Of a DNA stretch of 64,000 nucleotides, positions 1 through 64,000 are shown piece by piece. The DNA lies in assembly GCA_964036295.1 (NCBI GenBank), contig OZ038462.1, forward strand, positions 22,966,863 through 23,030,862, in the 5' to 3' direction. The notes beneath the pieces are model-generated. The model saw only the letters and a list, made by a program, of their open reading frames with translations, made no database searches and was not told the origin of the DNA. Source of the stretch: Plumapathes pennacea. Taxonomy: Eukaryota > Cnidaria > Anthozoa > Antipatharia > Myriopathidae. The translations under genes and the position numbers were made by a program. How positions within the stretch are numbered: the first letter of the stretch is position 1; every line of letters starts with the position of its first letter.

Positions 1-3000
1 CGGCGGGTGCAGGAACTCGTTACAACACAAGATCATGCTCAGTTCCAAAAAGCTCTAAGCCAGTTGAGCAGTAAGTGCTGTTATGCTAAGTTCTTTATAT
101 TTTGTCAGAGTGTTTGAATGCAATGCAGTATGCTGTGTCGTACTGTGCGATGCTGTGCCGTGCCGTGCTGTATGATGCACTGTGCTGTGCTGTGCGATAA
201 TGTGCTGTGCTATGCTATGTTTTACGATGCTGTGCTGTGCTATGTTGTGCTGTGCTGTGCTATCCTGTGCTGTGTTTTACGATGCTGTGCTGTGCTATGT
301 TGTGCTGTGCTGTGCTATCCTGTGCTGTGTTGTACGAGGCTGTGCTGTGCTATGTTGTACTGTATGATGCATTGTGCTGTGCTGTGCTGTGCTATCCTGT
401 GCTGTACTGTGATGTACTATACTCCATGCTGACCGTGCCGTGATTTAGATCAGTACAGCCGTTGTTGATCATGTTCTATATGCTACAGGACATCTTTGTT
501 TTTAGTGTCTCACGTCTTTTGTACATCAGGTTGATCGTGTATCCTCCCCCGCCGACACCAGGTGGCATCATGGTCACTACCGCCGACGTCGAATGTCTAG
601 AACCAGCAGAATTTCTCAACGATGTCATCATCGATTTTTACCTCAAGTAAGCTTGTTATATACGACGTGCGGATGCAACTCGTACAAAGCTATGATGTGC
701 ACGAGAGTGCGTGAATGCGCGCGTGGGTGCGTGATTAGCATTTTTGACCTCGTTTTAAATGTGCGTGTGCGAGTTCGTGCGTGGGAGTTTTGCTAATCTC
801 TGTGCAGCTTGTACAGCAGGTACGACTACAATCTGTTATATTTTTGACACGCATTTATTTTTTCTTACAGGTACATTGTTCAGACGAAGTTATTACCCGA
901 AGACCGGAGTAGAACACATGTCTTCAGCTCCTTTTTCTACAACCGCTTAACACAAAAGAGCGCCAACGCTGACTCGGAACTTGGGTAAGTATCCGCTTAT
1001 CAGAATCAAGTTTATCAGAATCAGGCCTATCAGAATCTAGCTTGCGTAGCGTTTCTCCCGGGGAAGACGAGGGAAGGGAGGGGTTCCCCTTCCCTTCTCC
1101 CCATTCCCCCTCCTCGTGTTCGTACTCGGACTGGACCCCACCCCTAATCAGAATCAGGCTTATCAGAATATATGCCACCCGATACGTTTCCCAGACAAAT
1201 TCTGATGTAGCTATCAATTCTCGCAACATCCCACGTGTAGTTTGGCCATATATGGTTAGGAGAATTCGTCTTTTGAGCTTTGGGGTGAAAGGCTTAACCC
1301 TTCGGAGAGTATCTCAAGCCCCAAGGTATTCGTAAGGTCTTAGCTCGAATTCTGGTTTTGAATCTTCGACATTTTTATCTGTTTGTTTGTTTTACAGTAA
1401 ATCGGAGCAGATGCATAGTCAGGTCAAAACGTGGACTCGCCACGTAAATATCTTTGACAAGGATTTCCTTGTTATTCCTATCAACGAGAGGTAAGAAGAC
1501 ATGAATTGGCCTAGGTTTATTCGTCTTTCAGGCCCGTTTCAAACGTCGAACTTCACATGCGTCGAATACAATGCAAATGAGCAAAATTTATTGTTTCAGC
1601 AAATTTACATTGTATTCGACGCATGTGAAGTTTGACGTTTGAAACAGGCCTCACTTTCCTTCGCGTTTCATTTGTCAGGAAATTGTCTAACACTCGTGCC
1701 AGTATTGTCCGAACTTCTTTTTCCTCGTGTCTCTTCTTTCCCGTCCATTCTTCTCTTCTTACTCCCATCTCTTTCTTTGTCTACTCCCTTCCGTTCTCTC
1801 CTTCCTTTCCCCTTACTCTTTCTCTTCTTTTGTTCCTTTCCTCCTTTTCTTTCGTCCGTCCGTCCGTCCTTTTGTATCTTGTCTTCCCATTTTCATTCGT
1901 TTGTTTCTCTCTCCTCCTCCTATTATTTCTTTCTTTCCTTCCTGCTTTCTCTTATCCTGTCTTTCCTTCCATCTTTTGTCCCGTTGAATCTTATCCCCCC
2001 TCCCGTTCTGATCTTCGTTGTCATTCTCATCAGTATCTTGATCTTCTTGAATCTGCAGATCCCATTGGTTTCTGGCTGTGATTTGTTTCCCTGGTCTGGA
2101 GGAACCGGTGTACAAAGAAAAAATTCGACGGAGCTACGGGGACAGCTCCGAATCCTCAAGCTCGGATGGCAGGAAGGCGAGCCAAGACGGGAATGAAGAT
2201 GACGATGACGATCTCGACGAAAACACGACTTTGAGCGGCAAGAAAAAATCTCCCCAACCCCGAAGAATCTCCTCTAGGTATTTATCCTTTTAACTCCCGG
2301 ATGACGTCCTGTACGAGCGACCAATTGTTAAATTCTCCCTACTTTCATGAAGAAACAGCATGGGTGGACTAACAAAAATTTATAGTTGGATCTGCTGCTT
2401 GGTGCACAAGCGATCAGTTGCGAAATTCTCCTTACCTTCTTAAAGAAGCAGTATGGGTGATACAGATAGAATTTATAGTTTGATCAGTTGCCTGTTGTAT
2501 AAGTGCTCATACGAAGTGCGTTGTTACTTTGTAATTCTCTATCTCGGTGAGTGCTTGCATGCAGGTATAAAGTGATGTTGTGTTTAATCTACAGACCCTG
2601 TATCCTGACGTTTGATTCCCTTGGAGATGGATGCTCCCGGTCCAAAGTCACTTTCAATTTGAGAAAGTACGGACTACTGTTGAGTCTGCCAGCGTGTGGT
2701 CTGCCTTTTGTCGTGTCAAGTTGTTTGTTTAATCAGAATACTGCACAATGTGCTGGTAGGCTGAAGCCACAGAATAGGGCACAAAGGCCACGGTGGTAGC
2801 GGGCATTACCCCTTGATCTACCAAAAAAAAAAAAATGTAACCCAAGTAATAGCAGCCATGGACAGCTGTTTCGGCCTTATTAGGCCTCGTCAGCATGGCA
2901 TAGCTATACTTGGGCTCGGGTTCCCACATTGAGGTAACAAGCTGTAAAATCGTAAGGCTTGTGGGATGTGGCTTAATTTACATAATCAGAATACTGCACA

Positions 3001-4960
3001 ATGTGCTGGTAACCTGTTTGTTTGTTTGTTTGTTTGTTTGTTTGATTGACTGATTGATTGATTGATTGATTTTCTAATGCCCTAAGAGACGGATACATTG
3101 CGCAGCAGTGTAAGGCCTCGAAAAACGTTCATTTGTCTCACTAGCCGTGGTCAAGAGAGTATAAAGGTATGAGAGGTAATCCCTGTATAGGTTTTATTCC
3201 AAGGTAGTCCCTCTCAACGGTTATTTTAGGTATACCCAGTCCCCCGCGAGTATATTACTTCGCGCGTAACAGCGGGAAACGCGAGAACGCGCTTAGTCAC
3301 TCGAAACACGTCGCGTTGATGTTTCGTGGAGGGTAAATTTCGCGTGAACAAACGTGTTCTCGCGTTTCTCGCCGTTACTTACGCGCGAGATAATATATCC
3401 GCGGGGGACTGGATACCTTCTAAAAATACCTTTGGAGGGATTACCTTGAAATAAGACCTATACGGGGCATTACCTCTCTTACTTTTATACTCTCTTGCCG
3501 TGGGTTACCAGGTAACACAAATGTGGCAGCCTGGATTCAGGAAATTCGATCCCTCGACACTCCTCTCAGTGTCAACTGTAGGTGGCGTTCTTTTCCCGCG
3601 CAACCTGTCTAGAAAAGGCCCAGTCCACTAGCCTATCGGGCACAGAAAGAGCGTTTCTGGTCAGCCCGATATCAAATTTTGCTAGCCGTGTGTGTCGGGC
3701 TGCTGGGTTTTTTGAGCCCTGAATCACGGACCGTGGTTTCACCCTTCCTGATACAATTTCTTGCAATTTTGCGAGAAACGTAGCTCGGTGTGTTCGGTTT
3801 AATCTGATGCTGGTTTTCTTGTTTTCTGTCCTAGTTTTTCTCTTGTTTGTCGTGCATGTGTATGTTGGGATTGCGAATAAACTTTGTTTAGTATTAATTT
3901 GGCCCTTGTCTTCCTGTGTCTTCAGTTATCTCAGGTGTGAATGGCAAGAACGAATGAAGGACAGGGATGCAAGAGAGTTCTCTAAAGACACAATGAAAGG
4001 TTCTGCCCCAAAGGTGAGAATTTAGAGCGTTTTGGATTTCTACTCCATTCCTGGGCACCGCGGAAATACGTTTTTGACGTCAAGTCCGTTGGTTAGCGTT
4101 CGTAACTTGTCCGAAAATTGATTTTTCAAGTTCTCAACGAGCTGGGGTAACTCACAACTGAAGTGGATGATTTTTCTTAGGTTGTTTGTGAATAGAAAGT
4201 CGAGCATTTTCAAAAACCTCCACTTTGGGAACTCCCGTTTTCGGTGAAAATGACATCGTTTTTCTTTGTTTTAGTGTGGACGGAAGGCGGAAACGCTTTT
4301 ATTTTTCGATGTGGTGTTTGAAGGGGCTAAGCTTTAAAAAGTGACGTTTCTCCTCTTTTCATAAAGGTCCCTCAACAGGATAATCACTGCGATTGCGGTC
4401 TGTTTGTCCTTCAGTACGTGGAAAGTTTCTTTGAGGTAAGCAAGTTCCTCGTGCTATTATCTTAGTTTTAAATGCACAAAATATATTTATTGATTAAAAG
4501 CGACAGCAATAACAAGTACTACATTTCTATGAATAATTTAGATTTTACGATTTATTAGAAAGTGGGTGCGGCTGACTTTAATCCCACTTTTTTATTTGGC
4601 GGAAACTTGGGAAGCAATAGCGATGCAATTTTTCAAGGAAATGTATTTTTAAGAATGCAGATTTTACGATTTCTTGGAAGCCGACCAATTGGTCAAACTC
4701 TAACCGCCAGCCGTTACCACACAAACGTGCCAGCCTGGTTTTCATTCGAAGAAAATGCCCTGCTTGGCATGCTTTCAATTTAACCATTCCTGTCTTGACC
4801 GCCATTTTTTTTTCCGACCCAGAAACCAATTCACGACTACAAGATTCCCGGCATGAACTTACTAGATTGGTTTCCTTTGGAGCAAGTCGCAACAAAGCGA
4901 CAGGAAATCCGGGATCTGATTTATAGACTTAAAAGCGAACGAGACGAAAGCAATTCATGA
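1..4960 (+). CDS. SENP6: SENP6/SENP7-like SUMO-specific cysteine protease, C-terminal catalytic exons (5' part outside window)
   Basis: SUMO isopeptidase of the ULP/C48 family; SENP6 and SENP7 trim SUMO2/3 chains in the nucleus. Nine exons join in frame with GT-AG borders: 1-70, 530-646, 871-984, 1398-1490, 2059-2277, 2595-2666, 3926-4013, 4367-4435 and 4823-4960 (stop TGA). Exon 2 has VYPPPP followed by GGI, the loop typical of SENP6/7 and absent from SENP1/2, then [12 protein letters not shown]. The triad is visible: His in SHWFLAV (2063-2065, first codons of exon 5), Asp in TFDSL (2614-2616) and Cys in [14 protein letters not shown] (4394-4396). Exon 5 also encodes an acidic Ser-rich insert between His and Asp, as in SENP6/7. 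The gene enters from the left edge, so the N-terminal part is missing. A candidate poly-A signal lies at 6182-6187. SENP6 and SENP7 cannot be separated from this fragment; the family call is firm. Confidence 0.93.
110..430. repeat. TGTGC-type pentanucleotide-derived satellite in SENP intron
   Basis: About 310 bp of degenerate repeats of TGTGC/TGCTG and TATGC units fill most of the first visible intron of the SENP gene. A higher-order unit of roughly 50-65 bp (TTTACGATGCTGTGCTGTGC and variants) recurs. The repeat stays open in several frames and gives Cys/Leu-rich translations that are artefacts. Confidence 0.9.
1531..1650. mobile_element. 120-bp hairpin MITE, GGCC ends, TCA target duplication
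   Basis: The two halves are near-perfect inverted copies: GGCCCGTTTCAAACGTCGAA on the left and its complement ending GTTTGAAACAGGCC on the right, with about 45-bp arms around a short AT loop. TCA flanks both sides (1528-1530 and 1651-1653), giving a 3-bp target-site duplication. The GGCC ends and 3-bp duplication match the element at 57403-57599 and resemble PIF/Harbinger-type MITEs. It sits in a SENP intron. Confidence 0.8.
1720..1990 (+). repeat. Long polypyrimidine tract upstream of SENP exon 5
   Basis: Roughly 270 bases consist almost wholly of C and T in CTTT/TCTT/CCTT words, just upstream of the acceptor at 2057-2058. It produces long spurious open frames on both strands. It may be a simple-sequence expansion of an intronic pyrimidine tract. 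Confidence 0.85.
2320..2520. repeat. Two diverged copies of a ~105-bp dispersed repeat unit
   Basis: Two successive units share words such as AAATTCTCC, TTTATAGTT, GGATCTGCTGCTTGG and GATCAGTTGC. The same vocabulary recurs at 19850-20175, 26165-26270 and 37615-37710, and within the intact element at 54684-54880. This is an old intronic insertion of that family. Confidence 0.55.
2731..3070. mobile_element. ~225-bp insertion flanked by a 28-bp direct repeat, then (GTTT)n/(GATT)n
   Basis: The same 28 bases, starting AATCAGAATACTGC and ending TGTGCTGGTA, occur at 2731-2758 and 2984-3011. The 225 bp between them include an A13 tract and the palindromic word GGCCTTATTAGGCC. An insertion with an unusually long target duplication is one reading. 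A (GTTT)n then (GATT)n microsatellite follows at 3012-3070. Confidence 0.6.
3151..3498. mobile_element. ~350-bp foldback element with ~145-bp inverted arms
   Basis: The left arm begins TCAAGAGAGTATAAAGGTAT and the right arm ends with the complement, ACTTTTATACTCTCTTGCC. The arms stay alignable through AGTCCCCCGCG and AACGCGAGAAC to the centre. No coding capacity is visible, so it is a non-autonomous foldback or MITE in a SENP intron. Confidence 0.8.
3530..3745. repeat. Dispersed repeat, second copy at 59540-59720
   Basis: Shared ordered words with 59540-59720 include CTCAGTGT..AACTGTAG, AACCTGTCT..AAAAG, AAATTTTGCTAGCC and a closing TTTTTT..AGCCCTG. The two copies are substantially diverged. 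Class unknown. Confidence 0.6.
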
Positions 4961-5614
4961 GTTCAACTCGGAGACATTGGGTGACCCGACAAAAGTACCC
5001 ACATACTTGCGAAGGTATTTGACTGGCGTCCTGTTTCACGAGGACCTGTTTTAGGAAGAGGGCCGCAAACTCAGCACAGTTCGCCAACTGAGAGAAAAAA
5101 CCTGTCATGGAACGACTCGCAGAAACGTCAGGGCTGCTCGCACAATTGCTCTCGCTTTACCGCAAAGGCGATCACGTCAGACAGTATGAAAGCCTCCTGC
5201 CATCATTTGATTTGTCCACGCGTGAAGGTTCTTGGGTACTTGCAGCACTTCGCCGTTCAAGCCTAAATGACGTCACATTATGTCATCACCCACCACGTGG
5301 TACTTTTTGGTCGGCAAAGGCTGCATTCTGCATTGTGTGGGCTTTTATTGCCGATTCGATGTAGTTGTGTTGGATTGGTGAATCTGCCACTGTTTCCCAA
5401 TTGATTACGTTTGTCTGGAACACTACGAATTCAATTGAATCCGAGAGTAGTGTTTCTTCATAGGTTGCATACGCCTGGGACTTGCGACTGTTAACATATT
5501 GATTCTGTTAATAGTAACGCATTTTGGCGAACTTTGGTTCTTAAGGACATTTCTTCATACCATGTTTGTTCTTGAGGACAATTTTTCATATCATTCTTCA
5601 TACTATTTTATTTT
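4961..5614 (+). other. SENP 3' flank/UTR, no further gene seen
   Basis: Sequence after the SENP stop codon. An 85-codon frame at 5107-5364 has no recognisable motif and no splice or promoter support, so I treat it as untranslated. No AATAAA is seen here; the first candidate is at 6182-6187. Confidence 0.5.
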
Positions 5615-5950
5615 GTCCTTCTGTCTGTCTGTAGCTTTCTCTTTGTTTGTCCCTGGTTTTCAGTTGTCAGTTTGTCTGTCTGTCTCACTCTTTTCTCTTT
5701 CACACAGCGCTCATTTGTTCACTCATTTCTCTTATCTCTGTAATTCTTCGTTTCTCGGCGTTTCTTTCCGCCTACTATTTGTTTGTCTGTCTGTCTGTAG
5801 CTTTCTCTTTGTCCTTGGTTTTCAGTTGTCAGTCAGTCTGTCTGTCTGTTTCACTCGGTTTCTCACTCTTTCTCTTTCACAGAGCGCACATTTGTTCACT
5901 CATTTTTCCTATCTCTGTAATTCTTCGTTTCTCGGTGTTTCTTTTCGTCT
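5615..5950. repeat. Tandem duplication of a ~163-bp pyrimidine-rich unit
   Basis: Two copies, about 5619-5770 and 5781-5945, both run from CTGTCTGTCTGTAGCTTTCT through GGTTTTCAGTTGTCAG and CATTTGTTCACTCATTT to TAATTCTTCGTTTCTCGG. The open frames over this stretch are by-products of the low-complexity repeat. Confidence 0.85.
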
Positions 5951-6432
5951 TTTCTTCTCTGTCCATTTTTCGCTGTCTCTGTATCTCTTGTACCTCTGTC
6001 TTTCTACGCGTGTCGCTGTTACTTTAAACTCTGCTTTCGACCATTTATGGTGGAATGGAATTGCTTTTGAGCTCGTTGTGAAGGCTAGATAACAATATTG
6101 ATATATGTGGAAAAGAGGCGAAATTATCAGTTCAATTTATGAGGGCGTTGACAGACAGCTGAACTGAGATATCTTGTCAACAATAAAGCAAGCAGAAAAT
6201 ATTGAAGTTCAGTTATTTATAGAGGTGCTAATCTGTAAAATTTAAATTCATACTTAGCAACGCCCTATTGAAATGACCACAAAGAGATGAGGCTTTAAAT
6301 AAAAAAAAAACTCTGCCAACATTTCAGGGTGTGTGTGTGCATTATCAGGCTTTAAGAGACATGTAGGCGTTTGCTATTAATGGTCTACAATTATTCAGTA
6401 AAGTGGTGGAGATAGTAACGCCAGAATACCGC

Positions 6433-6480
6433 AAAAAAAAAAAAAAAAAAAAAAAAAAAAGATTAGATTAGATTAGATTA
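6433..6480 (+). repeat. A28 tract followed by (GATTA)4
   Basis: Twenty-eight A residues (6433-6460) run directly into four GATTA units (6461-6480). A poly-A followed by a pentamer array resembles the 3' tail of a retroposed sequence, but no retroelement body can be recognised upstream. Confidence 0.6.
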
Positions 6481-6842
6481 CCTTAAACCCTTCATAAGCA
6501 CCTGGAAGTATCGAGTATACTTTACGTAAGAAGATTTTGTTCATAAATTTACGTGTTTGACTAGCACTTGACCTGTCATATTCACATTAGTACGTTATGT
6601 TTGTGCTTGAGTAATTCAGTGGGCGTTAACCAGGTGCGGATGTTATTGTGGAATTTTCACGCCGAGGACCTCGACATCGATATCGCCTCTTCAATTTAGT
6701 ACCTCGTTTCCGTTACTATCTTCGAACGCCAACATTTTACCAAAGAGAATGATGTTTTCTTTATTGACATTTGATTCTACACTGCTGTACACACTTGAAT
6801 TTTGTTTGGAAGAACTATTACTACCATTTAATGCCAACCGTG

Positions 6843-7636
6843 TAAGCCCCGTACACACGAGCAAGTTTTCAGCGTCAAATTGTTTGCCCGTGTATGCGGT
6901 TGACTAAGACCTTTGCTATGCGCCGGCATTGAATCTGGACAGCGGACGAGTAACTGAGGAGCCTCCATATGTTCACGATCGCATTTCACATGTGACAAGT
7001 TTTCCTTGCCATAAAAAAAGCTTTAGCTAATGCATTTGTCATAGAAAATTTGGCCAACTTTTCTGATACGTACGCCAACAACAAAAAAAACTTGTCAGAA
7101 AACTTTCTCGCGTGCATTGGGCTTAAAGCCCCATGCACACGAGCAAGTTTTCTATGACAAGTTTTCTGTGACAAATGATTTGCCCGTGTATACGGTCGAG
7201 CAACTTTTTTTCACAAGTTTTTTGACAAATTTTTGTTGTTTCTTCTCCTTCTGACTTTGACTTCCATAACCTTTTCGCGTGATCTCAAAGCCTCCAGCAA
7301 GAGGTTAACTGCATTATTTGGCTAATTCAAAGACTTTGTTGTCAATGTTGTGGATGCCGCCATCTTGACCGTGCGAACACGCTTGCAAATGAAGACATGG
7401 GAACTAAAGTTTTCCGTTAAACTTTGACAAGTTTTTGTGTACACGATCAAATTTCACATGTGACAAGTTTTCCTTGTCATGAAAAAGCTAGCACGCCAGC
7501 TTTTCAGCAAACGCATCTGTCACAGAAAATTTGCCCAAATTTTCTCATGTACACGAGCAAAAAAAACTTGTCACAGGAAACTTGTCATAGAAAACTTGCT
7601 CGTGTGCTTGCTTGCTCTTGCTCGTATGGGGCTTAA
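6843..7636. mobile_element. Two abutting inverted-repeat elements with AGCCCC..TACACACGAGCAAGTTTTC ends
   Basis: The terminus AGCCCCGTACACACGAGC occurs at about 6845 and again (AGCCCCATGCACACGAGC) at about 7128. Inverted ends lie at about 7115-7130 and 7590-7636 (GCTCGTATGGGGCTTA). Two elements therefore meet at GGGCTTAAAGCCCC, sharing a TTAA or TA. Many ACAAGTTTT/AAAACTTGT words inside form sub-palindromes. No transposase is seen. Confidence 0.7.
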
Positions 7637-8079
7637 GGATAAGGCACTTTGTGAAGACGTTCAAAGTTACCAGAGATAGAAATCTCTTCAAGCACGCCAG
7701 GGCGTGTCATTGACCCTTTTAGTTGACTTTATTTTTTATTTTTGCTCTTGAAAAAATTATACAAAATGTTGCGTAAATAGTGTTCATGGAACGTAATTAT
7801 ACAGACACGAGTGTTGTAATGGAAAATACACCGTGCGTAAAATCCACAGGCCGGGACCCAAGGGGGGCATTTTCCATATCCTCACAACTGAGGATATTAA
7901 CTGCATCATTTCCCTCTTTTGCATGGTTGTTTGTGCAGTTTCTCGTAAAACACTCGTGTCTATATAATGAAAGAAAATTACACGGCGGCTTGAAGATGTG
8001 GGTTTTATTTTCTCATAGTAAAAACAATATTTTTACTCACTCGCGCAGCGCTCGTTCGTAAAATATTTTCCGCAGCTGC

Positions 8080-8300
8080 CCAACTCGACCACTGTCCTCT
8101 AAGCGCCGAAATCCCTGATCCGCCACCTTTAGGAGCCTCGAAAGATGAGTCAACAATCCATTTTCATTCGACTTGTTGAGAAAAAAATCAGTTTCATTTG
8201 GCCTAGTATCTTTCAGCGTTTCATTACGTTTGTTCGTGTTGGCAACCAAATTCAGCTTTTGGTTTTCATGTTTTTGGTTTTTATTTTTGTTTTTACACAT
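8080..8300. repeat. Dispersed repeat related to 25105-25290
   Basis: Shared ordered words include GCGCCGA(A/G)..CC..GA..CCGCCA, GAAAGATGA, CATTTTCATTCGACT/CATTTCCATTCAACT, TTTGAGA, TTTCATG and TTTACACATTGCTAGATGTCAAC against TTTACACATTCCTAGATGTAAAC. Non-coding and of unknown class. Confidence 0.6.
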
Positions 8301-11249
8301 TGCTAGATGTCAACAAAAACATCGAATACGGCTTCAAATGCGTCTTGTTTCTGAGTAACAGTTTCCTGTAGTGGCGTCCGCAAAGTGCGATACTTGACAA
8401 CTAAGCCAGACAAGTGGACCGACTGCATTTTTTCTCTGAGATTCGCTTTCTGGGGCGGCTAACTTGTCAAGGCCAAGTGACCGAACTTGTCGACGCTGAC
8501 GAAGTATCCAGACTGGAAGACTCACCTTCCAGTATTTTGGTAGTGCTTCAGATTTTTTTGGGGTCTGTTGATAATGGCGTTGTCGTGTGACCATTATGTC
8601 GTGACAGGATCTGCATTTAGTCGGTCGTCGGATCGGTCGATGGAGTCGTCGGGTCGGTTTGTTTGCTTTGAATGAAATGGTTAGACACCATATCCACTCG
8701 TATATATCATATGTAAGGGGTTGGGAGGGTTTTAATTATGATCGTGAGAGTAAACGTTTAGGTGAGCACGCACTGGCGCCCGTTTCCGGGTATGTTCGTG
8801 GAGTAATCGGTGTTCGGTTCGTAGCGTGTTCGTGTTGACGAAAACCTTGACTCGGCTTATAAAACGTCCAGTGACCACTTAAATCAAAGTTATCAATGAG
8901 AGTACATTCTAATAGCAGTGTTCACTTCCAACTCCTGTACTATCAAATGAAACCTAAAGATGTGAACGCTCAAATGAAAGCTCTTCATGACTACATTCTA
9001 ATAGCACGTTTTTGTGGAACAGAGTTCAGTTTAGTCAGTAGACATGGACTGCGCAATGATAGAATCGAAGAACGGAAGCCTTCCATCGTGAGAATCATTA
9101 CTTGCAGCAATATATTTGTGCAGTTGCTAAATAGTCACTAAACGGCGATTTATCGGTTGGTCTGGATTTTCATTCTTTCGTACCGGGACTATAAGTTTCT
9201 TGCGTATTGCCAGATTTAGCAGTCTTCATTTCAGCGCGAGGGTTGTGATCTAGAGAATTTCAATTTCAGGAATTCCATATAGACAGCACACTCCCAGATT
9301 CTTCGGGCGCACCTCGGGCGTAGTTCAGAGCAAAGACGTTATTGCTCTTCCTTTTGCCCCGGAAATGGGTTTGTAGCACAAGAACAATAAAACATGCTTT
9401 GTATCCGGACCACCTTCGACCGAAACTAAACAACAAGTTAACCCCAAGATTTTATCAATCGACTGCCCATATTGGTTCGTATTTTAGTTCCAGAGCAGGG
9501 AATGTAATAGCTGATGCTATCACACTCCTTAGGCGAAGACTTAGACAACTCAGCAATATTTCATTCTTCTGTAAAAGGGAAATTCTTCCCTGGGCCACAT
9601 CCTGTATGAGCTGATATTCCAGTATTGACTGCGATAAAACGAAACAAAACTTGTACCAGGATAATTGACTATGGAGTTTTCACCATAGTTTTGTTTTAAA
9701 AGAGAGTCACTGCCAGTCATTGTTACACCAAACTGCAACTCGAAAAATTAACCGAGAAACAGGAGGACGAAGATTTCTATCAAACTATTTTCATCGATTG
9801 CGCACACAGTTGTGCTCGTTTTAAACAAGGAAATTAGCGATATAAAGAAAAACACTCAAATCTTCCCTCGCGCTTCTTGACTATTCTCAGGGTTCCTCAA
9901 TTCCACAATTATCCTACACAGCCAAACAAGAAATCGAAATAAATCACAAAAATAGTGCCTCTTGTTCAGGTACGGATTTGTTAGTTCGTGCATCACTCGA
10001 GTCAACAGCGGAAAACCTCTTAAAGAAGTTCCTGTTCTTTGAGTGACGTTTAGAACTAGCTCACGCCTCGGGATTGCTGCAGTCCTGGGCGGAATAAGGC
10101 TAAAAAAGCTCGAACCTTTCTCTTTTTCTAGAAAGACTAGGTTGTCACAAAACCGAGAAACTTTCAAAAACAAAAACAAAAAGGATGGCTTTCCTGTTCC
10201 TCTTGATATTTGACCTGCAACAAATATCGAAAGTTCTTGGAACACATGGAACACCCAGCGAGCACATCGCTAATTCACAGCCTTCAACAGGGCGTAATAA
10301 TTCATCAAAATTGACATAGTGACGTAGTGTTGTAATGGAACATTTGCAACGCATCATCGTGAAGTTTGTCTTCTCTTTTCTCCCTGAACTACCGTCCAAA
10401 ACCTCTCGAGCTTTCATTTTAGTTTTATATTGTTCTACATTATGTGTTCCTGTTAACTAGGCGGTGGGAATGCCTCTGTTTTTGGCTGTATTTGCACGGA
10501 GCAAAACTTTATCCGATGTATCGTCTCCAAAAATTGACGCCGGGGAAGTGAAGCACTAAAGTGCCAACTAGTTACTGGACGACTTTCCCAAGGTATCGCT
10601 GAGACCTTTGAAGCACAAATAGCTCATTGCGAAACCGATGTTCAGTTGAGGATAACTTTTCGGGAAAAGTCCCGTTCGTGATTTCGGATAAAAGGTGTGT
10701 CAGCAACATGGTATGAGACTGTGCAGCGATATCAGCATTCCGTGTTGATCACTCTTTATTGATAACTCTGTGGATCCGTGACGACAATTTCGCTTATAGT
10801 AGTCATACAAAAAGAACTGTGTGTTTAAAGGTTGACAACTTTTCCTTCTAAAAATACGACGGAAACCCCCGGCCAAATATAGCAAAAGTAACTTGTGGAA
10901 TTTACAGCTGAGTCAGGTTTCGTGCCGACATGCCATGTTCAAAATAATCTATTACGTCAAGTCTTTGATCCAAAGGCTGTGACATGCAACATCGATTAAA
11001 AACTAGTACTTGGGAGAACTAGTTCTGGACTGTGTCGTCGTGGAAAAAGACGTGTGATAAATCGACCACTTACAATAGGGTCGATGTGTGAAAACCTGAA
11101 CGCAGTTAAACATTTTGCGGCATCATCAGAACTGTTCCGGTTGTGCGGGACTGAGGCCGCCAAACTGCCAAAAACGGCACGAGTGCCTGAATTTACAGGT
11201 GTGACCAATCAAAGTAAATCTTATCTCACCCTAATAGCAATGTTCATAC

Positions 11250-11284
<35 letters not shown>

Positions 11285-14190
11285 TTTGAGCGAAGTCTTT
11301 CACTTTATTAACTTTTTCAATGCCGAAGACAAATTTGTCTCAAACCTAGAAAATTTCCAGCCGGCCATCTGAACTGTTAAATCAAACCAAGTGTGTCCTC
11401 TCTAATAAAGGCTCAGTCAATGCACGAGCAGGTGTTGTAATTATAATAGTTTCATGCGGTACAGTCAGTTGCCCTTCTTGAACGACGTTCGCATTGCTGT
11501 CTAATTTGTATACATCCAAATTTGCGAAATAAACTGGGCACTACTGACTAAATCATCACACTGCTTTACAGATAATGGAGCTTTCGGAAACGATGTTAGC
11601 TTGTCGACTGCACGTATTTTTAGCAGCTATCACCTGCAACACGCGGACTCGAAGATACCGGAAAAGAAGAGTGTTACCTTGTACTATTTCTAGGGCCAGT
11701 ATACGTAGTGTGGTTGGGTGGGCAGACCCGCCCGAGTTTGAAATTCAAAGGGCTAGATTTCCAAAGGAATTCCAGACTTGTTAATAAGGGCTCTGTTCTG
11801 TATGAGCCTGGCATTGTTTGGAGTAAAATGACCGTAGACAGATTCCAGTTGTGATTAGAAGAACAACTACATGTATTTATTCGGAGGCCGAATAAAGTCC
11901 ATTTGCACAATATTATGACGGTCCTGATTTCCGACTAGTTCGCTCACTGCATGTTTCTTCTTGCCAATTGCTGGTCGTGGTGACGTTCGCGGCGTGTGGC
12001 CTTGCGCGTGTCTTTAGCCTGCTTTTAAAGTTTAAATCCTCCGCCATTTCAGCGTTTGATCCAAGATTGATAATGATATTATAAACTTACAGCTCAAATT
12101 CCAACTGGAATGTCTAAATGCGCATTCAACAATTAGCGACTCATCGGAAGCGCGGCCGCTGGGTGTCGCACAGTACGACTTATAAAGCCACGATCACCGG
12201 GAACTAGTCGCCTACCCTTATCTGAAATTATGTTGTGGGCAACGGAAGAATAAGTTGGGCGTGCAAACCACAGAGTAATAGCCCGTATTTAGAGCTTGCG
12301 TCGATAAACCAACGGCCTTGCATTCCAATCCAATGACGCGCCACCAAAACTAGGTGAAGCTATTCAGTTTTGAAGCACAGCTCAAGTTCAAGTTCTTTAT
12401 TCACACTTAGTAAGTTAAATTAATTTACCACCTCCAGCGCAACAGTCTTCTGCTCTGACCGGCTTTGTCCCGACAGAGGTCAATTGGTAATTCCTTTGTT
12501 CAGAGATCGCGGCTTTTGGGAGTGTATAAACTAGGCCGGCTGTCACACAGTCGACCTGTGATCATATCCAGTCGGGACACTTCTTTCGAGCTCCATGTCT
12601 ACCCAAAGACGAAGCTTTCTTCACTTTTTAATTTTACGACGTCTCCTCACGCAAAAGAGTTAAAAGTTGTAGATTATTTTCTTCGGCCTTTGTCCTACAA
12701 CATTCCTCTAAGACATGTTTTCTCGTTTCTGGATTCTTGAGATGTTTGTCAGTGAACAATAGCCTGCCCACATACCTTGCACAAAAGTAAAACGATCTTG
12801 GATCTATCGATTCTCGCTACACCATTCGAGAATTTGTATTATTAGCTTGGGTGCCGACCTTGCAAGATTGATACTCCGTTTTAATCACGTTCTTTCAGTA
12901 CTCTCGCTTCATCATTTGCCGCAAACAGATAAACCTTTCTTTGTCCTGTCCGTTGTGCAAGAGCGATCAATCTGCGTCTCGCTCTGGAATCGCCTATTAT
13001 TAACAGAAATAAAATTCTCCTGTGTGTTTGAACGTGTTGCTGCAGACTTTTCCTGTGCTCAACAATTGTTCTAAAACGATGTACCGAAGAATGCCGACCT
13101 GGCAGTTCGAGATTGCTTTGGCGGATAAGCAGCCAAAAGACTTATCTTGTCTCAATCAGAGCTTCTACAGGAAGCCAGGCTGACCCCTAACAATAATATC
13201 CCCCTCCACAAAGAAACCGTCGATATAGCAAAAAGGAAGTGAACTCTCAAGAGAAATCCTTGCACACGCGTACTACTCTGGGGCCACGCACTTCAGGTGA
13301 CAATTGGAAATACGTAAATATCGCAGCCTTTCAGACTGATCTATTTGCCGGTTAGCCGACTAAAATTGGCATTTATAATTTCTTTGCGTGAATCTAAATA
13401 GGATCATCTCACCCACTCTAGCACCTCTGAGTTATTTAGATCAGAACAGGAAGCCGGAAAAATTCCTCGTCATCATTTCTCAGCAGCTCCTCCAGTCTCG
13501 CTTTTAGTTTTAAAATAGTTCTCGTCTAAGCCGTGAGAAAAAGCGCTCTGTGTACACAAAGGTTAAAAGTGAAAGCGTTGTGAGGTTGTGAAACTACTTT
13601 TATAGCAAACCTTGCAAAGACAGCCGGATCTGAAAATAATACTTACGAGCCTTATCATATATATAAATCACAGATTTTGTTGGATTGCGTCGAATTTGCC
13701 ACATTTCTGGGTGAATGGATTTGCAAGGCTTAAATATTTGAACAGTGCATTTTTGTAGTAAATGACTTCGCCAAACTGACTTCTGACCAAATTTATACGT
13801 CCACTCTTGCCTTCACACCATCTGCGAAGTGACAAACTCCATAAAACAAGCGATCTTATGTCCATTAATAGTTCACAGAAGAAATTTTCTTTATCTTTCT
13901 CCACTCCAGGTGTCGATGGAAATCTCGTTGAGCGGAGTGTATTTTATCGGAACCTCTAATCGGTTTTCAAATATGAATGACGTGCAATTCAGAAAATGTG
14001 TAACGCACGCCTACCATCACGATACAGCCACTTCACTCGTTACCATATTTTAAGGACCATCGTACAGTTACTTAGTTGCTAAGAGATTGCTTAGTACGAC
14101 TCTTAAGTGTGGCTTTCTTATCTTCATCGCAATGCAGTTTGTTTTTTTTTCCTCCACGACAGCGAGATTTCAAAAGAACGCCAGGATTTT
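8301..14190. other. Gene-poor stretch, no supported gene
   Basis: About 5.9 kb of AT-rich single-copy-looking DNA. It has a T33 tract at 11251-11283 and a TATAAAA at 8859-8865 that lies 30 bp before an 81-codon frame (8896-9141). That frame has no recognisable motif or intron signals, so I do not call it. Short TATAAA-like words near 12179 and 12525 also lack supporting frames. Confidence 0.5.
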
Positions 14191-14686
14191 ATATGCAAAT
14201 CTTTATTGTTCAGGCCGCACACCGAGATATTTACATTCGTTTGACTAACTTGTCACGCATCTCCTAAGTCACTTTTTCTGTATATTTTTACATAAAACTC
14301 TCGTAAGTTTACAAAGTGGGCTGCAACTAAATATTATAACTCTGGAGTCTACTTACTTTCTTGGAACGAAGTTGCGAGAAATTTCAAATAATCTGCCTTC
14401 TTTTATATACAATAGATTCGGCAGCGGTTGCGTCAACATTGCTTCATCAAATGTTCTTGTCTGTACATGTTTTGTGTGATTTCTCACTCCAAAGTTTGAA
14501 CTACTGGAGCAGTCAGTCGCATTAGTCTTTTAAGAATTATATCACAGGCCAGCTGTGTACATCCATAGTCACTTTAAATACTCTGAACTTAATAATATAT
14601 TTACATCTCTCGAAGAAGGCGGTTGACGGGCTGAAATCCACCCTCTGGCCTTCCTGAAGGAAGTGGCTCAATTTCTCTCGTAGTTT

Positions 14687-17600
14687 CTATGCTTTGGTGA
14701 GAGGCCATGCCCGCCTCTGTGCAGCATGATATTGATGCATGGCGTAGTTTCGGTATTGGGGAGGATACATCGAGTGTTGTCTCCTCGCAAAAAACATCGC
14801 ACGAAGATCGGGTAATTCTTGTAACGTATTCAACCTCAATTCGATTTCCAGACGGGCCAGCGCTCCTTCGTCCACTCGATCTAAGCTGTCGAAGAAGTCT
14901 TGACCCAACGGTGCAGCCTTGTCCATCACGAATTCTGGCATCTGGAAAGATAAGGGGGAATTAGTTGGTGCAAAAAGATTTCGCTATATTAGCGAGTCGG
15001 TTTTAAGACCCGTACTGCTAAAATAAAAGCCAACTTGGTTCAGTCACACACAAAAAGAGCGCTATTACATAAGCAAATAACTGATGTTCGACATCCGTGC
15101 CAACTGCCAAAAGTTCGCGAATTCAAATCTACACTCATAAAATCACAAATTTCCCAGTGCATATACCTGAAGACTTCCAAACGCAGCTTTGCTTCTTTTC
15201 CTTCGCGTCAAAATATATATATCACTGCCTCGACAAGATCAGCTCACGACCGCGACGGTTCGTAAATGGGACGAACAACCAAAATAGTGTTTTGATTACC
15301 TATGACTCGCATCGGTAACTATTTACGGTAGCCAAGCCCAGACCACAGCGATTTGATCGGTCAAACAATGGATATTGACCCAGAAGCTTTTGTGACGTTG
15401 ACGATTGACGTATGAGTCGAGAGGTTCACACAATACGATGGCGTTTGTGGAGCTGAATCTTGCGTGTATCCGACACGGAATTTTGCGAACACGGAATTTA
15501 AAGAAGAAAGAGAGAGATGAAACGATAATTCCTCCAGCTCGTACAAAAGATTGGGCCGTCTAAAACCCGAGTGTGAGTTTTTCGTGCTTGAGTTGAAACA
15601 TTCTTGAACGACGTCTCCCAGACGACGTTATGAGCAATACTTAAATAATACTTTTGTCACACCTGAATGATCCACAAAATCTGCTCTGGTAATCGCTTTT
15701 TCACTCACCGGTAGTTGCGCCGATATTTTAAAAATTTCTGGCCCTTCCCTTAAAGGGCTGCTGATGATATGTACTTGAAATAATGCCAAATATTTCTAAA
15801 TACTCTTAAAAATCTAAAGTGTACCTTAGACTGGTTCCTCAGTGCACATAATTGGGCGAAAACATGCAGTGAATTCAGGGCGAATCCTTAAAGAGAGAAA
15901 AAAAAATTTAACATGTACTCAGGACAAGTGAACAGGCTTATATAACAACTTCCGGTCAACAGCCGAAGTCACAAAGCAGTAAAAGAGCGTATAAGCGCAA
16001 AATCGCTTTCGAACGACTTTCGAACCGCAGTGTGAAACGCGCGATCCAAACTTCGATTTGCAGGTATTCCGTTCAACTTTTTAAAGGGATGACGTGATGG
16101 TTCAATCGATAAATAGCTCGTGAGCGCTAGTGTGTGACTTTCCGGCCGGAAAACGTTATGTGCGTAAACACTTCGTATGTGGTAACATTGTATTTACTTG
16201 GTTACGAATTTTATTTGCCTTTGAATTATTTCGAAGAAGCGAGAAAATGCATATGTAGCCGTGTCCGGGAGACTCTTAAATATTAGACTTTTTTCTAGCG
16301 TACTCTCCAGTCATGACACGAATACTTCACAGGACTAATTTATCCCTTCGACTAGATAAACAAAGACTCAATACCTGACGTCACTGCCCGAACGGAGGCA
16401 AAACCTCTGCATAAATTTTCGTATTTCTTTCAACAGCGAACTTTCACAGAACCCCTAGAAGCTTCCAAAAACGACACATCGGCTGGAATGGAGGTCAAAC
16501 TTTGCATAAACTTTTGCATTTCTTTCAACAGCAAATACCTAGAAGTTTACAAAAACGTGATGCCAGCTGTGTTGAACGGAAGCGTAACCTTTCCATAAGC
16601 TTTCGTATTTCTTCAACAGCGAACTTTCACAAAACAGTTCAGAAGTTTCCAAAAACGCAATCACTTTTGTGTTGGAACTACAGTTTTCTGAGTAAATGAT
16701 TGGGAGGTGAGGTCAACACTGTGTGTCATCAACCGTTTGCTCAGTCCCGTGAGAAAAAACAAAAAATGTAAATACTACGTTTACGCGATAACACTCTCAG
16801 CTACAACAGCTGGTTTTCATGAATACCACGGAAAGAAAACAAAAGTGAGCTCTTTGCTTTTTGCATCGGCACCGTGATTCGCGTAGATCGCTCCTGTATT
16901 CGCGGTTTTCCTGACACTGCGATGTGCGTGACATCTCTACCACTACAACGCGTGACAGGAAGCCAATAAAATGCAGTGTGACAGAAAGCCACTATAATGC
17001 CATGGCAGGAAGCCTGTACAATGCATATTCTTCCTTCAGCTTCTACGAACACGAGACCACAAAACTCAAGAATCTTGGAATTAGAGAAAAAGATCATTCG
17101 CGAAAACTTTCCGAGGTGAAGATATGTTTGCGGATCTAATTGGCAGGTTTAGAAGCTTTAAATTCTTCGCACAGGACCGTCCGTTTTCGGCCAGGGAAAA
17201 CCGTAGAAGAAAAGACAAAAAGTTTATGCAAACAGAAACCAGAATAACACAAGAAATGAAGCATCGATCTCGAACTGCCCTTCGAAAAAAAAAATCAGTG
17301 TGGCTTTAAATATTCCTCCCGGATGAAGAACCGCCCTTCTTCTCTCTTTTACTTCTATGTTTGCAAAAACTGAAAAAAGGTTTATAATTTTTAAAAAATG
17401 AAAAATTGATACTTTTTGAAGTTTTTAAATCAAGGCCTTTCACGTGCACTAAACACCTAGTAACGTTACACAAGACGATTTTTAACGACAATTTTTTGCG
17501 CAACTTTTCCTTTTTCTAGATTTTTTGACCCAAAATGTTAGCTAAAAAAATGTAATGCGCGAAAAATCGTCGTTAAAAATCGCCTCGTGTAACATTACCT

Positions 17601-18268
17601 TAACCGTAAATCTCTCTTTTGTGAAGTATAAGACGTGCTTTATTACAAAGCCTCTCTATCTTTCGGCGGACGTGTTTATTGCGTCTTCCTTTTATGCACA
17701 ATTTAATCAGCACACACGGACCGACCGGAAGCGGAAATCAACTAGGAACCGCCCCGTATTTTGCGCACGTCTCGCTAACTCGATCGTAGGAATTTCTAAC
17801 TTGTTTTTTAGCCTGTTAATTTGAGCGGTCACACTTTTGAGTTCAGGAATTGGAAAGTCGCTTTACACAAACAAAATCGTCGTACGTTGTATCATTCACC
17901 AAAACACTTGTACTGTCGCCAATTTGAAGTGCAGTCACTCGGTGGACCGCATTACTCCAATATTCTTCGCATTTGCCATTCCTTGTCTGCGCGAAAGAGG
18001 TGCACACTTAGCCAAAAGAAATCGTTTGATTTGCGACCATATTTTGTCTTTTTCGAGTAACTAACGCCGGAGTCAGGCGACTGAGACGTCGAAGTGTCTG
18101 CCGCGAGTGCATGAAGTCTCCAACTTAGCGCCTTCCCTTCTCGTTTCGTAACTACAGGTAACAGCACATTGGGAGAAGGCTCTGAGACACGTAGAATTCG
18201 AGAGGTCCACTAACCAAGTCCAACATATCAAGTTTAGTGCGAGTCACGAGTCTTACCTGATTCATCAT
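14687..18268 (-). CDS. CITED-like p300/CBP-interacting transactivator (two exons)
   Basis: CITED proteins bind the TAZ1 (CH1) domain of p300/CBP through a short acidic helix plus LPEL motif and, in vertebrates, modulate HIF and other activators. Exon 2 (14687-14941) encodes VDEGALARLEIEL followed by QELPDL, which lines up residue by residue with the CITED signature DEE.L..L..E.GL....ELPEL; CITED4 is the closest I can recall. A strong acceptor, TTATCTTTCCAG, sits directly before this exon. A matching donor, CAG/GTAAGA, lies at 18257 after a short frame encoding MMNQ (18257-18268). Joining them keeps frame and gives an 88-residue protein with almost nothing outside the motif except a His/Tyr/Arg tail. 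The Gly of GL is Arg here and LPEL is LPDL. A TATA-like box is at 18414-18423 and an AATAAA (minus strand) at 14202-14207. Exon 2 is well supported; exon 1 is inferred. Confidence 0.7.
16385..16670. repeat. Three-copy ~92-bp minisatellite in the CITED-like intron
   Basis: Units starting near 16406, 16500 and 16590 share CATAA.TTTTCGTATTTCTTTC, AACAGCGAACTTTCACA and TAGAAG.TT.CAAAAACG. Periods are about 93 and 90 bp. Non-coding. Confidence 0.85.
17460..17598. mobile_element. 139-bp inverted-repeat MITE
   Basis: GTAACGTTACACAAGACGAT on the left is mirrored by the right end, ATCGCCTCGTGTAACATTAC, and both arms contain TTTTTAACGAC. It lies in the 3.3-kb intron inferred for the CITED-like gene. 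Confidence 0.8.
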
Positions 18269-18413
18269 ACGCAGTAAATTTTTCAGTTTGTGATTTCACC
18301 AAGGATCCTCTCGCGGCACGCTTGTCGATCTGAACTGCGGGAGTTTCTCTTGTCTGGTCCGCTGACTTCCTGAGTGTATAAAATTCAGACTCTTGTGTGG
18401 TTTAATTTGACGT

Positions 18414-18423
18414 CTTTAAATAG
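18414..18423 (-). promoter_or_regulatory. TATA-like box for the CITED-like gene
   Basis: CTATTTAAAG on the minus strand, about 150 bp upstream of the inferred start codon. GACGTCA, a CRE-like core, follows it immediately. The roughly 120-nt leader that would result contains no ATG before the MMNQ start. Confidence 0.45.
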
Positions 18424-18429
18424 TTTACA

Positions 18430-21400
18430 GCTCTGCGGATTTGTCACGTAACATTAAACTGTAGGGAGGAGTTCGTTGATACTGCCAATAAAAATGTGAG
18501 GAATCGCCTTTTACGCCTCTTAGCTTAGTTCAGTCGAAATCGGTGATTTCCGCCCCGCCTTGTTTGTTTGTCAGTGATGCTTGGAATGCTTCTGTTGAAG
18601 ATTTGAAAGATCGTCAGGAAGGATATAGACAGGTCACGAACAATATAAGGTTGTGAGCGAGCGGTACACTTTGTTTTTGTTTTTGTTTTTTGTTTTATTT
18701 TGAGTTTAAGGGGCTATATTTTACAAATACTTTTCTGCACATCCTGATGGTACAAAGAAAACATTTGCGCAAGATCAAAGTGAATGGCACATCAAACTTT
18801 CTGCACGTTTTGGGGCGTGCCAGTTTTCCCTTGGGCCACATGTGTACGTGCAGAATTTTCGATATATTTGGAAAACAAACAACCGGAAATCCGCCGGTTG
18901 GTCGATACATGTCATAACAACATCAAGCCTTAAACTTGTTTAGCTGGACTGGGAGCTTTTTCTGGAAACATCATGTTTATCAAATAAGTTATTTAAGATC
19001 AGTTGGTAAAAGAAAATGGCCTTCAGCCAGGAAAGAAGAGTCCTGAAGTAAGGCAGGAGGGACGGGCAGGAACTTGAATCCAAAGAAACAAGCCTTTCAC
19101 CCCCAAGCTCAATGACCGACAAATCATCGTAACTCTAGTAGAAAAATGTACGATAGAATGATTCACGAAAATTAATAGTTTGATCAGAGTTTGGCTTTAG
19201 GGCGCGTTCGAATGAGTCAATTCCGGGATAGGAATAGCTAAAATGACTCAAGGTGTTGCTTGTTGCGGGGGAAATTTTTGTTCGAAATTGTTTTGAAAAC
19301 GTTCACACTAGCATTTCGAACAGCTCCCGATACACCTCTACCCAAGTCACTAGCTCCAAACCAATAAGTTTTACCGATCAACATCACTATCCCTATTCCG
19401 AATTAGACCCAATCAAACGTGCCCTTTTCTTTTTTTAGTAAGCTATCCATAAGTTAAAATTGTACCTATTAGTATCATACATTTCTGGTGAGAGTTTGAA
19501 AGAGGAAATTGAGTTTCAGGATAACCAGGTAAATTCAACCTCCTGTGCCAAAAAAAAAAAAAAAAAAAAAAAACTTGAAGAGGTTGGATGAGTCAGATGA
19601 TAGTTCTTAATAATATTATCAAATTTGATGTTATCTGTTGACCTGTAAGCAGAGTTTATATTATATGTTGTTACAGTCGACTGAGGGTTCTCACGACATT
19701 TCTTTCTTACTTTGAGGTTTTACACTGAAAAAAAAAAAAAATGAATAAACAGATTGTGAAGTGAGGAAGTAACGTGATGCGTTCATGCGTTTACGTCTCA
19801 CAGTGGTGATCAGAAGCAAGCTTCTCCTATGCTCTATTCTACTGTATTTAGTTGAAGGTGGAGAAAATAACCGGTGATCTGCTGCTTGGGCTGAAGCTGG
19901 TCACGCTATCAACTCTCCTAACAATGCTCATACATTTTCTTCAGGGCAGATTGGAAGAATCAAGTGATCTCTTCTTGGGGTTCAATTCAAACGGTTCACA
20001 CTATCAATTCTCCCAACACTACTCATCGTTTTTGTTTAGGGCAGGTTGGGAGAATTAGGTGATATCGCGCTTGGGTCCAAGCTGATCAGCTTGGGTCCAA
20101 GCTGATCAGACTAGCAATTCCAGCCAACGTACAAGACCGTTTTACATTTTGCTGAGGGCAGGTTGAAAGAATAGGGCGGCCCGCTGGATCCCGAAAATTT
20201 TTTTTCCCGGTAGAGGATCGGAAGGAATAAGGAGCGAACTCCCGAACAGTTTCCGACTTTACGGCTCAGGGGTCATCGAAATCTCAGTCACAAAAAACCG
20301 AGACTATTCTCGAACATCGGCTTAGGCCCCGGATGTCCGGCGGTGACAAGACATCGGCATTCACACTGGGCCGCGCCAACTATTCACACAAGGACACATG
20401 AATGTTTTTTGTCACATGTTGCTGCGATATGTTCCCGCGACGTGTCGCACAAATTCAAATCGGTTTAAATTCATGCGACACGTCGCAGGGACTTCATAAC
20501 GAACCAGAGCCTTTTAGTAACCGATGAAAGGCCGCATTCTTCGGTCCATCACTTACCGGCGATCAACTTATGAAGCATCATGGTATGTGAGAAAGGGTTT
20601 AATAGCAAACGAACGTGGTCTCTCGGAACTTTGAATTTCATAATTGGATAAACAAACTTAAATTATTGATTTATTAGTAATTAGCTGAACTAACGAATTT
20701 CTCAAATTCAACAATAGACTTCGTTTTAGTCATAAACTAACCTAAACCTAAGCTAGTCTCCCGTTTGCTCAGGGGTAAAGGAGCTCAATAACGAGATTCA
20801 TTTCGTACCAAGATAAATGGATGAATCGATATATGCATATCTTGGCAATTTCCCCGTACATTGTAGCCGTGCACAGAAGAAAAACGTGCGCCTTATCCAA
20901 TTTCTTTGGATCGTCCTGTACAGTCCCTCCGTGCTTGCCTGCACGTCACCTACAGCCAATTCTTGTTTACAGGCTGCACACTTTGCATTCCTTGTGAACG
21001 CAAACTAGTAATATTCTTGCTTTTCTCTGCATGGCCGCTCCATCTTGACTAGTGGCACGTTGTTGGGGAAAGAGTTCATTATCTTTCGCCAATCATCCGC
21101 CGTAAAATTCCTTTTGTATATGAGTACGTCAGTGCTGGGAAAGTTAAACACTTTGCATGGTGGCAAGATGCTCTGTGATCCACTTTAACTTCGGTTTTCT
21201 TCCGAAAGACAACACCCTCTACCTTCCCCCTACCCTCCCCCCTACCCTCCCCCCTCCCCACCGCCGCGTGATAATTGACAGATCTTCAATTTAACTAATT
21301 AATATATTAAATTTTAGCAATTTTTTGGTGGTTGGCTCGCACGCTGGCTTGCAGTTTGGGAAACCCCGAAACACACACAGAAACTAGGTATGAAAGTTTC

Positions 21401-22670
21401 AGCTTCTGACCGAAATTTGCCATACAAATCCTTATAAAATCCAACCGTCTTGATTGTTACGCAACGCAGCGGATGCATGTATCACATGGCGCGCTCCAGG
21501 AGCTTGGGTTACCAGTGCAAAGCCTAGCCTTCTTCGGAGAAGAGCCATCTCATCACCGACCAAGTAAGTGTTTGTATCATATCAATGTGTTGAGTCTGAA
21601 ACATTGTTCCGAACACGTACCCGTGGATATCAAGCTAGAGGGGTTCATAATCATCCCCAGTTAGGTTCACGGATGAGTATAAAAGGTTTAGGTCGTAGGT
21701 CTCCGGTCTTCAATCTTCGTTTTATAGACACCCAGAGTATTTGTGTCCGTCTTGACATTCTGGCTACTGCAATTTTGAGCTTTGCTAAAGGCTGTTTTCA
21801 GGAAGAGAAAAATTGTCACCAATTGGACTGCATTTTTATTCATTGTACAGTGGCGAACACGAAGCGAGTCTATTGAGAATATATGCGGTGGTAGTCGCTA
21901 CAATCGCGCGTTCTGTCTTGCTATGAGATTGCTTACAGAGAGTCGGGAAGCGGCGAGCGAAAAACCATAGAAAACCTCTGGGACTAGGGCAGCTATGAGA
22001 AGCAATCGCTCCCTGCTGTGGCAAGTGTTTTACATCTTTCCTTGCAATTATTGATACGCTCTATAAGCGCCATAAGGAATCGAAAAATGATGCAAACAAA
22101 TAGACTTGAACATTTTTGTCTCAATAACTCTCATCGATGATCTAAAGGAGTGTTCAGGCGAAAACTCGCGTATCAAGTACTTCAAGACGTTTCGAGGTGT
22201 TCCGTTCGAAAGCAGCAGAAATTACAAGGTGTTTCGACCGTAAATCTGCGAGGAGATTTTATTCTTTTTAGGATGCATCATATAAACTGCTTCTGCTCCG
22301 TTCAGTATAAAATATTTGTATGTAAAATAACGTGCTTTCCAAGTGTCTCGCCCGTAAATCTGCGAGTAGAGTAAATATTAGCGGATGGCAAGTCTTGCGC
22401 AACGACAATTTAGTAACACACAGCATTAGAGGTTGGGCATAAAAATAATTGCGCGCGGTATCGCTTTTAACGCAAAGCTGGAAGCTAATGCAACCCTCTG
22501 TTGAGGGCATCCAACCATTGGTGACCTGCAGTGCGAACATATGGCTTGAAAACAGCAGTTCTGTAGATGGGTTTGAACTTAATGGCGCGACAAATATTAT
22601 TAGCTTGTAATCTTGTCATCATTTCCTTTGTTTCTTAACAAAAGTATGCAACTCAGAGCGGCTCCAACTC
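18430..22670. other. Gene-free stretch with repeats
   Basis: No coding signal that I can support. It holds (GTTTTT)n near 18670, an A24 tract at 19550-19573, the tandem family at 19850-20175, an inverted word pair around TGCGACACGTCGC near 20440-20490, and a C-rich CCCCCTACCCT repeat at 21225-21260. Confidence 0.5.
19850..20175. repeat. Three tandem ~105-bp units of the AATTCTCCCAA/TGATC family
   Basis: Each unit carries GGGCAG.TTGG.AGAAT, GTGATCT..TTGGG and a CTATCAA(C/T)TCTCC(T/C)AACA core. A short tandem doubling of AGCTTGGGTCCAAGCTGATC occurs at 20070-20110. Related to 2320-2520, 26165-26270, 37615-37710 and 54684-54880. Confidence 0.7.
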
Positions 22671-22675
22671 GTCAT

Positions 22676-22880
22676 GCATAGACTGTAAACAGTCTCTCCT
22701 TTTGTCTCCAAAGATCGTCTGCACAAGTAAAAAATATGAACGAGGATTTGACGCGAGTGGCATCCGAGCGAGATATCGCATCCAGACGTCGCTCCGCCTT
22801 CTGCCTCGCTCAAGGTCATAGTTTTACTCTGCACGCATACGGTTTGGAGAGAAAACGAGGGATTGTTCACAGTCTACGTC
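22676..22880. mobile_element. ~205-bp inverted-repeat element
   Basis: CATAGACTGTAAACAGTCTC at the left faces GATTGTTCACAGTCTACG at the right as imperfect inverted ends. The 104-codon frame inside (from 22736) follows the repeat and shows no known motif. Confidence 0.5.
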
Positions 22881-22989
22881 ATAAGGTTTGCGAACGTTTT
22901 CGCAAACTCAGGTTGGTTACAGGAGAAAGTGCGCGTATGAAGTCTGACGAGAACGACTTCAGATCGGTCTACAGACAAATCCTCGTTTC

Positions 22990-23100
22990 GTGTATTCGGG
23001 GGTTATGTGCCGACCCAAGGTATCATTTTCAAACATTTATTCTGAAATAGGGTATAGATGTTCTCTCTTTGGTCTGGAATAGGGTAATAGATTTTGTTTG
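22990..23100 (+). repeat. Truncated copy of the TCTGAAATAGGGTA family
   Basis: CGGGGGTTATGTGCCGACCC is followed by TTTTCAAACATTTATTCTGA and two AATAGGGTA words. Fuller copies are at 29712-29979 and 63120-63485, and an inverted one is at 24955-25075. A separate fragment carrying ATATAACGATC and CGTTATATCGGGGTTCC follows to about 23175. Confidence 0.7.
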
Positions 23101-23364
23101 TTTATAACGATCTCGCGATATAACGATCTAATTTTACCAGCCCCTTCGCACATCGTTATATCGGGGTTCCACTGCAGGCACTCCATTGCGTAAGAATATT
23201 AAGAAATATATGGGAGATTTTAGTCGGTCATCGAATTGCGTTCTTTGGGAATTATTAGACAAAAAAGTTACTAAATGTAACCTTTACCTCGCCAGACGTC
23301 AGCTCGCTGTAAGCGGAGAAAATGGTGGGATGAAGAAGAGACTAAAAAGACATGTTTTGCATTT

Positions 23365-23767
23365 GCCGTTTTTATACTACAGACGACTAATTCGTCTCAG
23401 ACGCATTAGTCATCTCGGACGACTAATTCGTCTAGTATAGAAACGAAAACAGGGCAGACGCACTTAAATTCTTATGCGTCTGTTAAGAGCGACTGAAAGA
23501 CGCACTTAGCAGACGTCTAATTCGTCTCAGACGAAAAATGCGTCTAGCATAAAAACGAGTCGAACTTAACTGGAGACCAGAAGCGTATGTTTCAGTATCA
23601 AATCGAGATATTTGACAGTTTCAAGATGGCGGCACGAGGGAAGAAATCTCGGCAAAAAAGCAGCGTGCATGGAGTGAGTTCTCCGACTCGTTTTTATACC
23701 AGTCGAACTTAACAGTCAGACGACTAATGCGTCTGAACGAATTAGTCGTCTGTAGTATAAAAACGGC
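23365..23767. mobile_element. ~400-bp TIR element made of GACGACTAATTCGTC palindromes
   Basis: The left end GCCGTTTTTATACTACAGAC is mirrored at the right by GTCTGTAGTATAAAAACGGC. Inside are repeated palindromic words, GACGACTAATTCGTC and AGACGCATTAGTC. Between them at 23624-23676 sits unrelated sequence reading AAGATGGCGGCACGAGG onward, an open basic frame followed by a GTGAGT. Confidence 0.75.
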
Positions 23768-24205
23768 CATTAGCATTTTAAAATGGTTAACAGGAACAAC
23801 CTTGAGTCTAGCTATCGTCAAGTTTATAAGTTTCACGTAGGTGCCATTAGGTACAACACCATTTCTTTACCGCGCAAGGATTCACCCTTCGGGTAGCAAT
23901 GTTTTGTTCTGTGTCTATTTTGCCATTGTAATTCGTATCATAGTATGGTTTAGTTTTATTGTGTTTTATTGTATAAATCTTCAAATATGATTGGAATGTA
24001 ATTTTCACTTTATATTAAAGAATTTTGCTGTTTTAATAACATTATAAGCGAGATCCTCGAGGCCGTTATATCATATCTATTATAATTGTAATGTGCAGTC
24101 ACGAAAGTTAAGTGAAAGTTTGATTAAAATATCTTCTGTCTCTGTTTCTGTTTTTGACCCTGGTTTTAGATTTCATCTTTAGGAAACACTATTAAACATC
24201 TCAGA

Positions 24206-26874
24206 ATGAAGACCCCGAGCGTCCAGCAGTACAAGTCTGCCATGGTCCTGAGCGCAGCTGGCGATGCTATAGGCTTCAATCAAGGTTCTTGGGAGTTTAA
24301 TCACTCTGGAGAGGATATTCACAGGGAGCTTCGAGAGTTTGGGGGACTTCACAAGTTGGATGTCAAGGACTGGATTCTGAGTGATGACACAGTTCTTCAC
24401 ATTGCCACAGCAGAAGCTCTGGTGTCGGAGTGGTCGACCAAGGAGGAACTCTATCGCAAGGCTGCTGCTAAGTATAAAGATGCAATGGTAAGGTGACAAG
24501 ACGATAAGTATTAAAAATACTTTTAACCTATCAGAAGTTAAAGTAATTTGCGATTGGTTGACCAATCAGCAGTGCGAGAAAACGCCATTGCCACTTGCTT
24601 GCGTGAGCATATCGCAATCGGGTTTTGTTTTTGTTTCTGATTGGTTGAGTATGCTAGTGTCAAAACTTGCTTGGTCCAATCCAAAAGCGCAGCAAACGCA
24701 AAACCAAAGTAATTACACAATTGCTTTCGATAGTCATCCTAAAGCGCCACTTTATCATGCTACAAGTCGTTTGATGTTTTGATCGTTTTACCCCCTCTGC
24801 CCCATGTTTTTGTGCTAAAATCAATGGTACGTATTGTAACTATATCATCCAGATAGCACTGTATCTAACACTGGGCGTACAGATAGCTTTTGCTTCAATT
24901 TCTTACGGATAATCGTCAAAAGGTTCCATTGCGGACGTTGGGGTATTCCTCATAATTTGTGTGGGAGTGTGCCGCCCGGTTCTGAAATCCATACCCTATT
25001 TCAGACCAGAATATACAATTTTTCGACCCTATTTCAGGCCTGTATCCCAAAAATTGACTAAGTTGACTTGAAGTATCCTAGTGGGCCCTTTAACCACAGT
25101 CCTTCGCGCGCCGAGGTCCTTGAATCCGCCATTTTCGGGTCCCCCAAATGCCTGCGAAAGATGAATTAGCAATTCATTTCCATTCAACTCATTTGAGAGG
25201 GAAATTAGTTTCTTTTGACCTTAAAGTGCATTTATCTATTTTGCTATTGGTCTACTACGGTTTTTCATGTTAGGTTTACACATTCCTAGATGTAAACAAA
25301 CACACTGAATTGGCCGAGAGGGCCCCATTAATATGACTCACGTGTGAAGCCACATACTTTACAATGCGTAAGTAATACTAGCTTACGAACATTTTCGTTC
25401 ATACGCAATGGGTTTTGTGGATCCGGCCCCTAATGATTTGTTGGCCAAGCAAGCACACTGTTTGTAATCGAAATGTGGGCGATTGACTTGTTAAAATTGA
25501 CATACCTTTCTTTTTTAGGATGACATGGATAATCGAGCACCTGGACCGATCACCATTAGGAGTTGTGAGCAGCTGCGACCCGGCCATCAAGCAGGTCACT
25601 TCCTCCCATTCAACCTCAAGGGAGGAGGGTGTGGAGCGGCAATGAGGGCCATGTGCATTGGGCTGTTGTTCAATAAAGCTGAGCAAATTGATGACTTGAT
25701 TGCTGTCAGCATAGAAACTGGAAGAATAACACACAACCATCCCACAGGTACAATGAAATGCTAGTCCCTACAAGAGCTAGTTTTGATCTGCGTTGTCGTG
25801 GCGCTAAAACGTAGAACGTATCAACTACTTACCGACCATTTACCGCCGACTACACACCGACCACTTACCGACCACATATCGACCACTTGCGACGACGGCT
25901 GCGAGAACTAGTTTTGGTCTGCGTCGTCGTACCTGATTGGTTTCTTTTTCAAAGTAAAACCAAATCGGAATTACTTTGGCTTTTGATTGGTTGAAAGTGT
26001 TTCTTACAGCCTCCGCGATTGGCTCTGTGATTGTTTGGTTTATGTTTTCGACAGTCATCCGAAAACCGCTCTATACTTTCTAGAGGTGCTTACTGAGTAG
26101 TTATCAATTAATGCGTCTGCAACGCTCTCACTCCCGAGCCATTTGACGGCAATTCCTCCAACCCTTTTAAAAAGCAAATGTATGGATGATGTAGTGAGAA
26201 TTGATAGTACCGAGGAGACAGAAAGAGAAAATTGGAGCTGACGACTTCCAGGAGAAGTTAAAGACCTGTAAGTCGAGGTCAGTAATATTTTGCTTATTTG
26301 TTCATCTTTAATTTCGTTGTCAGGCTATCTTGGATCACTCGCCTCAGCCCTCTTTATGTCATACGCCCTCCAAGGAAAGCCACCGAGAGAATGGGGAGCA
26401 GGGCTGATGGCAACTCTTCAGCAAGCCCTGAAGTACATCAGGAAAGCTGGCCGTGATGTCCCTGAGAACGAACAAGAATGGCCCTACTTCACAAATGCAT
26501 GGAAGTCCTACCTTGCCACAAGAGGAATCCTTCGTGGCGACGGTGAGCCCGTGTTTCCTACCGACTATTCGATAAAAGCGCGCGATGTGTTTTACAAGTC
26601 CATCAGCTACCACGGCCGCGGCGGTTCTAGCGGGCACGATGCCCCGATGATTGCTTATGACGCTCTTCTCGGTGCTGGAGCATCATGGGAAGAGCTATGC
26701 AGTCGCAGTATGTTCCACGGTGGTAGCAGCAACAGTCCAGGGACAATAGCAGCAGCATGGTGGGGTGCCATCTACGGAATGGACAAAGTCCCGCGATGTA
26801 ATTATACAAATTTGGAATACAGGAGCAGGGTAGAGAAATTAGCTGAGCAACTTTATGCAAAAGGACATGAATAA
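24206..26874 (+). CDS. ADPRH: ADP-ribosylhydrolase, ARH1/ADPRHL1 type, with altered metal site
   Basis: ARH enzymes remove ADP-ribose from arginine (ARH1) using two Mg ions; ADPRHL1 is the catalytically dead relative. Three exons join in frame: 24206-24487, 25519-25747 and 26324-26874, giving 353 residues (human ADPRH is 357). Visible family motifs are AAMVLSAAGDA-type SAMVLSAAGDAIGF at 11-24, SDDTVLHIATAEAL at 59-72 with both N-terminal Asp ligands (D60, D61), GCGAAMRAMCIGL, GRITHNHPTG and GHDAPMIAYDALL. The C-terminal metal motif is HGGSSNSPGTIA (302-313), where ARH1 has HGGDSDS, so both acidic ligands are Ser and Asn. ADPRHL1 also lacks that DxD, but it has changed the first pair too. An AATAAA is at 27136-27141. 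The family is certain; orthology between ADPRH and ADPRHL1, and activity, are open. Confidence 0.93.
24955..25075 (-). repeat. Inverted copy of the TCTGAAATAGGGTA family in an ADPRH intron
   Basis: Reads on the minus strand as GGTCTGAAATAGGGTATGGA, then GGGCGGCACACTCCCACACA. The word CCTATTTCAG occurs twice on the plus strand. Confidence 0.75.
25105..25290. repeat. Dispersed repeat, partner of 8080-8300
   Basis: Ends in TTTACACATTCCTAGATGTA like its partner and shares the GAAAGATGA and CATTCAACTCATTTGAGAG words. Intronic in the ADPRH-like gene. Confidence 0.6.
25772..26270. repeat. Repeat cluster in ADPRH intron 2
   Basis: A doubled word, CTAGTTTTG(A/G)TCTGCGT(T/C)GTCGT (about 25777 and 25912), flanks a short ACCGACCACTT array. 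At 25955-26080 a GATTGGTTG..TTTTCGACAGTCATCC fragment resembles one in intron 1 (24540-24770). At 26165-26270 lies a GTAGTGAGAATTGATAGTA fragment of the family seen at 54684-54880. Confidence 0.55.
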
Positions 26875-29800
26875 GTGATGCTCAGTAGCCTTTTTACTCC
26901 AAACAAAAGATTTGTTAAAAATAGTTAGATATCAGTAGACTGACCCTAGGGCACTGACTATTTCTTGTTGGTCCCAAGGCCACCAGCTATTTTGCGGATT
27001 TTAAAAAAAGAAACGGTTTTATAAGGGGTAAGAGTGGGTTTTTTTTATTGTGTTTAAGGTAACCTACAAATTATACAAAACTATATACAGTGACCGCGGT
27101 TGGTACACACGGTTAGTGTCTAAAATGTATAAAAAAATAAAGTTATTTGAATACCGTTGGAGAAAATCGCAAAATTTGGTTCTGTTGATATGGCAAACGG
27201 GGACCTGGGAAACGTCAGTTCGCTTTTATTTCAGTGTGAGCTGACAGGAGAGATTGTCGATGCATGTTGCATGATTACGTCACACGTTGTTTGACAGTTA
27301 CCCGCCCTTTTTTGGTTGCCGCCATTTCACATTGTGCTGGAACCACTGTGAATGCAGTGCATCAGGGACCCGCGCGCACCAGTGTTGTTTGGAGATTTTC
27401 AGCTTTCATACATTCCCATGGAAGTCACTTGACAATTTTTTACTGTAGTTGCAACGTGGGCTCGCGTTTGCACGATTTCAGGTTGTTTCACTAGCCATGA
27501 GGTTGGCAGTGCCAGTTGGAAATGCCGCAACGGCGTTGGACTTTTCGTTGGACGGTGAGGTTGATAGTTCTAGATAAAGATGGCGAATCGAACATTCAGG
27601 TATGGTTTATTTTCCTAACTACGTATTTGGTAAATGGTAATATTGTTTTTCGGCTCCCCGTCATAGCGGTTCAACAATCTCGAAACCTATAAATGCTTTG
27701 TAAAGTTTTCAGTTTAGGGTTCAGGTTTTAATTGTGTCTGTTTTGAAATTTGCCCGGATAATGCCGGTAATGAACCAATCAGAGATGGAGACATATATTT
27801 GAAGAAAGGAGACATGGAGACATATTTAAAGAAATAGCATTCTCATACAATACAATACAATACATTATTTCACGTGCTCTTCGCTTACTCGCGAGATGAA
27901 CACTCGAAGATAAAATTCATATCTTTGCGCGCCCCTATTTAACCACGTTACACTTAGGCCTGGCACATGTCTCCGTTTTCCTTTGAAAACGGAAACTTTT
28001 TTTTCCCCGTTTTTAAAAGTTTCCGCGTCCACTTGTCAGGCAAGATCTTGATCTATGTGAATATAATTTGAAGCCGATAACGAACCCTGCCGTTTTTTAA
28101 CTGCACTGACAGCTCTGTATAGTAGCTACGACCACATTAGTATATTCACCAACAGAATACAAAAGTTGCCTCAGTGGTTTCATTTTATTTGCGGCTTTTA
28201 TATAGTGGATTCATCATCATATGGCTTTATTTTATGTCTGATCGATAATGAAATCTCTAAAATCTTTCACCGATTTTAACTGAGTGTAGCTCAGCTCAGT
28301 TTATTGACGCCGGAAATGCTTTCCTTTGCAAGGGGCCAGGCAATGACGTAATCACATTATTGAGCATTTTGCAACACAAAAGAGGTCAATGCCCGGGGGG
28401 GTCAATGAAGGAAAGTAGTGCAAAGCACTGGCCTGTTTTTAATCATCCACTTGAAGCTCATTGTGATTTTTTATTCTGCTGACAAACGTCACATTTTAGA
28501 ATTACTGCTGACTCATAAGAGCGTGGGAACTGCTTTAATTGCTCTCTCGTTCCGCAACTTTGTTGTGGCTTCACTGGGACGTCAGCTCCGATTTGCCTCA
28601 AGCTAGTTATCAAGTTTTGTTTACGTTTGAGAGTTCATTGTCATTATGGCTTCTTGCTTCATAACTGTGGTTATCTCACTAGCAAAGCAGTATTTTTGCT
28701 CACGACACGATTTTCCGAGCAAATATTTTTAACTGCATAGCCAACTTATTGCGCATGCATGCATGTCGTCAACGTTTGGTCGTAATAACTGTCAAAACAA
28801 TTTTGTTGTCAAGTCGTTTATTTAAGGGCCTTGATATTCCAGCTTTGTTATGACTTGTCCAAGTTATAAGAGGGTTCCTGCAATGATGTGAATTCGTGAC
28901 TTTCATTTCTTTAGGTGTGGCTTTCAATATACATGTGGTTCCTGAAAAAGCGCGGGAATATGCAGCCAGGCTGGGCCAAGATACGATCGCAAATGTTTTA
29001 AATATTTTCCTGCTTTTTTTGCCCGGCTTCCAGCAGATAGAGTTTGCAAGGCCAACTCAAATACGGTATTTCAGGCATTCACACAATTTAGACATTTTCT
29101 TTGTCTTCTTGAGCCGTCATTTGATCGATGTTGTCTGTCAACTTATCTACAATTATCATCAGTGGTGTTCTATTGTGGGAAACCTCAAGAATTTTTCGTT
29201 TGAACAGGCAAAGCTCACTTGTTTCGACACGAGTCTTTACAATAAACACGCCTTATACTTTGAGAAAAATATGAAGTAAATCTAAAAGTACTTTGAAATA
29301 GGGTAATATATTTGGTCCAGTTTAGTATGGGATAAAGTTTTTGACAGGGATGTCTACATACCACGAATTCTGAGGAACAGTGTCTGAAAAGCTTCAGGGT
29401 TGTGGAAAATTGCATATTCTAGCCTGAAATTTAGTCAACCCGGGACTTGAACTTGTCGATTCACGCCTCTCTTTTTGGTTTGCGTGTTTCCGGAGGCTCG
29501 CACACCCACAAGTAAGGTCACGTTCACAAGGGGTGTGTTTCGTTTCCGGCTTATTGTGTCTTCCTTTGCGTTACCGCTTTTGTTTCTGCCCTTTCTGCTT
29601 TAAAAATGAAGCCTTTAAATTCCATTGTAAGCTTATAGTTCATAGCTTGCTTTTTCCATTTCAGATTAGACGGACTCAAATCTGACAAATACACAGGGAG
29701 TGGACTTGAAACCCGGGGGGGGGGGGGGGGGGTATGTGCAGCGCAAAGGTATTGTTTTCAAACATTTTGGTCTGAAATAGGGAATAGATTTTGTCCGTTT

Positions 29801-32458
29801 GGTCTGGGAATAGGGTAATAGATTTGGTCAAGCTGAGATAGGGACACATTATGGAGTCAGGCCTGAAATAGGGTATGGAAAATCGTATATTTTGGTCTGA
29901 AATAGGAGAGTTTGGAGAACTGTGCGGCACACCCCCAGCCAAAATTATGACGAGTGCCCCCTCCCCTCCCCCTCCCCCCTGGACTTGAAAGCATTCCAAG
30001 GTGCGAGGTCAAACATTGACGTTGTTGGCATTTTTTCTCTCTTGTGAGGTTTCACTACCTGTCAACACCATGACCGGTCCTACTGCCGAGCCTACGATTT
30101 CTGCTGGCGTGCAATATCTTGTGTTTCAGCATGCATCCATTGCAATCGATTGGAATTTCGATTTCGCTGCCATATTTAGACAATTGCTTTTACAGTCAGA
30201 AACTAAGTTTTTTTTAGCTTCTGGTACCGCTAGTTTCGAACTTGATAAATTATGCTCTCCGATTTTGCTTCCATATTTGGACTGGGAGCCGGGCGTGAAC
30301 TGAAACCTGTTTGGTCTTGTTTTCATCTAAGGTTTTCATTTGGGTGTGAAGCAGCTGTTATATTAGGAGTTACGTTTCATAACTTATCAAACTAATTAAA
30401 TAAACAAAAACGCATAAAGTTGCGTTTATGTACTAACTGTGAATAATAAACACTTAGAAAAATTTTAGTTTTCGTTCCGTTTTTCCTCGGAACCTCAAAC
30501 CTTTAGTGCACTTAAATGAATTTTTAAAATGCAAGTTTGCGTGGCGAACAAACTTTGACATATCATTTTAATTGAATCAACGACTTTGATAACGTTTTTT
30601 GTTTTTACTCACCAATTGCTGAGAAGGTTCACAGCGGGACAAGCTTTGCCTGAGGGGAAGAAAAAAAAAAAAAAAAAACTCCCAGGAATTGAATCGTTAA
30701 ATTGGTTAGTAAACTTTTAAAATCATTATTTATTCAGCTTTTGTAAAACCGCATTCGGTGTGGGCTACTCGGTCGCTCTTATCGTGTGTGGCATTCGGTC
30801 GACACGGCCGCAAACTTCGTGACTTTCCCACCTGCTGCTTTCGAAGTTGTCCCATTAGTTCTCGTGTGCATGTGATAATTTATTTATTTGAGTTTTTCTT
30901 AGAATCGTGACAGAACACAAACACCATTCTAAACTACATGCGTTATTTTGTAACCAAATTATTCTTGCTGTTTTAAATTCTTTTATCGTCAAAGGCGAAT
31001 ACATTTGCACATTCAGGCGAAAAGTGTCAAACTCAAAAGTCTCTTTATTTAGTTTGATTGAAAACATTTGAAATGTCTTAATTTTAAAATATTTTGACTA
31101 TGGCTCCGTCGCACTCGTAACCTTAACGACATTACTATCAATATTTGCATCATTGTGCAAACAGCGATTGTCACCAGAAATTTGCTACCAGGCATCGAAG
31201 AAGCCGTCGTAGACGTCGTATTGTTCTCGATGTGGAGTTATTATCGACTAAACTTCCTAGTGCGACCGGGCCCTTAGTTGGCATCCACAATGTTCATTTG
31301 AAGAAGCAAGCCCTCTTGAGTTCACTCGATATGTTTATGTTGACACAGTTACAGTGGCGAAAGAGCTGTGCCCACGCGCGCACGTACAAGCAGGTACACG
31401 TGCGTACACGCACGCACTAAGTCCTTGTGTCGAACTCTATCTTGCTAAAAATTACGATCGTGTGAGGATCAAGCTTGTTTATTCGAGAAACTAACATACA
31501 CGGGCAAAAGGACGCGTGTCATTCACCTTCGTTACAAGTGAAGCTAAATTTACATATGATTAGCGTGGAATATATTGGACCATTACGCATACGAACCCTG
31601 ATACAAACTCATTGCGATTCTATCAGTTTTCTTTATCACTTTCGCGCGTTTTCCACCGCAGCAAATGCACTTCAATCTTCTGATTAATACCTCTGGTTTG
31701 AAATGATCCATAGCGTTTATGTGTTTGCTACAAACTGTTGTTCGCCCGTCGAGTAATAACGAAGCCAAATAGAAATAAAACTCGTTACTTATAAATATTT
31801 CAAGACTATATCACCAGTGAACACAATGCGTTATCCCCTTTCCTTATCGCACGCTGTGCTTCACGTAGTGAGTGCGCAAAAATTGACATTGCTCTGTGAC
31901 GAATGAGGCACCTGTGACGCAAATTGAACATTTTTTCCTTGTTTTGTGTAAGAATTTTAAATTGCAGAATCGAAAAACGCGACTTTCTTCTTTCAGAAGG
32001 AGAAATTGTTAACTTAGTTGGTGGCGATAACGCTTAAAAACATTAATCACTTTTTTCCTTAAAACAGGAACAGCATCACGCTGTGGAGTTCCATTACCGT
32101 CCTTCTGAATGTCATAATAATTAATTAATTTTAATTTTCGAGTCGAGATTTTGTCGAATTCGGACCACAGAAAATGCGGTCAGGGAATTAAAGTAAACGC
32201 GCCCTTGGCTATAGTTGATGTCATCTTGCGATAAGAAGGCAATAGGAAACCGTTCCCAACATATATAAATATTCACGACTCTAAAGTCTAAACAATGCTT
32301 CACATGAGAGACGTCAATCAATTCAGCTGCTGTCAAGTCACGGAAGGTCACTTCACCTGCGAGCGGCATTTTCGGTTTCATCAGCGGATAAATGAAATGG
32401 CTTCACCGGTTGAGAAACATTTTGTTGTGGCCGCTTTCCTCTGAGGACATGGTTGTGC
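26875..32458. other. Intergenic stretch, repeats only
   Basis: Contains the ADPRH 3' UTR, an (ATACA)n array near 27847-27867, the element at 29701-29990, a weak AATAGGGTA fragment near 29290-29420, an A20 tract near 30660, and a GTACACGTGCGTACACGCAC-type alternating tract near 31380. A 127-codon frame at 28896-29279 has no motif. No gene called. Confidence 0.5.
29701..29990 (+). mobile_element. TCTGAAATAGGGTA-family element with 11-bp target duplication
   Basis: TGGACTTGAAA occurs at both edges (29701-29711 and 29980-29990). The element between them (29712-29979) starts CCC followed by G18, carries GTATGTGC, five copies of an AATAGGG-type word in the GGTCTGAAATAGGG context, then GGCACACCCCCAGCCAAAAT and a C-rich end. 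A G-rich start and C-rich end make weak inverted termini. No protein is encoded. Confidence 0.8.
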
Positions 32459-32467
32459 TATAAATAG
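32459..32467 (+). promoter_or_regulatory. TATA box of the class C GPCR gene
   Basis: TATAAATAG lies 48 bp before the ATG at 32515. A start about 30 bp downstream would leave a leader of only some 25 nt. Confidence 0.7.
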
Positions 32468-32514
32468 AGAGGTCCACTCGAAGTGGGCAGATACTACTCT
32501 GATACGTTAGACAA

Positions 32515-35208
32515 ATGTCGTCAGCTCGACTTTTCTCACCTCGTGTATCAATATGGGCCGTTTGGGTACTGTTGTTATTGTTACGGAAGGCAGCGTCAGG
32601 AAGCGGAGAGAATGCGTCGTTCACCCGGCAGCTTCGCAAGCCGGGCAACTTTACGATCGGAGGCTTGTTTCCCATTCATGTTAGAAGTTGCCAGGACGAA
32701 AGTTTCAGGACGTACCTAATGGCGCTGAGCGAAGCAATGGTGTTCGCTGTTGAAGAAATCAACAAAAGCCCTTCTCTTTTGCCCAATGTTACTCTCGGCT
32801 ACGAAATTCACGATACCTGCCTCGTCACACGGAAGGCAATGCAGTCCGCTCTTCGGTTTGTCAACCTGAATAAATTCGCAGTCGCCGAAGCGGACGCAGC
32901 AAAAGCTTGTGGCGGTGTTTTCGCGAATGGAGAACCCGTATCCCCGATTTCGGCGGTAATTGGGACGGGGAATTCGGGATCGTCCATTCTCGTATCGAAC
33001 CTCCTAAACGTTGAGAGGATACCTCTCATCAGCTACGCCGCTACGAGCGATGAATTGAGCAGCAGTGCTTACCCGACATTCTTGAGGACCGTTCCGCCGG
33101 ACCGTTTTCAGTCCAGAGTCATGGCTGAGATAGCTCGTTATTTCAACTGGACTTACGTCGCGGCTGTGGGGGTCGATAACGCCTACGGCCAGTCGGGTAT
33201 CGAGGAGTTTAGCAAAAGCTCTGCCGCCTTGGGCATCTGTCTCGCTTACCGGAACTACTTTCCACCCTTGACATCGGACGAAAACAGCCAGAAGAAAATC
33301 AAGCTAATAATCTCGGATTTGAAGGCAAATCCCAAGGTGCAAGTGATTATTTTGTACTCGACACAAGAAGCAGCCGTTAACATCCTCGAGGAGGCACGTC
33401 GACAAGGCCTCCAAGGCAAGACGTGGATTGCGAGCGAAGCTTGGGGGACATCGAACAAAATCCTCACACCCGAGTTACTTCCAGTTGTGAAGGGGGTGTT
33501 GGGCATTGTCTTCCCAAATTTTGAGGTGCAGAGTTTCAAGAGGCATCTCTTGGCCAAAAGATCGAACTACAGACCAGCGAGCTGGTGGCAGCTCTTCTGG
33601 GAGAGTCAATTTGATTGTGAATTTCAACGTGGATTTAATTCTTCCAAGGAACTTTGCGGCGATAACCTCACGATTTCTGAGGATCTCTATTCCAAAAATC
33701 TTCACGATAGGAAATCTGCTTTCGTCATCGACGCTGTGTACGCCGTAGCACATGCGTTGGACGCCGTTTTACGCTGTAATGAGCGCAACCATAAAAACTG
33801 CCCGAACACGTATCCTTTTGTTGACACACAGGATTTACTAGGCTATTTGAAGAAAGTCAACTTTTCCCAGTTTAAGGAAACCCGACTGGCTTTTGATGAA
33901 AACGGTGACCCTGCTGCGTCATCCTACAGCATTGTAAATCTGCAACCAGTCAACGGAAACGTTGGAATTGTAAACGTTGGAACTTGGATGCAAGATAGGT
34001 CGCCTTCCCTCCAGCTCAACAGCAGTCTGCTAGTTTGGAACAGTGGAGAAAACGTTCCCCGCTCCATCTGCGAAGAACAGTGTCAGCCAGGGTACTGGCA
34101 AACCCAAGAACGGTCGTGTTGCTGGGAATGCATTCAGTGTCCGGAAGACACGATATCAGAAACCCCAGGCGCTCCGAACTGTACGAAATGCAAAGGAAAT
34201 TCCATCTCAAACCCAACCAGAACGCAATGTGTTCTCGTGCCCATCAAAAGAATCGGCTACACCCACCCCCTGGGGGTGTTGTTTCTGTGTCTCTCAGTCA
34301 TTGGAGTGGCAGTAACCGGATGGTTCTCTTATGTGTTCTACCAACACAACAACACTCCGATGGTGAAAGCCTCTAACCGTGAGCTGAGTTACATGCTACT
34401 GTTCTGTATCGCCATGTGTTATGCTACGCCCGTGTTGTATTTGGCTGAGCCCTCTGTTGGAGTCTGCCCGACGCATCAAGCCTGGTTCTACCTGTTTTAC
34501 ACCGCCTGTGTCGCTATTCTGGGCTCTAAAACCAACCGGATCGTTCACCTGTTTGAAGTACGCGTGCCCCGTTCCGCGCTAACCAGCCATAGCTGGGCCA
34601 GAAAGCATCGCCACGTTTTGTTCGTTGCGTGTGTCGCAGCCGTTGATTTGTTGGTCATCTCAACCTGGGTTATCACAGATCCTCCCCTGCCAACTATAGA
34701 CAAAGGCATGCGCTCAGAGTACTACAAACTATGCAAACTAACAACCGGCGTAGCGGGCGATGTATGTCAGTATCTACTCATGGGCTTGCTTATTTTCATC
34801 TCGATTTTCAGTTGTTATTTCGCCTACAGAGCTCGTAAACTACCTCATAACTTCAACGAGGCCAAGTTTATCGCTTTTTCGTTTTATATTCTGGTCTTAT
34901 CGTGGGTGACATTTTATCCAGTGTACTTGAACATCCAAGGCTTGTACACAGTGGCAGTTTCCTGTGCCGCTACGATCATCGCCGCTTCTGGACTTCTGGT
35001 TTGTATTTTTGTGCCCAAAATCTACATAATCCTCCGTCACCCCGAGAAAAATACAATGAACTACATGAAGGCGCAGATTACCGACCACACTTTCCGTAAA
35101 AGCGTCGCAGGGACAAGGGATCGAAATTCGTCCAATCTCCAAAACTCGAACCCGAATTCCGCAAACGACTCTCCAACCCCAGGCCAAAACCGCACGACCC
35201 AACTATAG
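32515..35208 (+). CDS. Intronless class C GPCR, mGluR/CaSR-like (receptor 1)
   Basis: Plasma-membrane receptor with the full class C layout in one 897-residue exon. Residues 1-28 are a signal peptide. A Venus flytrap domain covers about 45-505 (GGLFPIH, AMVFAVEEINKS, RTVPPDRFQSRVMAEIARYFNWTYV). A Cys-rich NCD3G domain follows at about 519-575 (CQPGYWQTQERSCCWECIQC). Seven transmembrane helices run from about 583 to 845, including RKLPHNFNEAKFIAF, the class C TM5/TM6 signature, and end at PKIYIILRHPEKNT. A Ser/Asn-rich tail of about 50 residues follows. By alignment from memory with mGluR1, the hydroxyl pair binding the amino-acid backbone (GSS, ATS) and the Lys before FVIDAVYAVAHAL are kept, while the Arg before EAM is not. 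A polyadenylation signal is at 35462-35467. The ligand is unknown; an amino acid is plausible. Confidence 0.95.
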   Translation: MSSARLFSPRVSIWAVWVLLLLLRKAASGSGENASFTRQLRKPGNFTIGGLFPIHVRSCQDESFRTYLMALSEAMVFAVEEINKSPSLLPNVTLGYEIHDTCLVTRKAMQSALRFVNLNKFAVAEADAAKACGGVFANGEPVSPISAVIGTGNSGSSILVSNLLNVERIPLISYAATSDELSSSAYPTFLRTVPPDRFQSRVMAEIARYFNWTYVAAVGVDNAYGQSGIEEFSKSSAALGICLAYRNYFPPLTSDENSQKKIKLIISDLKANPKVQVIILYSTQEAAVNILEEARRQGLQGKTWIASEAWGTSNKILTPELLPVVKGVLGIVFPNFEVQSFKRHLLAKRSNYRPASWWQLFWESQFDCEFQRGFNSSKELCGDNLTISEDLYSKNLHDRKSAFVIDAVYAVAHALDAVLRCNERNHKNCPNTYPFVDTQDLLGYLKKVNFSQFKETRLAFDENGDPAASSYSIVNLQPVNGNVGIVNVGTWMQDRSPSLQLNSSLLVWNSGENVPRSICEEQCQPGYWQTQERSCCWECIQCPEDTISETPGAPNCTKCKGNSISNPTRTQCVLVPIKRIGYTHPLGVLFLCLSVIGVAVTGWFSYVFYQHNNTPMVKASNRELSYMLLFCIAMCYATPVLYLAEPSVGVCPTHQAWFYLFYTACVAILGSKTNRIVHLFEVRVPRSALTSHSWARKHRHVLFVACVAAVDLLVISTWVITDPPLPTIDKGMRSEYYKLCKLTTGVAGDVCQYLLMGLLIFISIFSCYFAYRARKLPHNFNEAKFIAFSFYILVLSWVTFYPVYLNIQGLYTVAVSCAATIIAASGLLVCIFVPKIYIILRHPEKNTMNYMKAQITDHTFRKSVAGTRDRNSSNLQNSNPNSANDSPTPGQNRTTQL

Positions 35209-37406
35209 ACTGAGGGAGTGTTAGAGAGGAAAGTTCAAAGCAAGTTGGATTGACAGATGGTCGTTTAATGTTTGACTCAATTTTACGCGGGATTTCATCC
35301 GATGGAATCGGTGATACGCAGTCATCGCAAAACAGCGAAGTCAAATCGTAAAAAACTAAATGCAAAGCAAAGCGACGAAGCAGCCGTGAACTCAGGTGAA
35401 AGTTGTAGGCAGCAAAACCGCCACTGACGAAACTGATGATCAAAGACGTGCAATGAGTGTGAATAAAGAGTCAAGCGAATTATTAGACTAGTATTACGTC
35501 TATAGTAAAATTTTCTTGGCTATAATACCGAGTTAACCGTACAATTTATTGTGAATGTCCGGAAAAAGGAAAAGCTAAGTTAAAAATTAAAGAGGGCAAA
35601 AAGAGCTGTTCAAGTGAAATAGTCGAACGAAAGACTTAAGAAACCGAATGACTTTTGTTGTATATTTAATGATGGTATTGCATTGTTAGATGTAAGCTTA
35701 TCGAAACGGAAAAATAATCCCGAATATGAAATATTTTATCTTGTTTTTGAAGATAAAGGCACCAGGTGATAGTTTAATAACGTTTATCAACAATGGCGGC
35801 ACGTTTGAGACTGTCGGGTGCCATCTTCCTACTGAGCAGGTGAACAACATTCGAAACCCGGGGGTCCGCAAGTCACGCCCTCAAATATACATTTTCGACG
35901 AAACAAATTAGAGAAAGATTAAAAATGAATTTAGGTATAAAACGAGTAGTGAACAGCTGGAAACTTATCGTAACTCTCCGAAGCAGATTTCTAAATTCGA
36001 AAGTATCTATTCCTAGCGGGCGACGTTTCATGGCTCATAGCTAACAAAAATATCCGTCTTGTTAGGGTAGAACTTGCAGGGTAGAACATCTCATGCCAGC
36101 ATCGATAGAGTCATATATCTTTAAAGCTACATATTCTACTATTAGTAGAGCCTATAAATGTAAATTTTCCGGAGTTTCTTCTGTTAAAAGTCTTCATGAT
36201 TGTCAAGTTCTGGGTTAACACGAAGCAGCAGAATGATGTTACAGATATTTGAATAATCCGTGGCAACGAAGCCTTATGCCACACTTTGGGGCACTAAAGT
36301 CAATGTTTGTTGTTGTTGTTTTTTTATTTAAGTGTTTTTCTTCTAGTAAAACCTTTTAAACGGACAAAAATCTAATAATGACGCACCGACAAAAGAATTA
36401 TTTCGTGGCCACAGGTGAAAGATCGCTGAGAATACAAGCTAAAAAAGCTCATATAGATCAAGTGCTTAACTCAATTCATATTACTCTGTAAAATGTGTGA
36501 AAAGTGTCCCAATCTGATATTGGAGCTTTCCTTGTAACTGTATGCCAATTTGAAAAGTCTCAACATCTTAAAAGATATCTACAAAATGAATGATGACACT
36601 GTGCAAACCATGAATTGACTAGCTATGAAACTGCACTGTGTACAGTCTACAAACAGTTCCTTAAATTTTGAAATCCGAAACTTTCAGAAATCGTACTAGT
36701 AAACTTTAAAAAAGGTTGGACAGCGGGATCTCTCTCAGTCTGAAAATTGTCAGCGCTGCGTTCATAAAAAAAAATTGACGCTGCTTTCATTGCACAGAAC
36801 GTGGGGGTGCTCGTTTAAGACACCCAAATGTCGCATGGTGACTGGGATAAGGTTCGTGTTCTGTCAAAAACGATTACAATATTAATCATACTTATAATCT
36901 TTTGGAATAACATAAGCAGACCGGGAAAAAAGAGTTGTCCCTGGGGTGTGTTTTTAAATGTTGGCTCCGACAAATTGCTTTTGATTTTATCTCCATGGTT
37001 TCACCCTATGTGGCATAAATTTATGCCTGGCTTTTAGTCCCTCAGAGTTCGGAACTCTTTGTTCGCCAGTTGTGTGGTTACAAAAATTAAATCCGTGTTG
37101 ACTTTAGCAGTATGGTGTTTGGATAGGTTTATGGGCTCATGAAAATGAATTACTGGAACACATAAAGGATGTATTGCATTATTGTTTTCCCTGACTGACG
37201 TACTCCGGCTGACGCTTTTCCGTTTACTTTTTAAAATTGCTTTAAGCCTTGAGAAAGATTTATGTTCGACAGCTGAATGTATATTAAGATAGCAATATTT
37301 CAATAATTTATATTCTAAATAAAGTCGCATCAAGCCCAAATTAAATCTTGATTATGCAGGTAATAAATTAATTTAAATTTAATACAACCCATGTGTGAAA
37401 AAAAAA

Positions 37407-37437
<31 letters not shown>

Positions 37438-37867
37438 CAATAAAAAAAACAATAAAAATACAATAAAAATACAGTTGCAACCCGTCGTAGAAAGTTCTGT
37501 ATTTTATTTCAAAGTGTTGGATCAACTTCGAATTTCTCTTTCAGTCGGCTAGCTCTCAGTGAGAGATATATCACATAGGATGGAGAACTTGGCTTTTGAT
37601 ACCTTGTTCAGATGAAAGCTGATTAAACTATAAGTTCTCACTACATCACTCATACATTTTCTTCATAAAAGGTTGGGGGAATCTGTATTTTAACTTAGGA
37701 GTAAAAGGGTCTGTAATAGTTATGACCTTGCTAACACATTATAAAATGATGCCGAATGAATCTGATTCAGGTAGAAAATTTTAGATCAAAAAGGCTCTCT
37801 CTGTCGCTCTCAACAACAGCTAGTCCGAGCCAAACAGCCCTTTCAGTCATTTAACTCAGCAAGGCTG
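35209..37867. other. 3' UTR of receptor 1 and gene-free spacer
   Basis: AATAAA at 35462-35467 probably ends the receptor transcript. The rest is AT-rich with no supported frame. It includes an (AAAAC)n array at 37396-37440 preceded by an A-rich tract, and a fragment of the GTAGTGAG-family repeat at about 37615-37710, seen as GTTCTCACTACATCACTCAT. Confidence 0.55.
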
Positions 37868-37932
37868 TGACGTCAGACACGTCAGCAATTAGGTTTAAGT
37901 ACAAAACCATACTTGGCCCTTACGTATAAATA
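37868..37932 (+). promoter_or_regulatory. CRE (TGACGTCA) plus TATA box
   Basis: A perfect palindromic TGACGTCA at 37868-37875, a second ACGTCAGC half-site at 37880, and TATAAATA at 37925-37932. The 50-bp spacing is typical of cAMP/stress-inducible promoters. It points at the frame beginning 38333. Confidence 0.55.
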
Positions 37933-38332
37933 GAAGAAGAGCATGGTTTCTTTTCCGACGGCAAACACCTCTTTCCCAACCCATGCCCAAAACCGAGTAA
38001 ATGAAACGGAATCAGTTCGGTTTCTCCATTGTAGAAGAAGTCCAAAGAAATTCAGCGAAATAAAGTGCTCACTCTCCGGTTCTCTTTTCCTGCTCCGGTA
38101 CCCAGTTGCTTTTCAAATTTATCACCAACTAGCATTACATTATAGCCCGAGGGGAAGGGAACAATACAGTGTCCTTCCATCCAGTGTCCTGTCTGTCAGT
38201 GTCTACTGTGCTTTCAGTGAAGGGTAGGGTGTACGAGCCTCGACCGGTTCACAAAAAGCGACACAGCACCAAGGGACCAGCGTTACGCCGGTAAGACAAG
38301 TAAATATTTACTTGTTATTTGCTTCTGCATGC

Positions 38333-38737
38333 ATGGATCAGCCTGTTTATTGTAGGATCGATTGTAATCCAATACTTATGCCCAGCCCAGCACGAGTCGC
38401 GCAAAGCGCACGATACGCGCTGACCGAGGTGCGCTCCAACACCACGTTGCGCAACAACTTGACGGTTCGAAGAAGCACGCGGAAGAGTTTAGACGATTTC
38501 AAAAAGCCGCGAAATAGCTCGCTTTCTTTCGGCGTTCCTGCATCGCATTGTCTTGAAATTTCCTCTGGTAGCCGACAGCGACACGCTGTGAGGCTAGGCT
38601 CTATTTCCGCACCCCTCCCCCCCACAAACATATCAAGCCAAGCTCCACAGGGTCCTAACTTGATTCCAATTCATTCAAGCTCCACCTCTCAAGAAGATTT
38701 GTCTTCCCGTCCCGAAGGGAACCCATCGAGGTTTTAG
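38333..38737 (+). CDS. Hypothetical 134-residue Ser/Arg-rich protein
   Basis: I do not recognise this protein. An uninterrupted frame from ATG 38333 to TAG 38737 is GC-richer than its surroundings. It encodes a basic, Ser/Pro-rich, probably disordered chain with several basophilic-kinase-like sites (RRSTRKSLDDF, PRNSSLSFG, SRQRHAVRLGS). It has no signal peptide or membrane helix. The CRE/TATA promoter at 37868-37932 would give a leader of about 380 nt with at least two short upstream ORFs (ATGs near 37983 and 38000). A good donor, GTAAGA at 38291, could remove part of that leader. The neighbour downstream, a CITED-like gene, is convergent. Coding status rests on composition and promoter only. 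Confidence 0.45.
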   Translation: MDQPVYCRIDCNPILMPSPARVAQSARYALTEVRSNTTLRNNLTVRRSTRKSLDDFKKPRNSSLSFGVPASHCLEISSGSRQRHAVRLGSISAPLPPTNISSQAPQGPNLIPIHSSSTSQEDLSSRPEGNPSRF

Positions 38738-40155
38738 ATGAAGTTTTGCACAGTTACTCTTGTGTGACGTCACCGCGCGTTGGAAGTTAAAACAGTTGGT
38801 GAGGGGTGGGTGGGTAATGGGTGGGAAGAGGGCGGGATTTGGATCCGGATTTGGCTGACTTCCACATGACCGGCTCAGCGGACTCGTGACTAATCTACAA
38901 GGGTTGTTTTGTTGAAAAACCGTCGTGTTTTCTGGCTTGCTTTCCGACTGTCCAATCCTAACCCATACCCTCCCCCCTTGTGCCTCACGAGCCCGCTCAC
39001 CACCAGATGAGATCGAACAAGTCTTTTTTTTCCTAAAAACTTTACGCAATGTTTGGTCGCGAGCTATAAAGTAAATATTTTCCATGTCATAGAGACAAGA
39101 GGGGCAAGGGAAACAAATGTGGTAAAGTAAGGATTTTAAGCAGGAATACTGTTCCGCTGTCTACTAGTTGAGCGACGCAAGCTAAATTGAGCGACAAACT
39201 GATTTGATTTTATTGTTTCTCAGACATCACTCGCCTATTGTTATGCAACGACAAAACTTTAGTTAATTCCTGAATAACAGTGGTTTTCTATTTAAAGCGT
39301 GACCTATTGTTCCAAACAATTTTGTGCTTTCAAAACTTCCGATGCACCAGAGTTTTTTTACGCTGTGCAGCCAGGCCCCAAACTGGGCAGCTCTGTTGAA
39401 TGCATCTTTTCACCGTGCAATCTGTGATTACAGTTTGAAACCCAATATTTAAAAGCTTTATGTTGCATTCTCGGGTAACGGAACTATTTTTATTATTTGA
39501 AATTCCTTTGCTGATTAACAGCGTTTTTCACTCGCATTTTGTAATATGTACATTTTGACAAAGACAGACAAAGTAGTTTTTTCTGTCCTATAATTTTAAG
39601 CTATATGATTCAGACATACTCGTAGTCCTAGTAAACGTTTTTCAGCCTTATAACTCGTCATTTCCTCTGACATCTTTTAGTCAATTACCTAATCCGTATG
39701 CTTGGGTGATCATTGATAATTCTTTGCTAATTTCCCACCTGAACATGGTGTATACAAAAGGCTTACGGTCTTAACACGCTGTTGTTTAAATAGCTTATTG
39801 TCCTGGTTTAATATGATTTTATCAGAGTTGTGGTATACTGTTTGAAGAGTACCACCAAAGTTCCTGATTTGTGGGGTTGAGTATTAGTCCGCACTAGTCA
39901 GTAAACAGTGCCCTGAGGGGATCTGATTCCATTCCACAACATGCGTACAATCACGACTTCTTTTTAATTGCTGATCCACAAGCCGAAGCAGCACGTACGA
40001 AATTGCAGCCCAAAAAAACAGGTTTAACAAGTTCAAACGAATGCTGCAGTTCCCATTTTATAACCATCTTTCCAGATATTTCATTGTTTTTCATAAATGT
40101 CATTGGAGAGGTGATGAAAGCTGACGGCGGGAACACAGACCTCCCACTTATTTAC
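38738..40155. other. Convergent spacer between the 38.3-kb frame and the CITED-like gene
   Basis: No supported coding frame. A TTTATT at 39489-39494 (AATAAA on the minus strand) is a candidate end for the CITED-like transcript. Several frames on the minus strand at 38675-39085 mirror GC-rich sequence and show no motif. Confidence 0.45.
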
Positions 40156-40362
40156 TCATCGCTCCGGTTGCTCATCCACATCTGCATTAATTTGCAAATC
40201 TTTCAGTTCTGGTAACTCGTGGTGCATATCTAAGCCAAACTCGCGGATCAATCTTGTCAAAGTCTCATCATCCACACTGTCAAAATGTTCTAAAATCTCG
40301 TGTTCCACCGAGGGTTCTTTGAATGGGGGTGTTTCCTTGTTCCACGTCACACTTTCGCACAT
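40156..40362 (-). CDS. CITED-like p300/CBP-interacting protein, single exon
   Basis: A 68-residue protein dominated by the CITED C-terminal motif: FDSVDDETLTRLIREFGLD followed by ELPEL. This matches the human CITED2 pattern D.IDEEVL..LV.EMGLD...ELPEL at nearly every defining position, including GLD and LPEL, the segment that docks on the TAZ1 domain of p300/CBP. Flanks are short and acidic, with no His/Gly-rich N-terminal region as in vertebrate CITEDs. An in-frame TGA lies 17 codons upstream of the ATG, so the frame is complete if unspliced. A TATA-like box is at 40605-40615, giving a leader near 215 nt. It is clearly related to the 14.7-kb gene but less altered. By family knowledge it would be a nuclear transcriptional cofactor; regulation of HIF here is inference. 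Confidence 0.8.
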   Translation of the reverse strand: MCESVTWNKETPPFKEPSVEHEILEHFDSVDDETLTRLIREFGLDMHHELPELKDLQINADVDEQPER

Positions 40363-40604
40363 GCTGCTCTGTGTTTGGCCGAAGCTTCTCTTGGGTGACT
40401 CAATAGCGCGGCGTCAACTGCTCCTCTTCAATAATAGAATGCGCACTTATTCTTCAGTTTTCTAACTCCTGTGCGTAGTTCTTTGGGACAACAGAGCAGG
40501 CTGACCTTTGGTGTGTTGTCCGACTCAGCACGTAGCAACTCGTGTAAAATGGACTGTGTGTTCCCGGGCAGTACGAATCAATGTTGTTCCAAGCTGAGTC
40601 TCCG

Positions 40605-40615
40605 CCTTAAATATC
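40605..40615 (-). promoter_or_regulatory. TATA-like box for the 40.2-kb CITED-like gene
   Basis: GATATTTAAGG on the minus strand. It shares the TATTTAA core with the box proposed for the other CITED-like gene at 18414-18423. Confidence 0.4.
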
Positions 40616-40619
40616 TACC

Positions 40620-43600
40620 CTCGAGGTATTGACTAGGCGCAAGTTCCAAAGTCGACTCGCGCGTCGTGCCCGAGAACAAACAGAACAACAATGTTTATGA
40701 TTTTAGTCATCTGAGGCCTTCGAGTGTTGACTACGACGAATCTATTTTGAGAATGACTCGGTCAGTTGTGTGTCGTAGATTACGTAAGTGGTAATAACAG
40801 ACATGTATGTCAACAGGGGACACGTAATTGCCCAGTCATGCGGTAATTTTATCGAGAGAGGGGGGAGGGACGCATAGTGTGGTTCCTTCTATGCCGTTGT
40901 TTATCAACTGGAAGACGACACAAAGTAACTTAATAAATACTGGGTAAAATCTGAACATATCAAAAAAATTTTAATCGAGGATTGCGAAACCTTGCACTCA
41001 TTCACCCACCCCACCCCTGTCCTTTGTGTTTAGTATTTGTCGAATATTGTAGCAATGCGCCCGGGCGTGAAGCCGCGTGCTTTCGGAACAGCGGGGAGGT
41101 ATTTCCGCGTGTTGAGTTGTATTTTGATCTTTTGTAGATTTTCTATAGTATAGTCTCCGCATCTTGGACCAAAGGCAAGCAGAGTGGAGCCGCGTTAACA
41201 CTATTTTGCAACTGCTTGTCAAGAGTCCATACAAGAAACGGCAGCACACAAAGCATTGATTTTTAATCCAACATGAGTACTGTCACAAGTTGGTCAGTCA
41301 TTCTTAGGTCAGGTTTAATCCTGTCACTTGGACATTGACATCAGTGCTGTGGAGTTGGTGTCTCACGGACCTATATCAGCAGACTCACTTGTCCCCGGGC
41401 CCCGGGATTCCAGTGACCTTGTTCCCTGGGGGTTTGTTCTCGATCTTTCAAAATTTTGTTTTGTAGACGTCACTCAGAATAACAAGAACAGCTTAATTTA
41501 AACACTGTGTGGTCTAAAACATTCCTGTTGCAAAACGGACAATTGGACACTAAACCCGAAATAGCCCGCCATGTTGCTAATACAGATTCTCGTTTCAGTC
41601 GATTCAGGATTGACACGCACTGTTGTGTTGACCAATGTTACCCCGGAGACGCAAAAATTTACATTACTGCGATATACAGAACTCCGCATTTTCAAGATGG
41701 TTACCATGGCGACCTTTGGCCTCTTTTTAGATGTAGCGGAAAAAACTCATCAAATAGAAAGGAGGAGGGGGAGGGGAGGGTGGGGTGGAACCCTGTCACC
41801 TGATCAATTCCAGCTATTGAAGTGTCACTCACTCACTCACTCACTCTTGATTGAAAATGAAAATTCTGCACCAGACAGTGATGGTAGTACCGGTATGGCA
41901 TTTTCTCAATGGCAATTCATCTTCTTCTAAATGCATACAAAACTGTTATCTAAAAAGAGATGAAGTAGTTTACCTTTTCCTCTCTGAATCTGTCGACCAC
42001 ATCTTGAGTCAATGCCCACTGTTCCGTTAAAAACTTGCAAACCTAGAAGCCGTTCGTTACGGAAAGGCCATCAGCTCAAACTGTACTTTCAAAATTGTTA
42101 TACTTGAGTGTAGTTTATTACAGACACCCTAATCAGCAGCTTAATTAACTAATATTAGACAACTGAACACAAAGTGGCTCTCATAAATGCCACATACCTT
42201 TTCAATCGTCCCGTCGGAGTTCACACTTCCAGACGCCATATTTTTGGACCATGTGGTAGACTTGAGCCCGCGAGCAAACGTAAGTAGCAACGTAAATGGC
42301 AACGTAAGTGGCAACATAAGTGGCAATAAGTTAGAAAAGTGGAGCTTCAATGGATGTCCCTTCCAGGGCTCCGTAATATCAGAAGACTGATCATTATTGT
42401 CATCCGACGCAATCTGAAAGAATCTCCTGGGCCCGGTTGTTCAGAGCCCGATTAGGACAATCCTGGATGAGTCTGAACATTTTTTTTTTATGAAACCTAA
42501 AAATTAAAAGCACTATTTTCTCTGTACTTGTCGGAGCCAGAACTAGTTATTTATTTTGTCTTTGATCTGAATCGATCTAATTACCGCTTGTTGGACAAGA
42601 GATCGAGAAGAACAATGCGCCGTTAGCCCTGTGTCAGCTCGATCAATCTTAGAACAACCAGGGCTTGGAATTACTGGAATCTGGGCCATGTTAGAGCAAG
42701 ATGAGCTAGTCCCAGCTTAGGCCCAATTTTTGTCGCCGTCTTTAAGCCCAGAAAATGTCGCTCACAACACAATTTCCTTGATAAGTTTTGAGCTTAAACA
42801 AATTTTGTAGTTGGTCTTTTCTAAAAAAAATCTGCAGTTTATTCGCGCTAAGAGGTCGAAAAAGTTAATTTTGAACAACTTGGGGCACTGGATTGACCAA
42901 GAGCGGATTCCCGAAGTGCACGCTTCCAGGAGTATAGTCATGGAACCTACACATTTCACGAGACTGACCGCTTATTCGAGGATTTACTCAGTTGTGAACA
43001 TACCTTTATTATCTCATTATCCCAGACATTGGCTTCTTTTACTGAAAAGTAGGTCTCTTTGCCTTTGATAGACCTCAGTGTGTTCATTCAGAGCCACTCG
43101 TGCGACACAGAGAGCGCATAGTAATTATTCAAAATGGCGCAGATTTTACACATTGCCCGTGCACCCAAAAAATCTCGATCCTTCGCGCTAGCCGAAAGCA
43201 CGTGGCACGTATCCCATCGACCCCGTGGAACCCACACCAGTTGAGATTTGGGTTGCGTTCTCCTTCATCGAGCGCAATTACCATAAGGAGTTCAAGTGAA
43301 AGAAATTGTATTGTTCTTGCCCAGCTCAGTAAAGCGATTTTTTGATTGTTTTCCATTTCGTAATTATATTTTGAAGGTCAAACAATACTTGCGCTGAATA
43401 TTTGACTCTGTTTGATTGAACTTCTTTCGGCTCTTCTGATCAACCAGTGATCAACACACTAGTCCAACAAACGTACTCGTAAGAGCTTTCATCTGAGTCG
43501 GTAACAACTTCAGGTTTCATTCGGCACTTCAGAAGTGGCGGGAAGTTCTCTAGATTGAGTCTAACTTCCTAGTTACTTTCCGTCGTGCCTCTAAAACGAA

Positions 43601-43720
43601 CTCTATCCCACTTCTCGAAGCAAAGTGTAAGGTATCGTGCCGTGTGAACCTGCTAAGTCAGTCCAAACAATATGCGCTTCATTAATTCAGAGACTGCGCA
43701 CAAAATCTAATTCCCAGTGG
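40620..43720. other. Gene-free spacer with simple repeats
   Basis: No supported frame. Holds a CCCGGGCCCCGGG palindrome near 41395, a G-rich run at 41761-41788 able in principle to form a G-quadruplex, an (ACTC)n array near 41830, and a 12-bp minisatellite (GTAAGTGGCAAC, about four units) at 42280-42330. Confidence 0.55.
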
Positions 43721-43726
43721 TATAAA
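43721..43726 (+). promoter_or_regulatory. TATA box of receptor 2
   Basis: TATAAA in the context CAGTGGTATAAACCGAC. Initiation about 30 bp downstream would place the uORF at 43777 in the leader. Confidence 0.55.
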
Positions 43727-43776
43727 CCGACAAGTTCCAATTGTGTATAGAAATAAATCATAGTTCTTTTATTTTG

Positions 43777-43881
43777 ATGACAATTGCCTTGATTGTCACA
43801 ATTCACAAAGCGTTATCGAAGTTTGAGACGAGGTCCAGCTGTAGCGTTTTTTGCGATACTGCTTCCACCGTTGCCGAATAA
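43777..43881 (+). other. 34-codon upstream ORF ending one base before the receptor 2 start
   Basis: ATG at 43777 opens a frame of 34 codons that stops with TAA at 43879-43881. A single T separates it from the receptor ATG at 43883. Such an arrangement would restrict receptor translation to leaky scanning or very short-range reinitiation. Confidence 0.6.
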
Positions 43882-43882
43882 T

Positions 43883-46507
43883 ATGCCTGTAACAAACTAC
43901 AAACACTCAAATTTTACGACCACTGCCTTCCTTTTGTTACTAGTCATCCGTAACGTCCAAGCATCCTTCTTCAAAGGAAATTACAGCCTGTACAGACACG
44001 GCGACGTTGTTTTGACAGGCTTATTGAACGTTCGTCAAGCAGTACCTGACAACGACTGTGGAGAACTGAGGCCTGGGGGTGTCGCTCAAGTGGCAGCATT
44101 TCTCTTCGCTATCGACGAGATCAACAAAGACACTTTTCTCTTGCCAAATGTTACGCTTGGCTACGATATCTATGACGCGTGCGGCAGCACCGACACGGCG
44201 AACGAGCTAGCGTTCTCTTTCGCGCAGAGAAACGGTATGCTGGCGGAATCGAAATGTTCCCAGAAAGAAAGTGGACCAAATGTAACCAAACCTGTATCGG
44301 CGGTTATAACAGGAATCGGTTCCGACAGCACTCTGTTCGTGGCGAATATGCTGCAGGTGAGGTCGATTCCTTTGATCAGCGCAGATGCAACGAGTGAGGA
44401 ATTGGATAATCTGCGCTTCAAAACGTTCTTTCGCACCATTCCATCAGACGCACATCAGGCGAGGGCCATTGCTGATCTGATCGAGTACTTCAGGTGGACG
44501 TATGTGGGAATCATCGCAGGAGACGAGTCGTATGGATTGTACGGCGCGATAGCTCTGGAGGACGAGGCCCACCTGCGGCAAACCTTTTGTATCGCCTTCT
44601 TGGAGTCGGTGTCGCATCACAGACGTAACAAACTCAAACACGTGGTAAAATCCGTTAAAAGCAACGTCAAAGTCCAAGTCATTGTGCTCTGGGTTAACTT
44701 TCCGACTGCGACTGAGTTTTTGGACGAAGCGAATAAAGAAAAATTATTTGGGCGGACTTGGATTACTCCTGATGGTTGGTCCCAAGCCACGACGTTGTTC
44801 TCTAAAAAGCGCGCTCAAGTTGTCCGCGGTTTCCTCGGAATCAACTTTCGTAGTTGTGACATCCCTCAATTGAGACATTATGTCAATCAAAGTCTCATTT
44901 TGCCCAACGGGCCGTTGAAAAACAGCGCATGGTGGAAGGAGTATTGGAGCAATTTAAAACGAAATTGCAGTGAGGGAACACGGTGTGGAAATGGTTCTTC
45001 ATATTCGCATCTAACCGACGAACTGTACCAACAGATGCACAGCCCTTATGTTGGTTTTTTGACTGATGCTATCCATGCTGCTGCCCGAGCGATCGATGCT
45101 TTATGTCGCCATGACAACATCCTGCAGTGTGCGGATGTTAAGGGGGCCGATATACTCGACTATCTAAAACAAGTTTCTTTTACAGGAATCACAGGGAATG
45201 TCAAGTTAAACGGCAAGTCTCCTGCGAAGTACGACATCCTCAATCTTCAACAATGGCCGAATGGAACGCTGGTACTCAAAACCGTGGGGTCGTGGGACGG
45301 ATCTAAACACGAGAGACTGGTGATTCGCGAAGAGATACTGATTTGGCCTAATGAGAGCAGAGTAGCACCTAAGTCGGCTTGCAGCTTAACTTGCCCGCCA
45401 GGAACTATGCAAACAACGGCAGTTTCTTGTTGCTGGGATTGCTTGCCGTGTACTGGAAGACAAGTGAGTGAGAAACCAGGCTCCTTGAACTGCACGTGGT
45501 GCGCACGTGATCAAAAACCCAACAAACAGCACACAGCGTGCGAGGAGCTGCCTCACGTCGACCTGAAGTGGGATGATGGGATAGCCATAGCTATGGCTGC
45601 GTGCGCAGCTCTCGGGGTTTGCCTCGTGACGTTTGTTGTCTTCACATATATTAGATTTCGCGCCACACCTGTCGTCAAATCCTCTAACCCAGACATCAGT
45701 TACTGTCTAATGATTGGAATCACGCTGGGCTTCACTTCCGCCGTTATATCACTTCTTCCTCCAAGTACGATCACGTGTTATGCGGCCAGTGCGCTTTACT
45801 CTCTCTACCTGAACACGTGCGTGTCCGTACTGTTCCTGAAAACCAACCGCCTACTGCACATTTTTAAGCTGAGTCTCTTGTCCTCCGCTTTCACGCGCTG
45901 GTGCTGCGACAGAAAAAACCAGTTCATTCTGCTTGCGATGCTCAACCTTGCTCCGCTCTCGCTGCTTGTCGTTTGGATCGTACTCGATCCTCCACAAGCC
46001 ATCGTCTCCATCGTTCCGATGCAGTACCAGTACCTTGAATGCAGGATGGTTCCCAGAGGCATTGCTGGGAATATCTCATTGTTCGTGTATATCTATATAT
46101 TGATAATATCGATCGTGTGCACCTTCTACGCATTCAAGGCGAGGAAATTACCCGGCAACTTTAACGAAGCGAAGTTTATCACGTTCGCCATGTGTATACA
46201 GCTTATGTGCGTCCTGAGTACTGTTACCGTATATGGTAGTCTCAGCGACGCTTATCTCGTGGAGTTTGACTGCAGCATTAAACTTCTCAGCGCTTTTGGA
46301 TTCCTGCTTTGCTTGTTCGGTCCAAAGATTTACGTAATTTATCGCCATCCAGAGAAAAACACGACAGAGTACGTGAAGTCTGTGGTTGCCAATCACACCA
46401 TGCGAACCTCCACCGTCTCGGGTATTAACGTCGGTCCGTCCGACCGCGACAGGTCGGTTTCAGGTGTCAGTGCCATCAGCGCAAAAACAGCTTGTACATC
46501 GCTTTAA
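43883..46507 (+). CDS. Intronless class C GPCR (receptor 2), unit A
   Basis: 874 residues in one exon. The frame is open 30 codons further upstream but has no ATG there; ATG 43883 begins a good signal peptide (TTTAFLLLLVIRNVQA). It has a flytrap domain (LFAIDEINKD, FFRTIPSDAHQARAIADLIEYFRWTYVG), the Cys-rich domain near 499-545 (CPPGTMQTTAVSCCWDCLPC), seven helices from about 565, the RKLPGNFNEAKFITF signature and PKIYVIYRHPEKNT. It is a paralogue of receptor 1. Against mGluR1 the backbone-binding hydroxyls are partly kept (ST, ATS), but the Lys that would contact a distal carboxylate is Tyr (SPYVGFLTDAI), so glutamate itself is unlikely. A poly-A signal is at 46834-46839. A decayed partial copy lies at 52926-54679. 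Confidence 0.95.
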   Translation: MPVTNYKHSNFTTTAFLLLLVIRNVQASFFKGNYSLYRHGDVVLTGLLNVRQAVPDNDCGELRPGGVAQVAAFLFAIDEINKDTFLLPNVTLGYDIYDACGSTDTANELAFSFAQRNGMLAESKCSQKESGPNVTKPVSAVITGIGSDSTLFVANMLQVRSIPLISADATSEELDNLRFKTFFRTIPSDAHQARAIADLIEYFRWTYVGIIAGDESYGLYGAIALEDEAHLRQTFCIAFLESVSHHRRNKLKHVVKSVKSNVKVQVIVLWVNFPTATEFLDEANKEKLFGRTWITPDGWSQATTLFSKKRAQVVRGFLGINFRSCDIPQLRHYVNQSLILPNGPLKNSAWWKEYWSNLKRNCSEGTRCGNGSSYSHLTDELYQQMHSPYVGFLTDAIHAAARAIDALCRHDNILQCADVKGADILDYLKQVSFTGITGNVKLNGKSPAKYDILNLQQWPNGTLVLKTVGSWDGSKHERLVIREEILIWPNESRVAPKSACSLTCPPGTMQTTAVSCCWDCLPCTGRQVSEKPGSLNCTWCARDQKPNKQHTACEELPHVDLKWDDGIAIAMAACAALGVCLVTFVVFTYIRFRATPVVKSSNPDISYCLMIGITLGFTSAVISLLPPSTITCYAASALYSLYLNTCVSVLFLKTNRLLHIFKLSLLSSAFTRWCCDRKNQFILLAMLNLAPLSLLVVWIVLDPPQAIVSIVPMQYQYLECRMVPRGIAGNISLFVYIYILIISIVCTFYAFKARKLPGNFNEAKFITFAMCIQLMCVLSTVTVYGSLSDAYLVEFDCSIKLLSAFGFLLCLFGPKIYVIYRHPEKNTTEYVKSVVANHTMRTSTVSGINVGPSDRDRSVSGVSAISAKTACTSL

Positions 46508-47340
46508 CTGTTTTACTTGTTGAGCTTGTAATACTAAACTCTTCCAGCTTTCAGAAGTACAGTCAACTGAACCTGTATTAAGCGGCCCTGAGTTAAGCGG
46601 ACACACTGTATAAGCGGGAGGACAGTTGTCTAAAGTACCGAAAATCTACTCCCCAGTAAGATACATACTATACAAACTGTGCCTGACACTTCACAATTCC
46701 CCAAGGGTACTGAAGTAAGAAAATTTTCCGCAGCAATATATCCTCCCAGAGAAAAATTAGTAAATTTTGTTTTAATGATGATATCGGGTTAACAGGAACT
46801 TTTTAACATCGAACATAATAGCAAATAATAGCAAATAAAGCGTGCTCTCATCGGCTCCGAGGAGACAGGCACAACAGTCATCTGTATAAGCGGACAGTCG
46901 TCTAACGGCCCCCAGTAAAATATTGCAAACTCTACCTGACACTTCCAATTCCCCAAGCGCAGTGGGGTTGACATAACCTGAGTATCAGGCTTTCTTTTGG
47001 GATATACTTAGGTTAGGGTTGGCATAGCCTCCTGCGCAGACGCTATGAGCTCGTCACTCAAAGATTCCTCCCCCACTAACACGAAATCTTTTTGATTGAC
47101 AAGCTCCTAGTGTCTGCGCAGGAGGCTAGGGCTGGCACGGGGACAGACGGCCGAACCAGAGGAAAGAAAGACGCCAGAAAGACAGACAAGTGTGAAAGAG
47201 AGTTACTTAAAAATCAAAATAAAAGAGAAAAGAGAGAAAAGGAAAAGGAATAAAGAAAAGAAGTTTCAGTAATTCTGAACATTTTGAGCATTGCGCAATG
47301 TTGCGTGAAGCTTACTTTTATGGGCATAACCGCTGACCCC
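46508..47340. other. Receptor 2 3' flank; MITE; eIF1A upstream region
   Basis: GTATTAAGCGG..TTAAGCGGACAC words at 46575-46620 recur at 54950-55030 in unit B. A foldback element spans 47025-47128, with TAGCCTCCTGCGCAGAC at its left end and the complement at its right. From about 47186 the sequence aligns with the region before the second eIF1A gene. Confidence 0.65.
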
Positions 47341-47341
47341 A

Positions 47342-47353
47342 ACTACCGGTAGT
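47342..47353. promoter_or_regulatory. ACTACCGGTAGT palindrome upstream of eIF1A
   Basis: A perfect 12-bp palindrome about 80 bp before the first eIF1A ATG. It is also present at 56271-56282 before the second copy. Retention in both diverging copies hints at a promoter element. Confidence 0.35.
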
Positions 47354-47432
47354 CGAGTCGTCAGAAAACTGCGTGGTCGGTGATAAACACTTTTTTTTTT
47401 TCTCGCAAAATTTGTGAGAAAAACCCCTGAAA

Positions 47433-50400
47433 ATGCCAAAAAACAAAGGTAACTAGAAATACGATAATGGCAGATACCTCCCCGCTTTGCCATTGATTGG
47501 ACGTTTCCTTTGGCCTACTGCTCAACAAGAGCAGCCTCTGTTTACCGAAATTTTTACGCAATCTTTTCTTCGAAGTCTAGTGCTACACGCAAAGGAAGGA
47601 GAAAAAGAATGGTGTGTGTTTTACTTTTGCGTTGAAAGGAATTGATTGCGTGACGCCGTACGTATTTCTTACAGTCGGCACGCCAATTTAAGGTATCACC
47701 ACTTTTGCGCGCATCGAACATTAGCGCATAAAAATCGCGCGTCACCCCAACAAAGTATACATTTTCTGTTAGGTTATGAGTTGAGGAACACACTGCACAC
47801 AAAGTTTTTGCTTTTAAACTCACTATTCTAGAATGCTGGACAGTCAATTCCGATTATACCTTGTTTGACTCATTTGACTTATTCTCCTTCGGAATTTACC
47901 GAACGATGACGAACTTGCCTTTGAAATGGTGCTGACATGATAGCCCACTTAAGTGTGTCTCAGATTTCCGAAAGACCGCTCCATTTCTTGTCCGGATATT
48001 ATCTCATCTGATGTCGTTGCGCAAAACATAAATAAGTAAGTAAATTTCTAAAAGAAAAAAAAAAAAAAAAAAAAAAAAGAAAGAAACTGAGACACATTTT
48101 TGTAGATCAAACACACATTTATGCTTCTGTCAAATTTCAGAGAAATTCAATCCGAGGGAGATTAACTTAAAAAACCAGGCGCTATTACGCTTATTTTTTG
48201 TTTCGAGAAAAACGCCGCTAAAGTTCTGTGTTCCCACAGAGCCCCCTGGCGTTTCGAAACAAAAGAGGTGTTGCTGTGAGCCGGTGGCAATGACAGCTAC
48301 CGTGAGGTTGAAACTTGATCCAGCGTTGCGCGCGGTATTTGCTGCGCAGCGAGCGAAGCAGCAGTTCATATTTCTTATGGAGGAAAAATCTCGACACGCT
48401 TGACTGCGTCCGTTTGCAATTGGACCACACTGCATCACGCGCTTGCAACCAAAATGCTTTGTGACACTTGACCTCACAACAACACGTTTTGCGCGAGTTC
48501 TTCCTTTCCATATGGATGACTTGTCATGTGCTTGAATACAGTAGGCCACGGTTGTTCAATACGAAACTATACCCAATAGATAAGTTGCTATCCAGCATAA
48601 GCAATGTCCTCCCAACTACAGTTATGCGAGATTACACCAAAACCAGCGCAGCAATCACAATCTTTAGATATCCTGGTTTATTGTTTCACGGCATTCGCTC
48701 TGTGGAAAACTCTTTGTCACTTTATCGGCTAAACAAAAAAATTGAACAAAAATATGGGTCGAACAAGGGGTTCACGGATTTCGCGCAAGAAAAAAGCAAA
48801 TAACGTCGGCGAAAACGTGCCAGCAGCCACGAGGGTTAATCCTTGTGGAGTCTGCCATGGGTCCTCGACCTGTTCCTCGCCTGATGAACGACTGGTTTCC
48901 ATCGATAGAGACATTAGATCCCCGGCTTCACCGATCATCTTTCTGGAACTAGCACTTTTCCGCTCATTGATCTTTTCTTCAGTTTTCGTCTTCTGTGCTC
49001 GACCACTCTTGATACCACGAGCCCATGTCACTACGCTTCATTACAGCCCTCTTCGACGGGCTCATTGCTTTTCGTCGGTTTTTCCTTCTTTTCCTCGCAA
49101 CGAATGCATTTGTGTTTCGCTTCGGCATTTTACCTCTGTCAACACACAACGCACGTGGTGTTCACTGATGCATCACGGGACTGTTGTCGTGACGATACAA
49201 CAAACTGTCAACACCGGATATTGGTATAATTAAACATGGCGGACGCACGAATGTAAATATTTCCCCGTAACTTCTCGACGAAAACGTAGTTTTCGACAGA
49301 ATCTTCGAGATTGGAAAGAGTGGAACGAATCACTTTAGATTTTTTGAAAAAACTAAAAACTCATTTTGCTAACTAAAAACTAAAAACTCACATTTGGGGG
49401 GGGGGGGGGGGGGGGGGGGGGTGATACCTTAACTCATGCAGTCTGCCGGGCACGTTCTCATACATTTAATGCTTGAGTTGTGAAGTTGGTCGGCCGCCGT
49501 GGTACGGGAGGAAAAGGATCACTGATTTCCAATTTTGAATTCATAGGCAGTACAATTGAATAGGCTTTCTATGCCATTATTTTTTTACTCTGGACTGCAT
49601 GCACTGGACTCAGGCATGTATATTTATAGCTCGAATTGTTTTGCGCGTGAACCCGCTCAAAACAGCATGATTTCTCCCAGAATCAAAGCAACGCTTGAAC
49701 GGTTTATTTTAAATTATACACGGGCTTCAAATCTAGTCATACTTTAAAGGGCTTGTGAACGATTCTCGCTGCAATCACCGCGTGTCAGATTACAGTATTT
49801 GTCACAGTTTTAGATCTTGAAAAAATAAAACATCTGACTAAATCATTAAAGACTCCAAGTTCCGATTGCTCTGAGCGAATATGCTAGCCGAAACTGACGA
49901 CAGAAGCGTATTAGGACAATACTTCGAGGGAAAATGATCAGCATGCAGATTTGTTTTGTTTCAAGTTTTCCAGTCTTCAAATTTATTTTCGTGAACGCAT
50001 TTACGTACAATTGTTGCTTCTTTCAAATCTTTTTTTCTTCCGAGTGTCAGTAAAACTATTGGCGAGGACGCTAATCAATATTTACGTCATTGCTTAGGTA
50101 CCTGGCCTTATGTCGTACAATGACTGACGAACATTAAATTTCGAGATGGCGACCCGCTTGGAGTCTCCAAATAAGGCGATACTACTGCATTAACGTCGTG
50201 ATTATTACCCTCGCTAACGCTCGGGGAAAATGCCTTTTGGCGTTGTGAAGACCGAAATGATTATCGTTTATCCTAACAGGAAAGGGAGGAAGGAACAGAA
50301 AAACGAAAAAGCCTGGAAATGAATCCGAGAAACGTGATCTCGTGTTCAAGGAAGACGGGCAAGGTAAAGAATAGTATGTCTTGTTACACTGACTCCTAGA

Positions 50401-51877
50401 TGAGCTGCGATTTACAGTTCTTGGAATAAATGTACAATCAGCATTATTAAGATTTGAAGAAAGGTGAAATTGTATTTCTCTTGTTATTTCAAAACTCGTC
50501 ATAGTATATTCTGTGAAAAGTGACTTGACTTTAATTTCTTATGCTAGAATATGCCCAAGTGACAAAGATGTTGGGTGACGGCCGTCTAGAGGCTATGTGC
50601 TTTGATGGAGCGAAGCGACTGTGTCGTATTCGTGGTAAACTCAGGGAGAAGGTAAGTTGAAAATACGTTATATTTTATATTATAAAATTTCGTCGATCAG
50701 TCTCAAATCGAACGTCCTCAGGCCTCTGAGATCATTTTATCCCTCTCACTTAAAATCTGTGGTTTACTTTGACTTATGAAGCGGCAATTTTAAGAACTTC
50801 CTGTATCCGATTTGTAGTTCTGGATGAAAAAATAAATAAAAAACAAAAAACATCAAAATTGCCATTTTTCATCACAATGAGGTACAGTATAAAGAGCATT
50901 AAAAACACAACATAATGTATATGCAACATTTCAGTGTATACAGCAATGAAATGGTAATTTGTGGGTAGTAGAAAGAGTAAGAAAGGGTTTTTCGGCTTTT
51001 ATTTCCACCTGTGCATGTGTGAAAATTTTGTCCACTGATTTAACTAAACATAGGTACATTAACAAAGGCTTAACTAGACACCATAAATTGTTGCGATTAG
51101 CATGTATTATATATTTTTAAGGAATATCTTGTCAGCTCTGACGACCCAATGGTATGACATTAAGCTTTACATAGTCCAAGTTCTGTCGGAATTTATCAAG
51201 ATCACCCTGGGCTTTGACTACCTCCTGTTATCGAGGGATGAGCCTGTGTGAGTGGGGCATTTTACTTTGAAAGGACCATGTGGTCGGAAATTTGACACCA
51301 AAGTGATACATTTGTACAATATATCAGGTGTGGATCAATGCTGGTGACATCATTCTCTTGGGTTTACGAGACTATCAAGACAGCAAGGCAGACGTGATAT
51401 TGCGTTACAATCCTGATGAGGCCAGACGTCTGAAAGCATATGGAGAGTTGCCAAAATCTGGTAAATTAAGAGTATTATTATACAAATTGTGCCCTGAACT
51501 TGTGTCATTTTTCTAGCAACTGATATTTTTGTACTTCTCATTCTTTGCAGCCAAAATCAATGACACAGTAACTTTTGGCCCCAATGAGGATGAGGAAGAG
51601 ATCATTACTTTTGATGATGTGGGGCAGGATGACCCAGATGAGGCAGATATTGACATAGTGAGTACTGTAAATCATTAAAATCTCATAACTTTCACAATAC
51701 AAATTCTCACAAGCATTCAAGAAGGAAATTTATGTGATGAGAATATTGTGGTATTTTTGACCCCCAGTCTGTTACTCATACTTTAAACCACTTTGCAAGC
51801 ATTGAATAGTAAGGGTGTGTAAATTATGGATTAGCAGACATGAGAAAATTCCTTCATGTTTCTCTTTGTAGATTTGA
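47433..51877 (+). CDS. EIF1AX: Translation initiation factor eIF1A, divergent paralogue (unit A)
   Basis: eIF1A binds the 40S A-site and promotes scanning and start selection. Six exons keep frame: 47433-47448, 50280-50363, 50548-50651, 51328-51460, 51551-51657 and 51872-51877, giving 149 residues. The OB-fold core ([36 protein letters not shown]) and acidic tail are intact. It departs from both human eIF1A and the second copy at otherwise fixed places. The basic N-terminal tail reads [15 protein letters not shown], where the other copy has [15 protein letters not shown]. The core has GDGRLE for [16 protein letters not shown] for [16 protein letters not shown] for QDNKAD and EARRLK for EARSLK. 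One codon is inserted in the tail (EEIITF). The first donor is GTAACT, weaker than GTAAGA in the other copy. Intron 1 has grown from 64 bp to 2.8 kb. It may be decaying or specialised. Confidence 0.85.
47460..50228. other. 2.8-kb insertion inside eIF1A-A intron 1
   Basis: The other copy has only about 64 bp here. The added DNA contains A24 (48055-48078), G26 (49396-49421) and several open frames (48130-48550 minus, 48742-49233 plus, 48729-49031 minus) without known motifs. It rejoins the homologous intron at ATGCCTTTTGGCGTTGTGAA near 50230. Confidence 0.75.
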
Positions 51878-52267
51878 AATGGACCAAATGTAACAGAACT
51901 GTCACTAGAACCCAGTCATGGAAACTTGGAGAGCTTTGTGAAACTTCAGCAAGGCTTGAATTCACAACGGTTTTGCATTATTCATGTTTTGTGCACATGT
52001 TTAGCTATTTGTCATAGTTTACCTTTCCTTTTATTTACAGTGCAAAAAGGTTTGGTTAGTATGACACATGTACTTTTCTCTCTAAGGTGTAGTTATTCTG
52101 TATAACATAAGATTGTAAGTGAAAGGATAGATACTGATTGTTGTCAAGAATATGTTGACTGGCATTTCAAGAATCCTTTGCCAGAAGGTCCAATTCTTGA
52201 AATGTCAAGCAAAGCATTCTTTGCAGCAGTCAGCATATCCCAACACCACTGTTACAGTTGTAGTGTA
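51878..52267 (+). other. eIF1A-A 3' UTR homologous to unit B
   Basis: Starts ATTTGAAATGGACCAAAT and aligns with 58202-58565 with few changes. Homology stops near 52267, where LTR-like sequence begins. Confidence 0.7.
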
Positions 52268-52795
52268 AATGTTTAATCGTTAACCAGGATCGGTGTTGCA
52301 ATCACTACTGGGACACGCTGAAGCGACTTTTAGTGTCGCAATGCTGATTTATCTAATGATATAGGATATAATTTGTAATAAAGAGTTCAGTTTAGTCCAA
52401 CCTAGAGTACGTATTGATCTCTGGTCATCCAAACCGAGCCCGACCGAAATCACAGCCCAAATCTCGGTACGCGAACGCTACACTGGTGGCAGCTATTGGG
52501 ATACGAACGTTTGGAAGTCTTCAAACAGCTAATAGTCTTCGAAAGTGGTCGAGACGGAATTCTGGACTGTGGTTTGCGCTACTTTAAGTGACATGCACGC
52601 TACTTGTGGGGTTAACAGTAGGAATTTGTGGTCGATTGTGGCGTAGTGACTGTTGGAGGATATAGGTTAACAGTAGGAATTTGTGACCGGTTGTAAGATA
52701 GTAATTGTTGGAGGATATAGGAAAATTAGGTTCAGGTTTTTGTGTTAGGAGTTATAGCTGTCCTTGTAGTCGTATGTTAGCAGTGTACTCTAAAT
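52268..52795 (+). mobile_element. LTR-retrotransposon-like fragment (one LTR plus leader)
   Basis: A TG-to-CA segment of about 220 bp (52268-52487) contains AATAAA at 52377-52382. It is followed directly by CTGGTGGCAGCTATTGGGAT, resembling the primer-binding leader of Gypsy-like elements. A ~55-bp tandem doubling (GGTTAACAGTAGGAATTTGT) lies at 52610-52722. No gag-pol and no second LTR. Confidence 0.4.
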
Positions 52796-52797
52796 AG

Positions 52798-52925
52798 GCC
52801 CAAATTAATTTGGATTCGAACGTACGTTGGAAGTATCATATACTCCAGGTCTCTAAGAAAATTAATAAAGGTGTGGGAGTACTTACCAAAATTCGTCATT
52901 TCACATATATTCATATTTTAACCCA
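52798..52925 (+). pseudogene. LINE reverse-transcriptase fragment
   Basis: About 43 codons open from 52798 read LDSNVRWKYHILQVSKKINK then GVGVLTKIRHF. This is the conserved segment near the C-terminal end of CR1/Jockey-type reverse transcriptases (pattern LD.NL.WK.HI..ISKKI.K..G.L.KIR). It is truncated at both sides and abuts the breakpoint of the receptor pseudogene. Confidence 0.7.
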
Positions 52926-54679
52926 ACTTATTTGGGCGGACTTGGATTGCTACTGATGGCTGGTCCCAAGCCACGACGTTGTTCTCTAAAAAGCGCGCTC
53001 AAATTGTCCGCGGATTCCTCGAAATCAACTTTCGCAGTTGTGACATCCTTCCATTTAGACATTATGTCAATCAAAAGTCTCATTTTGTCCAACGGGCCGT
53101 TGAAAAGCAGCGCATGGCGGAAGGAGTATTGGCCGGAGCAATTTAAAACGAAATTGCAGTGAGGGAATACGGTGTGGAAATGGTTCTTCATATTCGCATC
53201 TCACCGACGAACTGTACCAACAGATGCACAGCCCTTATGTTGGTTTTTTGACTGATGCTATCCATGCTGCTGCCCGAGCGATTGATGCTTTATGTCGCCA
53301 TGACAACATCCTGCAGTGTGCGGATGTTAAGGGGGCCGATATACTCGACTATCTAAAACAAGTTTCTTTTACAGGAATCACAGGGAATGTCAAGTTAAAC
53401 AGCAAGTCTCCTGCGAAGTACGACATCCTCAATCTTCAACAATGGCCGAATGGAACGCTGGTACTCAAAACCGTGGGGTTGTGGGACGGAGCTAAACACG
53501 AGAGACTGGTGATTCGCGAAGAGATGCTGATTTGGCCTAATGAGAGCAGAGTAGCACCTAAGTCGGCTTGCAGCTTAACTTGCCCGCCAGGAACTATGCA
53601 AACAACGGCAGGTTGCTGGGATTGTTTGTCCTGTACTAGAAGACAAGTGAGTGAGAAACCAGGCTCCTTGAACTACACGTGGTGCGCACGTGATCAAAAA
53701 CCCAACAAACAGCACACAGCGTGCGAGGAGCTGCCTCACGTCGACCTGAAGTGGGATGATGGGATAGCCATAGCTATGGCTGCGTGCGCAGCTCTCGGGG
53801 TTTGCCTCGTGACGTTCGTTGTCTTCACATATATTAGATTTCGCGCCACACCTGTCGTCAAATCCTCTAACCCAGACATCAGTTACTGTCTGATGATTGG
53901 AATCACGCTGGGCTTCACTTCCGCCGTTATATCACTTCTTCCTCCAAGTACGATCACGTGTTATGTGGCCAGTGCGCTTTACTCTCTCTACCTGAACACG
54001 TGCGTGTCCGTACTGTTCCTGAAAACCAACCGCCTACTGCACATATTTAAGCTGATTGTCTTGTCCTCCGCTTTCACGCGCTGGTGCTGCGACAGAAAAA
54101 AAACAGTTCATTCTGCTTGCGATGCTCAACCTTGCTCCGCTCTCGCTGCTTGTCGTTTGGATCGTACTCGATTCTCCACAAGCCATCGTCTCCATCGTTC
54201 CGATGCAGTACCAGTACCTTGAATGCAGGATGGTTCCCAGAGGCATTGCTGGGAATATCTCATTGTTCGTGTATATCTATATATTGATAATATCGATAGT
54301 GTGCACCTTCTACGCATTCAAGGCGAGGAAATTACCCGGCAACTTTAACGAAGCGAAGTTTATCACGTTCGCTATGTGTATACAGCTTATGTGCGTCCTG
54401 AGTACTGTTACCGTATATGGTAGTCTCAGCGACGCTCATCTCGTGGAGTTTGACTGCAGCATTAAACTTCTCAGCGCTTTTGGATTCCTGCTTTGCTTGT
54501 TCGGTCCAAAGATTTACGTAATTTATCGCCACCCAGAGAAAAACACGTCAGAAGTCTATGGTGGCCAATCACACTATGCAAACCGCCACCGTCTCGGGGA
54601 TTAACGTCGGTCCGTCCGACCGCGACGGGTCGGTTTCGGGTGTCAATGCAATCAGCGCAAAATCAGATTGTACCTCGCT
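52926..54679 (+). pseudogene. Truncated, frameshifted copy of class C GPCR receptor 2 (unit B)
   Basis: Nearly identical to 44737-46500 of receptor 2 but begins around its codon 288, so the signal peptide and first half of the flytrap domain are missing. Lesions seen by eye against receptor 2: +1 base near 53075 in the CAAAAGTCTC run, +4 bases (CCGG) near 53130, a 6-base loss near 53607 that removes part of the SCCW motif, +1 base in the A-run near 54100 inside the helix bundle, and a net 8-base loss near 54548 at the start of the tail. The stretch 53224-54095 stays open and could look like a gene. It is a DNA-level duplicate of an already intronless gene, so absence of introns does not imply retroposition. 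Confidence 0.92.
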
Positions 54680-54683
54680 TTAA

Positions 54684-54880
54684 ACCTTTCACTTCCAAGT
54701 TCAAAAATGCAGATTCTCCCAACCTTTTAAGAGGAAATTGCATGAGTGGTGTAGTGAGAATTGATAGTTTAATCAACTATCATCTGAGCAAGGTACCAAA
54801 AGCCAAGTTCTCCTTTATATACTTGTGCTGCCGAAACTGAAGGAGAAAATTGAACTTGATCACTCTTGGGAGTGAAAGGG
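54684..54880. mobile_element. 197-bp inverted-repeat element with TTAA target duplication
   Basis: Ends ACCTTTCACTTCCAAG and CTTGGGAGTGAAAGGG are inverted. TTAA stands on both sides (54680-54683 and 54881-54884). Unit A has the empty site, CGCTTTAACTGTTTTACT at about 46499. The body contains GTAGTGAGAATTGATAGTTT. TTAA duplication is the hallmark of piggyBac-type transposition. Confidence 0.85.
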
Positions 54881-54884
54881 TTAA

Positions 54885-56200
54885 CTTTTGTACTCGCTGA
54901 ACTTGTAATACTAAACTCTTCCAACTTTCAGCCGTACAGTCAGTACTGTATCAAAGCGGCCAGTTGTCCAAGGCCCAAAAATCTACTCGCCATAAATACA
55001 GCAAACTCTACTTGTATTAAGCGGACACTTTACAATTCTCCAAGGGTACTGAAGTAAGAATTTGATCCGATTTCGTCTGTTGGCTTCAGTGGCTCGTGCT
55101 TCAGTGTACGATATATCTCTGGAGAGAGAATGAAAAGAGAAAAAGTAAAGTTGATCTGTGAAACAGTTGAACCTGGCTGCTTCTTAGCCAAGCAACGTAA
55201 CCACCCTTCTTCCAGGAAACCTCGCGGCCTAGCTTGAGACATTGACAGTGGGGACTGGGACGGAGTCAAACATGACCTACTTCCGAGATTTCGCTCATTT
55301 TAGCAAGGCTATTATTTCGAGGACATACTGAGACAAAATTCGTGTCCCAAGCAGTGCTTTTTTTATGACTTTTCTGGATATAGTGTTCGTACCGTAAGTG
55401 ACTTTGAAAGGGTCGGGTTGTTTGGGTTAGTCGCTTCCGTGTTTTTTACGATTTGTCATTTACAAGATTTTGCTGATAAATAAACACGTCATACAAACAA
55501 TACTGGGTGGAAACTTATCACTAGCTAACTTTTAAAATGTGGAGAAATCAAATGCATGCATGCCAATTCTCCTGCTTCGCCCCTGGTAAAATGGTCATAT
55601 CGTAACTTTTATGCGTTACCGCACTCACACAGAAGTTTGTTCTGGGCAATCGTATGGAGCTTATCACGGTAATGATAGCTCATACAAAGCTTGGCCGAAG
55701 ACAAAAATTGGACACGCCATTGGGAAGAGCATAGCAAATTTAAGCTGGTGTTACACTGGTCGTGCAACGACGATTTGCAACGCCGATTTGCTACAATTTC
55801 ACGCAACGGTGTTACAGGTTTTTGAATTGCTTTCAACAACTTGCTACGCGTTGCAGCACTAATCGCGAAAAATCGCGTTCGCAATGGTGTGTTACACCTC
55901 AATGATTTTTAGCGCAACATCGTATCGTTGCAAATCGACCAGTGTGACACAGGTGGTGTTATACTGGTCGATTTGCAACGACGATTGTTGAAGGGGGAGG
56001 GAGCCTGCGGACGAGCTGGAAACGTCTGAAAATCAGGCTAACCTGACGAGAGAGAAAAAGAAAGAAAGCAGGAAAATCCAGAAATATTTACCAGATTTGT
56101 CTGTAACACAGGTGAAGCCGAAGCTGAAAAGTTACTAATAAATAAAATAAATATAAATAAATAATAAATGAATAAATAAATAAATAGAGAGAAAAGGAAA
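54885..56200. other. Unit B spacer with MITE insertion
   Basis: 54885-55067 matches the receptor 2 3' flank. After that comes unmatched DNA with a MITE at 55747-55952 (GGTGTTACACTGGTCGTGCA at the left, inverted at the right as GCAAATCGACCAGTGTGACA), followed by a second partial end at 55954-55993. (AAATA)n-like sequence at 56135-56185 precedes the eIF1A upstream region. Confidence 0.65.
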
Positions 56201-56359
56201 TTGTCAGCAATTCTGAACATTGCACAACTTTGCGTCACGCTTATTCTTATGGGTATAACCGCTGACCGCAACTACCGGTAGTGGAGTCATTACAGAACTG
56301 CGTGGTCGGTGTCTGACAAAGATATTTTCTCGTGAAATTTGTGAGATAAACCCCTGAAA

Positions 56360-58207
56360 ATGCCCAAAAACAAAGGTAAGAATGCGTTTTGGCGTTGTGA
56401 ATACCGAAGTGGGTCACTGATTATCCTTTATCGTAACAGGAAAGGGAGGAAAAAACAGACGAAGAGGAAAGAATGAAAATGAATCCGAGAAACGTGAACT
56501 CGTGTTCAAGGAAGACGGGCAAGGTAAAGAATAGTATGTCTTGTTACACTGACTCCTAGATGAGCTGCGATTTACAGTTCTTGGAATAAATGTACAATCA
56601 ACATTATTAAGATTTGAAGAAAGGCGAAATTGTATTTCTCTCGATATTTCAAAACTCGTCAAAGTACATTCTGTGAACAGTGACTTGACTTTAATTTCTT
56701 ATGCTAGAATATGCCCAAGTGACAAAGATGTTGGGTAATGGCCGTCTTGAGGCTATGTGCTTTGATGGAGCGAAGCGATTGTGTCACATTCGTGGTAAGC
56801 TCAGGAAGAAGGTAAGTTGAAATACGTTTTAATTTATAGGTATAAAATTTCATCGATTAGTCTTAAACCGAACGTCCTCAGGCCTCTGAGATCATTTTCT
56901 CCCTCACACTTAAAATTGTGGTTCACTTTGACTTGTGAAGCGGCAATTTTGGGAACTTCCTGTATTCGATTTGTAGTTCTGGATGAAAAAAAAAAAAAAA
57001 AAAAAAAATTAAAATTGCCACTTTTTCGTCACAGTGATGTACAGTATATAGAGTGCATTAAAAACACAACGTAATGTATATGCTACATTTAAGTGCACAT
57101 AGCAAAAAAGTGGTAATTTGAGGGTAGTTTTCAAAGGGAAAGAAAGGGTTTTTTTGGCTTTTATTTCCACCTGTGCTTGTGTGAAAATTTTGTCCACTGA
57201 TATTTAACTAACCACATCTACTGTTGTGATTAGCATGTATTATATATTTTTAAGAAATATCTTGTTAGCTCTGAGGACCCAGTGCTATGAGATTAAGCTT
57301 TACATAGTCCAAGTTTTGTTGGAATTTGTTGGATCACCCTGGGCTTTGACTACCTCCTGTTATCGAGGGATGAGCCTGTGTGAGTGGGGCATTTTACTTT
57401 GAGGCCCCATTTACACTAGAGTGAATTTATCCGGATTCGAGGCATTTGTTTCTGGATTCGTGAAAGCATTTACACTAGTTTTTGTGAATACGGGGTCATT
57501 TTTAGTGAATCCGGAGAGAAAACGAATCCGGAATTGAAAGTGGGAACTTTGTATTTGGATACTTTGTATCCGAAACAGTTTTCAAGTGTAAATGGGGCCT
57601 GAAAGGACCATGTGGTTGGAAATTTGACACCAAAGTGATACATTTTGTACAATAAATCAGGTGTGGATCAATGCTGGTGACATCATTCTCCTGGGTTTAC
57701 GAGACTATCAAGACAACAAGGCAGATGTGATATTGCGTTACAATCCTGATGAGGCCAGAAGTTTGAAAGCATATGGAGAGTTGCCAGAAACTGGTAAATT
57801 AAGAGGATTATTATACAAATTGTGCCCTGAACTTGTGTCATTTTTCTAGCAACTGATATTTTTGTGCTCTTTATTCTTTGCAGCCAAAATCAATGACACA
57901 GTTACCTTTGGCCCCAATGAGGATGAGGAAGAGATTACTTTTGATGATGTGGGGCAGGATGACCCAGATGAGGCAGATATTGACATAGTGAGTACTGTAA
58001 ATCATTACAATTTCGTAACTTTCTCAATACAAATTCTTCCAAACATTCAAGAAGGAAATTTATGTGATGAGAATATTGTGGTGCTTTTGATCCCCACTCT
58101 ATCACTCATACTTTAAACCACTTTGCAAGCATTGAATAGTAAGGGTATGTAAATTATGGATTAGCAGACATGAGAAAATTCCTTTACGTTTCTCTTTGTA
58201 GATTTGA
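56360..58207 (+). CDS. EIF1AX: Translation initiation factor eIF1A, canonical copy (unit B)
   Basis: Six exons at 56360-56375, 56440-56523, 56708-56811, 57661-57793, 57884-57987 and 58202-58207 give 148 residues (human 144). The N-terminal tail [19 protein letters not shown] and the core [20 protein letters not shown] are the same as in human except at one or two sites. The C-terminal acidic tail ends EADIDII, with the last Ile and the stop in a six-base coding exon. Intron 1 is 64 bp with donor GTAAGA. The upstream region has GTATAACC and the shared ACTACCGGTAGT palindrome. Given its agreement with distant orthologues, this is likely the copy doing the housekeeping job. A MITE sits in intron 3 (57403-57599). 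Confidence 0.95.
57403..57599. mobile_element. 197-bp MITE in eIF1A-B intron, TGA target duplication
   Basis: Ends GGCCCCATTTACACTAG and CAAGTGTAAATGGGGCC are inverted. TGA flanks both sides (57400-57402 and 57600-57602). The other eIF1A copy has the empty site, TTTACTTTGAAAGGACC near 51270. The 3-bp duplication and GGCC ends match the element at 1531-1650. Confidence 0.9.
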
Positions 58208-60223
58208 AATGGACCAAATCTAACAGAACTGTCAAGAACCCAGTCATGGAAACTTGGAGAGCTTTGTGAAGCTTCAACAAGGCTTGAATTCACAGCGCTT
58301 TTGCATTATTCATGTTTTGTGCACATGTTTAGTTATTTGTCATAGTTTACCTTTCCTTTTATTTACAGTGCAAAAAGGTATGGTTAGTATGATACATGTA
58401 ATTTTCTCTCTAAGGTGTAGTTATTCTGTGTAACATAAGATTGTAAGTGAAAGGATCTACTGATGATTGTCAAGAATATGTTGACTGGCATTTCAAGAAT
58501 CCTTTGCCAGAAGGTCCGATGCTGGGAATGTCAAGCAGTGCAATATTTACAGCAGTCAGCATATCCCAACACCAGTGTTACAGTGTTGCACTGTTAGGCC
58601 AATACAGATCAGCACTAAAGGGACTAACTAGTTCATACAGGGGCTAACTAAACACTGTAACCAATATTACACAATGCTGGCAGCAGTGACCAACACACAC
58701 AACTGTTTGCCATAAACAGTGTTTTCATTGTACAACATGGGAATTTTGTTATCTCTTTCTAACTAATATTAGAGTGTCATTAGTTTAAGGATTGGCAGAT
58801 GGGTGTAAAAGATTTCTTTCTGCCATAAAATTGAGGGTGAACTTCATCTAAGTATTTGTTCAGTCAGTTTCCCTAAAAAGTACAGTTCTGTATAGTTGTA
58901 CAGGCTACAGCTGCAGTTTCTCATGTGTACTTGTGAAATGTCTCCCTTGTGCACCAAATACATAATTGCATATAATTTATATCAGTATCTGTCATATGCT
59001 GAATGATTTTTATGATTTTTGGAAGTTGTACAGAAATAACAGTTGTATGCAGGTTATTTCTGCCGGATTTGTATGTATGCTGTATGCAAGTTTTCTGTAA
59101 AGGCAGCAAATTTTTGTGTGGAAACTCTTTGTGGATCCTCATGTAGGAAAAAATTCATAACTAAGAATGCAATCTTCATACAAGGCTTGGTTGACTTCAC
59201 AAGCTACCTGCATGTATAAGAAAATGTTTGATCTGTGTGTATGATTCTTTCAGTGATCATGTGATAATATTGTTTAGTGATGCGATTTAATTCATTCCTC
59301 TGAGTCTCAAGATTTTTAAACTGAAGTTAAAATGAATTGCAGAACATTGAGAAGTTTCATTTGAGTGATCACACTGTGTTTCTGCCCATGTTTTGTTTTG
59401 ACATGAGGTACTTGAGATTCAAAGGAATAATATCTCAGGCTTGTTTGTTGCATGGTCTGCAGGGCTTGAAAAAATATATGTTCTGCCTCACTAATCATGG
59501 ACTAGCAAAAATGCAAGGGTGGTAGTTCAGATTCAAGGAACTCCAGCCCTGAACAACAGTCTTCTCAGTGTGAACTGTAGATGCCATCATTTTCATGTAT
59601 ATCGCATAACCTGTCTGGAAAAGAGACAGTTTTCTCTACTCTCTTGCTCTGTTAAATTTTGCTAGCCTGGCAGGTGTTGGGCTAGTGGATTTTTTGCAAG
59701 CCCTGGTCTGTGCAATGATGTTACTTATTGAGAGTCCTGGTAACTTTAATATAACATACAAGATAATGTAGATATAGGATACATGTCTCTTATTTTTCTC
59801 TCATGCATTGTAATGAAAGGAGCAATATTTGAAATGTAAAGCAGCAATCAACTCCTGGTGTGTGAAAAACTGGGGTATTCCCACGCCCCTTACAATCTTC
59901 TGGGTTCAAAAGCGGGGAGGGGGGACTGCATCCTGTTTGGAAGAACACACTATCAATAATATACTATTATTCTCACCATGCCACTCTTTTTCTCTATAAC
60001 AATGATCAAGATAATTTGTGCTGTGTAATCAGGAATACCACTGAAGTATGCCGGTAGACTAAATTTGACAATAGAATAAGTTACCTGCAGTTTGATGAGC
60101 AGAATACCAAACCCTCGCCTGGCATTTGTTACAGTACAGTACCCCCAGCTGATCTTGTACTTTGATCTCTCATTTGGTGAAACTTAGTTTTCATGAGTTA
60201 TGCTGGAACTATTACTAATTATG

Positions 60224-60300
<77 letters not shown>

Positions 60301-60308
60301 TATTATTA

Positions 60309-60347
<39 letters not shown>

Positions 60348-61135
60348 TTTAGAATTTATTGGCCATGCCAAGGCTTTATCTGTGGGACAACAGTTTTGGC
60401 ATCACACTTCAAATACAATTTGTATTTTGTGCAGCACTTTTATGTTCAAAGCAAGGCTTTAGCAAATTTGGGTCCTGTGTTGAGGGTTTTGAGTAGTGGT
60501 CATGTTGTTGGGCAAAATAATTAAATATTCCACTATGAAAGTGAAAAATAGGTTTATTTTTCAGTAGAGAAACTACAATAGCATGGCATCCTATGACGCC
60601 AAAATGGAACCCTCTATAGTGTAGTTACACATTAATTTGTAAGCAAGGGACACTGCTCCTGTAATGTAACAATAATTTGCTATTCTGCCAATAAACAGCA
60701 ACAAATATAATCATGTACCATGCATTTGTTGCATAATATTCTAACTTGGTTGTTACAGATATCTGACAAGATTCCCATTTTGATTCATACATTTTCTGTG
60801 TGGATGGACCTTGTCCTCTTCAAATTTCAACAATCTAAATAACATCTCAACAAGCTTCTGTTGATTTTGAGGTGGTAGTCTTTACTGGACATTTCAGGTG
60901 GTGGTCACTCACAGTGAAAGTGTCCATTACTGATCCAATAACTGAACAAAATCTAACACAATGCACAACAGGGGCCAGTTGTTTAAAGCTAGCCCTGGGC
61001 CTAAGATGTGTACAAATTGTACAGATGTGTACAAATTAATTCAAACACAAGTACACATGACTGTAACTCCTGTACAGCAGCAATTTCAAACTAAAATATT
61101 ATATTTACACCTCAATCTGAGTATTGTTGACATTT
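58208..61135. other. eIF1A-B 3' flank and MANEA 3' flank
   Basis: 58208-58565 is eIF1A 3' UTR shared with unit A. A dispersed repeat copy lies at 59540-59720 (partner of 3530-3745) and an (ATT)n microsatellite at 60224-60347. AATAAA at 60690-60695 (+) and TTTATT near 60553 (AATAAA on the minus strand) are candidate poly-A signals for the two convergent genes. No other gene is seen. Confidence 0.55.
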
Positions 61136-62497
61136 CTATAATTTACTTTTTCTGTCAAGAGCATACTGCTCAACATACTGTTTTGTGAGTTGCAGATAAA
61201 AACCAGAATCCTGGGGTGAGTAGTCTTCATACTCTACACCAACTGCTGATTTTGGCACAGCCTTTTCAATCTGTGTTCCCTCGTGCCACTCATTGAAAGA
61301 AGTGATTGAAACTATTTCTGGTTTCACAAGTAAGGCAGCTTTCCAGCTTCTCTTGTAGTACTCTCCATTTGCCCTTTTTCTTGTGTTTTCATTGTTCCAC
61401 GGCCGTACATTAGTGTCAATGTAGCCAGGCCCAACACTAGGAATAAATATGGCCTGACTTTGTTTGGCAAATGCTTGAAGCTGTGACCAAAACCTCCATG
61501 ACGAACCATAAGTGAAACCATCAACAGCAAAATATGTGTAAAACCCATCAAAGCCACCCAACTCTACATAACGTCTGTGACTCATTTCTACCATCAAGGC
61601 GATAAAAACACAGTCGTAAGGAGTGTGACGGACGGAGTGGGTTCCTCCTGTTGTCAACAACCGTGCCCAATCCTCTGGTGAAGTGTGATAAGAATCGTAA
61701 ACATACAACATCGGCAATGATCTACCGTCCTTCACAGTGTATCTGTATAAAGCTTCATGGCTTCCATATTGGTCAATGATATACTTAACGTCATCATGAA
61801 CTGTCTGGTCATTTCGATTTTTATATGGCTCTATGTGAAATGTGACTTTCAATTTGTGTTTCTTTGCACTGTCCAGAATAGCTGGTACCAGGCTATCTAC
61901 AGGATCGCCGTTGTCATCAGCTTTGCTAGGTGGATACCATGACAACACTAGAACCCCAATGCCTGCACCCTTAATTTGATGCATATGGGTGTTTATAACC
62001 CTGGGGTCTCTTGAACTGTAAGCACCTAGCTCTGGGTAAAAATTGGCTCCGATGTCGTCTGGGGGAGTGTGCTGCCCCTTCTTCTGAAATTTTGCAATGT
62101 TTGCATTCCAATGAAGAAGGTATTTATGATTCCAATGAATGTATCTTCCATCAATCTCTGGATTTCCGTACCAGGCGTAATAAAATGTATGGACATTGTA
62201 GTTGGGCAGAACATCGTCATTAATAATAGCATGTTCATTAAAAATATTCTTTTCGTCTTCTCCATCCACTGGTCTGGCATTCCTGTTTTGCACCCTTTGG
62301 ACTTCTATTGACTCAGCAGATGTGGGGGTGAAACTCTCTTTGAGTTCCTCAAATCCACGTTGTTCAATACCTTGCGATCGAAAACCTGGCTTATCGGTGG
62401 AGGATATCGCAAACAAAGTCACAAGGAGACCGACCAAGAACAACGTTAAAATTCCAACGAAGATTAACCTTCGCCTCCTAAAAAACCAAGTCTTCAT
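61136..62497 (-). CDS. MANEA: Glycoprotein endo-alpha-1,2-mannosidase, GH99
   Basis: Golgi enzyme that clips glucosylated mannose from N-glycans, bypassing ER glucosidases. 453 residues in one exon (human MANEA 462). It has a short basic cytosolic end, a single signal-anchor helix at about 11-31, a low-complexity stem to about 95, then the GH99 domain starting VHTFYYAWYGNPEIDGRYIHWNH. Catalytic landmarks are HIEPYKNRND (221-230) and FNEWHEGTQIE (401-411), whose Glu 403 and Glu 406 correspond to the paired glutamates of human MANEA. The sequence continues to VKPEIVSITSFNEWHEG and a normal C-terminus, so it looks functional. It is head to head with TRAPPC10, about 320 bp away. The paralogue MANEAL is an alternative label. 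Confidence 0.94.
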   Translation of the reverse strand: MKTWFFRRRRLIFVGILTLFLVGLLVTLFAISSTDKPGFRSQGIEQRGFEELKESFTPTSAESIEVQRVQNRNARPVDGEDEKNIFNEHAIINDDVLPNYNVHTFYYAWYGNPEIDGRYIHWNHKYLLHWNANIAKFQKKGQHTPPDDIGANFYPELGAYSSRDPRVINTHMHQIKGAGIGVLVLSWYPPSKADDNGDPVDSLVPAILDSAKKHKLKVTFHIEPYKNRNDQTVHDDVKYIIDQYGSHEALYRYTVKDGRSLPMLYVYDSYHTSPEDWARLLTTGGTHSVRHTPYDCVFIALMVEMSHRRYVELGGFDGFYTYFAVDGFTYGSSWRFWSQLQAFAKQSQAIFIPSVGPGYIDTNVRPWNNENTRKRANGEYYKRSWKAALLVKPEIVSITSFNEWHEGTQIEKAVPKSAVGVEYEDYSPQDSGFYLQLTKQYVEQYALDRKSKL

Positions 62498-62816
62498 ATT
62501 TCCATTGGAAATGCAGGAACGAAATAATGGCCTATTAATATCAGCAAGTAGTTAATACAATGCACATGATTGTACATTGTTTGTCCTTTTGTGAACAGCG
62601 TGAACCTCCTAATTCAATATTTTGGTCAGTGGCCATTAGTGGTACGCAAGCGCACGACGTTGTTTTGGTCGGTCAATTCAATATGGCGGCCTGTGCTGCT
62701 TCAATCCAAAAAACGTTTTGTGGGCGAAAGAAGCACAGTTTTTAAATATTCCTGACTGCCAGTAGCACGCAAAGCGTCAGTCTTAATCTGCTGTTGAGAA
62801 TAATTTGATTATCAGA
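62498..62816. promoter_or_regulatory. Bidirectional promoter between MANEA and TRAPPC10
   Basis: Only 319 bp separate the two start codons. No TATA box is evident. CAATATGGCGGCC near 62678-62691 matches the YY1-type AANATGGCGGC motif common in TATA-less housekeeping promoters. Confidence 0.6.
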
Positions 62817-64000
62817 ATGGATTTGAAGCCGATTGTTACCTGTGAGTATGTATAGAAGCATATTTGGTGCACATACAGCGCGACTAAACATGAAATGAAT
62901 GGTTGGCTGTTTGCTTTCTGGCTTTGCAGTTTCTGTTTCTGTTTCTCAAAAAATGTGAGGTTGGCTGACCTCTTTGTCCTGTAGGCTCTGGTGATAAGGA
63001 AGTGTACAACAAACTAAATCCACAGCTGGAGAGACGGCTACCAGAAACGGCTACAGAATGGAGAAGGTACAGATTATTACCTACTTTATGACTGTACACA
63101 TTTATTTACACAAAGTTAAACACCCGGGGGAGGGTACTCCCATATATAAGCCATATAGGTATGTGCCGCCCCAAAGGGTATTGTTTTCAAGCATTTTTAG
63201 TCTGAAATAGGGTATCGATTTTGCCTTTTTGGTCTGAAATGGGGTATCGATTTTGTCTTTTTGGTCTGGGATGGTATGATTTTAACAGAAGTAAGTCGCC
63301 GCAGATATTGCATGGCAAATGGAAGAAAACACGGCGGAAATTGTTGCAAAAGAACAAAAAATCTCTAAACAAAGGTCTGAAATAGGGTATACATTTTGGA
63401 GTCAGGTCTGAAATAGGGTATAGAAAATCAGGTATTTTGGTCTGAAATAGGGTAAGAGTTTTCAGGACCGGGCGACACACCCCCACCCAAAATTATAATT
63501 ATAATAATATACTTTTTTATTAACTGAGCTTGGTAGGCCTGTACAGAGGATGCTAAGTGCCTTAGTCTGTCCAAAGACCTCAAGCAAAATATTCCTCCTT
63601 ACAGACCTTTGTGCTCAGTTTATTAGACTATAGTATTTGTTTATGCAGTATAGTGCTCTTGATTTGCCAGATCCTTTGGACGGCCTCCTAAATTTGTCAA
63701 ATTGAAAGCCAAGTTTGTCAACCTTCATGAGAGCATGCTTAGTAGCAATATAGAGACAGCATCAAGTCTACACAAGCAGCCATTCTTTCACATCTACTAC
63801 ACTGACTGCCAGGTAAGACTGAAGAGATTACCTGCCATTTTCTCCTTACTACTTTACTTACCGGTACATGAAAGGAGAATTTTTCCTTTGACCATTTAAT
63901 TTTCACAGGATGCAGATGATTACAAGAATAATGTTAAAGACAGCATCTTTGAGTGGCAGAGGAAACTCAGAGACAGAAACATTGCAGACTGGCTGGTTAT
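62817..64000 (+). CDS. TRAPPC10: Trafficking protein particle complex subunit 10, 5' exons (continues beyond window)
   Basis: TRAPPC10 is a large subunit of the metazoan TRAPPII complex, which activates Rab11-type GTPases at the late Golgi. Four exons join in frame: 62817-62841, 62985-63066, 63671-63812 and 63909-64000 (cut by the window end). The start MDLKPIVTCSGDKEVY parallels human MENKPIVTCAGDQNLF. It continues with RLPETATEWRRSFGRPPKFV and PFFHIYYTDCQ, which match the human EWRRSYGRAPK and PFLHIYWTEC segments, and WLVI closes the visible part. Intron 2 contains a repeat copy at 63120-63485. Confidence 0.93.
63120..63485 (+). repeat. Long copy of the TCTGAAATAGGGTA family in TRAPPC10 intron 2
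   Basis: Starts ACACCCGGGGGAGGGTACTC, contains ATATAAGCCATATAGGTATG, five GGTCTGAAAT.GGGTAT-like words, an unrelated 90-bp middle, and ends GGGCGACACACCCCCACCCA. It is the longest copy in the window. Confidence 0.8.

Follow-up and report, generated by a model that had tools for sequence, protein, structure and literature searches.

The CITED-like locus and its surroundings

The window, that is the whole stretch of 64,000 nucleotides that was analysed, carries on its minus strand two short open reading frames, W40 and W14, whose translations resemble the segment with which vertebrate CITED proteins bind TAZ1, a domain of CBP/p300 (Table 1). Elsewhere in the window a class C GPCR (ANF_receptor, NCD3G and 7tm_3) occupies one long frame at 43793-46504 (+), and part of that locus (44741-46518, +) recurs at 52925-54694 (+) as a partial copy of 95.7% identity, split over several frames; a further class C GPCR, likewise intact, is present at 32503-35205. 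Two more stretches, at 50229-52258 and 56381-58584, resemble one another (87-94%). An ADP-ribosylglycohydrolase is present in at least three pieces at 24170-26871 (+), a glycosyl hydrolase of family 99 forms a long open frame at 61139-62551 (minus), and at 3152-3497 there is an imperfect palindrome in which 346 bp match their own reverse complement with 75% identity. Rfam gave no matches over the window at gathering scores.

Table 1. Features of the two CITED-like loci, in window coordinates
Feature	Position	Strand	Remarks
W40, CITED-like coding frame	40156..40362	minus	68 aa + stop; reads MCESVTWNKETPPFKEPSVEHEILEHFDSVDDETLTRLIREFGLDMHHELPELKDLQINADVDEQPER
W40, putative TAZ1-docking core	40204..40284	minus	residues 27-53, from the end of the N-tail through alphaA to LPEL
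TATA-like TATTTAA upstream of W40	40607..40613	minus	putative promoter element
AATAAA downstream of W40	39489..39494	minus	candidate poly-A signal
W14, second CITED-like frame	14687..14941	minus	84 aa + stop; window ORF list, Pfam, two-sequence model
W14, putative docking core	14804..14884	minus	residues 20-46, LDRVDEGALARLEIELRLNTLQELPDL; 12/27 identical to CITED2
Candidate intron just before W14 ATG	14942..15708	minus	donor CCG/GTGAGTG, acceptor TCTTTCCAG/ATG
TATATAA upstream of W14	15938..15944	minus	putative
AATAAA downstream of W14	14202..14207	minus	putative

An initial annotation had described W40 as a minimal, single-exon CITED protein of 68 residues, and both the frame and its place are borne out; the coding sequence, as read from the DNA, apparently lies in one exon. 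The reading frame stays open for a further 17 codons 5' of the ATG, until an in-frame TGA at 40414-40416, and there is no ATG between the TATTTAA element and the start codon, a property found in 8% of 213-nt segments taken from the window itself and in 2.5% of Markov sequences. Four candidate poly-A signals (two AATAAA and two ATTAAA) were found within the 1.15 kb scanned 3' of W40.

Evidence that W40 is CITED-like

In a Pfam search against a library of 24,736 models W40 matched CITED (PF04487) with 19.9 bits and an E-value of 8.7e-4. This was the sole family listed up to an E-value of 10, with no DNA-binding domain among the matches. The profile check proposed in the initial annotation returned the expected family, but with fewer bits than the 27 of the curated cut-off, which counts against W40. 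The match spans only positions 160-187 of the 210 in the profile, so that the profile match shows no sign of CR1 or CR3. A search of the PDB (E<=10) gave five matches, the best four of which were CITED2 or CITED2-HIF chains (E-values of 0.003-0.08); the fifth, gramicidin S synthase (E 1.6), was taken as noise.

The possibility of a chance resemblance was addressed by comparing the six-frame translation of the window with those of 300 first-order Markov versions of it, using a model built from two sequences, the CITED2 core from the PDB and the distant locus L002, and containing neither W40 nor W14. W40 scored 30.6 bits against this model, compared with a maximum of 12.4 among the 300 Markov windows. 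Over the whole genome the Pfam profile picked out two places, W40 (17.5 bits, E 0.58) and L002, and the 28-residue core of human CITED2, used as a query over 290 Mb, had W40 as its single match at E<=10 (E 1.45). The latter value is weak alone; the strength of the case is that several queries agree. Codon usage was rejected as proof that W40 codes since it is neutral (per-codon rank 15 among 93 comparable ORFs of the window), and this counts against the frame. The observation of a CITED-like frame beyond chance is nevertheless confirmed.

The docking motif followed by LPEL that the initial annotation had recognised is present in the correct order and spacing, as Pfam, the PDB matches and the alignment all indicate. 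The core of W40, FDSVDDETLTRLIREFGLDMHHELPEL, aligns with human CITED2 without gaps and is identical at 14 of 27 positions; alphaA is followed by LPEL with the spacing of the human protein, so that the core of CR2 is there. The hydrophobic positions within or just past the CITED2 helix (L35, L38, I39, F42 and L44) are retained together with LPEL. In the N-tail, four positions can be aligned with CITED2 220-223 by our own count, and among them D is kept and V replaces I. After LPEL there is only KDLQINADVDEQPER, and W40 does not contain a complete CR2 of 48-55 residues with a hydrophobic C-terminus. An AlphaFold prediction from the single W40 sequence has a helix at residues 32-42, the position of alphaA, with a mean pLDDT of 79 at residues 31-40 and of 62.2 overall, i.e. 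at low confidence. From the kept hydrophobic positions, LPEL and the predicted helix, binding to TAZ1 through alphaA and LPEL would therefore be the most likely function of W40. W40 would work in the manner of CR2 of CITED. Membership of the CITED family is likely, but W40 is named a CITED-like variant because it lies below the Pfam cut-off and lacks a full CR2.

Two further frames, W14 and L002

The initial annotation had envisaged a single minimal CITED protein, and whilst a minimal frame does exist it is not alone, being one of three related frames, two of them within the window. W14 has 14.8 bits against Pfam CITED (E 0.03), below the cut-off of 27, but in the model made from the CITED2 core and L002 it reaches 19.7 bits, above all 300 Markov windows (maximum 12.4). 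Genome searches with the Pfam CITED profile, W40, L002 or CITED2 did not return W14, and a genome search with W14 as the query found W14 alone. In codon usage it ranks 6 among 93 window ORFs. The AlphaFold prediction (mean pLDDT 63.6, low confidence) places a helix at residues 25-37, on alphaA, and a further one at 44-58 which includes LPDL, so that this motif would open a helix rather than being extended. The candidate acceptor directly 5' of the W14 ATG is of the textbook type and a donor-like GTGAGTG lies at 15708; three ATGs between TATATAA and this donor speak against the simplest gene model.

L002 is on the same chromosome as W40, 13 Mb away. Counted from its ATG it is open over 104 aa, and its codon usage is mildly positive; TATAAA lies 144 bases 5' of the ATG, and the 194 upstream bases examined contain no ATG. 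Pfam CITED matches it with 21.9 bits (E 2e-4, below the cut-off of 27), or with 20.7 bits (E 0.06) in the search of the whole genome, and W40 and L002 retrieve each other genome-wide with E-values of 0.4 and 0.23. When CITED2, W40, L002 and W14 are aligned, 8 of the 27 core positions are identical in all four, namely D, D, L, L and L together with the L, P and L of LPxL.

A larger cluster of CITED-like frames was considered and rejected, as some 195 kb flanking the window on both sides (20 pieces) contained no further core, the best scores in two models being 8.2 and 6.3 bits. Comparison of the W40, W14 and L002 loci as DNA gave no match at E<=1e-3, and the self-comparison of the window, in which matches of at least 150 bp at E<=1e-10 are shown, gave none between W40 and W14. 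Recent duplication was rejected because of this lack of DNA similarity at E<=1e-3. A search for relatives in prokaryote contigs produced 68 stretches that fit a pattern, of which none was confirmed, and a match in a viral contig (L037, 31%, its E-value being relative solely to the candidate) was taken for chance.

The host genome and its HIF and CBP

The initial annotation had called the genome cnidarian-like, and this is right given the mitochondrial features and the form of the HIF oxygen-dependent motif. A contig of 17,711 bases is the mitochondrial genome, with both rRNAs and two tRNAs (Met, and a second whose anticodon is TCA, taken as Trp), and its genes stay open only where TGA stands for Trp. 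Two parts of ND5, the 3' part identified by Pfam and the 5' part read by eye, enclose ND1 and ND3, and a LAGLIDADG frame interrupts COX1. We take this set of features as a whole to mark Hexacorallia. The second part of COX1 (L044, 4437-5217, minus) is found in two overlapping frames, and the contig may therefore hold a frameshift or sequencing error at this point. The GFP family was also tried as a marker of the taxon, but no member was detected at E<=0.001 in the whole hexacorallian genome; this null result is uninformative, because the genes are split into exons and none of 14 control genomes gave a match either, and the host was placed by its mitochondrial contig instead.

The last coding exon of the host HIF contains RAPFIPLPD (ODD) and the C-TAD. 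The form of the ODD has been given as RAPY or RAPF in cnidarians and RAPY in most protostomes, in a source which also describes sponges and ctenophores as lacking HIF (PMC5800844). In the C-TAD (L015, G000:C9:3606222) VPLV takes the place of the LPQL of human HIF. Ala replaces the Cys of DCEVNAP and the Asn is kept, EVNAP and LLQGDELLRAL being retained. A second C-TAD-like match (L016, 19.4 bits, below the cut-off) was dropped, as it overlaps a frame read as a retroelement integrase. The TAZ1 domain of the host CBP, encoded by two exons that were joined by eye, is identical to that of human CBP at 85 of 97 residues. The principal CBP candidate has, at a distance of 0.48 Mb, a second place with adjoining TAZ1-like and TAZ2-like zinc fingers (L009 and L007, G000:C1:37987157-37987752), which looks like a partial CBP duplicate.

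Comparison with CITED2 and with HIF

Among the nearest known systems is CR2 of vertebrate CITED2 (PDB 1R8U and 1P4Q), with which W40 shares the ungapped core described above and a target, TAZ1, that is conserved in its host. It differs in its length (68 aa, compared with about 270 for CITED2), in having no match to CR1 or CR3 of the Pfam profile, and in the absence of a hydrophobic C-terminus past LPEL. CR2 of CITED2 has been placed at residues 215-270, in a paper according to which all vertebrates have CITED2 (PMC3474824), and another paper gives CR2 a length of 48-55 aa and describes CITED4 as lacking CR1 (PMC11032013). The single best PDB match of W40 is 7LVS, which like 7QGS is a CITED2/HIF-1alpha fusion peptide, and the alignment continues beyond LPEL, pairing DLQINADV in W40 with DCEVNAPI; these are, however, laboratory chimaeras, and the additional match covers few residues. 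This resemblance to HIF past LPEL may be chance and is noted but not relied on. The host HIF C-TAD is likewise expected to bind TAZ1, but has VPLV in place of LPQL and is not a CITED.

According to one account of CITED2 (PMC11289882), efficient displacement of HIF needs more than alphaA and LPEL. The direction of the displacement is attributed there to the hydrophobic C-terminus, whose deletion worsens the KD by about two orders of magnitude, and locking of the CITED2-bound state requires the N-tail (residues 218-223).

Alternative explanations

We consider it probable that W40, in a hexacorallian cnidarian, is a genuine though very short gene of the CITED family, the product of which tunes the use of CBP by activators via TAZ1. 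A first alternative is that W40 codes for an unrelated short protein in which a TAZ1-binding activation motif arose by convergence, and which would work like CITED without descent from the CITED ancestor. Short linear motifs easily converge, only about 27 residues are common with CITED and the remainder of W40 has no CITED match. Set against this are the helix and LPEL in the human order and spacing, ungapped, in three separate frames, and genome searches in which the CITED profile gives W40 and L002 only and the human core W40 only; convergence is accordingly regarded as distinctly unlikely. A second alternative makes W40 the final exon of a CITED gene of conventional, greater length with N-terminal exons that were not seen. 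The start of the W14 frame coincides with a good candidate splice acceptor, and splicing near the start may thus occur in the family formed by W40, W14 and L002. In W40 itself the in-frame stop 17 codons upstream, the absence of an upstream ATG as far as the TATA-like box and the failure to find an acceptor at 40363-40900 (one pattern, at least six pyrimidines followed by YAG) all point the other way, making this very unlikely. That W40 is a chance or decayed open frame without a protein product would fit its neutral codon usage and its mere 68 codons, but is highly improbable in view of a score far beyond the 300 Markov windows, an intact core, a second frame in the same window that likewise exceeds all of them, and the ATG-free stretch from the TATA-like box to the start.

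W40, TAZ1 and HIF

If W40 is a CITED-family gene as preferred here, its product would be mostly disordered when free, and the DDETLTRLIREF helix and LPEL would wrap onto TAZ1 of CBP/p300, W40 folding in the process as CITED2 does. Bound in this way it could tune which activators, HIF among them, use CBP, and it would probably act as a weak, reversible competitor of HIF. Expression of W40, its binding to TAZ1 and a resulting change in HIF activity are all presumed steps of this scheme. Control of oxygen or stress signalling through competition with HIF, as suggested in the initial annotation, is a putative role. Since W40 has no hydrophobic C-terminus, strong competition with HIF is the less safe claim; with the segment of CITED2 that drives HIF displacement absent, W40 may plausibly compete more weakly or not at all.

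Weak, reversible competition is our first choice. A bolder reading is that a W40-type protein is the partner of HIF on TAZ1 and not its competitor, the two half-ligands sitting together on one TAZ1, with the competitive switch having evolved later on the bilaterian or vertebrate side. Considered in its favour were the end of W40 shortly past LPEL, without the HIF-displacing C-terminus, and the VPLV of the host HIF in place of LPQL. In vertebrates such co-occupancy is a passing intermediate, which is imitated by the laboratory CITED2-HIF fusions. This reading is thought unlikely.

Implications

The overall interpretation given in the initial annotation is partly supported. The genome, which is of the sea anemone and stony coral type, apparently codes for several very short, related proteins in which not much is retained beyond the CBP/p300-docking part of CITED, and this suggests that the docking part is much older than the vertebrates. 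The short form itself may be either ancestral or reduced. A search of the open-access literature for cnidarian CITED proteins led to no paper that was recognised as such among the matches listed, which does not imply absence from print; the novelty of CITED-like genes in cnidarians is provisional, and cnidarian protein databases may already annotate them.

A survey of 2007 listed CITED2 among genes of chordate origin (PMC1868935); if the present assignment is true, the origin of the CITED core moves to before the cnidarian-bilaterian split. It would also provide a natural minimal TAZ1 ligand for a much-studied switch between disordered proteins, in an animal that has HIF and a little-changed TAZ1 beside it. 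With three short members that share little but the core, the question of which parts of CITED are ancestral, and of the ancestry of its competition with HIF, would become testable.
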